A DNA stretch of 64,000 nt from Nephromyces sp. MM_2019 (Eukaryota; Apicomplexa; Aconoidasida; Nephromycida): positions 65,708-129,707 of the forward strand of contig JADHZB010001099.1 of the NCBI GenBank assembly GCA_015657535.1, read 5' to 3'. A program made the translations under genes and the position numbers. This document shows positions 1 through 64,000 of this stretch, piece after piece. Position 1 is the first letter of the stretch. Every line of letters starts with the position of its first letter. The notes beneath the pieces are model-generated. The model was not told the DNA's origin, did no database searches, and saw only the letters and a program-made list of their open reading frames with translations.

Positions 1-34
1 CGACGATGAAATAATTTTTTCCGATGAGGAATAA
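1..34 (+). CDS. Possible 3' end of a plus-strand gene
   Basis: The first bases read, in frame from base 2, as an acidic tail DDEIIFSDEE followed by TAA at 32-34. Acidic, serine-containing C-termini like this are common in eukaryotic proteins, and the dense Asp/Glu content is unlike the frames just downstream. Only eleven codons are visible, so this may be chance. The rest of the gene would lie before the window. Confidence 0.25.
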   Translation, partial: DDEIIFSDEE

Positions 35-3000
35 ACGATCGATGAGATGCATTTAAAAAAATGAATTCAGGGAGAGTTAAGAAAGCTTAAGCTGACAAGC
101 AGAAAAGCATTTAAAAGCTTGATGAAGCATCGTAGGCCAGAAAGTGACGCAGGCAATAATAAGTTGCACTATAGGCCGCTGTGATTATTAGGAGAAACAT
201 TGATATAATATTGCCAGATTATCTTAAGGGTAAACATTCCGATTCATTCAGCAAGCGACCATCGTCCGAGAATTTCGGTTTCTTTTGTTAAATTTTGAGA
301 CTCCTTGAATTCTTTTGCTCTTTTTTGTCAAATGAAGAGCTCGATATCTTTCCCTTGCATGGGAATTGTTACATACTCTAGTATGTACATCACGCTATCC
401 TTGCCATTAAATGATATACATAGGAGATTAGAGCGTTCATGGCAACACGTTTTTCCAAGGCTTTTTGCTGGGCGGTATGGTTCCATTTGGGGAATTTGAA
501 GTTAGTGCTTTAGGGAAAGGATCCATTGCTGTATCACAATGTCACCATACTCCATTTGAAGCTTCGTGCTGACAAATGTACGGGTGCCATTTCTATGCGT
601 GTAATGAGGATTCTATATCTGCTCTGAAATTTTTTTCGAAGGGGGCCTGCAGGAACGAGACTCAGGTGACTCTTGGTATAGGTGAATATGCGTAGGCATG
701 TTGCTGTGTATTACTTTACAGCTGTTGAAGATCTCACCGGCTTTGGTATCCTTGAATGTTTTGCAACGATTCATAAAAACAAATTTATTATACTTGTAGT
801 TACCATGCTAAATCATATGCACAAGGTGACACCGAAATTGTTAAGACATTAAGAGGTATCTCTGATGACCTTGCGCATTAACTGTAGTTCACCCAAACTT
901 TGCAACTTAACTATTTAGTTGCTTTTCATCTTCTCTAGCTTAGGATGCTTCCTCCTGATTTGCAGCACGCTATACTCATATATAGCCAAATTATTTCTAT
1001 AGATACGCATTTAAGAAGCTCGCGATCACTGAACGCAAATGACATGTACTGTTTAATGCTTCTGAGGCATTCCATTTGTTGGAAAACTTTTGTGTGGTAA
1101 AGAATGAGCATAGTACCAGCACGAGAGAAACTTCCAAAAAAATGCTTTAAAGGCGGAATGAGAATGCTCACTTCGTTATCAACTTGACCCCTAACACTAG
1201 GTTCTTCTGTAGAAAAAAAAAGGTCATGGACGAACCAGGAATCAAAATTTTCAGGTCAGCAGTTGAATAGGATGTCGTGTTCCAACGGCCGAGTGTGAGA
1301 ACTTGCATATGCATACCATGAGCAAGTTAAGCAATAAATTGGGGATTAGAAGAATGTAACTGCGCATTAAGCGCCCCGCATAGGATGTTTTGAGGTGAGC
1401 GCTTTTTTTCCTACCCGCAGATGAAGCTTACTTCTCTGTTTGAAGTAACTACTGAGTAAAAGGCCATGCGCAGTGGCGCTTAACCACCGGCATTTCTGAC
1501 ACTAATCAATTACTTTCTGCATTCTTGTGTGTACCAATTGAGTGAAGAAGAGAATTAATCAAAACTCTTAAAAATCGCTAAATTTAGGGATAAGAATTAC
1601 TTCCTGCTGAAAGAAATGGGTATTCCTTATTTATTTGCTGTTGCGTACCCAACGACAGCGGGCGCTTCGGCCAAAAAGAGAGATTTCACCGAATTAACTA
1701 TAAAAATAATCTCAGTTGACTCATGTATACCCTTCTAAAAGATGAGTAAAACACGCTAACGAGCATGAATTGAACTTTTCCCTTAGCGCAGATACTGATT
1801 ATTATAGCCGTACACCAGGTCAATTTAGCCCAGCCTTGGTAAAACAAGTACCGCATTAGACTAAATGCACGCTACGCCAGAGCCTCGTAGTTTTACTGAC
1901 ATTGGCTGGCATGGACAGATAATAATTAACCCAGTGGGTCATAAGTGATATTTACGAAAGCTGGATTCGTAGAATTAAGAGGAAAGAGGCTTTCAAAGGT
2001 GTTCTGTCCGAAAGCCACTTATCAGCGAGGGTCAATTATTCTTTCAAAGAGATGTTTATAGGGCACCTTTAGCTGTAGCTCCTGTGTTGAAAAGAGCCTG
2101 CCCTCGGGTCCAATATGAACTTTCATGCGAAGCAACCAGCATCACGACATTGGCTATATGACGAAAAACAAATGTCTAGCGCAGCTATCATGCTTCTGGA
2201 TGTAGAAGGTAAAGTTACAATGAAAATGCAGAGCTATGTATAAATAAAATACCGAATTTCACTAGTAATGGAGATCGCTAGGGTCCACCTTAGGGGTAGA
2301 ATGAAAGCGAAGAAGATTATGGATTTCAACACTGGAATCTACGGAAAAATAAGGGCTGCTCAGCGCCTTCAGATTCACTCTATTTCCAAGCATTAGGCTA
2401 GATGATTCCGACGTGGGGGGGAGAGTCCAGTAAAAGCTGTGAGGTAAGACCCAAATATTGAAAAGTATCGGAGACTCATGACTACATGCACTCATCACTT
2501 AAAGTAGACCAAATCGACAAATACAAGTTTATGGCACGCAGTACCCCCGTGGCTGCCATAAAATTCACCCAGCGAATAAGGTCAAAGCGAGCCATCAGTT
2601 TTAACGACCGCTAAGCTAGAAATAGTTGAATATGGTTCGATATACTAATGAGGCTAACTGCTTAGCACGCAAGGCTCTCCAAGTGTCTGAACCGCTTTTT
2701 TCCACGATGAAAATACATCAGTAATTAAAAACCTCTGCGCTGTGATAAACTACACTAACGAAATGACCAGTTTTGCTCCAATTATGTAATGAAGAGGTTG
2801 TCGGTAGCAACAAAAATGAAAACAATGGTTTATCATGCCTTGAACTCCTTCCAATAGAGCAACAGTACAATACTACTAGATACAATGCACTACACCAGTT
2901 AGGAAAAAAGAGGGAATCCAGTTCATGAGCTGAAAAACTATTAGCTGACTACTTTTGTGGAAGCTTCGGCAAACAAGAAGCCTAATGTACAGCATGTTGT

Positions 3001-3359
3001 AAGACACCATGGCCAAGATTTTGGCCGAAACAAAAATAAGGGCAGTAGCAATAAGATTTTAGTGTCTATTGACAGCTGTGACTATCCAAGTTAAGCCTCC
3101 TTTTTCTGGAAATAGAATCATACCGGAAGCAATTTTTCTAATTAAACTTTCTTCAGTGCTATGATACTACACTTCATTATGCCGAAATCGACACAGCTCA
3201 GCTTTTCTAGCGGATAAGCACAGATCTTCCCTTGATTTTTTTGAAGCTATTAAAATGGCGAAACTCCATGCTGGGGGACTATTAATAATTGAATTATTAA
3301 AGAAAATACAAACATTACAAGGGCTTCTAAAAAACACTAAGAAATAACAAGTTACCAAC
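35..3359. other. Intergenic, no gene seen
   Basis: Only short open frames occur on either strand. None has splice signals at its edges or a recognisable motif. The 3' untranslated region of U2AF2 (minus strand) should occupy the part just below 3,360. Confidence 0.5.
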
Positions 3360-3539
3360 TCAAGCCTTTACTACCTTTATATTGGTTTGAGTTGACGGCG
3401 CAATCGATGGATTATAAAGGGAAGAGTGACTCATTTCAAAATTGGGGGACGGATTGGAGAACACTCTTTGCTCGTATTTCATTTCACTAAAGTAATGGGC
3501 TTCGACGATTCTTGCAGCAAATTTTCTACCACTCAAGGC
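3360..3539 (-). CDS. U2AF2: U2AF2 last exon: end of UHM with RXF motif
   Basis: The acceptor TTTCTTCAG precedes GCC TTG AGT. The exon begins ALSGRKFAARIVEAHYF, matching the last helix and strand of the U2AF homology motif; GRKF is the RXF loop that grips the tryptophan of ULM ligands. About 43 further residues form a polar tail before TGA at 3,362-3,360. Joins the previous exon in phase 0. Confidence 0.9.
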   Translation of the reverse strand, partial: ALSGRKFAARIVEAHYFSEMKYEQRVFSNPSPNFEMSHSSLYNPSIAPSTQTNIKVVKA

Positions 3540-6500
3540 CTGAAGAAACAAAGAAAAGAAAAACAGAACAGCTGCTGGACATAAAAAATACGCCAACCTA
3601 AGACTAAACCTTTGAAAACAGCTTCCATGAAGAGCCTCTAATCAGGCATGCAATGCTCAAGGACAACGCGAAGTCTGAGAAACGAATCTAATGGCGACTT
3701 CGCTGGCTTTTTAGCAAATGCGTGATACTGTGACCACTACAAGCAGAACATCGTAAACAAAACGAAGCAGCAGGCAATTATATTGATACGAAGGTAAGCA
3801 CATACAAGCCATTTATCTTACCATACGTAAGAATATAGTGACCGGTACCCATAACAGAGGCTTGCTTAGAGATAACACAAAAAATCGACTCTTAACTTCA
3901 TAAAATTTTTCTCGAAAAAAACCATCAGCAAATGCAGAATGGCGAAAAATATCAAATCATACACATAGCGTCACACTAATATAAAGGAAAAAATCTGTTT
4001 CTTCGGGGAGCAATATCGATAGAAACGTAATCATAGACGTCGAATTAAACTTCATCTTCATGCGAAGATTTGTGGTAATTTCATGGAAAAGGCCTAGTTC
4101 AAAAGGAACGTTTTCAATAAATAAGGACTTCTAAATATTAGGCTGCTGCAGGTCAGGATATAAAACTCGCCAAGGGTACAAGAATGAAGCTGAAATTGCT
4201 ACACTAACGTACAAGAGTGGTGCCAAGTATAACGGCGCAGATCAAATAATAGATGCAGGTATGAATAATTCACTAGTAAACAAGCGGAATAGTTACCCAA
4301 TATAAAAATCCGACAAACACTCATTCATACCGACCTTTCTAGCTTTCGCGGAGCCATCAGTGTTTGAGAATTCAACAAAAGCAAAACCTACACCATTTGC
4401 TTTGTCTTCTTCATCTGAATCCCCCGTTGGCCTGGGGATTTCAATGGAAGAAACAGTGCCAAATTTTGCACATTCCAGCTTGACATCTTCAACTATCTCA
4501 TCGTATTCGCTATCATCGCGTAGCTAAGAAATGCAAGGAAAACAGTATTAAACATGATAAATAAACAGTTTTCTTGGTGAGCGGAACAGCGTTAAATTAA
4601 CTTCAAAAAGCAACATTAATCCATAAAAACGGGGAGAAACACTGAAATAAATCGCATGCTTAATAAAAAATCATTCAGTGTAAAAGCACGACTAACTGCC
4701 AACGTGAGCCATACTTAGTGGCATGAGATACGCCTATATCAAATGGAGAATAATACTTAAAATAACCTGCTAAAATCACTTTATTGTCTATTTTGTCTAC
4801 ATCCTTTAAGGCCTTCTAACAAGAACAAAACTTTTTGAGCTCACCGTGAAATGCATATTGCATCGATTATAACATATCTACTGTTCCCATCAATGGCCGA
4901 ATAAAATTAATATAGTTAGCAACAATTATCATAGAAATTGAGGTATAAGAGTAGAGACAGGAAAACTGTAAACTCTCCGCAAGCCTATTACAAACGTACT
5001 GGTAATATATACGATGCGCTAAAGCTATACTCCCGTATTAATTCAGAAGAATGTTAAAAGCCATTCAATATTCGTAAGCAATGAGGTAAATACGACTGCA
5101 ACGCACAGAAAAGGATGCACAAGAACTGCATAAAGAAAAAAAAAGGCACCATAAAGTGTGCTGATTGTTGGATAAACAAGCAAATTACAAAGCCCTGAAA
5201 AGCATAAAAAATACTCAATAACGAACCTCATCAGGAGATACAAGATTGCATAGCATGATAACACGCGTGGCAACTTGAGGCTTCATCAACGGGTCCCCAC
5301 TTTTTATTTGCATTCTCACGTAGTCTGCCAGGAGGCCCTCGGCAACACAATCTTCAGCTTTCATTATGCGATAAGGCGTATTTTCTGACAGAATTTCCAA
5401 AGCTTGTTGCTGAGATTCATAATCCTGGAAGCTGCATATGCACACTCCCTGATTTAACAAAGCCAAAAAACATTTTTCCGCGAGATACTTTAGAAGACTC
5501 ATAGGAAAGAGAGCCAAATATATACTCACACTGGCAAGGTACATGCTTATATATAATAGGAAAAGTACCCCCTATTATAGTTCAGAGGCTTCCAGCAAGA
5601 GTGACAAACTAAACGTAGCACATCAGCTACGCTTCTGAATTAGCAACTCATTTGCTTATGCTCATATATAATTGTAAGAACTTAGCGGGTTGCTATTGTT
5701 AAGCAAAAGATTACAGGAAAAACAAAATGGAAAGTAGGTTTTTAGATATTCGAAATAGCTTTAGCTAAATGCTGTCTAATTTCACTATTTAAAGCAACCC
5801 AACTAGTCTATACATAAACACCCATGATCTAAAGTAAACTATACACAAACCGAGTGATTGAATATCGTGCGAAGGACGTAACTATATAAATTTAAGCGTT
5901 AAGAGAAAAAAGTTTACGAAGAAGTCCAACACTACCAGCGCAATGACAAAAACTTCACAGCATACACAAAAACGCATTCCATTCAGAGAGCTAGAGAGCA
6001 ATAGGGACGCTTACATACACCATTTCTTCACCGCTATACCAGCTTGGTAAGCCGCGACCCCCTGTAATGAGGAATCATCTACATTGCAAAAGCAGAAGTC
6101 ATCTAATCACAAAAATAAAACAAGGCACAAGAGGAAGACCTAAACAAGGCTCCAAGTCAAATGGGCACAGAGCCCTTCAGGATATTAATATTTTGGAATA
6201 GAAAGCATGATATTCCTTCGACAACCCGCTATTATCATATCAAGACTGCACACATGTTCAAAAGACATAAATTAACTAATAGGATTAAAAAACAAAAAAA
6301 TTATCAATAAAAACAAAACGTATATTATATATCAGTATCACAAACTAATCCCTAAGTAACAGGAATTCAGCCTAGGAACAAACACATCTGTAGCTACACC
6401 CAATTCAGCCACACTAAAAAACACACCTGTAACTACACCTAATACACCTCAAATAAAAAAGTGATAGAACATGTCCCTTCACACAAAATCCATTCTTCAT

Positions 6501-9500
6501 AGTAGCAACGCATGGGGGAATAACATCCTATACGCTCAAAGGAAATTATGGAAAACTACTAAAGGCCAATAAGGATTGTTCTCACAATAATTAAAAAATA
6601 TCAGCCAAAATAAGCTGGAAGGCAACTGTAGCATGCGTTCTGAAGCAAACCGCACCACATGGATCCAGTGTGCTACTTTGAAAATTATCCGCAGTTTCAA
6701 AATCTGTAGCTTCGTTTGATACTTGTTCGTTGCCTCAGCATAAAACTAGCTGAGCGGGACGAAATGGTGAGCATTTCATCATTCACAACAGTATGAAGTA
6801 GCATCTCTAAAAGAGCGACAAAATAAATAGAGCAGCGCCTAAAACAGCGAGGAATCCACCGATAATACAACTAGAAGGGATAAGCTGATTTTATGGTGGT
6901 GTATATATCCAGCGTGCGTGTGTGTGTGCTACTACTGATAAAAAACATTACTTGTGTGTCAAGAATAACCTACCGAACTAGATCCATTTTCTTTAAATAG
7001 GAGCTGAAAGAACTTAACAGGACCGAAAGTAGTCACTAGGTTCCGTACCTATGAGCAGAGGGTAGAATTTTTCTAGCCGTCAAAATGAGAGACGATTGAT
7101 AAAAGAACAGTTCTTCCTAGAGACTAAGCAGGCCAAATTGCATTTGTAACGGTCAGACTTCACGAGAAACGAGGAAAACTAACCAGGAAAAGTAAGTCTA
7201 GTAAACTAAGTGAGCACATATCCATACCGCAACCAACACTGACTATCGCGTAAAAAACCAAATATTCCACCCAAAACTCTCAGGGCTGTGCCTTAGAAGA
7301 AACCCACCCATATATAAATACACTCGTAGATATATCGGCACAATAGCCTTCCGGTAAGAAGCAGAATCTCGTGATAAATCTCTCAAGCAGCAGAGTCTCG
7401 GATTAGCCTCAGATTATATCATAAATACACACGCACATATGTGTGTAAATGAAATACTACACTTTACGATGCCACAAGGGTAGAGCAGAGGACACAAATA
7501 ACTTCACAAAGGCAGAGATAATGCATTTTCCGGATACAGGAAGTAGCAAATGCCCAGTATTCAGGGGGGTGCAACACAAGGGCCACAAAGCAAATAAAGT
7601 AATCTATAGGACTAAAAAATAAAATGGAAAATTACGATGTGAATCTTAAAAAGAAGGAATACTATTTCCTGGAATTCTCAAGCAACGTTCTACAATTGTT
7701 TTGCAGCTTACCTTCTCTTCCGAAAGCTCTGGGGGAAGATCTAAAATGCACATGCGATCCGGCGGTTGCATAGCTGCAGAGAATAAACACAACAAAATTG
7801 ATGAGAAACACAAACAAATCCTTTTAAAGTATCGTGCAAGAAAAACTGTTCTTAAGCAGCGAAAAATATGTGAACTATACTATGTCTTGACAAAAAATAC
7901 CCGAAAGGCAGATAATTCATACACACACACAGCAACTGCACCTCAGTGTGTCCCAGGATGAACAGAGTAAAATGCAAAACCGAACTTTTCATTTATTTAT
8001 ACGCCTACCAAGTGGAAGTCTTAGCGACTATTAAGCAAGAACTCACATACATCAAAAGCAGCAAAAGGCAAAGGAACTCATGGGGATTAAGCGCAAACTC
8101 ATATAAAACAAGTGAAAAAGGACTCAATGCAGTTCGACTCTCATTATATCATAGATACCAGTAACGGCTATAAATTGATTGTATTATCTTCATCGACGCC
8201 ATCAATTCATATATAAACAGTAGAAGGCTAGAAAACACACAAAAAATAGGAATATTCAACCGAGCAAATTGGTGTACGTACACTGGAGCGTTTTTGTATG
8301 AGAGGGGTGGGGGGGGCAGGAGGGGGTGCAAAGTGTTTTAGAATAGTGTTTTGTGCACTTACACTATAGAATTTACAAGAGAGGTGTGGGGGCCCCACTT
8401 TTTAATACGAGTGAGCTGGAGATAAAGCGAGTTGATTTTCGTATTAAAGTATTATTGCAGGACCTACATCCCAACTTCCTCAAAATAAACAAATCACTTT
8501 TCAATGTTCGTAGCAAACAGGTCGAAGCAAGAAAGTTAACATATCATATTTACAGCACCTCTAACAAAAAGCATAATACTACACGTGTGTGCAATAGATA
8601 GATACGAATAGCACATTTGCTAATCTCGGAAAAAAGCTCTTGCCATGTCACTTAATATGCCACTATGAGATGATAAGCTTCCAGGTAATCTCGCATCGCC
8701 AAAAAGAGCATTTTAGAGCCATAAAAGGAAATAAGTCGAAATATGCTTTAAAAAAAGCAACTTTCCAGCGATGTATATACAGAAAACTGGACGATCCTTC
8801 GCCATACCTCTTGCACGTATGAACAATTCACAACCTTTTGTAAAAACAAAAAAAAATCACGTAAACACAAGGAATATATTGCTAATATAATAGCAGTTAT
8901 TTTTATATTTCTTCATATATTAATAAGTGGAAATAATGTATCAGTAAGGAAGGGAGCCACCTAAAGAAAAATATCTAAGCAACACGCTAGCATACTTCAG
9001 TTTAACCTGCATTAGGATCTAAGGATATGGAATTTGCAGCCAGTTGCGCAGCTGCGAGAGAACCAGTAATACCTCCTGCAGAGCCCATACCCTCCAGTTG
9101 GCTAGCGACAGCTTCCACTCCACTTTGGACTCCAGCTATACCTTGGGATAAATAACTACTATCTAAAGCAACTACAGTGGGCTGAGGAGCTAACGCTGCC
9201 AACTCAGCAGGGTAAGTCTTTGGACGACCTATACGTAGGCTGAAGGCATATCAACACAATAAATATCTTCAAAGAAGTAAAGTATAGCATAAAACAACTG
9301 CACAATAACCCATTAACAATGCAGAGGGCTGAATATTGATGCAAATAAATCCATTATACGTACAATCATCCTCGAATATACTGGGATAATGAATCGACTG
9401 ATTAGAGCAAAACAATCGAAAACAAAAAGCAGCAAAGCTTGAACGAGGATGGAGCAAATAGTCCAATCTCCTGTACAATATTGCAAGTAGAAATTCGCAG

Positions 9501-12500
9501 CAGAAACTACATCCTTTTGCTATTCTACACGTGATTAATGCGACCGATTTTTTGTTCTCTTAAAAACCAGCATGATGAAATGCCATTAAATATATGTGCA
9601 AAGTAAGCTATTCTGCAACCCGTATCCATTCACTACGGCAAACATACAGTGCTTAACAATATCTTAGTCCATAGCCTACACACACACACCTTGATATAAA
9701 CAAACAGAAAGATCCTAGCCAAAAAAAACTAACAAAAAATTATACAGCTAACAGGACGGTTTAACTAAACACATATTTAACAAACACATAAACAGATATT
9801 CAGTACCATAAAATCAAGTTCATAAATCTACGCCCCAAACCCATATGATATCAGCCACTTTTGCACAGGCAGGAGATATCAACACCCCAAAGTTACTAGC
9901 ATGGCAAACACCAATGATTCACCCAACAAAGCATGAAAAGTGAAACAATTGAGATCAAAATTAGGCTTAATTATCTGCTCACAAAGCCTAAGTTTGATAT
10001 GCTCGCATGATGAGTTCAAAATTTGATACTATCTTCAGTTCTTCTAACCCAGTAGGAAAAAGTGCGTGCGCTAAACATCATCATATGATTTGAGTATTTA
10101 GTAGCAGATCAGAAGGCGCTTATGAAAATGCTATAATGCAGAGAAGATTTCTAGTATTGAATCAAGCAAACACAATTAAGAGAGACATCAAGTCTACAAG
10201 CTCACATTCCTTATAATCTACAAAATCTGATCACATTTCTATTTTTTAAACCAACCTGTATCCTAGACAATTCAAGCCGTTTAGCTGCATACCATTGGAA
10301 GCTTCCTCCATCGTCCTGAACTCAACAAATGCATAGTGCCCGTCAGTACTTATCCAGGCTTTAGAACATGAATTGCCAGGCATAGTAGTTGCCTTTAAAG
10401 CCGACATAGCAGCATTTAAAAACTCTAATAACTGGGCGACGTCAACTCCAGGAGGCAAATTCCCGACATAGAGTTCTCTGGCTGCTTTCGTGGCATTAGC
10501 ATCCAGACCGATAGCTGCCGCTATATTCGCTAGGTTCGCGGCAGCCATGGCAGTGCCAGCAGCTGTAGAACCTGCAATGCCCCCCTTATCTGTGGTATTG
10601 GCAGCATCTCCCTGAAGGGCTGAAGCACTAGTCAGCAAGAGACCAGCGTGTGCTGCGAGGCTACCTCCTCCTAATAGATCAATCGACGCCGATATAGCAC
10701 CAAGGCCATCGGTTATACCAGTAATTCCCTGAGAAGACGCATTAGCAATATTGCTAACCATAGCACTAGAACCTGCTAGACCTAGCGTTGAAGAAAGCCC
10801 CGGTAATCCAGCCAATCCAGCAGCAGAAGCCAAAGCGGCACTAGAGCCAAGTAGCATATTGCCCTCCTCTGTTAAACTTCGTGGCGGAGAATCATAACGC
10901 CAAACCCGCTTCCATGTTTCTCCCGTAGCCTTAGCCGTAGAGCTATCCCTGCCGTCGGCAGCGGAAAAACGCTGCCGACTATGACTGCGACTGTATCCAC
11001 GTAAAGACGGGGAGCGTGAGACCCTTGCTCTACGTTTACTCGAGTGGGGAGAACGGCGATGATGATACGGTTGAGTAGTACGCGAATTGCTCCTGCGACT
11101 GCGAGAATGCGCAGCAGTGACAGACGAAGAATCCTCATTCCTTCTACTGCTGCGCCTAGAAGAGGAAGCCAATGCCTTGGAATTAGATGCAGCACCTACT
11201 TCTGGAGATTCTGAAGGCTTTCGTTCACGATCACTGTGTTTTCTACGACCATAGGAATCACCCAAAGTAGAAGGTTCAGGAGGGGAGCGACCCCGAGAAG
11301 CACCGCTACGGTGTCTTGAACTTCGGCAGTCTGCATAGTAATCTCGGTGATGGTGTCTAGAGGAGTGATGACGATGAGATTCCGCGTGACGGTGTGGGGA
11401 TCGCGAGATGCTACGAGGAGAACGACGCAAGCCTTCATCATTCCTTCTCGAACGTCGATCATGACGAGAACTCTCTTCTGTTCTTCCACCGTAGCGTTGA
11501 TACGGCCGTCCGACTCGGGAGTGACGAGATGGTCGACGAGATGGAGAAGCAGAGGCAGAAGAACCAACACTACCACTGTTACTGCTGCTGCGTAAACGTA
11601 CGCCAGCCCCAGAAGAGTGCAGATTGATCCCCTCAGTTTTGCTGCTACCAGATTTCCTCTGCGATTCATGCTTGGAAGTTGAGCCATTATAATCCTTCCT
11701 TGATACACGCTGAGTAGACTTGTGCTTTTCATCTCCTCCATCGCGTTCACTGCGTAGGTTTACTTCATGTGCAGGCCCATAAGCATGACGAGATCCACCA
11801 GTAGAACCGATGTCATTACCACCTGTAGCCTTAACTGTATGAGATGATGCTTTTGTCTTTGAATCCTTTCTCATGCGGTAGGATGCACTTTCAAATGAAA
11901 CACTACGCCTGTCAGCACGTCTGCTTGAAGGCTTTTGTGATGGAAAACTCGCTTTATCGTTTATATGTGAAGAACGGGAGTCAGGAACTAGCTCAGATTT
12001 TGCCAATTTTGAAGGGGAGACAGAGGGGATAGACGAATCCTCCAAATCCTCTTGTTCTTTTCTTACTCGCCTCCTATGATGGCTGCCAATGCTGCTATGA
12101 GACAGCTGGTCAGCAACTAATTTTTCGATTCGCGGTTTCTTATATCTCGTTCCATCTACGAAAGAGGTATCTTCTTTGGAGAGTTTTTCCTCAGATTGCA
12201 GTTTAGTGCCTTCCTCATCACTATCAAAAGGAGAACCGGGCCCATCTTTTGATGCAGAATCCAAACGTTGATTATAAACCTTTTCATGCCTAGAATTGCG
12301 TTTCTCCCTGGAATCTTCACGTAGTGGCTCCTCACATATTCCAATTTCAGCATCTTCAGTATAAGATTCTGGAAGGCTTTCTACGAGTGACGACCAGCCC
12401 TCAGTCAAGTCTTTAGAGGGCTGGGATGGTTTTTTAGCGGTTGAAGACAAATTAAGCTCTTGCTTATTACCTGCGTTACTTCGGCGGAACTTCTCGTTAT

Positions 12501-13659
12501 CCTCTAAACCTCTTTCTGCTTTAGTATCGTAATACTTCGTGGATTCACCATGTCCAGACCGAGAACTAAGCTTCTTCGTCGAACGAACTGCGCCTTCGTC
12601 GACCTCATTAGTGGCTCTAAAATCCTCTCGAAATTTTGCTGAATTCTTCGCATAAGCTTCACTGCCGTAGGGCATCTTCTTGACTTTTCTATCCATGCTT
12701 TCTTCAGAAGATTTTACCTTTCGGCCGGGTATTTCTTCTTGATTAAAAGAATCATCGGTCTCCGTAAAATCACGACCCGAAGACTTTTTGCGTGTATCAT
12801 CTTCTCTTCTAACAATGCTCTTTTTAGTTTTTGAATTATGATTATTTTCCTTTTCTGTATTGTTTTCCTCTTCGACAGATAAATGGTGAGACGAGCGTGT
12901 AAAATCAACAACTTTGCTCTTCTTTTTTGGAGATACTACTAAAGCATCTTCTCCAGTTTCATCATACTTACCGAGAGTTTGCAAACCATCAAATCCCTCA
13001 TCCGAATACCTTCGGGGCGAATACTCTCGCCTCGGTTTTGAGCCTTTTCTAGAATCACTATGCTCACCCCGGTGTGCATCAGAGGATTTTGAAGGCGTGT
13101 TATACGATGGCGACGGGCTTTTCCAACTTCTTGTTGTCTTACGTTGTTCACAACTTTGAGACTTCATAAATCCCTCATTTCCATCATTACTCAGAGCAAT
13201 ATTGAAATCAGCAGTAACCTTCTCAGTAGTTACAACGTAGCCTTCATTGTCGCTGTTCTTTAGTGGTAGCTCTTTGCTTAATTCTGTTAAGCCGGTACGA
13301 TGCTCATAAGCTCCGAGGAGAGCTCCAGTACTTTCCGATGGACCTGCTTCTTCAGCCATAATGGCTTCATCCAAGCACGCAGCAGTAACATGAGATTCTT
13401 CAATTTTGTGGATATCTTGCTTAAAAATTGAATTCTTCTTGCCGGAAGATAAATTTGGTTCCTGCAACAGAGAATCGTTAGCTTCTGCCATGTATTTGGT
13501 TTCTACAAAATTAGCAGAGTTTAAACTAGCAGGGTCTATGTCGCCTGTATCAATTTTTGCATCACCGTTTATACATTCCAGTTCCTGAAATGTATCCAAG
13601 ACCATCTTTTCTTCGCTCGCTCTTATTGTACGTTTTTCGTGAGACATATCTACTTCCAT
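3360..13659 (-). CDS. U2AF2: U2AF large subunit (U2AF65-type splicing factor), eight coding exons
   Basis: U2AF large subunits bind the polypyrimidine tract at 3' splice sites in the nucleus and recruit U2 snRNP. Exons on the minus strand: 13659-10256, 9239-9007, 7773-7712, 7048-6970, 6061-6021, 5448-5227, 4523-4335, 3539-3360. All junctions are GT-AG and the summed length (4,410 nt) is an exact codon multiple, giving about 1,469 residues. Order seen: long Ser/Arg/Lys/Glu-rich region, RS stretch (about 700-900), a ULM-like KRVWRYDSPP near 915, an Ala/Gly-rich linker (about 935-1057), RRM1 with RNP2 LYVGNL and RNP1-like HYAFVEF, RRM2 (ILDLPP, then VCICSF), and a C-terminal UHM with YDEIVEDV, SIEIPRP, FAFVEF and the RXF motif GRKF. 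The family is usually 400-600 residues, so the N-terminus is exceptional. The start ATG at 13,659 is the first in its frame after an upstream stop; extra 5' exons are possible. Confidence 0.93.
4335..4523 (-). CDS. U2AF2: U2AF2 exon 7: UHM core
   Basis: 63 codons, phase 0 at both ends. Reads LRDDSEYDEIVEDV, then KFGTVSSIEIPRP and FAFVEF. This is the acidic helix A and RNP strands of the U2AF65 UHM, the part that contacts SF1/SF3B1 ULMs. A DSDEED insert replaces the loop after the IPRP strand. Confidence 0.93.
5227..5448 (-). CDS. U2AF2: U2AF2 exon 6: end of RRM2 and linker to UHM
   Basis: 74 codons, phase 0 at both ends. It starts GVCICSFQDYES, the RNP1 strand and second helix of RRM2, continues through a linker, and ends RVIMLCNLVSPDE, equivalent to the VLCLMNMV strand that opens the UHM in U2AF65. 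Confidence 0.9.
6021..6061 (-). CDS. U2AF2: U2AF2 exon 5: 41-nt micro-exon in the RRM2 loop
   Basis: The only frame compatible with both neighbours gives GRGLPSWYSGEEM, entered in phase 1 and left in phase 0. Acceptor ATTACAG, donor ATG/GTGTAT. It fills the loop before the RNP1 strand of RRM2, where U2AF65 normally has a short DSATGLSKG-type turn, so this loop is longer and different here. The upstream donor choice (6,970 rather than 6,974) was set by frame. Confidence 0.7.
6970..7048 (-). CDS. U2AF2: U2AF2 exon 4: RRM2 helix 1 and strand 2
   Basis: Reads VRNLVTTFGPVKFFQLLFKE, equivalent to VKELLTSFGPLKAFNLVKD of U2AF65 RRM2. The acceptor is CTCATAG. The donor could be GTAGGT (exon end 6,974) or GTTATT (6,970); only the latter keeps frame with the following micro-exon. 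Confidence 0.85.
7712..7773 (-). CDS. U2AF2: U2AF2 exon 3: RRM2 RNP2 strand
   Basis: 62 nt, entered in phase 1 and left in phase 0 with a strong GTAAGC donor. Encodes PPDRMCILDLPPELSEEK, the opening strand (RNP2, CILDLP) of RRM2, where U2AF65 has NKLFIGGLPNYL. The aromatic residue expected in RNP2 is replaced, so RNA contacts of this RRM may be weakened. Confidence 0.88.
8304..8326 (+). other. G-run cluster (quadruplex-capable) in a U2AF2 intron
   Basis: Runs of 4, 8, 2 and 5 G separated by T, CA and A lie on the plus strand inside the 7,774-9,006 intron. On the U2AF2 sense strand this is a C-rich pyrimidine tract, the kind of sequence U2AF itself recognises. The surrounding DNA is AT-rich. 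Confidence 0.5.
9007..9239 (-). CDS. U2AF2: U2AF2 exon 2: end of RRM1 and Ala/Gly-rich inter-RRM linker
   Basis: Begins LRIGRPKTYPAEL, matching LKIRRPHDYQPL after RRM1 of U2AF65, then about 60 residues rich in Ala, Gly, Ser and Gln before the RRM2 exon. The U2AF65 linker is about 30 residues, so this linker is roughly twice as long. Phase 2 in, phase 1 out. Confidence 0.9.
10256..13659 (-). CDS. U2AF2: U2AF2 large 5' exon: RS domain, ULM-like motif, linker, RRM1
   Basis: A single open frame of 1,134 codons plus two bases. The first ~650 residues are charged and low-complexity (SRK, DE). Residues ~700-900 are Arg/Ser/His-rich with SPRSISRSPHRH-type repeats typical of SR proteins. Then come ETWKRVWRYDSPPRSL, matching the KKVRKYWDVPPPGF ULM of U2AF65 that binds U2AF35, an Ala/Gly/Leu linker, and RRM1 from residue ~1060. 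Antisense and shifted frames of 60-180 codons inside it are shadows of this biased composition. Confidence 0.92.
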
Positions 13660-13715
13660 AGCATCATTTTCTGAAGCACCTGCAACTTTTGAATTTTTAA
13701 AATATATGCCTACCT

Positions 13716-14320
13716 GCTGTTTCGTTTAGCATGCATAGACTCCTGTCGCTGTCGCGTACGTTTTTTCCCCCTCTCATCAGCTACAAGTGCTGATTCCTTC
13801 GATTCAGGCAACGTCTCGCCGTGCCGAGCTGTAGAATGCTCATTACTCGTGGTATTGTAGTTATAGATGGCTCCTCCGGCTTCCGTAGGCCTTGATTCTG
13901 AAACGTATATACTATTTTCTGGCAGTGTGTCAACGCAGCACTGATCGACCTTTAGAAGTATATAAACGAGTGGAGCCTTTACCTTCGGTCACTGCTCCTT
14001 CAGATTGATGTTCAATCAGCATGCTCCTAGCCGTGACAAAATTAGAAGGCAAACATTTACCCTTTTCATTATGACCTAAAGCAGAAGAGGGTAATTTTGA
14101 TCTGACTTGCAGCCACAAATCCAGGCGAATCGATGCAATTTGCTCTGTTCAAATAAGCATTACCATTCATACTCATATACGGCAGCTCATTAGACAAAGA
14201 ACACACACGATCTGTGAGACTGCCAAGCTTTTCAAATACATTCAGATCGCTTATACGCCCCTCACATTTATTGGGCACTTCAAACACAAGTCGCGATAAA
14301 TCCCTAATACATGCATTCAC
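13716..14320 (-). CDS. Candidate 5' exons of U2AF2 or an upstream gene (three successive frames)
   Basis: Upstream of the U2AF2 start, three adjoining stretches are open in different frames on the same strand: about 14,320-14,105, 14,118-13,960 and 13,985-13,716. They look protein-like; the last contains ERGKKRTRQRQESMHAKRN, compatible with an RS-type N-terminus, and ends at a possible donor AG/GTAGGC. Very short GT-AG removals (for example 31 or 43 nt) could join the first two, but such introns are shorter than any other inferred here. Assembly indels are an alternative. Confidence 0.3.
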
Positions 14321-14499
14321 ATAGCTTAATCATGCAGAAACAGCTAATAAAGCCTCTTGATTGGCATAAGCAGTATATTCATCTATCAGAAACTGTTAAT
14401 CACCAGTCTAACTTTCTTGCTCTCTTGAAGGAGGGGCTTGGCTTGAATTAAACTGAGATTTTCCTTCCGAAGAGGCAAAACTTCATTAGTTTGTTAATG

Positions 14500-14692
14500 C
14501 TAGGGCTTATAGCACCCATTACTAGAAAAAATTTCGTCCACAAGAATCTTCTTAATGAAACCGCCAAAAGTACCCATGGACTCTTGCTTAACTGGAACTT
14601 TTAGCACACATTGCTTAAATACCCCTAAGTAGTCTGGTGGTTTCATCGACAGAAATACACGCCTTGGATGCTGTGATATCCCCACTTTAATT
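14500..14692 (-). CDS. Candidate terminal exon, unknown product
   Basis: A good acceptor (TGTATGTTTACAG) at 14,693 opens a frame of 63 codons, entered in phase 2. It reads KVGISQHPRRVFLSMKPP, then FKQCVLKVPVKQESMGTFGG, and stops at TAG 14,500-14,502. The composition is protein-like, but no family is recognised and no upstream exon with matching phase was found. It could end a short gene just 5' of U2AF2. Confidence 0.25.
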
Positions 14693-17600
14693 CTGTAAAC
14701 ATACATACACACAGATAAGATATATGGCAAAAAGTCCTGGGAAAGCAAAGTAAACAAGAAATTAAATCCAAGCCTGTGGGAGGATGTAGTCATAAAGCAG
14801 ATTCACCATTATTGAGCCAACTTGAAACAAGAACAAAGTTACCAGTATATGCAGAAGTAAAACAAGCTCTCAGCACCATTATAGAGTTAACTGAATAATA
14901 GCTGCTGCCAGTGGAGCCTAGGCAAAAATACATGTATGCTAAGCATGTCAACACATTTTTGCAGGAAGGCAAAGGCTGCCAGCTCAAGTACCGCAATAAT
15001 AAGAGGAAAAAACTCACGTCGGACGATGAATCAGCGAAATTGTTGCACTTTTTCAAGAGCGAATGTTATATACACAAGGAATTATACCAAAATATCCCAG
15101 TTCCCATTACACAAAGAGTGTGTGTGCAGGGCTGCTTTAGCATAATAGCTTCATGCATTGAATAATCAGGCAAAGAATCCATAATAAGTAAGCTAAGTTA
15201 GCCATTCTTCAAACAAATGTTTTAATGTGCATTCAAACTAAATAAACAAGCAAAACAGCTGCCCAAAGCGCAAAAGATCCTTCAAAAGACATGGTTCTCT
15301 GCAACAAGAGGGAAGATTCTTTGCCAAGCATGCGGGACTTTCGGTAATAGAATTAGTGAGGCCTTAATGCTAATAGCCACAGAAACAGCATCAGCCATAT
15401 TTTTTTATACTGATAATCACCGAAATAACAGTGTACTTACAGTATAACTCTTCAAAACTATTTTGAAAGGAAAAAAAAGCTTCAGCATAGTAACACCTAT
15501 GCAAAAAAAAACTCTAAAAAAAGAAAAATAGCATGCAACATATACTTTCATAGTCAATATTCAATCTAAAAACATACAAGAAAACAATCATGAAACTATA
15601 AGGTATGATGCATAGTATTCCATAACAAGGTCATCAATTCAGTCTCTCGGATAACATACGTAACATTAATTAAATTCACCCATTACTTCCCTGAATCTTC
15701 AGGCTCATGTAGTTTTCTGATGAATATCCTTCTCATAGAAACATACGTAAAAAAAGTAAGATAAAGCATGCACTCTAATGCCAAATTTGTTTTCGAAGTG
15801 AAGCGAAATAAGATGAGCTTGCTACACAACAGCAAAATGGTAAATGCCAGAGATATTATTTGAGTGAAGTAAGGCTACAAAAAAGCTACGAAAATCTCCA
15901 AACGTCAAAGCATCAGTTCACATTAAATTCGCGTCACAAGGATATAATGCAAGAGGGCTTAAAAACTATACTAAAAAAGAAAAGGTTAAAAAAAAGAAAC
16001 TTTCTCGTATTTTTCATCCTCATAGAAGATTTATGCTAATAGAGGGATTCATCCTCATAGAAAAATTCACTCTCATAGGAGATTCACTCTCATAGAAGAT
16101 TCACTCCCCCAGAACACTCATCCTCTCCATGCATTACATCTTCTCAAGTGAATAACACAAGTCGTCGTAGCAAAAAAAATACTTCAAAACATTCTCCTAC
16201 CATTGAGTGACTCACATCTTCACCAACACATGTGCCCCAGCAATTACAAGTGCTGAACTTGCCTAGCACAATACTTCCTCTATAGCAAGTCCTATGCAAA
16301 CCACACCGAAAAGTTAATTTGTCACAAAAACAGTCCCATTGCTCAGTACCAGCTTAATTCCAAAAAAAATTCAAACTCTGCAACCCCGGAAGCAACAAAA
16401 TCAAAGAGTTCGCAAAACAGGAGCTAAGCATTTTTTTGGCTCTAAAAACCATGTTCACCTAATCCCATTTTTTTCCTGGAAATAGCAATACAAATAAACA
16501 ATCAATCTGTTGATGACCCGACACATATATACATAATTATTCAACGTAAAATGTAATGAAGATCGAGAAATCACAACGAATCGCCGCAGACTTGAAAAGC
16601 AAGTAAAAAGATGAAACCTCAAAGACAACATTCAAGTCCAAAGATTATAAAAATGCAGATAAGGCAGGACTATAACCAAAATCTGCAGTGACACTGGATC
16701 TACAAGATATACACTCTGGTGGTTTTGAAGTTCACATCTTTAAGAAAGTAGCATAGTTACAGCTACAAACTCACCGGCTGGAAAAAGGCCTAAAATTGTA
16801 AAATTTCAACAATATGCGGCTGCAGCTACCATAAACGAACTTATTGATGAGTTTCTATGACCAGAGGGATGATCTCGTCCTACGTAACGATATCACCCCT
16901 CTCGCTAGAGGAAAAATCAACCTAGTATGTGCATTCTCTAAAGTGAACGCTACTGAAATAACAGTTTAGACCGCCAATGCTGAAGCCCTAACAAAGTCTA
17001 TAAGAAAATGGTTGTCGAACTTTACAGAAGAAGATGAAGAATATACAATCAAACATGATAACGCCTGACAACATTCAACTCTTGAGTTGGCGCCCCCCAG
17101 ATCAAAAGAGGTATCTAAATAGAAATCGCATTAGGTGTGTAACAAGCCTTTCGCTTAGCACATGCGCCGCGTTGTGACTTGCTATTTGCAAGTGGAGTCG
17201 GCCTTTAGCCGAACAGTTTACGCGTGCTACAGGGACTCCTTCTATCTTCAGGGCATGTGTGTTGCGTCGAGGAATGGGGTGTTTTGGCATGTGTGTGCGC
17301 GTAGTTGCCTGTTTGTTTATTCGTGTATATTTGTATGCGTGCGTGTTAGTTTCAGCGATTATAACACCTTTGAAACAAAGACTACGATATCAGCTGAGAG
17401 TAGCTTTTAAATTCTGTTGAATGGCATGCCGCCACGCGGTGCTATAATTTCGCTAGATAATCAATTTTCTAGCGCAATGAGATTTCATAAATTGATTCAC
17501 GAAAAGTGACATGCGGGCATGTTGGATTACGAATATTTTTAACAAGTTTAAGTAATTAAAATGAAACTTAAGTATTTTATTGCAAGCTTCACTAACATGA

Positions 17601-20600
17601 GTGACTTATTGGTAGACGAGTTTTGGAATAGCACATGCAAAGTAGTTGAGACCTAGCAGGCAATTTAAAAGTTACAGTAATTTCACAATGCTTATAGATT
17701 TTTTCTTGCAGGGTATAATGCTAGTTTTTAATGTTTTTAGGTACTTTTACTTTATATAATAAAATCCTGTTGACGTTTCTTTGGCTAATATTGCCCCCAA
17801 ACTGTTTAAGAATCCTAGAGACTTCAACTCTTGATCTATTAAATCATACTTCTGTTCAATATGCTTTGAAGCCATGTGTTACCGTTCTGATAGCTAGAGG
17901 GAACACGAGTTAGTAGTTTGTATTCTCATCTTCTAGTGGGTCTTAAAATTATAATCTAGTCGTTGCACTATTATGACTAGCCTCGAAAGAATCGTCATGT
18001 AATTATCGCGTTTAAAAAACTCCACTGAAGATTTACCATAATTTTGACCGTGCATCATATTCAAAGAATACCAATCAAAAATTTAATAACTTTCTTGCTG
18101 GAAAAAGACAGGGCTTAATACTCTTTCAAAAAAGTATGTAAAAATTACACAATCTGCGCTTATACGCGTTGTATCTATTAGTTTAAATTAGGTTCGCCAT
18201 CGCCACGTTAAGTGTAATAACGGTGAAGATGAATAGCAACTTGCTACTATAGTACCAGACGCTACAATGCCTGCAAGATTTATGTTTTGCAATCTCAAGC
18301 ACTGTCAGTTTAACTTTTAAAGGTTTAAGTTGTGAAACGAAAAGATTCTTATTTTCCTGTTAAGAAGCCAGTAATTTACTTTTTCTCCATCCGATGATTA
18401 CAGCGTCACAACCTCAGGTTCACATGCCAAGACACTAGGGACAAGTTAGACAGGTGTAGTAATTATCTCAACACACGAACCAGTGAGGTCAACGGCATGG
18501 CAGCAGCCATTAAAGCCGCGCCAACTACTAAGCTTTGCTTCGCAAGCAACAGAATCTAGCCCCAGATTATGCATTCATACCAGAAAGAAAATGTTTTTTT
18601 TAGCGAGCCGGAATCATTAAGAGCATCCTTTTGTTGCTTACGCGTGCATACTAGTCGTATTTCACTAAAGTACATGAAATACCCCGGCTCCCAAGGGCTA
18701 TCGCTCTGTTGGCTCAATAGATAACTTGCCAAATTCAACCTGCTACGTCTCTCACAACTCGAAAGCTGCAGCAACTGCACTGAGTATTTTTAGGAAATGA
18801 TATTTTGCCCTTTACAGTGTGAGTATGCGCATGTGTGTGCATGTGTGATACCGGCAGAGGCCTGTTGAGAGCCGCACATAGCGACTAAAAGAAAGCTCAA
18901 TACGTCAGTTGCTCCAATTTTAGCAAGAATAACAAGCTCCATCATCTAAAGGGCACCGCCATTTCTCCCTATTAGATGACCGCTGACATAATACGCGGAA
19001 AGTGTGGAAACGGTACCTACTTTTGGGAGTAGAATAACAAAGACGTAAATTGCCCACATGTTATGCGTGGTACCACGATAAAAATCCTAGTACGTCCACT
19101 AGCATCATAGACATGTTATCTCAACAGCAGATTGAAATGTTTAAAGGTAACAGGACTTGCTCAGGAGTTAGCATTAGTTTATCGTAGGCTCTTTTGCTTC
19201 AATTTTACAGTGGATCTAAAACTATACCCGTTCACATAGTAGCTTTTTCATCAGGGGTTTACTCGGAGTCTTGAATGCCTATCATCTTTGAGCTTAAAGC
19301 CTAAAAACAAGACCTTGCAGAATGGAGCGAGTACGCGCAGGAACCAAGAAGATTCAACAGTGCCAAAACCTTCTTTATTCCTGATAATACGTTTCGCAAC
19401 GACCCGCCAATAGCATCCTAAAAACGATTTTCCTATTTCACTCTTTGAAGCCCAAGGGGGTAAGCTACACTTTTAGACAAATTTTTATTAAGGTTAACAT
19501 GAGGACTACTTCCTTTTTCAAGTATATTCTTCTGTAAGCTCCGAATTTTGCAGGCAGCTTGGAAGTTCCATTCTGTGGAGTATGCTCACAAGTAAACGCA
19601 GCGATGGTAGGGTATATTTCTTGCTCTTGTCCAAGCTAGGATAGAGGGGCAAAGAAACAATAGGACTAAAAATACTCGGAGGAAAGCTATATTTATGCCA
19701 GATTAAAGCAATAACAAAAGGACAGCTATTACCATTTGCTAGAATACACACTACGATGATCCTAGTAATTCAATCTAAATATGTGAAAAGAGACGCAACT
19801 GCCCTACATTCCGCCGGATTCTACAGAGCAGTACCATAAAGGAGCAGCTCTTCTTATGCTTCTACATCCGATGTATTGGCTTATCCATTGAAGGTAGGAG
19901 CGAAAAACTGAAAAGTTGGCTCAGAACAATCCGTGCTCGGGCAATTCAAAAAATTAGCATCTCACTGAAATCACCAGACCAGCCGTGCTATGACCGTATG
20001 AGCGAGTGAGGAGAGTAACTTGTAGTTTAGAATGGGGAACAGTGAATTTAAAACAAGAGAGTGTCCCTAAACTCCAACGCTTTGGTGACAATGTAGCCCA
20101 TCAACTCAAAAGCAAGCGAAATATCATTTAGTAGCTGCAGATAAAGAACGCACCTAAAGTGTACACATGGGGCTTTTCAATAAAATACAAAAGTACTCTA
20201 AACCCGAAAGAAGCCCATAACCAGGAGTACCAAACGTAAAAAATATTGGGCAAATAAATTTTTTTTTTAGTTTTTACTAGGAGTTAACATTTGTTGCTAA
20301 TTTATGCCGCATCACAACGAAGAGGCTGACTTGGACTGCTTATACACGCATGTTCGCATCCCTATCATCGATCACTGGCGGAGCCCAAAACCTAAATATT
20401 TCACAAAACAAATTATGCCAAACTAGCGTGAAAGAAGCAAAGAACATAAACAAAGTACTTACATTAAATAAAAACAAGTGCCAATACATTAGGCAAGAGC
20501 AAATTTTGATTTGCGAGATATAAGCCACAACAAGGCTAACTAGAAGCCGTAAAAGATAAGATATAAACATTCATTAAAGTGGGCTATAATAAAATGGATC

Positions 20601-21115
20601 TGCTGGAATGCCCTATATACTGGAATACAAATGGCCAAGCTGCAGAGCAAGCACTTTTTGAACTTTTCGATGAAAGACACAACTATAATACAACACAAAC
20701 TATCTCCATCATGCCCTATATCACATTTTGGAGCAGCAGCCATAATTTTTTTGGGCCAGAAAATCAACTGGAGGGCCTACCGACTAAAATCAGAGATTGC
20801 ATTCTGCTTCATGAAAATAGTTTCATAATCGCAGCACACGAATTCTGTTTTTTCGCAGTAAATCGACACGAGCTTTCAAGTTTGGACAATGAAATTATAC
20901 ATCATGGTTGACATACTTGAAACAAAATCATCTTGAGAAGATTTTTTATCTTACAGAACGAATTATTACAAAAGATATGTGAATGTAACGCTTTTTTAAC
21001 CTAAAAATCTTCTACAAGCTGAATTACATCATAAACACAGCAAAATGTTCGCGGCATAAGTTGATGACAGTCATAAGAAACTCAATGGCAGTAACACTTA
21101 CCGGCACAGAAACAA
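14693..21115. other. Mostly non-coding interval
   Basis: No convincing exon was seen on either strand. Short open frames near 14.8-15.1 kb have a possible minus-strand donor (GTGAGT at about 15,020) but no partner. The SFT2 3' untranslated region should lie at its right edge. GT-rich low-complexity DNA sits at 17,280-17,345 and a minisatellite at 16,014-16,134. Confidence 0.45.
16014..16134. repeat. Minisatellite, seven degenerate 17-18 bp units
   Basis: Units begin at about 16,014, 16,031, 16,049, 16,067, 16,084, 16,101 and 16,118, with consensus TCACTCTCATAGAAGAT. The middle copies differ by one or two bases and the outer ones are more diverged. It lies in non-coding DNA between U2AF2 and SFT2. 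Confidence 0.75.
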
Positions 21116-21222
21116 TTAAAAAAAGGAAAGAGATTCATACGAATCAGAAGTAGGAATTCTCAAACATCTTTTGATTGAATTCACTATGCCACGACCCACA
21201 TACTTTATCAGTCCCACACCAC
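21116..21222 (-). CDS. SFT2: SFT2 exon 7 (C-terminal tail)
   Basis: The acceptor TTCGCAG at 21,223 gives GGVGLIKYVGRGIVNSIK after the last membrane span, as in the SYIPGG-GL ending of SFT2 proteins. TAA is at 21,118-21,116. The tail runs about 25 residues past the usual end and contains a YESLSFF terminus. Confidence 0.88.
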
Positions 21223-24200
21223 CTGCGAACATAAGTGGAAGAAACATACTATAGCAAGAATTATGAGGCTTCCAAATCCTCCAATGTGGAAATCATTGCC
21301 AATTTCGCAAAATTTTAATTCCACAGCAACAAATTGACTCCAGCCATCCGCTGCCCAGTCAAGCCTTCAATAGAGAAAAGGAACTTCATAATCATATGAA
21401 TCAACTGTTAATAAACGAAAATTTCAGCTGCATAACAAAAGAAATTTACGCCAAAAAACGTCCAGAGCACCATACAAAGGCAATGCAACTCACTATCATA
21501 GATCAAAGGTACCACAAAAATAACCTCGTAATACAAGAAAGAAAGCAGTAAATTAAAGAATGAAATTCGGCCTGCTTACAAGGACGAACCTCTAATAAAA
21601 CCAAAATAGCTACTAGGCTTGTATGTTGAGCAATTCTTCAGCAAATGGCAGTACCGTAATCTTCAAGCATCATCAGCCAAACGTCTTTCTCAATCAAGTT
21701 ATTTAGCCTACTCAAAGCCACTACTCTCTTACTAAATTCTGAAATGCTGTTAAAATTCCCTTAGCTGCTGAAGTACTGTAATCCTCTAAACCTACTGCTT
21801 ACCTATAAATTAACAGTCTTCTAAAAATATAGGGGGAGATATACGGACTATGATTAAATATTCTAATAAGGGTAGGAGGAGGACGACATTGAAAAAGTCC
21901 TATCATGCTCGTTAACAGCCTTGTACTAAGCAGAAGTTACAAACACCAATTTTCCTTTGCCTAAAGCAAAACACATCATGCCTTCGCCAGCTAGCCTCAT
22001 GTATGTTTATTCCATTTTCCAAGTCCATTGCATGGTTACGGAATAGAGAGAGTGGTGCATTCTTCACCAAAGTGAAGTAAAAAGAAAAAAAAGTGAGGCT
22101 ATCCGAAAATATGGCATACATTTCCTGTTATATTTCAGGAGTCCTAAATAAATATACTCTATAACTAATACTACCTGGTAAATATGAGATTAAGAGTACT
22201 ATCAGGGCAATAACTTGGGCCAAAGAGGATAGTAGAACCTACAGGTAGAACCAAAAAGACAAAAGAAATTTGCTTCTTCCAGGCACGGAGAATGAAAATT
22301 TAAGCTTCATAATGGAACCAGAAGAATATAAACAGAAAATGCAAAAACCACCAGATTCAAGCTTTTACACTTAACAGGGGCAAAAATGACAATATTCATT
22401 AAAATACCTGCGATACAGAAAGGAAAATAAGCTTTACATTTGAAGGCAGGAAAAAGTCAACGGGAAGGATGAAATCAGTAACAGCAAGATTTAAAAGTCG
22501 AAATAAAGTATAAAATAGAGCAAGAACCTATTTATTAAGCAGGACTTTACATAGCGGCCTGCATATAAAAGTACGACCCCATAAGGAGCTAAAAATCACA
22601 ATACAATTGACCCTTGACCTCAACGGTACCCCAAACACAAAGGTCGTAAAATATGATGCACGAGAGAAAACTAATAAACACTCTCTCATCACGCAGAAAA
22701 CAAACAGCAAATAAGAACTCTCTTTTACGCAAAGAAATTAATCAAAAATATATTATTTTAAAAACTTTTGATATATAGTAATATCACTAAGAAACACAAA
22801 ATTATCACAGCTTTAGTAGAAAACTCATAACAAAGTAAGGAGCAGTACAGCATTAGCAAGCGGGATGTCAGGCATGAAAACAAGCTTGAGTATGCTTCCT
22901 TCCATGAAATATACGCGAAGCTATTTAAGAAAAACCAGTTTTTTACAAACAAATATGAGAACAACAAATACTACTACGTTCAGGTGTAGACGTTTTAAGC
23001 ATTAAAAAGGAAATATACTCTATTAAAGCTGCTTGAGCATTTTTTCACACGTTTAAATTCAGGGATTTCAGTGGAAAAGAGAAATTCTCATAAAGAAAAA
23101 GAGATAAGCATCCCAGAAAAAGGAAAAAGCATAACTTACCAAGATATAAGATCTAAAGATCATACTGCCAAACAGCGTTAAGAAAATTGAAGAAAAGTAG
23201 ACAAGCGAGTATGGGAGTCTGAAAAAGCAGATAATAAACAGAGTATATTAAGATACATATTTAGAGGTGTCATAACGTATGCGAAGACTTATGGAGTGAA
23301 TTATCTGTATTTTAGAAATTAAATTGTGTGTGTGCACCCACCGAAGCCCTTTTGACGCAAAGAGCACAACTCAGAAAGAAGCCAAAAAAATCCGTTGCGT
23401 ACGCAACTGCTCTGGAGCTCTGAAGCTTGAAATGAAAATCCTTAAGCAGGCTATGAACTAAAAAGAATAGCTATAGTACCCTGGCAGAAAAAAGTTTTTA
23501 TTCACAGGAATAGCTCAAATACTCAAATCCGTTACAACAGTAAAGAGTATCGAATATGAAAAGCAAAAATAGGTGCAGGCATTAGCCCAAACAACGTGCT
23601 AACCTCTCTTTCTTGAGCAAGTGATTTAATAGGGCTTTGGGACCTCGCAATATACAGAGGCCGCTAAAGATGCAAATGGAGCCCAGAGTAAAAAAAAAAG
23701 AAAATCCAGAAGGACTTATCACTATCCTGAGTACAATAAAGGCAAACAATTGCTATTTATGGGGGAAACCTTAATCTATATCCAAAACGGTGCTCTATGA
23801 CCCGTTCTTTAAAAATATATTTAGCATACTTATTATGAAAACAAAGCTGAGCTTCAGGGAACTCAGATCATCACTTTACGATGACATATAATCCAATAGC
23901 ATTGAAGATAAAATAGTAAATTGAAATATATGCAGGAAAGAATGCCAAACTTCTCCCTTCAGATTATAGAAATACCGGGTTATTAACATGCCTTCTGCTT
24001 AATGGCTTTGCTCGTCTAAATGAAAAAGGTCACTTCTTTATCAAGATACCAAAGGCTGCAGTCATTACTGGTAGAGTGTGAGCACTCGCCCAGAATTTCT
24101 AGGTTATAAAACGGGCATGAAACAAAAAAATGTACTTAGAATCAAAACGAATACAATACCATCCAGGGTCACACAAAAGCATCGATGGTTACACACACAC

Positions 24201-25758
24201 ATATTGACAGGCACACACACATATATATTGAAACCCACATATACACATTGATTCATCAATTTACGTACTTACTACGCCACTACGAAATATGCTTTCAGCA
24301 AAAGGTTGAACTTAAGATTCATAAATTAATTTCTTACATCTATTTTTAAAATTGTGTTAGGAGCTTTTTATACCTGTTCAATCACTTGCATTTGGAGCAA
24401 TGCAAAAATGACATGCACAGAAAAAACCCTTAAAAAAAATATTCATAAATTGCAGAATAAAATCCATTTAGAATGATCATATAATGTATCCAGTTGCGGA
24501 AATCATATCCTCAGTAACGATTATAAACAAAAAGAATCTTCAAGCGAACAGAGCATGACCAATTTTAACATGATGGCGAGGATTCACTCATAAAAAAGGA
24601 TATATGATCCCCTGCACCACCTGATGTATAGTGAAGGCAAAAATAATTTTGAAACAGAATCAAAGAGAATTTATCAGAGCACTCGAATGCACGCATCGAC
24701 AAGCAGTAAGAGAAGCACTCCAAAACTAATCTTCATAGTTCATATGCATATAAAAAACCAAACAAATAGCAATCCCACTGCAAAAAATTTGAATGTCATA
24801 CTAATGTGCTAGAAAGTAACCCTAGATAAGCTTACTAACGTAGGCAACAAGAATAAAGACATCATTATGAGTAAAAACCCAATACCGGACAAAATGATTG
24901 AGTACAACACTTTTTGAGGGTTCAGCATCAATGGCGAATCTCCATATGCAAATTCAGAAGCTCCATTTATAAGAGTTCTAGCGCTGGCGGCTGCAGTAGA
25001 TGCAATGGATTTCGCAGCTACAAATCCTTTCCCGACAAATCCAATTTCCTCTTCCTGATTTCGCATTGAAGTAGGAAGCAAAAATTACACATAATAGTAA
25101 CAGAACGAAATTTTCAACTTGCCTTCAGGAAGTTTTCAGAATCTTTACCTAGGTGGTGTAAAAGATATTTCGAAAAGGTTCAAAGCATCGCAGTGATGCA
25201 TACATACCACTAAGAAACAAGGGAAAAAAATGTTGCAACTGGACTTTAAGAAACCAGATGAAGCAACTATACCACAGCTATGTGACAAATAAAAACATAG
25301 GAAGCAGTAACCTTGGTAGCGATGCATACTTACTTCGCGAAATGCTGACAACATGTCTCCATTAAGACCCGAAAATTCATTGCCGCCTCCAGAGACATGC
25401 TTTCCAATGTCAACAGTATTGAACGAAGGCTGGAAAAAGCTGATAGTTGATGCAAGATTGGAACCACGGCCTTCCTTTCTTCCTGATTCCTCATCAGGAG
25501 CATCGTTATGAAGAGGAATCATCGTGGTGCTACAATAAAAGGCTCCCAATTTTTATGAAGTGACTGCAAAATACAAGTTGCAGAGATTTCAGCACCACAT
25601 ACCAACTGAAATGACTCACAAGATATGTACTGCACCGATAGCACAAAATATGATCATTCAGCAAAACTTGGGAACGAGCTAGTACACAGTCACACCTTAA
25701 TAATATACCTGGAAATATTTTCAAAAAGTACTCCAAGCGTAGCTCCAGGCCTATACAT
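21116..25758 (-). CDS. SFT2: SFT2-family Golgi/vesicle transport membrane protein, seven exons
   Basis: SFT2/Got1-type proteins are small tetraspanning membrane proteins of the Golgi that assist endosome-to-Golgi vesicle fusion. Exons on the minus strand: 25758-25709, 25529-25334, 25054-24840, 23726-23604, 23218-23140, 22238-22175, 21222-21116. All introns are GT-AG, phases match at every junction, and the total of 834 nt gives 277 residues. A polar, Gly/Ser-containing N-terminus of about 130 residues precedes four hydrophobic segments: about 131-152 (LYSIILSGIGFLLIMMSLFL), 160-180 (FFFTLGSICIFSGLCILRGP), 198-216 (YSLVYFSSIFLTLFGSMIF) and 222-241. Family signatures visible: PxxF before TM2, FTLGS, LRGPKALLNHLL, LPYSLVYFSS and SYLPGGVGL. 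The N-terminus is longer than in yeast Sft2. Confidence 0.92.
22175..22238 (-). CDS. SFT2: SFT2 exon 6 (TM4)
   Basis: 64 nt encoding VLLSSLAQVIALIVLLISYL followed by PG. Pyrimidine-rich acceptor (TTCTACCTGTAG), donor GTAGTA. Phase 0 in, phase 1 out. Confidence 0.9.
23140..23218 (-). CDS. SFT2: SFT2 exon 5 (TM3)
   Basis: 79 nt encoding LPYSLVYFSSIFLTLFGSMI then FRSYIL. Acceptor TTTTTCAG, strong donor GTAAGT. Matches the LPFTIVY...LKSYILT segment of the family. Confidence 0.92.
23604..23726 (-). CDS. SFT2: SFT2 exon 4 (TM2)
   Basis: 123 nt with FSFFFTLGSICIFSGLCILR and GPKALLNHLLKKER, the most conserved block of SFT2. Acceptor ACTCAG, donor GTTAGC. Confidence 0.92.
24190..24252. repeat. Short imperfect CA/TATTGA tandem repeat in an SFT2 intron
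   Basis: Three units of about 23 bp share CACACACATAT followed by ATTGA, at the boundary of the 23,727-24,839 intron of SFT2. Confidence 0.5.
24840..25054 (-). CDS. SFT2: SFT2 exon 3 (amphipathic region and TM1)
   Basis: 215 nt. Starts EEEIGFVGKG, continues through an Ala/Ser-rich stretch, and ends in the first membrane span LPT. Donor AC/GTTAGT was chosen because it restores frame to exon 4, giving LPTIVISPSG. Confidence 0.9.
25334..25758 (-). CDS. SFT2: SFT2 exons 1-2 (cytosolic N-terminus)
   Basis: Exon 1 (25758-25709) encodes MYRPGATLGVLFENIS plus AG. Exon 2 (25529-25334) encodes STTMIPLHNDAPDEES onward to FRE, with donor GTAAGT. A start at the internal ATG (25,522) is possible if exon 1 is untranslated, but the exact frame match of exon 1 favours 25,758. 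Confidence 0.75.
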
Positions 25759-28146
25759 AGCTCCCCGTGTACGTCAGCATATGAATGAACAAGATCCTAG
25801 GATGCCATGATATAATATCTAATGTTCAAAACATCATAATGGGCAGTGGAAAAGTAATGACTATGGAAAAAATGACATGGTTAAGAAACGTGTCTACTGC
25901 AAAAATCACTGCGGAATGGTAATTACTTAATTTTTTGGGAAAGTAAATGCGCTATTTTGATTCCCTGAACACTTCAGTGCAAAAGCTCTACATATAAAGC
26001 ATGCTCATTGAATATAGCCGCTGCGCTAGGTACAAAAAAAAACCAAAAGGGAAGAGGGAAGAGGTACGAAGGCGATTCAGAACAGGAGGAAGTAACGCAA
26101 CAAACAGAAAGAACGGCTTACCACACAACTAATTCAATGCCGTATGAAGACCGAGAATCATTGTTGACGTACTAAATTTTCGAAATAAGCGCTGGCACCC
26201 TCCTTCCACATTCCCCGAGGAAACAAGAAAAGGAGATGTCAATTTGGGAGCATCAAATTGAGGATCATATGAAAGCATCGCGTAGACTTCGGCATCCTAG
26301 TGTTACGTTGCTTGCCATGTCTATCGTTATTTACTGTGACCTTCATGCTGCCTGATCGAAAAGTGTACCATCCGGCTTGTGAATCCCTGCGCGAGGTAGC
26401 AATTAATTACGGAAACTGCGCCACCTGAAAAAAGTTACATACACTTCGCTAATGGTGTGTATTTAAGCTTTACTTTTTTCCACGATAAGAGTGCGCAGCG
26501 TGCGCAACTTCGTCAGCATGGATCGTGACAATCATCGCGACATCAAGTGTTTTGATACCTTGGCCTAAGAGCCAAATCACCCAGAGGTGCGCACGAATGC
26601 GCATGGCTGTGCGTGTGTGTGCGTGTGTTCGAATGTTTATGAGTGCGTGTGTGTGAAAATCGGTTACAGCGATTTCGCGCGGTACTCTAGAAATATCATG
26701 CGACTCGGTAGCCGCGATGACCATACCCTTAAAACAATAAGTGTCTGAAAAGTGAATAGTTGAAGTGGATAAATTGCATTGGACGCCATCATCTGGCTTA
26801 ACATGTAAGCTCATAATATTATAGAAATGCCATAGGGTTCAAACCTCTACCATAAAATCCTCGTGGAAGGTTATACGTTGAAGAGGAGTACTAGGAGAAA
26901 ATGGATCAAAATCAGCTCAGACTTTAGCCTAGGGCCAGCGTGCATAAATGCCTATTTATCATGAAAATGCTCATATTACATTTATTAAAACAACCAAACA
27001 CGACTTTGAAACTCTCTAGTTTATTATTGATTGCTTCTTACGAATAGGTAGCTACGCAGGAGCCCGGTCTTTTATCTTAATAGCTTGCTATGGGCTAACT
27101 ATAATAGCACTTTATTCCAGGCACGCTTCTTCAGGCTATGCTTCACAGCAAGCATTTGGTGCTTAAGGCCAACCCCCAGGAAGACGAGAGAAATAACATT
27201 TTCTCCTTACTGTAGAGGAGGTACCTTACATTCATAAATTTCTCAGTGAAATTTTTTGCCATTGTAGAAAAACAAGCTACTGCTTGCAAGATGAATATAA
27301 AGAAATGCGGTACTTTATCCACTCAACAGGGGACCGATAAATTATGTGTCATTAGATTCCTCTGGCAATTACACGCGTTTTGGTTTCTATTTTTTTTTAG
27401 AATTCCGTTGAATCAACCACAAATGTACCAATTTGAAGCATGAGAGGGAATTTTGATTATGCATCTATTAATTCAGAAATTGCTTTAATAAGAGCAGAAA
27501 ATGCAGCAACCAGATGTGATCCCACAAGATGTAGGACCCATTCAAAAATATGCATTTCTGAAATAAGACGACATTGTGGGCCTTTCTTTAAGTTCCTATG
27601 GGACATTAAGGTTAGCTACAAATATCTCTAGGCACACGAAAATATTAATTAATCTCCCACTAAACAGATGTGATGCCTGGTGTTTTTAAAAAACTAGTAG
27701 TGGTGAAAAAGACCATTATCGTGCTAAATTATATTTTTTTTTGTCTTGACTAAAATTTGCCGTGACCCTGATTTCACATTCAATATGAGTGCACCTACAT
27801 CACTGTTTAGCAAGCATTGCAATGTAGTTTCGTAGTGCGTAGGAAAGTCCTGAGATTTAAAGATTAATTTGACTTGGCGAGTTAGCTTACATAATATAAT
27901 TGGCCCGTGGGCGTAAATACCGTTATGAACACTAAAAGTAGGTGCCTCACTTTTTACGAAAGGTATGCTACTGGAGTTGACGTCAACGGCTACTCACGCT
28001 TGCTATACAGGAGCTTTAGAAGGAATGTTCACGTTTCAAGTCATGGTGGGTTTTTGTTGTGAGCGGAAGAGCAGGGCATCATGCAGCGCTAATTTCTTGG
28101 GCTGAATATACAGGACTCACATTGGATGTACCTGTGCTGCTTGCAA
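25759..28146. other. Non-coding interval between SFT2 and the 28-30 kb genes
   Basis: SFT2 transcription should start near its left edge. GT-rich microsatellite sequence at 26,600-26,655 creates an artefactual His/Thr/Arg-rich frame. No exon with both splice signals was found. Confidence 0.4.
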
Positions 28147-28284
28147 GAAGGCATTTGGTACATAGCCGCATCTGCAAACCCTTTAGCAGCATCTTACCTT
28201 TCCGTTTTATTTACCAGGCACAAAATGGCGAACGCTAAGATGGAGCTAGGCTACACAACGGAAGGAATTCTTGCAGGTACCCAG
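28147..28284 (+). CDS. Candidate internal exon, unknown product
   Basis: An open segment reads GIWYIAASANPLAASYLSVL and then HKMANAKMELGYTTEGILAG. It ends at a donor (GTACCC at 28,277 or GTTAGG at 28,285) and starts after TTGCAAG. It is hydrophobic at first and then polar. No family is recognised and no partner exon was assigned; the rhodanese gene follows 1.1 kb downstream on the same strand. Confidence 0.25.
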
Positions 28285-28934
28285 GTTAGGTTTTGCTACT
28301 TGTGCTTTTTGTGCCTTGCACCATTTTATACGTTTTGCCCCTGTACCTGAAAATCAAAAGGCACCAAGCCTTACAAAATGCGGACCGCTTTTCCTTGGTA
28401 ATCCTTTCCTTTTTTTGTATTTTCGCCACGTAATTTCGATATCGATTTGAAAGCACAGCCTCAAGTAACCAAGAAACTTTCTGCAGATTGACGGAGTAAC
28501 CACCAACAGGTAGCTTATCTGCATGACTCTGGAAGCATTCCCTTTGATTTCATGTATGTTTGCTTGGGTAGGTTTGGTCTTGCTTTTGAGATCATGCTTG
28601 TGTAATCCTGTTGGTTCCATATCCGTATTAGATGTCATTTCACTGGTCTACATTGCCTCTGTCGTGCAAACAGTCCACGCAAACTTTTTTACCGCTACAA
28701 TAAGGCTTTTTTTATTAGCGGTTTATTTTAAAATTATGATAGTACTTCCAGATATGGTGTTAGGACTTCTTTTATTCGAGGCACTGCTTTGATTTTGATA
28801 TCCTGCACAGTCAAGCAATAGTATTTGTGGCAACTTGAGGCGCAACTTTTGTTGACGTAGCAGCACCCCAGACTGTATACGTGAGTGGTTTTTTGGAAGC
28901 TTACTTTTGTACATGTTTTGCTAAGCTAATGATT

Positions 28935-29225
28935 CTAAACAATAGTAGCTTGGTGCCCTGTATTTTCTTGCGATGCACGTGTTTTATGTGATACACATGA
29001 CTTGCCATAGCTATCAATTTGATATCCTTGTGAGGCACGCCAGAGGCAGTCTAGAGCAATGTTTTGATACTGGTAGATTACTCTTTCAAAGACCGCCTGT
29101 TGTCCAGCATTCCCATTTGCGAAGGCTTCTTGTATGAAAATTCGAAAATTGCTCAGCTGAGTTAGATGATATGATATTCTGAGTATAATTATACATTTTC
29201 CTGATTGCTGTGCTAATGCCTTCAT
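28935..29225 (-). CDS. Unassigned open frame opposite the rhodanese 5' region
   Basis: A 96-codon frame with protein-like composition (AFANGNAGQQAVFERVIYQY, LDCLWRASQGYQ) ending in TAG. It has no clear splice signals or homology that I recognise. It may be an exon of a divergent minus-strand gene or chance. Confidence 0.2.
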   Translation of the reverse strand: MKALAQQSGKCIIILRISYHLTQLSNFRIFIQEAFANGNAGQQAVFERVIYQYQNIALDCLWRASQGYQIDSYGKSCVSHKTRASQENTGHQATIV

Positions 29226-29398
29226 GCATTACTTGCATCATTATCCAATGTCTCCTTCACTTAGATCTGGTAAGATGCCATGATTTCCCTTTGAAAAATC
29301 TTTTTGGTAATGAATTGAGCATTATCTATTGCTTATTCTCAATTTCGTGATGTCCTTGCTTCTTTCTGATATTTAATATAATACCCAGTTCTGTAGTC

Positions 29399-30085
29399 AT
29401 GGATGACAAGACTAGGAGGACAAAGGCTGAGAGTAACTCTCTGAGGAACTCTGCGAACTTTCCGGAAATTCGCTTTGTCACTTCAGAATATATTTTATCT
29501 CACTATGATGAGGACACTATGAAAAAAAGAGAAGATTTCTGCGTAAGAGGTGATCTCAGTGCAGAGGAGATCGCCAATCAACAGGATGAACACGCCGGCC
29601 TGCCTGAGACATTAGTTTTGGTTGACTGCCGCTCTAAAACTGAGCAGGCAGTTTCTATGATTAAGAATTCTATCACCTTGGATAATTTTAAGGCTAAAAT
29701 TGAATCCGATAATATTAAAAATAGTAAAATTCTAAGTGATAGTAAGACAGATGAGGCAAACGACGTGTCTCAGGCGGAATTAAAAAAATCCTTGCAACCA
29801 CCCAGCGATGAACTCATAGTTACTTACTGTACAGCTGCTTTCCGTTCTGGACAAAGTGCTAGAGCTTTGAAGAGTGAAAATCTTGTAGAAAACGTTGTAA
29901 ATATGGATGGAATAATTATGTGGCTGCACGCTAATGGCCCGATCACAACTATTGAACGGGATGGAAATGCTGTGGAGACCAGTAAAGTGCATTGTTGCAC
30001 GGAACAAAACGACCTAGCACCTGTTAGATACAATTCTGTTTATTTTGGGTATTTATCGAAGCTTTGGAGCTTTTTTACTGGCTGA
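29399..30085 (+). CDS. Rhodanese-domain protein, single exon
   Basis: 228 residues. Rhodanese domains transfer sulfane sulfur or act as related thiol enzymes through a loop cysteine. Seen: an N-terminal strand EIRFVTSEYIL (24-33), the LVLVDCRSKTEQ strand and CDC25-like turn (72-83) and the catalytic loop TYCTAAFRSGQSA (142-154), with Cys144 and Arg149. NVVNMDGIIMWLHANGP (165-181) is the usual NMEGGI-W--AGGP end of the domain, followed by KVHCCTEQNDLAPVRYNSVY. About 45 Lys/Asp/Ser-rich residues (95-137) are inserted between the DCR turn and the active loop. No signal peptide is evident. ATG at 29,399 fits a normal domain start; an untranslated 5' exon ending at TTCTGTAG is possible. Confidence 0.85.
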   Translation: MDDKTRRTKAESNSLRNSANFPEIRFVTSEYILSHYDEDTMKKREDFCVRGDLSAEEIANQQDEHAGLPETLVLVDCRSKTEQAVSMIKNSITLDNFKAKIESDNIKNSKILSDSKTDEANDVSQAELKKSLQPPSDELIVTYCTAAFRSGQSARALKSENLVENVVNMDGIIMWLHANGPITTIERDGNAVETSKVHCCTEQNDLAPVRYNSVYFGYLSKLWSFFTG

Positions 30086-33000
30086 TTCTTGGAATCCTTG
30101 TAATACTTTCATAGTCCTGGTGAGCAACTGATTCATCCTTTTTAGAAGATTGAATGGGTGCAGAGAACTGCATAGTTCGTTATGAAAGCTAATAAAGTAA
30201 CTATCACCATGTTGAGGTTGTTGATTCATTAGTTTTACTAATAATTTAAAATGCAACACATTGAACCGTTGTTTTTTGGAATAGTAAAAGTAGTAGGTGG
30301 ATCCAGTTGTGCTGTTAGTAGCGCTACAGTAATGTTTACTGTCCTTTTTTGAAATTCGCAAAAACAATTTGTGGTTGGAAGTTTATTGTGCTATTTGTGC
30401 GTAAATATACTCTGTGGGTAAAGCAGATTGGAATAACTTCTGTTTCTGGTACCTCTAAATGTTATTTTTTCAACTGGAAATGTGTGTTATTTCCTATCAA
30501 CCTCTTGTCGCTACAATGACAAATAATTTTCCTTAGTACCTTGTTTAACTACAATTTTCAGAAAGCCGATTCATTTTGACGGAATCTTTTTATTTAGCCT
30601 TATGTGCTTGAATTTCAACTTCTTTTGGAATGTGAGAACTCTTTTCGAAATAGTCATTGCGCATGCCAATTTCCTTTGAAAAGCTGCTATAATATTCCTT
30701 GATTTCCTACTAATTAATATGCTTAGTTTTGTGCCGTATTTTTTGTGTGGTATGCCTTTTGTTGGGTTATTTATAAAATTCCTCCGTCACATTGAATAGG
30801 GAGTCGTGAAATTTTTTTGTAAATTCTATGCATTTTCGAGCCACTGTAGTCGCGGCTCCTGCAGCGTTGCTATACGCCCTAACAGATGTAAGCATTCTGC
30901 TGTTGCAATTAATCTATAATTTTGCAGCATGCTGGCTTTATATTGTTTTTTATGATGCCTTAATATGTACCTAATGAATTTTAATTAGCGTTATAGCCTC
31001 TTCGTAGGAATCCTGCTATCAATTGAGAAGGGTGTTTACGTTTGCCTGTAGCTTATCTGAAGTTTGAAATTGGTTGCTGCTTTTGCAATTAGAACTTGCT
31101 GAACCCAAGGAATGATGACTGGGGTATTGCAATACTCTTGCTAGAAAATTTTCATTGAAATTGATATTTTTCTTGACTTCAATGCCTTCCAACCGCTTTG
31201 GCTTCACGTACATTATGCCATGCTATCAGAATTGAAGCAGCAATTCTTACTTTATGCACTGTTTTTGAGCTCTCAGTATTTTTCCGCTTTGGTAATTTGT
31301 GATCTGGCAATTTTTTTGTGTGTGCGTATACAATGTGATTAGTATATTCCCGTGAGATATGCATGTGTGTATGTACACTATAGATAGTATATTCTGGCAA
31401 TTAGTTTTTATTTGCTCTGTTTCAGCGATTATTTTATGTTAATATTAATCTTAACTGGCTAATAGCGATTTTGCTTGTTGCATTGAACTTTTGTTGGAAT
31501 AATTTTAATTCATAGCTGGAAAATTTTGTTACTGATGACTACTTTTTGATACAAGCTCCGATCTTTTCGTAAGCTTTGTCGAAAGAAATATCTCATTGAA
31601 ATGGGATGTATCGCTTTGTGATATGCATCATATGGCCTTGGAATATTCATGAAATTATTTATTTAAAAATGGCTCAAAATCAATCTACAGGGCATTGCTG
31701 GTTTTGGAATAAACCAGGTTCACTTTTCGTTGCGATAGTTTGTGATCCTAACGGACTCTTCATTGCTTAAAGAAAATCTCCCGTTGGAATAGTTAGTTAT
31801 GAGGGGGATTTATTTCGAATTTGCGCCGACGGGGAATATTTAATATTTTTCCTGAGCTTCTTAGCAGATTTTCCTGTAATTAGGTGACCGCGTAACCATT
31901 TGATTCCACTTCGCTTGGTTCCGTTATCGCGTCATCGGAAGTGTACCATATCTCAAAATGAATCCTGCGTTTTCGGAGCATGATGCTTTATTTTATGCTA
32001 TATGAATACGAGTTTCTTTCGCATAATAATTCATGCGCTCTTGTAGCTTTTCCGAAATGAACATTGCTTTTTTTGGCACGGCGTATGAAAAAGTGTTACC
32101 GGTTGTCAAACTTTCAAACCTCAATTAGTGCATTGCAGTAATTGTGTATCTTACAGTAGTTCTAGTCTGTCGAGCTGTTCTTTTGCACAATCGACTTTAT
32201 ATTATGAAATTTAGGAACTAAAATTTTTTTATTTGGGTACGCTATTTTGATGTGAATTTTTCGCTTGAAGGCTTGTTATAATTTGGGCTCGTGTACAAAC
32301 AAATATCAAACCTCGTATGCTACGAGGTATTGTCAGAGCAGCGCTGCCACTTCGTTATATAAATCTTCCACAGCAGGTGATTTTTACTCGTTTGCTGATT
32401 TCACTTTGTTGGTACGTATTAATATTTTGATGTTAGTTGCTTGCTGCATGTTGTGCAATTCTTATTTACGCCTTAATTATTTGATATATTGCTGTTGCTG
32501 TTCGATTATGCATTTGGGCCTATCTGGAGCTTGATTTTACTACTTGAATTAGGATTTTTCAGCTATGTATAATTCCTTTGATGATACTAGATTGTGAATG
32601 CTTTCTTTTTTCTTAACTGTTACTTGTGGTGAATCATTGAAAAACTTAAAATTACTTCTGTTTTTTCTGAAAATGATTATTGTGCATTTTTACTTGGAGC
32701 TCTTGAAGATTTGTGCTACATTATGAATATGCTGTTTTTTTATTCTTAAGCATCTCAATCGGCGTATCTGAATGCCTTATGCTAAACGTATAGTAGTCCT
32801 TTTACAGTATCATTGGATGAAAACATGATATTTGGCGGATACTTTGCGCAAGAGTTGATCGAAGACATTTCCAAACTTCTTAAATTTGGTCAATACTATT
32901 GTAATGTTTAGAGGTGGCTCTGGGGAATTCTATGGCTGTATTATATATTTTTTTGGAGATTTATTTGGTGGTTATCTTAAGCGTAATCATTACGTTAAAG

Positions 33001-33316
33001 ACATGACATTAATACAGTCGTGTATGTATGTCAATGCGTGATTTGTGTATTATTGTATATATCTAAACGTAGTAAAATTCTTCGTGGCTCCCAGTTTTTT
33101 GGTGTCTTCAAGAGGCATTTTCTGGCTTAATTTTTCATAATTTTACGTATTTTTTTCTGTGTGGATGTATAATAGCTACGTGATATTTATAGATTTAAAT
33201 ACTGTGTAATACAAATTCAGTATGGGCGAGCACTGCAATGCTAAGTACTACATATATTTTCTAATGATAAAGCAAGGTGGGGTCTACGACCGAGTGCAAT
33301 ATACACCGCCACTTAC
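30086..33316. other. T-rich interval, no convincing gene
   Basis: Includes the rhodanese 3' untranslated region and probably introns of the minus-strand gene starting at 33,426. Short open frames lack paired splice signals. A small perfect hairpin lies at 32,311-32,327. Confidence 0.4.
32311..32327. other. Perfect 7-bp inverted repeat with 3-base loop
   Basis: CCTCGTA-TGC-TACGAGG. It is the only compact perfect hairpin I noticed in this AT-rich stretch; it may be chance or part of a small RNA or regulatory element. Confidence 0.4.
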
Positions 33317-33426
33317 CTCTTTTTTTGGGCATACCATAGCATAGCTGAACCTACTATCAGCAGTATAAAAGCTGTCGCTATTGCAGCAATGAAAAAGACG
33401 TTGGTTGAAGATGCGTTTATATTCAT
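33317..33426 (-). CDS. Candidate first exon encoding a single membrane anchor
   Basis: From ATG (33,426-33,424) the frame reads MNINASSTNVFF, a hydrophobic core FIAAIATAFILLIVGSAMLW, then the basic end YAQKKR. It finishes at a perfect donor AG/GTAAGT in phase 2. The layout (short lumenal N-terminus, one membrane span, positive flank) suits a type III membrane protein with the C-terminus in the cytosol. Downstream exons were not identified. A similar anchor exon with the same exit phase occurs at 63,602-63,713. Confidence 0.4.
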
Positions 33427-36400
33427 TTTGATAAAGGTGATTATTTGTAGCGAATCTTGCTTCTCCAAGGTGCATACAGAACTTCAGGCTTCAAGAAAAT
33501 GCAACGCTTGTTTTTTCCTTATTTTTAGTGAAATGTCTGTTTAAACTGGGCAGAATTCTGGTTCTCATTATGAGCGTGCCTATTTTTTTACCCATACGAA
33601 ATTTAGGAACCTAGCATGCATCATTTCCAAGAGGAAGCTGAGCAAGAATAAAATATCCCACTTGTTTTTCTTAGTTAAAACTCCTGGCTTCTATTTTGAA
33701 GAGCACTCCAATATTCACCAGCTCATGAGAATCCTGCTGCAGTTATGTGCGAAGCTTGTTTAGACCTAAGTAGGTAAGCGCGTCCTGTGGACTTGCCCTG
33801 CCAATATTAAAAATGCATAAGTACTGTTTCACAGTAATAGATGATATTAGTACTCGCTATATATTCCTTTTGTACTTAGAAACGCTGGTTTGTTGCCTAG
33901 AAGGCGAAGATGCTTTTTGTCCGCTACCGGATAGTTGGGCGATCTTACGAACTGTTTCCACTAAACTTCATGGGTGCACTTCTATCAGTTATTCTACTTG
34001 ATGCTGCCATATTAAGCCTTTTTGTGAAGGTGGCAACTGTTGCTTTATAATTTATTATCGCGGTGTGTTATCATAGGCCGCGCTGCCCCCGTATGCCTTG
34101 CAAATGGATGATTCAATACTTTTTAGTCTGTCCTATGATGCTTGCGGTATGTAAAAGCCTTCTCTACGCTGTGCTTATCCATTTGTGGATTGCTCGGTTG
34201 TGCGTGCAGCGAGGGATGGCAATCGATTTAGGGTGAATGCAGCCTCTTATTTAATATCATTTATTATATGCCTCAAGCGCAATTTTAAACTTCAATGTAC
34301 CTCTGTAGTGTTCTTTGTTTCGCAGTGGAAAGCGGCTATTCCTACCGCTTTAGTATCACAAGCTCTTTTGCAGAGGTTATGTTCATGCGGAAGTTGATGT
34401 CGAATGTTTTTGCGATGCTTTAAATGCTTTTTCAAAGCGTTTAATAGTCTGGCGGCGTGCTTTCCAATGTATGCATTCTTGCAAAGTTGATGAGGCGTGT
34501 GATACTAAGTTGTTATGCTAGAGACGAAGTTCTAAATTTTTATGTGGAGGAAGACTATTAGCAAGATTTGGTTAAATTGCAGTTATTACCGTTATGCTTC
34601 TGCTAGCATAGTAGCCGCATTTTCTGTTGCTCGAGCTTTCCTGGGATGATTCTTCTACCAGAATGATGGTGGTTACACAACGCGTAGCGCCTGCAACCTC
34701 CTAGCTATTCGAAGTGTCTTCACATAGAAGCTGATAATTTAAAAGGTTTTATTTGCGCCCCATTCTCAGATCTCCGGGAGCTGCTATGCCCGATAATTTT
34801 GCACTGTAGATACAAGCGATTAGAAGGGCTTATATGTATGCAATGTAAGCTGTAGTTCCTGGTACTACCTACGCATAACCCAAAGGGCGAAGGCACTTTG
34901 GCAGCAGGATTATCGCTGTTTTGGTGTAATGAAACTAGTTTTATACTTATAAATTAAAAGCAATAAAAAGCATGAGAGACCTAGATGTAGCGACTTATAT
35001 TTTGCACTCAGTTAACTATTTTGCTAATCGAAAAATTTAATCCGTGTGCAGCCATGTCATCGCGGCATGTAGATGGACGCTTTGACCGATCCTCACCCAA
35101 CTAATATAGTCACGCAACCACTCATTGTACTTTGGGCATGGTGTATAGGCAAGGTTTGCGCCAGATATTGCTCGGTGGCTATAGTAGGATCACTGCGTCA
35201 GATTTCAGCTCGGTGGAGTCAAAGGATGAAGTATAATTTGAAGTGGTTCCCAGCAAGTGCTTACGTATAACAGCGCCATTAAGAACGTCACAGCTTCATG
35301 CTGCTTATACTGTGCGATGTCATATCATTTGTGAAATTAGCTTTCCAGCGTAGTCGAACGAAAAATCATTTGCCATAAAGGAGCACGAGACTAAAGTTTA
35401 AGACAACTTACATTGTTTGCCAAACAGGTGCAACTCTAGCTCTAATACTGTATGCCGTGTTCCTCGGGGCCGAATATATTTTTGCGAGATGAAAACTGTT
35501 TCAGCGCTTTTAGTGTATCAGGTAATAAGATTTGTTATTATTTGGTAGTAAACTGGTATGGCAAGGGGCTGCATTATGTTTTTAATTTAAGTATATTTAA
35601 TCTCAGCTGAGATACTTTTCTCCTGTAATAGAAAGGGGCGCCCTCGCGCTGTGTATAGCACGTGATGGAGCATAGGAGGAAACAGTAGATATTAAGCTCC
35701 CTCACTTGGTCGGTGCTTCACTAACGCCTGGTTGCTATGCTGTTACGGGTGCGGAAATGATGAACCATCACTGCACAGTTTATCCTATTATCTTCCATAT
35801 TAACATTGACTATGCCAGTAACCCCATGCTCATCAAACCTTCCACGCCTTAATAGGGCTGCACGTGGCTGTAATATGCGCGCTATTTGCCTATCGACTGC
35901 TTATATTCCCATGAGCGTATTGCGAGGCAATTTAGGTATATTGGTTAGCAACACCTTTAAGCCATGATCAATGCAAAGTATGTTCTAGAATGCTTGCAGA
36001 ATGGTACCAAGTAGTACGGGCGAGCTAATTTAGGTAACTTATCAGTATTGTGAATTCCAGATAGTCCAGTCTTCATGCGATTAGCTACTGTAATAACCTG
36101 TGGGCTGTGCAGTTACTGCGGTGTTTATACAGCTAGTCCGCTTGCTGAGTTCCGATGAAACTGCTTGTGCCTCCTCTTTCAAGTAAGCCAAACTGGATAT
36201 TTTGGCAGCTTTGAAAGCATAGCTCACACAACTACGCCGTACCAAAGTGGCTGAACTAGCGTTATCTGAATAGCTGCCGGCGATAGCATGCCCCACGTTG
36301 CGTATACCTGGCCACGGCCCAAGTTGATGGGGGCCATATGCAATCTAGGCTGTTGGGTAGCGCGCGTAGTGGACAACTGTTAAGTGCTGGCTTCTAAGCA

Positions 36401-36465
36401 GCGTCCACAGTGTGCGTGCGCTTACTAAAAGTGGCTTTTCGCTCTGAAGCGCGTATATAGGGAAT
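33427..36465. other. Interval of less AT-rich DNA, no convincing gene
   Basis: From about 34 kb to the gap the base composition is visibly less AT-rich than on either side. Several protein-like fragments occur (for example minus 36,296-36,081) but none has a clear exon structure. Confidence 0.35.
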
Positions 36466-36515
36466 NNNNNNNNNNNNNNNNNNNNNNNNNNNNNNNNNNN
36501 NNNNNNNNNNNNNNN
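36466..36515. other. Assembly gap (50 N)
   Basis: Exactly fifty unknown bases, the usual placeholder for a scaffold join of unknown length. Order and orientation of the two sides rest on linking data, not on sequence. Confidence 0.99.
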
Positions 36516-39291
36516 TGGACGTACTCAAGTGTATCTACACTCAAGTTGACGCATTATATCTAGTGTAGTTGCATGCTCCAACAACAGTCTACCCTGCGCG
36601 TGAAAGACGTCTTTCCGCTTCAGCTTACATAGCAAGACTGCCATTCCTTTGCATGTTCTTATAAGATAAGATGGCCATTCTTACCCCATTCATCAGCCAG
36701 CTGTGTGTGCAAACCTAAAAATTGAGCGTGAGTCTGGATCATAGTCAAGATCGGCTGAGTTCGATGAGAGTTGCAGCCAAACTCAACAGGGCTGAGCCGT
36801 ACTCGACAAGATGACCTACCTTTGCAGGCCCACTGATATTTAGTGTATCATACCATGGATGACCCCTTTTAAGTTCTTTGAACCTATGGTATCACGAGTT
36901 GTAACTTCAAAGGGGCTACACAGGCTTAAAGCACCGGATAAGGCTACATAGCCATCCCATTCCATTAGTTTAGGTGCGAAAGCCCATTTTGGAGGGCAGG
37001 GTTTCCGGAGCTACGCACAATCGATGACCAATTCTGCTCTGCAGTCAGGTATTTTACAGGATATTATATTTCACAAAGAGTACAAAACAAGGCCACTCAA
37101 CTTCCGAAAAACCAGCCAACATAGCATGCAAAAGTAGCTGTCATTTTCCACGCTATGAGATTATATTTATGGGGCAGCGCTAACGCCCGTTTAATTCAAT
37201 CTATGCGTAATTTCAGCCGCTATATTTATTATTCTACAACGGTTATAAACTGTATGACAAGTGGACTTTGACATTCCAAAGCACAAGAGCACTAATTGTA
37301 GCTGTGCACAATTTTTTGCAAAAAATATATTTTCGGACTAGAGAGATTCCAAGGTATTAAAAAAACATTTTAGCTACTGCCAGAAAGCAGTAGCACAGGC
37401 GCAGCAGCTACTCCAAAGGATCAGAAGCAATTCTGTATTACGAGATTTTCATCAGATTGAAAAAGTAAAACCAATAGATCAGTGAAATGCCTCCAATCGA
37501 TACTTCGCCAGTGGGTTACTGAAGGCGGGGGTAAATTTATCTAAGCCTACTATAATTAATGATAATTTCTTGAAGTATTATATATTAACAATGTGCTGCA
37601 CCTTTTAATAATCCTATTATACACAAATAAATTATTTAAGGAAATTATCAAGAAGAGTGCGCTGTCACATGTCATGCAGAAAGAAGTCTTCGATGCAGCT
37701 GTTCATGGGATTATAAAGTAATAAACGGATGCTATTTCATATTCATAATGGGTCACAACGTAATGTCGTAAATGCCTAAATTCACAGCAAAATACTCTCC
37801 ATTACTTTGAGCAATCATGCATCATTACAGTTGCATAGCGTCACAATTCTTCAACATCAAGGGGATAGGTCATAAACATAGCAGAACATAATTTTTAACG
37901 TTCATGGAGCCGAGATCACGCAGCTCTATGTAAAATCGCCAAGCTGTGTATCATTCCGCAACGATTTCAGCCGTATATGTGAAAATCTATAGTTTGAGTA
38001 GACTGTGTAACTAAAAAGAATATATGTTTCATGTTCACCGATATGATACCATATGTAGTAAATAGATTTGACTTTCACACAATAAATATATTGCTTTATA
38101 GACAGCAAGGAGCGTAAGCACTCCGCTGAATTCTTAATAGGATTATTTGGGGTTCCCGTAGTGTACCAGCGAGCTTCGAGCTAACAATGAGCACCTTCTG
38201 CTCAACTTTTACATTTGGTTACGGTAATATCAACTTTCTTCTCACTTGAAAATTTTTTTTACAGCTAGTCAACTGAAGGTGATATCACAAATAAAATCTA
38301 GTATCTTTTCTCATTGCTAGCAATTCAGTTTTGATACGCGATTTTCCGTAACATTTCCCAATGCATGCCTTTGACATAAGAAATACGGCAGTGAAGAGTA
38401 TTTGGGCGGACACAAATAAATAATACAGAAAAAGAATCTGCACGCAGCCGCGAAATTAGCATAATTGCTTATAACGGTATACAACTCGGTTCTATAGTGA
38501 GATTACCCCCAGAATTTTGTGGTTCATACCTCAGATATACAAGTACTGAGATAACTGAATTGCCTAACCAAATTCACTGAAAGCGTTCGTAAGCACTATA
38601 GTTAAATAATGCGATTGCTAAATAATTACAGACCACTTCTACACAAAAGTTTCTACCAAGTGTACGTCATTTGCTGGAGAAATTCTAATATGCTGAAGTT
38701 GGCAACAGCATCGCTCTTGATAAAAATTCTAGTAGGATCAAGAAAAGTAGCTCATCTGCATGCCGTTTTAATATGCAAGTGTCACCAAACTCCATATAGC
38801 GCTGCTAGCACTATCTTCGCTATTTACGTTGGTGGAAAAGGCGATAGTTAGCATCATTTCTCACAAAATCCAAACTAGCAAAAATACTTGAGAAAAATTA
38901 AATCATGCAGGAATGTAATCCTGCAGAAAGTTTATAAAATATTAGAATAATTTTAAATGAGAGAAAGCAATAAAGCTTTTAAAAAAATTACTTTGCGCAA
39001 ATAAATAACAAACCCAAAACAAGCATAGTAACAAAGGACCTCAATGTAACCCGTTGGTGCATCAATATTAAGGTAAACTTTTGCCACAAAGTTACACCAA
39101 ATCGTAAAACATTCCGACAACTATTAGCATAAAGCTTAAAAAACACTTTCTAAGTGAATTATGTCATGAAAGGCTATCAAAAGAATCATCATTTGGTTTT
39201 ATGAATTGAATTCTTTTTATTAAGTATATGCAAAAGAAAAACGCTAATTGGTTAAAAACATCGTCTAATTCCAGAATTATCCGGGGGAAAT
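36516..39291. other. Non-coding interval right of the gap
   Basis: No exon with paired splice signals was seen. The 3' untranslated region of the orphan minus-strand gene should lie at the right edge. Confidence 0.4.
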
Positions 39292-41977
39292 CTATAGAAT
39301 AACATCTTCAAAATCCTTGTCACAGTACCTCAAAGTTTCAAAGTACTCCTTAATGGGAAAATGCACGAATACACTGCTATATCGAAGTGTCGCATAGCGG
39401 AGGTACCTAACTAGTTTGTTGAGAAAGTTGCCTGAATGAGGCATGAATTTCACTCTTTCGCCAAGTACTAAAAAGTCCTGGAGGCCCACATTTACAGGCA
39501 TGGCAAAAATAGTAACGACTAAACAATTGATATGGGTGTCCTTATTAACCAGAGGCCATGTTCTAAAACTTTCATCCGCTGCAAAAAGTTCAACAAAAAA
39601 AAATTTTAATAGATGCAGTTGATAATTCGTGAATTCAAGCAATAGTAAAACGTTAGGTGCAAACATGCGCTCCTTCCGATCTCACACAGACTACGTCGAT
39701 TAAAATACCAGCATCCTTACTCAGGTGCCTTGACCATACTTTCAACTATTGCACTCAAGGCTAGTTTGTACTGAAATACATATTTATTTTTTGAAAGCAT
39801 ATTTTGAGAGTCGATGTTTCAAAATTTAAAACATCTATGAAAGTTTCGATGCGGCAAAAATTTATTACCCTCGAAGTAAAATTTCATAGACCTGCCACTT
39901 ATAACTACACATTGCGTCATACAATTTTCTTGCAGTGTATTTTTGGTTGTAGCCTCTAGTAAATGCATTTTAAAGTTAACTAGAAGCTACTTCTACGCTG
40001 AAACGAAAGGATATCCCGTAAGTAGCAACATAAACATATTTTTCAAGCCACTGACAAAAACATGTGAAAGTTATGAAGGGGAAAAAGAACTACATTAATC
40101 GCATAAATAATTGAGTTTGTATTAAGGCTAAGAATTAAAAAAACCCATGCACACTTTTAAAAGTTAAGCAAAAAAAATTACTTTCAGTAGTTAAATAAAT
40201 TCTCCCACAAAAAATATCTACTTTACCAAGCTATACCCGTATGGCATGGAGCAGCAGACGTGAGACTAACTGGCGTTTCACAACGCCGCAGCATCCATCG
40301 AGAAATGTTAGCATCAGTGAAATATCGCTGAGCAACCGTCAAAAAAGCTGTTAACACAGTTAGAATAGAAAACTCATTATCAACATTAGGGGACACAGCA
40401 GACGTAGGCGCATTTTCGGGTATAGCAATATTCTTCTTACTGCGTTTAAGTTTTGAGGTAGCATAAAATGTGGTAGAATTTTCCTCATTTAAATCGCTAC
40501 AGATATTTCCGTCCTTACAAAGTGGATGATAAAAAACAATTAAAGACAGCAACTCCTCTAGCTCAGGAAGACTACCCAGCACACGGAACAGGGTATCCTT
40601 ATTCGCCTTTACACGCCCAGTTAGATCAATATCATCCGTGTATTTAATTAATAATCGCTTTAAGGAGGTAAGCACATCACTCAAAGATGAATTATTGTAC
40701 TTGCGCACCCCACACTTCAGCTCAACTGATAATGTTTGTGGATGCTTGTCTATATGACTGTTTTGCCTCACATCTCCGCATACTGAGCCTTGGAGTTGTT
40801 TGGTTCCAGAAGCACATTCCAAGCTTGCAGAAGAATTCTTAGTACATACAGGAGAAGCTTCACACTGGCTTGCCGTCGAATGATCTTCAGCCACTTTCGA
40901 CAGTACAGTCGGCTTATGCTGTTGATTGTTGTCCCTGCAAATTGAATTAAGGGAGGAAATTTCATCAAAAAATTTCCTCAAAAGTAAATAGCTTCAGTAA
41001 TAGAGCGACCAGCGAGTAGATATTATATACATTCGTTTTACTTACACTTCAATGAATCTGGGAAAGGACCACTCAAACATACCTTGAGCATGTCGACTTG
41101 TAGTTGGCATAGGTAGCTCTCGACAGGCTATCATATTACCCCTTGATAGTATTATCCTTGCATTCTTAAACATGAAGCAGTATCTCTACATAATTAGCGA
41201 AAATAAATTTTGTACCCTCATTTAACTACACACCACTTTAACAGACTATAAATCGAAGATACTTTAGAATTCCGAACTATTTTCAAGCTTGGCTAATAAC
41301 CTTAACACCACACAATTCCACTATAGGCTTAGTCAAGCTTATATACTTTTGATGCGCATCATAATGACTAGAGCGCTGCATCCACTAGATCTAAAAGTTT
41401 TCATCAATGCCAGCGTAATTGCACAGGCTGCCACAGGTTAAAAAACTTCAAGATTAAATCCAATACTAAGCAGAAAGAGTGGGCAAGTCATAGTTAACAA
41501 AAGGCTCAATAGCGCAAGGTAGAAGCAAAATGCACTTATTAAATTTCTTGAAGCATTGAAAAAAAACCTTTTTGGGAAGTACCATGTGGGCTTTTCGCCA
41601 CGTTGGTCAGCATTTCTTGAATTTTTAATCCTATCCGCAAGGAGTATCTGCTGTGCCTGTATCTGGGTTGGAGTAAATTTATCTTCATCGTCCGAAAGGG
41701 ACTCACGTAATAAATACTCTACAGTGGGAGGTGCCTCCTGAATTGGCCCACGCTGGCATAAGAGCAGTGCTTTCAAGCTCGGCGGGCACTCCTGAAGATG
41801 ATGAGCTATACTGCGGAACAATGCTGAGTGCATCGCAACAGCGGCGGAATGTTTTACCAAAAAGCCTCCGTCACATTTTAAATGATTGTCCCAATTCAGC
41901 AAGAAGATTATTCGATTCCAGCCGAATCCCTCAGATATCTCAAAGATACTTTTGAAGTCTACCCTAACAAAATTCAT
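39292..41977 (-). CDS. Orphan three-exon gene, 459 residues, unknown function
   Basis: Exons on the minus strand: 41977-41583, 40934-40237, 39578-39292. Junctions are GT-AG (donors GTACTT and GTATAG; acceptors TTTGCAG and TTTTTGCAG), phases 2 then 1 match, and the total of 1,380 nt is an exact codon multiple. ATG at 41,977 directly follows an in-frame TAG. Exon 1 is mixed alpha/beta in character (SAAVAMHSALFRSIAHHLQE) with an acidic SLSDDEDKFTPTQIQAQQIL stretch. Exon 2 has a Ser/Thr/Cys-rich part, then Leu-rich helices (LTSLKRLLIKY, LGSLPELEELLSLIV) and a basic KLKRSKKN patch. Exon 3 contains FVHFPIKEYFETLRYCDKDF near the stop. No domain is recognised, and no membrane span or signal peptide is clear. 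Further 5' exons cannot be excluded. Confidence 0.55.
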
Positions 41978-43262
41978 CTAGTTGAGTTTGATGCTACCCT
42001 ATCAGCCACCAGAGGGTGACGTGAAACAAAGTAAGGCAATAATAAAAGATGACATATACCTTAAGTGCAAATTTTGCGTTCCACTTTACTACACCATTTC
42101 AACTTAGCTTCGAATTATTTTCCTTGCAGCTGTGTTCTCTGTTTCCTGCTTTTATGGAGTATGTCCCGAAACTGTCATAACAGTGAATGCGTGGTCTGCA
42201 GGTGATGCCAAGAAATTTCGGCCGATTATTGAATAAGCAGAGCCCGGAACGCAATACCGGCAATGCGGAAACTGAAGTTATAGTCTGCTTGTACTTCTTC
42301 GGAAGCCCGAAAGAGGATATGAAAATGAGATTATCAAATTGCCAGGAGAAAGAGCGGTAGAGCACCATTACTCTTCAGCATATTAACATTACAAAGCATA
42401 GAAAATATCACGTCTACTTTATTTAGGCTCGCTTCTATATTTTAATGACGCTACGAATTGCTCAATTTTTTTTTTGGGTGTGTAAGTACATGCTTTAAAC
42501 AGCTGCCAGGTGAATGCTGCAACGTACACTGGGGCCAATGGATCTGCACATCAGCTATAAGAAATATCACTAAGAAAACCAATATAATTTTATTTTCTGG
42601 AAATTAAAAAAAAACCAAAGTGTTCAAAGAGTAAACTAAATAATGAGCTCATTTTTGGTAACATGTATTGAATTATATACTGTGCGGAAACGCTCTAATG
42701 CAAGTATTTCTTAAGTTAAAAAAGTTTTCGCTCGCCAAAATAGACGTTGCGGATGTTTCGTTTTGAGGTTGCAAAGCAGTACCCATATGACACTACAACT
42801 CATAGCATAGTGTGAAGAAAACTGAAGCAAATACCTCTAATGCCTCCCATTGGTGAAGTGATATTATCGAAGTCTATACACCGATATATCTTGTGGTCAA
42901 CGCTGATATTTAAGGAGTATTGTGCGATGGCATGTCTTATGATACGTTCGCACGCAATGTGCATTCGGATTCATTATGTGGAGTGAGGAAGTCGTGCTGA
43001 ACGATGAGCTCCGGCAACGGCTCGACAATTCAAGACAAAATCTTTCTAAGCAGCACGAAATTTAATACATTGGGCGCACCAACTGCTGAAGACCGCGCTA
43101 GCTGTAAGAATTGGAGCTGCTCGTGCTTCTCTTCTACATTGTGTCGGTATTTTTGATGCAATATTTTTTCAGAATATTTTTCTTGCATCCTTTTCGAAAG
43201 TAAAATGATTATCTTCGAAGTTTGTTTCAATTTTTTTCTAGTAGCAAGAGCTATACAGTTTA
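41978..43262. other. Interval without a supported gene
   Basis: A minus-strand open frame at 42,368-42,099 is protein-like but has no matching splice signals to the orphan gene. Nothing else was seen. Confidence 0.35.
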
Positions 43263-43444
43263 GCGGAATGCATTCATGAGTTCTGTCATGCCACTAGAGT
43301 ATTGCAAGCATTGTGCCTTGAGGGGCGCTTGCGCAAACGATAGAAGCAAAAAAAGTTCAGAATGCACCCTATTCCAACTCCCTAATTTTGAAGCATTAAA
43401 ATATTGTCTTAGAACAAAATCTGAGTATTTATTAACAACTCAAG
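43263..43444 (+). CDS. Candidate Cys-rich exon
   Basis: An open frame reads EYCKHCALRGACANDRSKK, then SECTLFQLPNFEALKYC, and may end at donor CAA/GTAATG (exon end 43,444). It contains five cysteines. The pattern Cys, Cys, then a Cys followed by FEAL resembles the exon at 46,371-46,472 (YCDCQQ ... KCSHSFEAL), so the two may be duplicated first exons of related secreted proteins. The start (ATG 43,276 or an upstream acceptor) is unsure. Confidence 0.3.
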
Positions 43445-44933
43445 TAATGCTTCCAAGATAAATTATTCTATCCAGACTCACCGCAGCAATAATTGCTCAG
43501 ACGATTTCTTGGTACCTTATGGTAGGATGTGGTAATGTGAATGCATGAGCCGCTATAAACGTGCGACGTCTGCTCTGTCCCAGCAGCAAAATTTCTGTTT
43601 GTGTGGCTGATGATAGGTTGTTGTTATTACTAATACCATACAAGAGTAATTGATTGCATATTTACAGGATGTGCAGGACTGCGTGTAACCAGCTGCAAAT
43701 ACAGGTAATAAACTTTTTAGCAAGTGCTTGGGAAACAGTAGAGCCACTCCCCCATCGTCAAAACGCGCCCCTAATTTAAGCCTATCTAGGACTTAGGGGA
43801 GATTCTAGGAATTCATTGCTTTGATGCTTCTACCACATAAAACGACTGTTGAATAGCCTAGAGCAGCATACAAATTTATTTTAAGATAACATTTCAATGG
43901 AAGGCAGTGTAAATATCGCGATAAATCTCTATAGACGATTAAAAGATTCGGTGATTACACTCGATAAGACTCTTCATATGTTTTTTTTAAAAAAATTTCC
44001 AAGAGGTAACGTGTATTATCGGTAAAAATAGATATTATTAGCTGTTCATACAAGTGCGAGGGGACCCCTAATCTCATTATGGTAATGACGCAGCTCAAAC
44101 TGGTGAAAGAAAATGCACAAAAAAATACGAGGTTTTGTATTACACATCTTGCAGCAATTAGGCTCAGTAATCATTAACAGCGAAAAAGAAGTTAGGTCCG
44201 GCGTACTGTAGCGAACTTCTAAACATGGAAAATGAGCTGCATGCTACGTAAACTTTCTAATAAAAAGCGAATTAGCGGAATGCGGTAAAGCCATAGAAAA
44301 AAAATGCTTGTTGAGCGTTCGAGGCAAAAGTTTTATTCTTGCATTTTTAGCGAAGAAGTTCTACGGCCCCTGGTCCCATATCCCTCCAGTCGAAAAATTA
44401 ATACTCGAGTTTTTTTAGTTAAGAAAAGCTGGCTGCCGCAACTTCCTTTGAATTTTTATGCAGCAGGCACTGTATTGAATTAAATAGAAAGGAGCCTCAT
44501 TGCACACCCATTTTTTTGCTGTCATTACATGCTACAATATAGCTATATCGTTGGCATGCCAAGTATGATAAGGCCCTAGGAAATTTTTTGAAAGAATTTT
44601 TCAGATCAGAAAATCCTTCTCTACTAACGCCTTCAGTACACAAAAAAGTCCGCCTGTCATATCATGAATAAAAATGAGCTTGAGGGATATTAATTAGCCA
44701 ACTTCGAATAATTCAAAATACATGGAAGCAAAAAAGTAAGCTCCCATGCCATAGATAGAAGCTACAAAATGAATATCCATGTTTTCACAGCTCCCACTCT
44801 TCGGTGGGCAATATAACGTACTAATCCTTTTTTGTAGACAAAGCACAGAAAGGAAAAATGTAAAACAGACACTTATTGTAGCTATTATAGGCTCAATGGA
44901 AGAAGGCGCTCATTTTTTATGATTTTTAATGCT

Positions 44934-45188
44934 CAGCTGCCTGACTTGCAAGTCGCTACTAATTTAGCTCGACGTAGGTATCGTAGTCTTTCCAAAGTAG
45001 AGATTAAGATTTCAAAACATTTTGGGATATTTGAAAGCAAACTTCCAAAAGCTGTGACTTGCCTCTTGCTCCTCCGTTGCTACCTGCATACGCCTGGTAC
45101 TCTTCTAGCTGCCCGTGAGAGCTTTTTTGCGGTACTAATGTTTTCTACGCAGCGGGCGGCTTTAAGATTAAAAAAAACCTTCAAGTGA
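44934..45188 (+). CDS. Candidate exon, basic and Leu-rich, unknown product
   Basis: After an acceptor near 44,933 (AATGCTCAG) the frame reads LPDLQVATNLARRRYRSLSK, AVTCLLLLRCYLHTPGTLLA and RAALRLKKTF, then reaches TGA at 45,186-45,188 (a donor AA/GTGAAA just before the stop is also possible). It is the first of the plus-strand exon series but has no clear phase partner. Confidence 0.3.
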   Translation, partial: QLPDLQVATNLARRRYRSLSKVEIKISKHFGIFESKLPKAVTCLLLLRCYLHTPGTLLAARESFFAVLMFSTQRAALRLKKTFK

Positions 45189-45617
45189 AAATAAAAGAGC
45201 TCCGTGCTGAAATATTATAGTCGATGGCTGTCTCAATTTAAATATATCTGCAGTTTTGCCCTAGTTACGCAGCCATCGCTGAGCTGTTGTTTTATTTGAG
45301 GCGACTTTAAGCTTCACCGCCAGGCCATCAGGCATGTGGCAAGATAGCGCCTGACAGTAAAGGTGTCGTGCACGTGGCAACGACATTATACCTGGTAGAA
45401 CTGCTCATCTCCGTGTGGGTTACTACACCGCAGCTACGGAGCCATGTAAAGTCACATTAGCGAGAGCAAATTGCCCAAATTACTCATTTATTTTACGATT
45501 TAGCGGCTGCACCTTTGTGCCATCAAGACTTCCCAGCGTGCTGCGCCAAAAAGACCTCGAAAATTACAACGGTTACGGCTTGAAATGATACCGCTGGTGT
45601 GCTTCGGTTGTCCGCAG

Positions 45618-45773
45618 CATTTAGAGGGGGTATAGCTAAACCTCTCGAATTGAAAACTTACTTGATAAAGCTTACTGCAGACCGTGATCCAGAAGCTATT
45701 TTACTCTTGGCTGTTTTGCGGAGGGATTTTTCTAACGTTTCAAGAAATGATATACAGCGCAAATGTACTAAAG
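45618..45773 (+). CDS. Exon, phase 1 in and out, unknown product
   Basis: 156 nt between acceptor TTGTCCGCAG and donor G/GTAAAA. Reads AFRGGIAKPLELKTYLIKLT, then DPEAILLLAVLRRDFSN and RKCTK. Phase 1 at both ends matches the next exon if that exon starts at 46,371. Confidence 0.4.
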
Positions 45774-46303
45774 GTAAAATTCTGTATTAAGGACTTAAAA
45801 TTTAGTATCTAGGCCTGTAAAATTTTGATGACAGAATTTAGTTCCAAAGGAGTGAATTTCATTTTGTTATTTTCTTGTTGGAATATTTATCGCTAATAAG
45901 AGTTAAAATAAATGTCAGACAGAAGTTTGATTTTCGAACCTTAGTATCGCAATAAGCAACCAAACTTCGTTATTCATTCTTCCCTCAGTCAAATCCAGAA
46001 GCGCCGTAAAGGGTGAGATGAAGGGCACTTACGAGTGACTCCTAGATTAAAGCCTTATAACGCGGCTCAATCAGTTGTGAATGAGCATGCTAATAGGAGC
46101 TTTAAAATGACTTTATAATAAGCCACATCTGAGGAAAGCAGGGAACACCTGCGTTAGGGCCTGCAGCGCTAGTTTGAAACACGAAAAAAATCGTAGACAC
46201 AAAGGGCAATAGAGTATCCCGAAATTAGTATTTAAATTCGAGCTTGCAATTCCAAACAAGTGTCTTTGTTGTCCAATGGCCTACAAGACGAACTTATCAA
46301 GAG

Positions 46304-46472
46304 ATGGCGCGCTTCATAATATATTCATACTATTTGCTTGCTTTTTTTATAACTATTTCGAAAAATGCAGGAGCCTATTGTGACTGTCAGCAGACAGGTA
46401 ATAGGCTCTCCAACGAAGAACCTCCGAAATGTTCGCATAGCTTCGAGGCATTGGAGCTTCAGGAAGCACCAG
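46304..46472 (+). CDS. Putative first exon: signal peptide and Cys motif
   Basis: MARFIIYSYYLLAFFITISK followed by NAGA-YC is a good secretory signal with cleavage after NAGA. The mature part has YCDCQQTGNRLSNEE, KCSHSFEALELQEAP. Donor G/GTATCA, phase 1. Alternatively 46,371 is an acceptor (AAAAATGCAG) and the exon continues from 45,773, whose phase also fits. Confidence 0.4.
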
Positions 46473-49400
46473 GTATCAATCAGGGAGAAATGTATTTGTT
46501 TCGTATTACTAAAGTTTTGTAAGAGGAAGATATTGCAAAGCACACGAGCTAAAGTAGGACTAAATATAGTGAACCACGTCGAATTTCTCAGAACAAAACT
46601 TGATGCAGCATTTCACCTGTGTTTCATAATCAAAAAACTTCAATCACCCTTAGAGGTATCAACGTCAGAAAAGCTATCCTACTCATTGTAGCAACTCAGA
46701 AATTACATGATATAGCCATATACAATGAGTTTATGTCCGGTAAGCTGGAAAAATAGTATCGTGCCACCCAGATTCAAGCATAGCCCAGGTCCCACCATAG
46801 ACAGTAAACCCACTTAATGTATTCTATTACATATTGTACAGCGCTCTCTCAAATTAGAAAAGATAATTTTTTTTAACTGGTGATAACTCATTTGTTGAAA
46901 AGAGTTTCCATAGTATTTGTTTTATATCAACAATACCTCAAGTAACTATAATGGGAAATATGAGGTTAATGGAAGTTTTACATGCGCACCAGCTGTCAGC
47001 CATAGAGAACACCGTGCTAAGAAATGTGAGATGATCATGAAATGATGTCTATGAAACGTCCTCAAGTACTTTAGAAACTGCAAATTATTCATTCAAAACT
47101 TTTGCCAACTGAGGCTTCTATCGTTGCAGCTTCCAGAGACTCTATATATAGAGAAGCATTCGCTCAGCTTCGAGAAGATATCGTCCAATATGGTAAGAGG
47201 GAACTTATCGATGACATTCGAAAATGGGAACTTGCTATTCCCGGCTGGCTTTTTAGCAAAAAGAATTTTAAAAATATTCCTAGAACTTGATGTGGTGCTT
47301 TTGTAATGGATCACCACATGATAAGTTTTAAAGGGTTAGCTAGCTGCGCAATACTAAAGGCGAAATTTTCCTTTGCTCCAATCAAAAAAATTGAACCCGT
47401 AATTTCTTGTAGAATAAGGCAGAGCGTAAATAAGACCCATATTTAAACTCGCCATTATAGCGCTAAGAGGATCAAGCAAAAACTTGAAAAACTTTTTTGT
47501 GGGTAGCTTAGTTTTGAAAGCTATTGTGCCCAATTCTTGCTTAAGTATGGGTGTATTTTTGTTAGGTGCATAATAGATTGAAGCATCAATAGTCATAGTC
47601 ATTAAACTACGAGCTTCAAACAGAAAATTTTGGAAAATTCAGTATAAGTCATAACCGTTTTACCTTGAAGTTACGTTGATTATCGCTGCGACTCATAAGG
47701 CTTATTTCCATCTGATATACTGTAAAGTAATTATTTGAAGTGGCTGAAATAAAAATTATTTAGCGGTTATTGTTGCAATATTACAAACATATGTTTTTGA
47801 ATATAGTCTAGGTGGTTTTCTGTGATCGTGGTTCATCTTGTAGTGCGTTTTGATGATGCAGATTTTGATGGTATTGCGGGTAATAAACTACTCCCTAGAA
47901 TATCTGGCAACTATCTTTTTATGCTGTGGCCTATAAAAAGGGAAGAAAAAATTGAGGTGCTTCAAGAGATTTATTACGATATTGAATCCAAACTACGCAA
48001 GCCAGGTGGGAAAGACTTTCGATTTGAGTCAATATAAAGAAAAATAAAAATAATTTTGAAATGCTAAAATAATATAGGTTTTTTTGCTACGATAAATACT
48101 CAAAAGTATAAGAAAAAGCCTATGAGGGATAGAATCTTTAAGTGTTTGATATTAGAATCTGTGCCTTCAAAGTTTTTAAGGTTGAACAAAGGATAAACGC
48201 TGTTAAAGTTAGTATTATTTCAGATCAGTCATTGGTAGAAGCTTTGCTTGGCATTGTTGGCAAGCGGCTCTATGCAAAGAAGTCTCTAAAGGGAAATAAA
48301 CTGATGAGGAAGGAAGCCCAAAAAGCGCTAGAAAGCTTTAAAGCTGTAAAAAAACGTCGGAAGAAAAAAAACAAATTCATATTCTTGATAAATTTTTTGT
48401 TTTGCCTTTATGCCTAACAACTTAAAACTTATTTTTGACCATATAAAATAATATTAAATTAAAATTTCTTTTAGCGAAGCAATGCTTTACTAGCGTGTTA
48501 AAAGTGTTACGTAAAAATTGAGTTTCTGCCTCCTATTAATTCATAACTCTTAAGTATTGTTTAGGATAAGATACATTCCCTCCCTGCGATCGTAGTTACA
48601 TGGCGAGTTTATAAAACGCCATACATATTTTAGGGAGTTAGCTACTTTTGGCGTGGAATGTTTTCAGAAAATTAGATCATTTAATAGATAAGGCTATAGA
48701 AAGCTTTGGTATCAACAAGAAAGTTTATAGTTTACATGTCAATAGCCACAAAAGATGTGAAAGTCATGCTAAAGATATCCTTTTTAAAGTGACCTGGAAT
48801 TTGTGGAGTTCCAAATACAGGACTGCTTTTCAGCTTCGTAAATTAATCGGAACGTATCATTTTCATTTTCTGAAACATTGGGCTTGAAAAAGCATCCGCT
48901 TCTATGTTTAAAAAGTCTTCAAAAATGTAAATTGAATTCTAGCTTTTGTGCATTTTTAAAAGCTCCAAAATTATTTTTTTCACGATTGTGGTTGCGTTTG
49001 TTTTATACTGCATCTATCATAAAAGGCCTTATTAAGTTTAGCCATTTCAAACTCTCAGAGCTACCCTCCTGGAAACTTACAAATGAATTAAAAGCCCATC
49101 CTTTGCTGGCATTGCGCTCCCTTATAAAAATTGCTGTGCAGGAAATTGCACCCAAAACTCTTGATTTAGCGGTTTTCAACTCAATTAGCATGTGCAGTTC
49201 TCCCCCCAAAAAAATGCGTGGAATTGTTGCAGAGAATAAAGAAGCTTTCGAGACAGGAAATAAGGTAGCCACTGGAGTGCTCTACGTGGGATTTATCGTA
49301 ATAAGGGCGCTTATACCACCCGTCCTTCCCGGAGCTTTTATTTTTTCTTCAGTAATAAGCACCTTGTGTTTCGCAGCAATTCCACAGTTCTTTATTGAAC

Positions 49401-52400
49401 TCGGGAAGCGCACACTCAAATTTTTGAAAGTGTGGGCAAAGAAGAAACTGTTTGAGCTAACTATACCAAAACATGCAGGTAAGTTATTTTTTCAGCTTAA
49501 AGTTTTTTCATAAATATTAACGACCAATTTTTTATCTTTCCTTAGACGGAATACAAATAGTGGAAACCCCTAAGAAGAGGAAATTAGTAATGAAATTTGT
49601 TTGATTACTTGGGTAGCATGGAATTGAAGTTTGCAAAAAATATTTTGCACTTTGAGTCGCTTATAAAAATGTTATATTTGCGTTAAAGCTTGGTACAAGT
49701 TTTATATTTTCTTTTCATAACCCCATGAAAGTACTCGTTTGTCAAGATAGATGTTACTTCTTACTGGATGAGTGACGGACTTATTGGTAGACGCTTTTGT
49801 ATGAAAAGAATGAAAAAATTAACGCAATGTAATAATTAAGCCAACAGTTACTTTTCTAATTTTAATGATCCTCATTACAGAAAATATAATTCCACTGAGT
49901 AAAAAGGAGATAAAATTGCTTTATACACAGGATGCCCCATCTCTTCTGATGCTAGCATTTCAATTAGAGCCAGATTCTATAGATACTGTAAATTCAATTT
50001 CCTTTCCACTTACATTTTCCGCTAAAGTATTTGTATATTCCAAAGCTTTAATCAAACAGAAATTCGAAATCCTAAAGTATGATGAAGCTACTTTCTCCGC
50101 ATACAAGGTAATCGGACGACGTTCATGATGTGGATATCCAGCCTTTTTTTTTGAGTAGTAAAAAAATTTCCTCAACCAAGTTTAAAGTCACAGTTAAGAA
50201 TGTAGCTTTAGATATATATGCTTCATAAAATGCTTCACTATATTTTTTAAATTTAGTAAGACTTTTGAGTATAAAAAAAAATTTAATTCGTAATAAACAT
50301 ACTTTTCACTGCGAAGTCATTTTCCCCATATATAGGAAAATCATGTTCCCTTAAATTGCGATATTCAATGGCAAGTTCCATTTTTAAAAGAGAGCACAGC
50401 ACATTTTTAAAGAATAAATACTGATTGAATATTAAGGCTACAGATTTAGTGTTAAATGTTTTTTTTCAGCAGAGTACACTGTTTTTAAAAACTCATTTTT
50501 CAGATCGAAAAAAAAGCTCGACAGATTCAAGCAGTGGATTGGCTCATACAGAATTCTATTAAATTTCATCTCCCAGCGTTTGCAGCTTTGTTTGCAAAGC
50601 AAATATATCTTTTATGTAAAGCAATAATTGGGCAATTTCATAAAGAAAAAGTTGCCCTTAATGCAATGCACCCCAACGATACAAAAAAAATATCAAGTTT
50701 TTTTAAAGGAGTAAAGTGGAGCATTTATGGTTCGTTATTTAACAAAGCTTCAGTCAAACTTTTTAAAGACTTGTTAAAGAAATCCTGCAAGCAAATCATT
50801 TTTGGAGCTACAAAAATAGGTTAAAAATTTATGCATGTTTTCTTCTGTCGAGCCTATATTTTACTTTGAAGAATAGCAGTTATATTGCTGGATATCGTGA
50901 TTTATTATAAACAAAAACTTCAAATACTTTTGAAAGTTACGCATTTAAGATCGTTCAAGTGGATTTATTATTTATAACTTAATGTCTGACTTTATATGTT
51001 TTTAAAGCTGTTATTGTTATTTTCGGAAAAAGATGCTAGGTTGCAAGATATTTTTCCCACATTTTCATGATTGAAGCAAACTAACCAATATTTCATTCTT
51101 GCACTAACTTAAGAGTACAAACCACCAGCAAATACCTTTCCCACTATATTAGCCTGTGAAATATTTAAATAGCTAGAAATAATACGCGGCCACACCTGTC
51201 TACAGCAGTAAGAGATTCCCTAATTTTATGTGTCGATTAAAATGATTTCCAGGCCTTCTCCTCAGCACAAAAAATTTAGGAGTACCTCTATTACCAGATA
51301 TTAGCAAAAAAACAAATCTGCAATCTTTTTTCAAAAAAGCTTTTAAAATAAAGAAAAAAGATCTATTCAGCCCCAACTTTCAAAGAGCACTTCTACGCAA
51401 AAAACTAACCAAAGCAACAAATTTAATTAAAGAAGGCTCAAAACAAATATTTAAACAAGTCATTGAGCTAGTCGATGCACACAGAATTTTTTTATCACAA
51501 GTATGCAAAGTTTCAAAGCAACACGGTTGCGTAGGAATCGATCAAGATGCAAATAGCGGAATGGAAATACAGTCATTACAAGAGAGAATTATCATATCTG
51601 CAATTTTAGCCTCTCATGAAATCCTGAATACTGCCTCAACTACTAAAATGGATAAAAAGGATTTTATTCTGCATTCCGTAAGCAATTTAAAAAGTTCCTT
51701 GGAAAAACTAGATAACAGCCTAAACATCCAAACTCAAGGTAATTAAAAATTAGGCTAAAGAATATTTGCATGAATCACTAGATTTTATATATAATTTTTG
51801 CAAAATGAAAACGTTGCCCCTAATATGTGCTAAAATTTGAGCGTTAATGATGAGCTTTTGACCTATTTTTACTTCTCTTTGCTGAGATCTTGCATACGCA
51901 GCATTAAAAAATCATGCAAGCATCTTCATTCCTTACAAACGTTCAAGTCAATGCTTTACGCATGCAATTTTCAGACAGCTTCCATCATAAATTTATTGCA
52001 TTTCTGTCAGGTTTATCCATCAAATTCAAGAAACGGAAAAAAAATTCATAAAAGCAATTTGAAATTTACAAACTCCTCTATGCTCAAATGTTTTTCAAGT
52101 ATGTGCATGTTGCTGAGTTACTCACATTTTCAAACTTTTCCATCAATTTTATGGTGACGCATATCCTTCGTTTTGTATAAGTTATTGTTTTAAAATGTGG
52201 ATAAACTTTCAAAGCTTAAAAAATTATTAAATTAGATTTCGAAGCCTTATCATTAGAAAGTCCTTTTAATAGCGTAAATAAGGAATTAAGCAACTCAACT
52301 AGCCTGCTTTAAAGCTATTGAATCTACGCTCAAAATTTTTGATTTTGCACAAATTTTTCCATTTTACAGGATCAATGGGAAAAATTGACTCAAATCCTTT

Positions 52401-55400
52401 GAGTGCGTTTTCGTTCTATCAACTTTTCACAAAAAATAAAATTGATAAATCAACACAAAGTTAGTGATAAATTAAAAACAAAAAAGGCATGCTTCTTATA
52501 TAATAGCCCAAGGATGTGTTATCTTTATTGCAGTTTAAATCCTGTAGTTTTTGGCCTTTAATTTACATACCCAAATTATTAATTTAAGGTGTTTATGCCC
52601 TAATTTCATTTTGGAAGAATGATAGAATGTTTCAATTAAAAGCCAATCTAATGCAGATAAACTTATAGAAAGAACGTTAAGAAAAATAAGAAATAAATAA
52701 GAAAATTCCAGCTTTTATAGGGTAAAAGATAACATGTTTAACCAAATAAAATTGTAATTTTTTTTAGAAATTAAGGCATTCAGTACCAAGGCTAAAGAAA
52801 AGCTTTTCAAAATTTTTTTCACAATAATGGCTGTTGATTCGATAGCAACAGTAAAGGAGCTTCTTTTGATTCTTGCCTCTTTGGATAAAGGCCTAGGCAA
52901 AATAACAAATAACTTATTGGAGGTTCTTGATAAACTTCCAAATCATTTCTCTCTTAATGGATACCAAACTGCTTTTTTGGGTGCACTGGAACAAGCAAAG
53001 CCAACCAAGTTTGAGCTAAAAAACTGCGTAGCGCTGTATAAAATATTATATCACCTAAACTTTATGTATAAGCAGCAAACCGAAAATGTAAGCAAAGACG
53101 TGTTTTACATGCTATCAATATTTGATCATTGCCTTATTTTATAAAAATACATGCGCCGTTAAAAACCCAACTGAAATAAATATTTTTGGTTTTTACATGA
53201 AATTTATGCTATTTTGATACGACAATAGGACAATTTAAGCTTTAAAAGCACTAAAAAAACTTATTTAATTGGCACGATACAAAGAGCTTAGTCCAAAACT
53301 TACCTTAGCAAAGAAAACATAATTTATTAAATGGATATGTTTTAAATAAAACTTAAAGGTTTGAAAAATAAGACTTTTGTATTCGCACAATTAGTGATGT
53401 GCTTGATGTAGCGGCTAAAAAAAAATAGGAAACTTGCATACTTTCTATCTTCAAAAACATCTCTTCTAAGCTACATAAAAGCTATCAAAATGCAGATTGT
53501 TTAAAAATATCTTGCCCTTCAACTTTAAAGACTACCGTCGCTGTATTTAAAGGTGGCAAAGCTGCGTAATTGAAAGCTCACATTGAATTAATTTAGGATT
53601 GTGGAAAAAAAGTTTAGTTTGTTTAAACTAAAAAATTTATTGTTCGTACAGGATTTTCTATCGGTGGATGCAATAGTAAATAATCCTAAAAGGGAGAAGA
53701 ACTTTGAAAATATCGAGAAAGAACAAAAAAGAGCTTCACAGAGTAACTCTTATCTTGTGCTTTCAAATTCAAAAGGTATTTTTAAAAAACTGTATGTATT
53801 TTGTTACTTAAGTTGCTAGGTTGCCGGCATATATAATAACGTGATATAGCCAGTTATACCAGATTTTTAAAAAACAAAAGAAGTCGAGTGGCTTTAAAAT
53901 GACTATAGCATGTGTTAAAATTCCTTGTGCATTACGAAGCAAAATTTATAGGCACTTTTGTTTGTGCATCAAGCTAGACTTGCTAACCCATTTATAACAA
54001 ATTAATTAAAGCATGAAAAAATGATATTTCATAAAAATGCAAATCAGCTCTGATTTTACAGCTTTAAACGATATTTAAAACGCCTTAATCTTTTGAGCTT
54101 CTAACAATGATTAAAGAATTTGAACATATCCGCAGCACGAATAGCCTTAGTCAAAAAATGTATATGTTAATTGGCTACAAGGTAAAATATTTGAGTTCAT
54201 CCCAAGGAAAGGGCAGCTTGCAAAAATCACAGAAGATAAAACTTTTGAGATTGGAACTAAGTTATATTTGGCCAAGTCACTTGGAAAAGACAACAAGCTT
54301 TTAGAAATATTTCGAAATTCGCAAGATGAACAAGCTCCAAGTTCCACTGATAAAAATAAAGATAGTGGTAAAAGAATAATTCTAAAAGGGAAAATGGTTA
54401 GCCACTTGATATAGAAAAAAAAAATTTTTCTGCTAAAATTCTGAAAATTGAAAGATATGGAAGGCATTGGGCTGCAGATTTTCAATTTTACTTATATACA
54501 GTCTTGGTCTAATAAAAATTATTCCCAGTTTCTTTTTAAGTTAGAAATATTTTAAACAGACTTTTTAGTTTAGTAGCTGTTTTCGTGCAAGAAAGTACTT
54601 TAAAATGCCTGTAATGGTTTATATGTTACAAAAAACAATTATTACATTATTTTTTGAAAGAAAATCAAGGTCAAAGTATCAACGTGATTTCATGTGTGAC
54701 CAATGCAAAGTAGCCAAAAATTAAAAGTTAATTCTCAAAGCCTCAATTTTCATAAAAACTACTTGTAGAAGTTACATAAAGACAGGTTTGAGGAGTCCGT
54801 AACCTTGGCGACTCAAGGAATCCTATGGTCTACCAAAAAGTTTTCACATTATGACGCGGAGCTGGTAATAAGATAAATAATATAATGATGAATGCTCCAA
54901 AAAAAAATGAGTAAAATAATCATGCTATAAATTATTTATGAATATTATCCAAATGAAATCTTTTTGCAAACTAAGCAAAAAAAATTATTAGCTAATAAAT
55001 AACAAATAAGAGAAACTTTTTAATAAGAATTATGTGTCACTAATATTTCGCTGAAATTTATTTTATTTTCTTTAATTATAGCATGGAAAGCAAATGAGTT
55101 TGCAAATTTTTATTTTATACAGATCAGCGCCTTAATAGCTAAAGCTCAAACATCATATTATCCCAAACAAAAAAGAGACCAATTTTACAAACGCTGCACA
55201 CCCCAAGATTTAAACAGTGTTTTGATATATTTTGACAAAAAGGAAACCAATACCTCGGAAACTATAAATAAACACGCAGCTATAACTAGAGTTCTAGCCA
55301 AAGACGTATCACACAAAATTTTGGACATAAAGAAGCAGCTAAAGTTTTATGAAAATATTACACCATTATATTATCTTATGCAAAAGTATAGGAAGTTCAT

Positions 55401-58400
55401 TTCACACTCGAGAGCTGGAATAGCACTACTTGTGCGTCTACGAGAAAATTTCTTTGAAGCGTCCAACGGAATCAAGCATAAGCAAGGCTCCAAAGAAACA
55501 GAAAAGCAAAATTTATATGATAAAGCGGCAAGACTAGCAGTCAAAAAAATAGCAGTTGCGTCTTATAATGTAACTCAGGTACCAGAGAGCAGAATAAAAA
55601 ATATACCAGCAAAGTTGTGGAATATGCAAAAATTAAATGCTTAATCCTAGGCTAAAAGATATAAGACAACTTGGTTCAATAATGAGATTTTTTAATTGTC
55701 TTGAGTTTTGGTATTCATTACTCTTCTTTTTATAATCTAAATATCATTAGCTCTTATTTTTTTAATTTAATTGGCGAGCACGTAGTATGCTATTTAAATA
55801 TTCCTGTTGGCTTATATAAAAATATTAATTTTATTTTTTATTGCATCTAGAGTTTAGACTCCGATAGTTTTCAAACTATGCAGACATAAAAGGCACTACT
55901 GAACATATAGCAAGCCGCGTATCGTTTTGATTTTCTGCTTTAAAAATAAGATGGAAAGTGTATAGGGTTTAAAATAATTGTTTAAAATTATTACAACCCT
56001 GTGGGTAGCTGCTATTCCAACAGAACTTTGCATATATTTTTGCACAGCGCATTCCATTATCTGTTTTTATTATATCTCTTGGTTTTTTAAAAGGCTTGAG
56101 AGCTCAACCTAAGGTTATTAAGTTTTTTCCTTGTTAGCAATCCAGTGTATAAACTTTTTCTTGGTAGCACTAAGCGATTACTCAAAATAAAATCAGAAAC
56201 TGTAGTCACAAAATATAAAATAATTCGACTACTGAGATTTTGCAGTTATCAGAGGAAGAAGAAAAAGTGCTAGATACAATCTTTGAAAGTTTGAAAAAGA
56301 GCAAACGTGCACGAACATGGCGAGAATATTTTGGAAAAGCGAAACTTGACCAACACCTTTCTATAGAAAATCGCCTCAAGACGAAAATTTTGAAAAGCTT
56401 GAAGGCAGTAAGTATAAAATTCTCAATATATAATAATCAACTAGCCTAATTCTAAGAACTTTTTTACCTAGCCATATTATATTCCCCATGTAAAATTGAT
56501 AACTAATTACAATTTTTGAAAATCTGTTAGGCTAAGAAAACCGCAATTTCGAAGTTACCAAGTTATTCACCAGTGAGGCTTAACCTAAGAAGGTGATTCA
56601 TTTGAACTAAGAATGCTAGTATAGGAAATCAAAAAAACTTTTCATCAGGGTCAAAGCAGATGTGACTCGTAGTGCACAGCAAATAGAATAACTGAATTTA
56701 GACTCTGCTTGGCACAAATAATTGAGCATTAGGAGCCCTCATACAATGAATTTATAAGTAGCTATACTCTATATTATCTTTTCTTTCAGCTGTGGTATAT
56801 TAGAAGATTGAAAGTTTTAGTAGCAACCAACTTTATTGCAGAAAATTTAAGTTTGAGAAGTGTTTGTCAAGATGCATTGGTTTGTTTCCTCTTTTTTATA
56901 GTTGAGTAGCCCTAGTCCTTTATATTGTATTGGAAAACAAGAAGCCCTTGTTTCGCCTAAACTTGTCGCGCAGGTATTTGAGGAAACTGAATCTCCATGA
57001 AAGCTTTTTAATTAGCTTATTTTTGAAGCATTTACCAGAAGAGCCTACTGGAAACTTGTTGAGCCAAAAAGAACTACAAGTTTATATAAGTTTGATTAAT
57101 TTTCTCAAAGACTATATCGGCACTTTGAAAGACAAAGAAATATACACCATTGCTGACTTCATGAAAACTATGCCTCGCAACTTGGAGGATTCGCAAAGTA
57201 AGCGCTAATATGCAGATAAAAGAAATTTTGAAATTTGAGCATGCAGGCATTGTAACCTAGCAGCATAAAATAAGTACCACAAGGAGGAGTTATACAAAAA
57301 AAAAGATTTAATAGAACCTTACCCAAAAAAGTGACATACTAGCACATGCCCCCAAAACATTGATGCCTTATAAAGTCTTAAATAAATAATGAACTGACTA
57401 TTTTTAAGTTTTAAACTAAACGGCAAATAATTTAGTCACATACTGGCAAAAAAAAAGATGCTTACGCTACACAAATAAATTTGTATAATATGTAGAACCA
57501 ACTACTCGGAATGGATTATATGCTTCTTATTTTTAGCATAACGCAAATGGCAAATAGATAAAGTTTATGGATATACTCAGGTAGCTAGAGTAAAATACAT
57601 GCTTTCAAGCTATAGTAGCCAGTTTCCTTGGCTCATAGGATTTATACGGATAAAAACTTCTGTGAACATCAAAATAAAAAGACTACGGCGTAAAGGTAGA
57701 ATAAACCCCAACGTCGTAGGACCAAATAATAAAAAAACATCCGCATGTCGCTTTAAAAATTATAAAGAAGTATAAATTTTCATTTTTAAAGATTCTTTCG
57801 TGGTAAATCATGGCCTAGATTATTCAGCAGTTGCTAGCACCTAAAAATTTTGAAAGTATGAAATGCTAAATTTCTTAAGCAAGCTAATCTCTTTCGTCTA
57901 ATGTTTATGTTCAAATAAAGAGAACACCGCCAAAGTTTTATATAGCATTGCCTTTAAAAAGCTATCCTCCACCAAACCTTATCATGAAATTATGTGCAGC
58001 CATTATAAGCGCTCTATTAGATAGCCGAATTAACGATATATCACATAACTTATCTAAAGGACAAACGGCAGATGAACTCAGTTTATATGATAGAGCTTGT
58101 GCTGGGAAAATGGCGGAAACTTCTGAGGCTACGATGCATGTCTGGATCGAATACCTAGGAATGCTACAACAGATTATAGAGGAAAACAGGCGGCGGTTTC
58201 ACATCACCAACGAGTTAGTATCAGCAGTGAAACAACGGGCGAAGTCAACTCGGGAATATGATGACCTGGCTATGCTGGATGCTACCGAGCTGGAGATTAT
58301 TGCTCGCACGCACTCCGAATTTAAGGTGGAAATATCCACACTTAATAGTAAGCATATATTTGATACTGCCTTTGAAAGCAGCGTTCGTCCATTACGACTA

Positions 58401-61400
58401 ACTCAATTTATAAAGCTTTGGAAATTGTTGATGAGTTTCTTTGGAGTAATTAGATTGTTCTGCTGGTTGGCGATGAAAAGTCCAGTAATGTTAGGTGGGA
58501 TGAAAAAGATTGTTAATGATTTCTGTCTGATGAGTGTATGTTCCAAGTGTTGCATAGAATCACAAGTGGCTGGTAAGTACGACGGCATCAAAATGAACGT
58601 CGTCTTGAACTTTTTGATAATATTTAAGCTTCTTTAGTCGTGATTTCTGTAGTGAAGTTACAAAATAATACCAATTGTAGAAATACCCAGCATATTTCCA
58701 GTGATTAACTGTCTTTCACGCTCTCTGACACATTGTTCATAACCAGGTTTAGTGTAATGAGGAAATTAAGAATAGGAACCACAAAATTGCACAAAAATTT
58801 CCTTTTTCGCTGAGAAAAATTTAACCCGTTTTATTGCTTTCCCTATCACGCAGCTTATTCGGCCGACACGCTTAGGCAGGGTTATACAGGAATATGTTGT
58901 TACATCAAACAGATTAATTTTTGAAACATTGCGAGCTGCCATTGTTGATGCGTTATACTTTAGTTTGGATGAACCCAGGGTTTTAAATATTATACTGGAC
59001 TACTCGGCTTATGAGAAAACTGTGGCACTTGCTTATAGCGCAATAAGCAACATTTTATAGTTTATTGAAAGCTAATTCTCATGAACTAGGTCTGCATTCT
59101 GTCGATAAAAAAGGGTTGAGGAAAATTTTAGTTCAGTTTCATATGTTCAAACATATTTTGCGGAAAGCTTTGAAAAAAACTGCCGAAATGCAGCGATGCA
59201 TCATCTTTGAAAACTTTTTTCGCTGTTTTGCGTACAGAAAAGTTCAGAGATGCGCTAAAGCAAGGTAAAGCTAGAATATATATGATGCATGAGTTGGATT
59301 AAGTCTTTATACTCACGAGAATTTTCAGTACCTTTTTTCATAATAAGAGTACATAATATATAAATATGTAGATGATACTGAAGCCATATTTCTATCTTTG
59401 CCTAAACGCACAAGCATCCAAGATAGCCCTACAAGATACAAAAAAGAGCCAGCGAGCATCGCAATTACGGGCCTATATAGTAGGAATTACAATAATTAGC
59501 GAGCAGACATATGCCGAGCTTATAAAATGAAGCAAACATTTCGGACGTACGGGTCATGATTTTATATGATAAAAAATGAACCTATTCGCGTTTGCGAATA
59601 GTTCTTCCCGACGGAATTACTAAGGCTGTCTTCTTCAAGCCTCCCCAAAGAATATTTCCGCATTGTCAACAGAATCAAACGTTATTGCTAATTTTAATTA
59701 CGCAACTTTGAGATCAAGATAGGGCAAGTAACGGCCAGAAAATTGCGTGCGCTTCTTGCGAAAAATAATTCCTTGTTATTTCACTGCATCGTGTACACTT
59801 CGGAAATTACTATGCCTACTACATTAACTGGACATAAGAGCTGCCCGCTTTGATGTCGTCAAACTTAATCGATTGCAGCTTGCGTGACATATTATTTTCA
59901 ATGAGCATGTGAGAGTAATGGAAAAATTATACTATGCAATTGCTGTTTTATATTCAGATAAGCTCAGTATCTTAGCGCAGATCGACCAGCCTGATGCTAA
60001 AGATACTCTGATTGGCCTGAATAAAAGCAAACTTTATGATTTAGAAGAGCTCAAGAAAGGCTTATTCCACCTGCGAGTAAATGGTTATATGGCTTTTAGG
60101 GCCACGATAGGTGATATTATTCGCGCTTATCCTTTAGCAAGGCTTGAAACTCATACTGAACCCGCAGGTAAAAACCTTGCAGAAGTTGTGATTTATGGCA
60201 AGGCAAATTTCACTCGCCATAAATATATCGTAGCGTTCTCTTCAGCTTAACTTTATAAACATGCCAATATGCTTGCGTATTAAAATTTTTGGCTTGATGG
60301 ATTAAATTCCTTTGTCTCTGTATCAAATTAACACTTTTGCAATAATATATAGTCACGCTAAATTTCTGTGTTGGGGCACGAAGACACGATACTCGCTTTT
60401 ACGTTGCAGCACTGTTTGAAAATAGGAAAGTATGAAGGTAGTATATAGCAGCGATAAATGTGAAGCAAAATAATTATACTACCGGCAGTTTTCCCATACA
60501 GATATTATGGAAATGTTGCATTTTTGGAATGAGCTAAAGGTTATTCCAAGAAAATCAAGGCAAAAGTATTACTATCAATATTTGCAACTTTTCAATGGGC
60601 TATACGCGCTGGATTTCGAGCTCATGCAATCCGCGAGAATGAAGGATTCAATTCAAAAGCAATGCTCCAGAGAGGCTAAAGTGTTTCCCATGAGCAATTT
60701 GATACCGCAATATATATCAAAGAGTTTAAAGGCTATTCATCAACTTAAAAAAAAGTTTTTCAATCATGGAATTTCTTTGTTCAAATACAACAGTACACAT
60801 TTGCTCGAAAATTTGAGAGCGAAGGTATTTCAGGAAGTGCTAAAGCATGACATATTAATAGAAAACGTACGAAATATTGGTACTTTCAAAGTATTTCAGG
60901 ATAAAATCCTCCTTGTAATCGACAAAGGTGATGATACTACTCAGTAAAAAAATTCGGTGCAAAAGAATTGCAAAACTTTTACACTGGAATCTAGTTGCAG
61001 TATCAAAAAAATTTTATCAGTAAAATTGAGACGTATGAAGCAGGCTTGGTGTTAATGCAAAGTACCTTTAGTAACAAATCAAAATACCGCATTTGTGTAC
61101 TTGACATGATGCGAAGTCGGCAGTGGTTGCTTTTTAGTAAGAGTTGCTGCATACTCCTAGCATAAAGTCATGATCTCCAATAATTTATATATAAGTTATC
61201 ATCTTTAAATAGAGAAAAAATAAAACTTTGAATCGTGCAGCAATGATAGAAGAATATCTCTACCTACATAAAAAGAATTCAAGCCGCCTTGAAAAGTTTT
61301 GGAAAAAAAAAGGCACCGTATTGCATATCAAGCGTAATATGTCAGAAGTTTGCAATGAACTTTATCCTCCGGAGTTGATCGAAATCATAAAAAAAAAAGA

Positions 61401-61823
61401 TCAGCCATTGTATCAAAAAATGAGAAAGCAACAAAATAAAACCTTAAATGATACTGGCCTAAGGGAAACAACTTATCTATTAGAAAATGATGGTTTAAAC
61501 GATGAATACCTATGGGAAAAAGTGCTAAAGTACAAGGCTTACAGTTACCGCCAGGAATATAAGAATGTAAAGGCAAACAGCCAAATTAATGATCCTTGGC
61601 CCACAATAGTAGGGAATCCATTTCAAAGTGCGGTGCATCTTATAAAAGTCATGGTAGAAGGTGAGTGAAATTTTTATATTACTTATATTAATTTGTCACT
61701 ATATATCAAGTTTCTATCAAATTATTTCGGTAGAATAGCCGGTTATATTCAAATTTTGCTTCCCTTGACAAGCTGAAGCTCTCTTCAGCTCTGTGGATAG
61801 GAAGGCCTGAGGAGACAGTTTAG
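46304..61823 (+). CDS. AT-rich multi-exon locus: giant helical protein gene or tandem gene set, unknown function
   Basis: At least 21 exons on one strand can be delimited by GT-AG signals and open frame, listed separately below. They total about 2,000 residues. The residues are rich in Lys, Leu, Ile, Phe and Asn, form predicted amphipathic helices, and contain no motif I recognise. Most junctions are phase 1 on both sides; the phase 0 junctions occur in matched pairs. The sum could be one very large protein or several tandem genes: in-frame stops end possible terminal exons at 49,604, 59,060 and 61,823. The frame from ATG 46,304 starts like a signal peptide (MARFIIYSYYLLAFFITISK then NAGA), but the same T-rich DNA also looks like a 3' splice site. 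The exons are more AT-rich than the U2AF2 and SFT2 exons. Confidence 0.45.
47130..47192 (+). CDS. Exon, 63 nt, phase 1/1
   Basis: Acceptor CTATCGTTGCAG, donor G/GTAAGA. Reads SRDSIYREAFAQLREDIVQY, an amphipathic helix. Confidence 0.45.
47844..48005 (+). CDS. Exon, phase 1/1
   Basis: Acceptor TTCATCTTGTAG, donor G/GTGGGA. Reads RFDDADFDGIAGNKLLPRIS, YLFMLWPIKREEK, YYDIESKLRKP. Confidence 0.45.
48224..48345 (+). CDS. Exon, phase 1 in, 0 out
   Basis: Acceptor TATTATTTCAG, donor GTAAAA. Reads QSLVEALLGIVGKRLYAKKS and a basic helix KLMRKEAQKALESFKA. Confidence 0.4.
48642..48788 (+). CDS. Exon, boundaries uncertain
   Basis: Frame reads AWNVFRKLDHLIDKAIESFG, then VYSLHVNSHKRCESHAK. Phase 0 at both ends if the acceptor is GAGTTAG and the donor GTGACC; the frame stays open to TGA at 48,887. 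The following long exon is in another frame, so either a ~100-nt intron or a frameshift separates them. Confidence 0.35.
48893..49478 (+). CDS. Long exon with internal repeat and two hydrophobic segments
   Basis: About 195 codons, exit phase 1 at donor G/GTAAGT. Contains a duplicated module: LKKHPLLCLKSLQKCKL near the start and LKAHPLLALRSLIKIAV about 65 residues later. Two hydrophobic stretches near the end (GVLYVGFIVIRALIPPVLPG and FIFSSVISTLCFAAIPQFFI) could form a membrane hairpin. The 5' edge is weak (AAAAAG acceptor). Confidence 0.45.
49546..49604 (+). CDS. Possible terminal exon of a first gene
   Basis: A strong pyrimidine-rich acceptor (TTATCTTTCCTTAG), entered in phase 1 as the previous exon requires across a 67-nt intron. 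Reads DGIQIVETPKKRKLVMKFV then TGA. The PKKRKLV ending resembles an SV40-type nuclear localisation signal. If used, the locus has a gene end here; if skipped, the exon at 49,881 also fits in phase 1. Confidence 0.45.
49881..50107 (+). CDS. Exon, phase 1 in, 0 out
   Basis: Acceptor CCTCATTACAG, donor AAG/GTAATC. Reads ENIIPLSKKEIKLLYTQDAP and LMLAFQLEPDSIDTVNS, then KALIKQKFEILKYDEATFSA. Confidence 0.5.
50504..50819 (+). CDS. Exon, phase 0 in, 1 out
   Basis: Acceptor CATTTTTCAG, exit G/GTTAAA. Reads IEKKARQIQAVDWLIQNSIK, FHLPAFAALFAKQIYLLCKA and a basic end LFKDLLKKSCKQIIFGATK. The phase 0 entry matches the preceding exon exactly. Confidence 0.5.
51253..51738 (+). CDS. Long exon, phase 1/1
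   Basis: 161 codons between acceptor GATTTCCAG and donor G/GTAATT. Reads LLLSTKNLGVPLLPDISKKT, RKKLTKATNLIKEGSKQIFK, and SLQERIIISAILASHEILNT. The segment LIKEGSKQIFKQVI resembles LLKKSCKQIIFGAT in the preceding exon. Confidence 0.5.
52370..52459 (+). CDS. Short exon, phase 1/1
   Basis: Acceptor TCCATTTTACAG, donor A/GTTAGT. Reads SMGKIDSNPLSAFSFYQLFT then KNKIDKSTQ. Confidence 0.4.
52768..53087 (+). CDS. Exon, phase 1 in, 0 out
   Basis: Acceptor TTTTTTTTAG, donor AAT/GTAAGC. Reads KAFSTKAKEKLFKIFFTIMA, KELLLILASLDKGLGKITNN and ALYKILYHLNFMYKQQTEN. The frame would stop at TAA 53,144 if the donor were not used. Confidence 0.5.
53652..53775 (+). CDS. Exon, phase 0 in, 1 out
   Basis: Acceptor TTGTTCGTACAG, donor G/GTATTT. 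Reads DFLSVDAIVNNPKREKNFEN then EKEQKRASQSNSYLVLSNSK. Confidence 0.45.
54182..54396 (+). CDS. Exon, phase 1 in, 0 out
   Basis: Reads KIFEFIPRKGQLAKITEDKT, KLYLAKSLGKDNKLLEIFRN and a polar QDEQAPSSTDKNKDSGKR before donor ATG/GTTAGC. The acceptor (GGCTACAAG) is the weakest part. Confidence 0.4.
55123..55578 (+). CDS. Long exon, phase 0/0
   Basis: 152 codons between acceptor TTTTATACAG and donor CAG/GTACCA. Reads ISALIAKAQTSYYPKQKRDQ, AGIALLVRLRENFFEASNGI and QNLYDKAARLAVKKIAVASY. The LYDKA block recurs as LYDRA in the exon at 57,946. Confidence 0.5.
56246..56407 (+). CDS. Exon, acidic then basic helix, phase 0 in
   Basis: Acceptor ACTGAGATTTTGCAG. Reads LSEEEEKVLDTIFESLKK, RARTWREYFGKAKLDQH and RLKTKILKSLKA. 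Donor GTAAGT (phase 0, end 56,407) or the overlapping GTATAA (phase 1, end 56,411), which fits the next exon. Confidence 0.45.
56910..57197 (+). CDS. Exon, about 96 codons, phase 1 out
   Basis: Reads ENKKPLFRLNLSRRYLRKLN, SFLISLFLKHLPEEPTG, INFLKDYIGTLKDKEIYTIA then MPRNLEDSQ, with donor A/GTAAGC. Acceptor within 56,901-56,915 (TTTTTTATAG region); only phase 1 entries keep this frame. A phase 0 reading of the first 72 bases (LSSPSPLYCIGKQEALVSPK) is an alternative. Confidence 0.4.
57946..58572 (+). CDS. Longest exon of the locus, phase 1/1
   Basis: 208 codons between acceptor TTTTATATAG and donor G/GTAAGT. Reads MKLCAAIISALLDSRINDIS, ELSLYDRACAGKMAETSEA, MHVWIEYLGMLQQIIEENRR, and a hydrophobic segment LMSFFGVIRLFCWLAMKSPV near the end. 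Shares the LYD(K/R)A block with the exon at 55,123. Confidence 0.5.
58876..59060 (+). CDS. Possible terminal exon of a second gene
   Basis: Entered in phase 1 (acceptor CGCTTAG) it reads RVIQEYVVTSNRLIFETLRA, DALYFSLDEPRVLNIILDYS and AYEKTVALAYSAISNIL, then TAG at 59,058-59,060. The better acceptor at 58,853 (TTTCCCTATCACGCAG) gives the same frame in phase 0, which would need a different upstream donor. Confidence 0.4.
59061..59264 (+). CDS. Candidate exon, phase 2/2
   Basis: Reads LKANSHELGLHSVDKKGLRK, KHILRKALKKTAEMQRCI and RCFAYRKVQRCAKA before donor AG/GTAAAG. Its acceptor AG would coincide with the TAG stop of the preceding exon, so the two may be alternative ends. Confidence 0.35.
59914..60167 (+). 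CDS. Exon (or first exon from ATG 59,918), phase 1 out
   Basis: Reads MEKLYYAIAVLYSDKLSILA, DTLIGLNKSKLYDLEELKKG and ATIGDIIRAYPLARLETHTE before donor G/GTAAAA. ATG 59,918 could start a third gene; otherwise a weak acceptor (TGTGAG) joins it in phase 2 to the preceding exon. Confidence 0.45.
60502..60927 (+). CDS. Long exon, phase 1/1
   Basis: 141 codons between acceptor TTTTCCCATACAG and donor G/GTGATG. Reads EMLHFWNELKVIPRKSRQKY, LYALDFELMQSARMKDSIQ, YISKSLKAIHQLKKKFFNHG and KVFQDKILLVIDK. Confidence 0.5.
61241..61660 (+). CDS. Long exon, phase 1/1
   Basis: 139 codons between acceptor GAATCGTGCAG and donor G/GTGAGT. Reads MIEEYLYLHKKNSSRLEKFW, SEVCNELYPPELIEIIKKKD, TTYLLENDGLNDEYLWEKVL and GNPFQSAVHLIKVMVE. 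It is unusually rich in Lys and Asn. Confidence 0.5.
61789..61823 (+). CDS. Terminal exon of the AT-rich locus
   Basis: A strong pyrimidine tract and acceptor (GAAGCTCTCTTCAG) across a 128-nt intron. The phase 1 entry gives ALWIGRPEETV then TAG at 61,821-61,823, matching the preceding exon's exit phase. Confidence 0.4.
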
Positions 61824-62347
61824 CTGGAAGCCAGCATTATTTCATTCATTTCCAATTTGTGTAAAATCTCACATTATATGGAGATCATTTTCAAATCGGT
61901 TTTACATTTCACCTTCGTTTTACTTTTAGCGTAGTCTATGCTCTTCCTGATAGAGTCCACAACATAACAAATTATCTTATTATACTCGCAAACGCTTAAC
62001 TGAGATCAAAAAATAGGTAGATCCTGTTGCTTTTCCTGTAGGAATAGGGATCTACGAAAAAAAGAGGTACGAAGCCATGAGGTATTGCCTATAAAATCCA
62101 AAGAATTTTCTGGAGATAAATATCCAAAAAAAAATTTGTGATAAAAAAAAGTTGAAATTTTTTGTTAGTGCGTTAGTAAGACTTAAAATCTTAGATCAAG
62201 ATAAGAAAAAATCATTCAAACACTGCCATTGATTCTACGCCGGATGGAAAAAAGGATAGAGGTCAATATTGAGGAAATTATCTGATCTGTTGTATCCCAA
62301 ATATGCAGCATTTATAGATATAGGGAAATAACTTGTAAGGGATATCT

Positions 62348-62850
62348 TTATTTCATCAGGCGTTGTAGATTTCTTGTAACTTTTTCAACTACATTGTACG
62401 GGATAAAACATGAACTTTGCAGGTTAACAAGTGTAATGAGAGAATCTTCTATTTTTTGTATTATTTTGGGCCATGTCATGAGAACTGCTGTAAACTCGAA
62501 CAGTCGAACGGTAAAAAATTCTTGAAGTGCACTCTTGGGCATAAAAGAGGCGAAATAGAGTTGGCTAACCTGGCGGAAACTATTACAGTACAATCTACAC
62601 TGAGACAAGCATCAAGGAAGATATTGCAGCTTTATGATAGATAAGGAAGTACAAATACCTGCCGTGATTCCATCATAGCAGTTTCAATCCGCGAGGGTGA
62701 GGTTTTAGAGGGTAAAACATAGCAGTCATTTTCCATGTGATCTGCACGAGGCAGCGCAACATCTAGTATTGCTTTGTCCCTGGTATCTGTGTTGCCAGTA
62801 AAAATTAGTACACTCCGGTAATGTGAAATATTATCGCCGTACAACTGTCG
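62348..62850 (-). CDS. 3' end of a minus-strand gene, two exons, weak NuoG/NDUFS1-like look
   Basis: Exon 62850-62659 (64 codons, phase 0/0) has a strong acceptor (TTATTTTCATGCTTGCAG) and donor GTATTT. It reads HYRSVLIFTGNTDTRDKAIL, DVALPRADHMENDCYVLPSK and SRIETAMMESRQ. After a 59-nt intron (acceptor GATGCTTGTCTCAG) exon 62599-62348 reads CRLYCNSFRQVSQLYFASFM, TWPKIIQKIEDSLITLV and IPYNVVEKVTRNLQRLMK, then TAA. The order G-D--A--DV-LP-A---E---YV followed by W-KII and (I/L)PY resembles the C-terminal molybdopterin-like part of the 75-kDa complex I subunit, but the match is weak and the metal-binding domains are outside this piece. Treat the function as unknown. Confidence 0.4.
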
Positions 62851-63601
62851 CTGCAAGCATGAAAATAAGGTGTGAACCACCTTTTGAACCAGAACAAATT
62901 TTGCAAAGCAATAATTTATCCTTCAAGTCTACTAATGGGAAAAAAGCTCTTAGGTATTTATAAATTCTACATTCACGCATAATTTTAGCCACATTCTTTA
63001 GCAGAATATGACTTGCTTATTAAATATGTCACAATAAGCTATATATAGCAAGTTCATATTTTCTGTGCATACTCATTACATTTAGATAAGAAGCAAGCGG
63101 CTGAAAGAGCATATCGCGATGAAATAGTGTCACAATCGTATTTTATTTATGGAATGCACTGGGTAATATATAGTTGATAGCAATATGGTAGTAAAGAGTT
63201 TACAATATATATAGTAAGTCACGGTTTCACTAGTTTTTGAAAGTTTTTTAATTGTACCACATGCCATAGGCATACTGGAAGCAAACACCTCAACCATCCT
63301 GAGAATAGTGAAGTGACTTTCCAGCCTGGTAGCTTCGGAAGGGAAAATCGTTTGGCGCAGGTCTTACGCAATCAAGTAAAAATGTAGGTAACTCTATGTA
63401 GCATATACTCCACACAAAAAAAAGTGTGCCCAAGTACGGTTTAGCACGCACTTGTGCATATGCGAATGCAAGCGGCGTGAATATCCCGAGGGTCAGACTA
63501 ATTTGCTTCGGGGAAGCGCAAGGAACTTGTCTAGACAGCACAATGAAACGGAGGATTTCCAAGGCTATGCATGAAGCTAACTAGCCAAATAAAGCAGCCA
63601 C

Positions 63602-63713
63602 CTCTTTTGGTAAACCATGTTAGTGCAAAAATATATTGCCATAGCTATAATAAATAGCAACAAGGCATATGCTAGCACGCTATAGAAGAGGTTGGTTCTT
63701 CTGTTATTCCGCA
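63602..63713 (-). CDS. Candidate membrane-anchor exon
   Basis: Acceptor GAATTTCTGCAG and donor AG/GTGGCT bound 36 codons in phase 1/2. They read NNRRTNLFYSVLAYALLLFI, then IAMAIYFCTNMVYQKR: one hydrophobic span flanked by basic residues. It may belong to the gene ending at 62,348 or to another gene. Confidence 0.3.
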
Positions 63714-63977
63714 CTGCAGAAATTCACAGATGCAAGCATTCGATGTACCTCCCCGTTTACCAACCAATGCCAATCTCAAGTTCGTTTAAGGTATTTCAAG
63801 TTTGATCGGTTTCAATCTACACGCACAAACACGGGTATGTCGTGACCTTTTCCTAGGCACACGAACCCGGCCAGCAATACCAAGCCCTTCGGCACCCACG
63901 TTGTGATTAGCGCCTAGCCGTAGCTTCCTCACATACGCACACACACACCGTCACAGTCCCTCCTGTGGCCGCGCTCG

Positions 63978-64000
63978 CACACACACACACACACACACAC
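63978..64000. repeat. CA microsatellite, runs off the window end
   Basis: At least eleven CA dinucleotides to the last base, preceded by shorter CA and CACACACACC tracts from about 63,937. Confidence 0.9.

Follow-up and report, generated by a model that had tools for sequence, protein, structure and literature searches.

The CLAG/RhopH1 proteins are large, helical, intron-containing secreted proteins, and the family is included in the Pfam and PDB libraries; rhoptry neck protein 2 (RON2) carries at its C-terminus a membrane segment beside a cysteine-bounded AMA1-binding loop. Rhoptry neck protein 5 (RON5) of Apicomplexa is placed at the rhoptry neck and the moving junction, in a complex with RON2 and RON4. 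In an excerpt of one published account, Toxoplasma RON2 is given as 54% predicted helix and two membrane segments are predicted in Toxoplasma RON5, at 716-725 and 1488-1497 (PMC12381366). Excerpted text from another describes Toxoplasma RON5 as a protein of 1,702 residues with a signal peptide and an N-terminal pro-domain that contains a hydrophobic stretch, within residues 34-314 (PMC3961375). For Plasmodium, passages from a third report ron5 genes of 31 exons (3,477 bp in P. vivax) and a dispute over the membrane segments of the protein, put at six, two or none (PMC4359499). Moving-junction orthologues were not identified by the authors of a gregarine study, according to a portion of their text (PMC9250747).

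A block of the + strand at 48.8-61.7 kb of the window (the whole stretch of DNA analysed, 64,000 nucleotides) is real coding sequence, with exons far above chance level. Stop-free stretches of at least 100 aa within 48,800-61,823 were counted at 12 on the + strand vs 1 on the opposite strand, and 100 Markov shuffles of the block gave a mean of 0.33 (maximum 3). When codon usage was trained on one half of the block, the gene finder recovered the other half with scores of +53.5 and +51.3; 60 shuffles scored 0.7 or less and the opposite strand 0. Chance open frames, an explanation that the sequence-only reading had allowed for, were ruled out by the shuffle counts and the cross-trained gene finding. 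The six exons which that reading had joined, each now predicted with high confidence (exons 7 to 12; 49,881-50,107, 50,504-50,819, 51,253-51,738, 52,370-52,459, 52,768-53,087 and 53,652-53,775), were borne out: they have GT..AG borders, and all five junctions lead into a single frame without stops. With 49,042-49,478 added, seven exons with exactly one open frame each were joined at 6/6 fitting junctions (random phases: 1/729). Exon 8 used a donor at 50,729 in one run, and no paralog of exon 9 was found. The coding GC was 0.364, below the 0.375 of the window and the 0.461 of a neighbouring 3.4-kb exon; the AT-richness ascribed to the block is in part intronic (intron GC 0.309).

The reported model comprises 23 exons on the + strand between 46,304 and 61,668 and encodes 1,953 aa, close to the more than twenty exons and roughly 2,000 residues anticipated earlier; laxer penalties gave 24 exons with 1,975 aa and 28 exons with 2,013 aa. 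One gene-finder run and one laxer setting were set aside, having yielded implausible strings of very small exons. All 23 exons are predicted to lie in one transcript, and we infer that its coding sequence starts at the ATG at 46,304. The segment 43,263-46,303 scored 0 on its own (60 shuffles: mean 0.30, maximum 6.6), so the block's proposed beginning at 43,263 was not confirmed. The segment 46,304-48,800 scored 16.1 on its own (60 shuffles: maximum 1.7) and opened at ATG 46,304. Against this, given the whole of 43,263-48,800, the predictor placed two exons upstream (44,919-45,096 and 45,681-45,773), its model then beginning at 44,919. The likely end of the gene is the TGA at 61,666-61,668, short of the 61,823 to which the block had been drawn.

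Exon 1 (46,304-46,491) would carry the start and a signal-peptide-like MARFIIYSYYLLAFFITISKNAGA, followed by YCDC. Exons 2 (46,609-46,739) and 3 (47,137-47,302) were predicted with low confidence, the latter with an equal score for another frame at 47,075-47,251, and exons 4 (47,812-48,005) and 5 (48,224-48,355) with moderate confidence. Exons 3 and 4 jointly encode a hydrophobic segment (residues 155-173), whose existence hinges on the predicted junction between them. Exon 6 (49,059-49,478; high confidence, alternative acceptor 49,042) encodes two adjoining hydrophobic stretches at residues 347-378; no paralog of it was found. Downstream of exon 12, exons 13 (54,212-54,396; other runs start at 54,182 or 54,217) and 14 (54,769-54,864) were of moderate confidence. 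High confidence was given to exon 15 (55,123-55,578; paralog not found), exon 16 (56,246-56,411; ending at 56,407 in other runs) and the 3' part of exon 17 (56,910-57,197; starting at 57,039 in other runs). Exon 18 (58,000-58,535) was also of high confidence; other runs used a donor after 58,572, out of frame with exon 19, and the resulting frame break at 58.57/58.85 kb was removed by use of the donor after 58,535. Exon 19 (58,854-59,059; moderate), absent in other runs, is in phase with that donor. Exon 20 (59,194-59,264) was of low confidence, and exons 21 (59,958-60,167; 5' extension possible), 22 (60,502-60,927; paralog not found) and 23 (61,241-61,668) were of high confidence. Exon 23 ends in the TGA stop; some runs spliced after 61,660 into a short exon at 61,789-61,823.

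The predicted protein is very basic, with a charge of +98, and Leu and Lys are abundant in it; the sequence-only reading had also called it Lys/Leu-rich. The helical character proposed there is a low-confidence prediction, structure models of two single exons showing helices at mean pLDDT 49.5 and 48.5. On these models a mainly helical fold is predicted. The signal-peptide-like N-terminus was recognised by eye and by hydropathy, at a start that is itself predicted. Both strands of the window hold 605 open ATGs, 44 of them at least as hydrophobic as that at 46,304, and such a start is therefore not rare; among the 23 open ATGs on the + strand of 43,263-49,000, that at 46,304 is the only one so hydrophobic. 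Entry into the secretory pathway via this signal peptide is predicted.

The query in most searches was the stricter gene-finder model, which has the exons of the final model except 1-5 and 19. A Pfam scan of the block gave zero matches reaching the curated cut-off, and no credible match was found among PDB sequences. Protein-database searches found no homolog with one open frame (79 candidates, E up to 0.1; only short proteins were among the candidates because a single frame was the query), with residues 1080-1574 (3,450 candidates, E up to 0.01) or with residues 760-1574 (6,442 candidates, E up to 10). The lack of a known motif noted earlier was thus upheld in all three kinds of search. The protein search was run without a positive control and is weak for distant relatives; diverged orthologs may escape it because it requires shared exact 5-residue words. 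A phage tblastn with one open frame of the block found no match. The protein compared with itself gave no off-diagonal match at E up to 1, the best exon-exon match within the block had E 0.028 over 18 residues, and the genome searched with open frames from 6 of the 23 exons yielded no paralog, only a 125-bp relic. A tandem gene family, one of the two forms that the sequence-only reading had entertained, found no support in these three results and was rejected; the other form, a giant single protein, was retained, a single gene being the best reading of the block. Inside a predicted intron of another gene sits a partial copy of the last exon.

PF02430 (AMA-1) had two genome matches over cut-off. 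One of the matching open frames aligned to PDB 4z80 (deposited as an EGF family domain-containing protein, which we take to be an AMA-family structure) at E 4.4e-54, and to PDB chains named apical merozoite/membrane antigen 1 at E 1.7e-6 and weaker. AP2 matches in the genome numbered 64, of which 44 were over cut-off. The AMA-family gene and the numerous AP2 matches are suggestive of an apicomplexan genome. The host-interaction role suggested by the sequence-only reading is still an inference, somewhat strengthened by its signal-peptide-like N-terminus and these apicomplexan signs.

Two or three neighbouring genes on the same strand, with the exons at 46.3-48.4 kb and the signal-peptide-like start separate and the giant beginning at ~48.6-49 kb, would also account for the block, a reading we consider rather unlikely. 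The score of just 16.1 for the 5' stretch, the 703-base intron between exons 5 and 6, the short gene ended at 48,417 by the predictor on 46,304-48,800 alone and the differing splice choices among runs at 54-57 kb and 58.5-60 kb are in keeping with it, but the 23-exon model is in phase at all junctions, though phase is enforced by the program. Very unlikely is a decaying or misassembled gene in which the shifts of frame around 48.87 and 59.05 kb would be damage or assembly indels. Open frames of different phase do overlap at 48,842-48,887 and 59,047-59,060, and the last exon has its partial copy elsewhere; yet many long exons are whole, splice sites are intact and the 58.5-59.06 kb stretch is in frame via the donor after 58,535.

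The product may be a giant lineage-specific protein, either secreted or structural, without a Toxoplasma or Plasmodium counterpart, which is a real possibility though short of probable. It agrees with the missing relatives in the Pfam, PDB-sequence and protein-database searches and with the missing paralogs, but the exact 5-residue-word search makes a fast-evolving ortholog indistinguishable from an orphan. This reading takes in several dissimilar roles (in the pellicle, in the vacuole or in host-cell remodelling), and no single one was rated above a RON5-like scaffold. An undescribed giant basic helical secreted scaffold of a divergent apicomplexan lineage, acting in host-cell entry or remodelling and without counterpart in the model parasites, was proposed only tentatively.

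The leading specific proposal, itself doubtful, is that one gene of about 23 exons encodes a secreted product of about 1,950 residues that would serve as a RON5-like scaffold of the parasite invasion machinery. The likeness is one of anatomy alone, and the parallels in length, hydrophobic stretches and intron number are weak ones. The signal peptide would route the product into a secretory organelle at the apical end, the N-terminal portion, which includes hydrophobic segments, may act in targeting or as a pro-region in the manner of Toxoplasma RON5, and the body, long, basic and predicted to be helical, could pack with partner proteins and so stabilise a junction complex at the host membrane on entry. 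It counts against RON5 that a reasonably conserved RON5 should have surfaced, if present in the protein database. If RON5-like, the gene would add to the known range of the junction complex a lineage in which the protein has diverged beyond the reach of ordinary searches, and would show the speed at which the core of that complex can change; if an orphan, it is a candidate of large size for a host interaction particular to its lineage. On either reading, transcript data and profile searches have a definite target in the exon map.

With CLAG/RhopH1 the locus shares a large, intron-containing gene product that is predicted to be helical and secreted; no CLAG/RhopH1 match was found in Pfam scans of spliced queries or among PDB sequences. 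Like RON2, the protein is large, likely secreted and, by prediction, mostly helical, but its C-terminal part differs in being without a membrane segment and cysteine-bounded AMA1-binding loop: in the model of 1953 residues no hydrophobic segment extends past residue 1493, after which the only cysteines are 1504, 1724 and 1849. RON2 identity was rejected on this missing hallmark. From RON5, likened here by description and not by its sequence, it differs in that sequence similarity could not be demonstrated, in length (1,953 aa vs the 1,702 aa of Toxoplasma and 3,477 bp of P. vivax given in the excerpts) and in the positions of the membrane segments predicted for Toxoplasma. What it may have in common with RON5, as far as the excerpted accounts describe that protein, is a long chain, a signal peptide (here predicted), one or more hydrophobic stretches near the N-terminus and, as in Plasmodium, many introns.

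Stop-free stretches were counted across 48,800-61,823, within an AT-rich exon array that a sequence-only reading had drawn at 43,263-61,823 and taken for a giant lineage-specific protein or a tandem gene family. Stretches of at least 100 aa numbered 12 on the + strand and 1 on the opposite strand (mean 0.33 and maximum 3 in 100 first-order Markov shuffles of 48,800-61,823); for those of at least 150 aa, the counts were 6 and 0, with at most 1 in shuffles. A purpose-written exon-chain predictor, scoring codon usage and splice sites, was then trained on codons from each half of the block. With codons from 55-62 kb exons, 48.8-54 kb scored 53.5 (opposite strand 0; maximum of 30 shuffles 0.7), and with codons from 49-54 kb exons, 54-62 kb scored 51.3 (opposite strand 0; maximum of 30 shuffles 0), a test independent for codons only, since the splice-site tables and noncoding background were common to both halves. 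The excess of stop-free stretches and the cross-trained scores in both halves show the block to be real; its coding nature is well supported and a single-gene model is plausible. Opposite-strand open frames at ~62,351-62,922 may represent a convergent gene just past the giant gene, a weak candidate in that 62-64 kb scored 0 on both strands.

The predictor was also applied to 43,263-48,800, which scored 16.1 (opposite strand 0; maximum of 30 shuffles 4.2). Run alone, 46,304-48,800 gave 16.1 (maximum of 60 shuffles 1.7), its first exon opening at ATG 46,304, and 43,263-46,303 gave 0 (60 shuffles: mean 0.30, maximum 6.6), so a block start at 43,263 was not borne out. The run on the entire stretch instead placed exons at 44,919-45,096 and 45,681-45,773 ahead of 46,371, and 46,304 is thus a putative rather than an established start. 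Residues encoded from ATG 46,304 resemble a signal peptide. By a simple hydropathy measure, none of the other open ATGs in 43,263-49,000 (23 in all on the + strand) was as hydrophobic as this one; across the whole window 19 of 298 and 25 of 307 did so on the two strands, which makes a hydrophobic start alone a weak sign. The short motifs HPLLCLKSL and HPLLALRSL, which resemble each other, share an open frame at 48,890-49,130 (+) with ~70 residues between them, the first falling outside exon 6 of the model below.

Six exons delimited in the sequence-only reading were joined across five junctions with no stop at any. When 49,042-49,478 was put ahead of them, each of the seven exons was open in exactly one frame, and phases matched at all six junctions (1 in 729 under random phases). 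The gene model was constrained to start at ATG 46,304 and end at TGA 61,666-61,668; three penalty settings yielded 23, 24 and 28 exons encoding 1,953, 1,975 and 2,013 aa, and the 23-exon version is reported. It has GT..AG borders and matching phases at every junction, both imposed by the program, with introns of 117 to 802 bases. Exons 1-5, 13, 14, 19 and 20 were the weakest, and some runs added a short terminal exon at 61,789-61,823. Coding GC was 0.364 and intron GC 0.309, so part of the AT-richness noted earlier is intronic. Elsewhere in the window, 3,360-14,793 (-) holds a predicted SR-rich gene with a 3.4-kb exon (GC 0.461) and an RRM match slightly under the Pfam cut-off, which we take to resemble a U2AF-type splicing factor; an open frame at 29,351-30,082 (+) carries a Rhodanese domain (E 4.3e-8, above the Pfam cut-off).

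The predicted 1,953-aa protein contains 12.6% Leu, 11.5% Lys and 16 cysteines, with a net charge of +98. Hydrophobic segments were found at residues 1-19, 155-173 and 347-378, the second of them spanning the junction predicted between exons 3 and 4; weaker segments lie at 511, 801 and 1465-1493. Two single exons modeled by AlphaFold2 without an alignment gave helices and no strands; mean pLDDT (49.5 and 48.5) was too low for a fold search.

The source assembly (48.3 Mb, 1,127 contigs) was searched for copies using six open-frame queries, covering 6 of 23 exons (57,888-58,574; 61,213-61,665; 60,474-60,944; 51,255-51,737; 49,043-49,477; 55,123-55,578). The window comprises bases 65,708-129,707 of contig C569 and ends where the contig ends. 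Apart from the giant gene itself, five queries returned nothing below E 0.08; the last-exon query (61,213-61,665) had one further match (E 1.9e-7), a short stretch on contig C54 (L006; G000:C54:20416-20540). At the DNA level it is 125 bases, 81% identical (85% across the best 102) to window 61,233-61,353, the start of the last exon, and sits within an intron predicted for an HSP70-family gene; the best PDB match of that gene is a 78 kDa glucose-regulated protein homolog. We take the stretch for a remnant of part of the last exon rather than a paralog. With no paralog found by these six queries, the tandem-family reading fails; the original observation is sound in its core, with its 5' end drawn too far.

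Relatives were sought in Pfam, where ten open frames (nine within the block) gave none at cut-off (HAT_Syf1, E 0.0053, and DUF4144, E 0.007, fell short within the block), and only one of another ten reached it (Rhodanese, outside the block). Neither a 1,579-residue spliced query (best DUF4144, E 0.24) nor the 410-residue N-terminal part (best HTH_61, E 0.2) matched at cut-off. Against PDB sequences, a 1,574-residue query and one long open frame had no match at E <= 1; a second open frame had a single chance-level match (E 0.17) and, trimmed, none at E <= 10. Protein-database searches returned nothing for one open frame at E <= 0.1 (length limits left out full-length relatives), residues 1080-1574 of the 1,574-residue query at E <= 0.01 or residues 760-1574 at E <= 10. 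A diverged ortholog could have escaped these searches, which needed shared exact 5-residue words, used an earlier model version and ran without a positive control. A phage search with one open frame found no match.

The AMA-1 family (PF02430) had two matches in the genome, both above cut-off. One of these open frames matched PDB 4z80 (deposition name, EGF family domain-containing protein) at E 4.4e-54; it also matched chains labeled apical merozoite/membrane antigen 1, at E 1.7e-6 and weaker. Two AMA-1-matching open frames lie on the opposite strand of L003, a stretch of this genome (494-1465 and 1477-2382), the second continuing into a long, mucin-like Thr-rich repeat of TTTTR units. AP2 domains, best known from plants and apicomplexans, gave 64 matches at E <= 0.001 (44 above cut-off); one bacterial control genome also returned AP2 matches. 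From the AMA-1-family and AP2 matches we infer an apicomplexan genome.

No relative of the giant protein was detected in the searches above, and a place in host-cell invasion would be plausible. Its gene has many introns and no paralog found by the six queries, the product is likely secreted and apparently helical, and the apicomplexan itself bears AMA; these features suggest comparing the giant protein with the rhoptry neck proteins that partner AMA1. That it has one of several lineage-specific roles, an umbrella reading, is somewhat short of evenly probable; a RON5-like mechanism, the most specific single candidate, is tentative and rather unlikely. The C-terminus of RON2 bears a membrane segment and a cysteine loop; that of the giant protein has neither, which makes RON2 a poorer fit than RON5. 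Toxoplasma RON5 has 1,702 residues, a signal peptide and, within its N-terminal pro-domain, a hydrophobic stretch (PMC3961375), Plasmodium ron5 has 31 exons and, in P. vivax, a length of 3,477 bp (PMC4359499), and RON5 membrane segments are disputed, being predicted at other positions as well (PMC3961375, PMC4359499, PMC12381366). PMC3961375 also describes RON5 as organizing and stabilizing the junction complex in Toxoplasma. The giant protein would, by this comparison, be a RON5-like scaffold that organizes or stabilizes the junction complex during host-cell invasion, RON5 being its best anatomical fit through parallels rather than homology.
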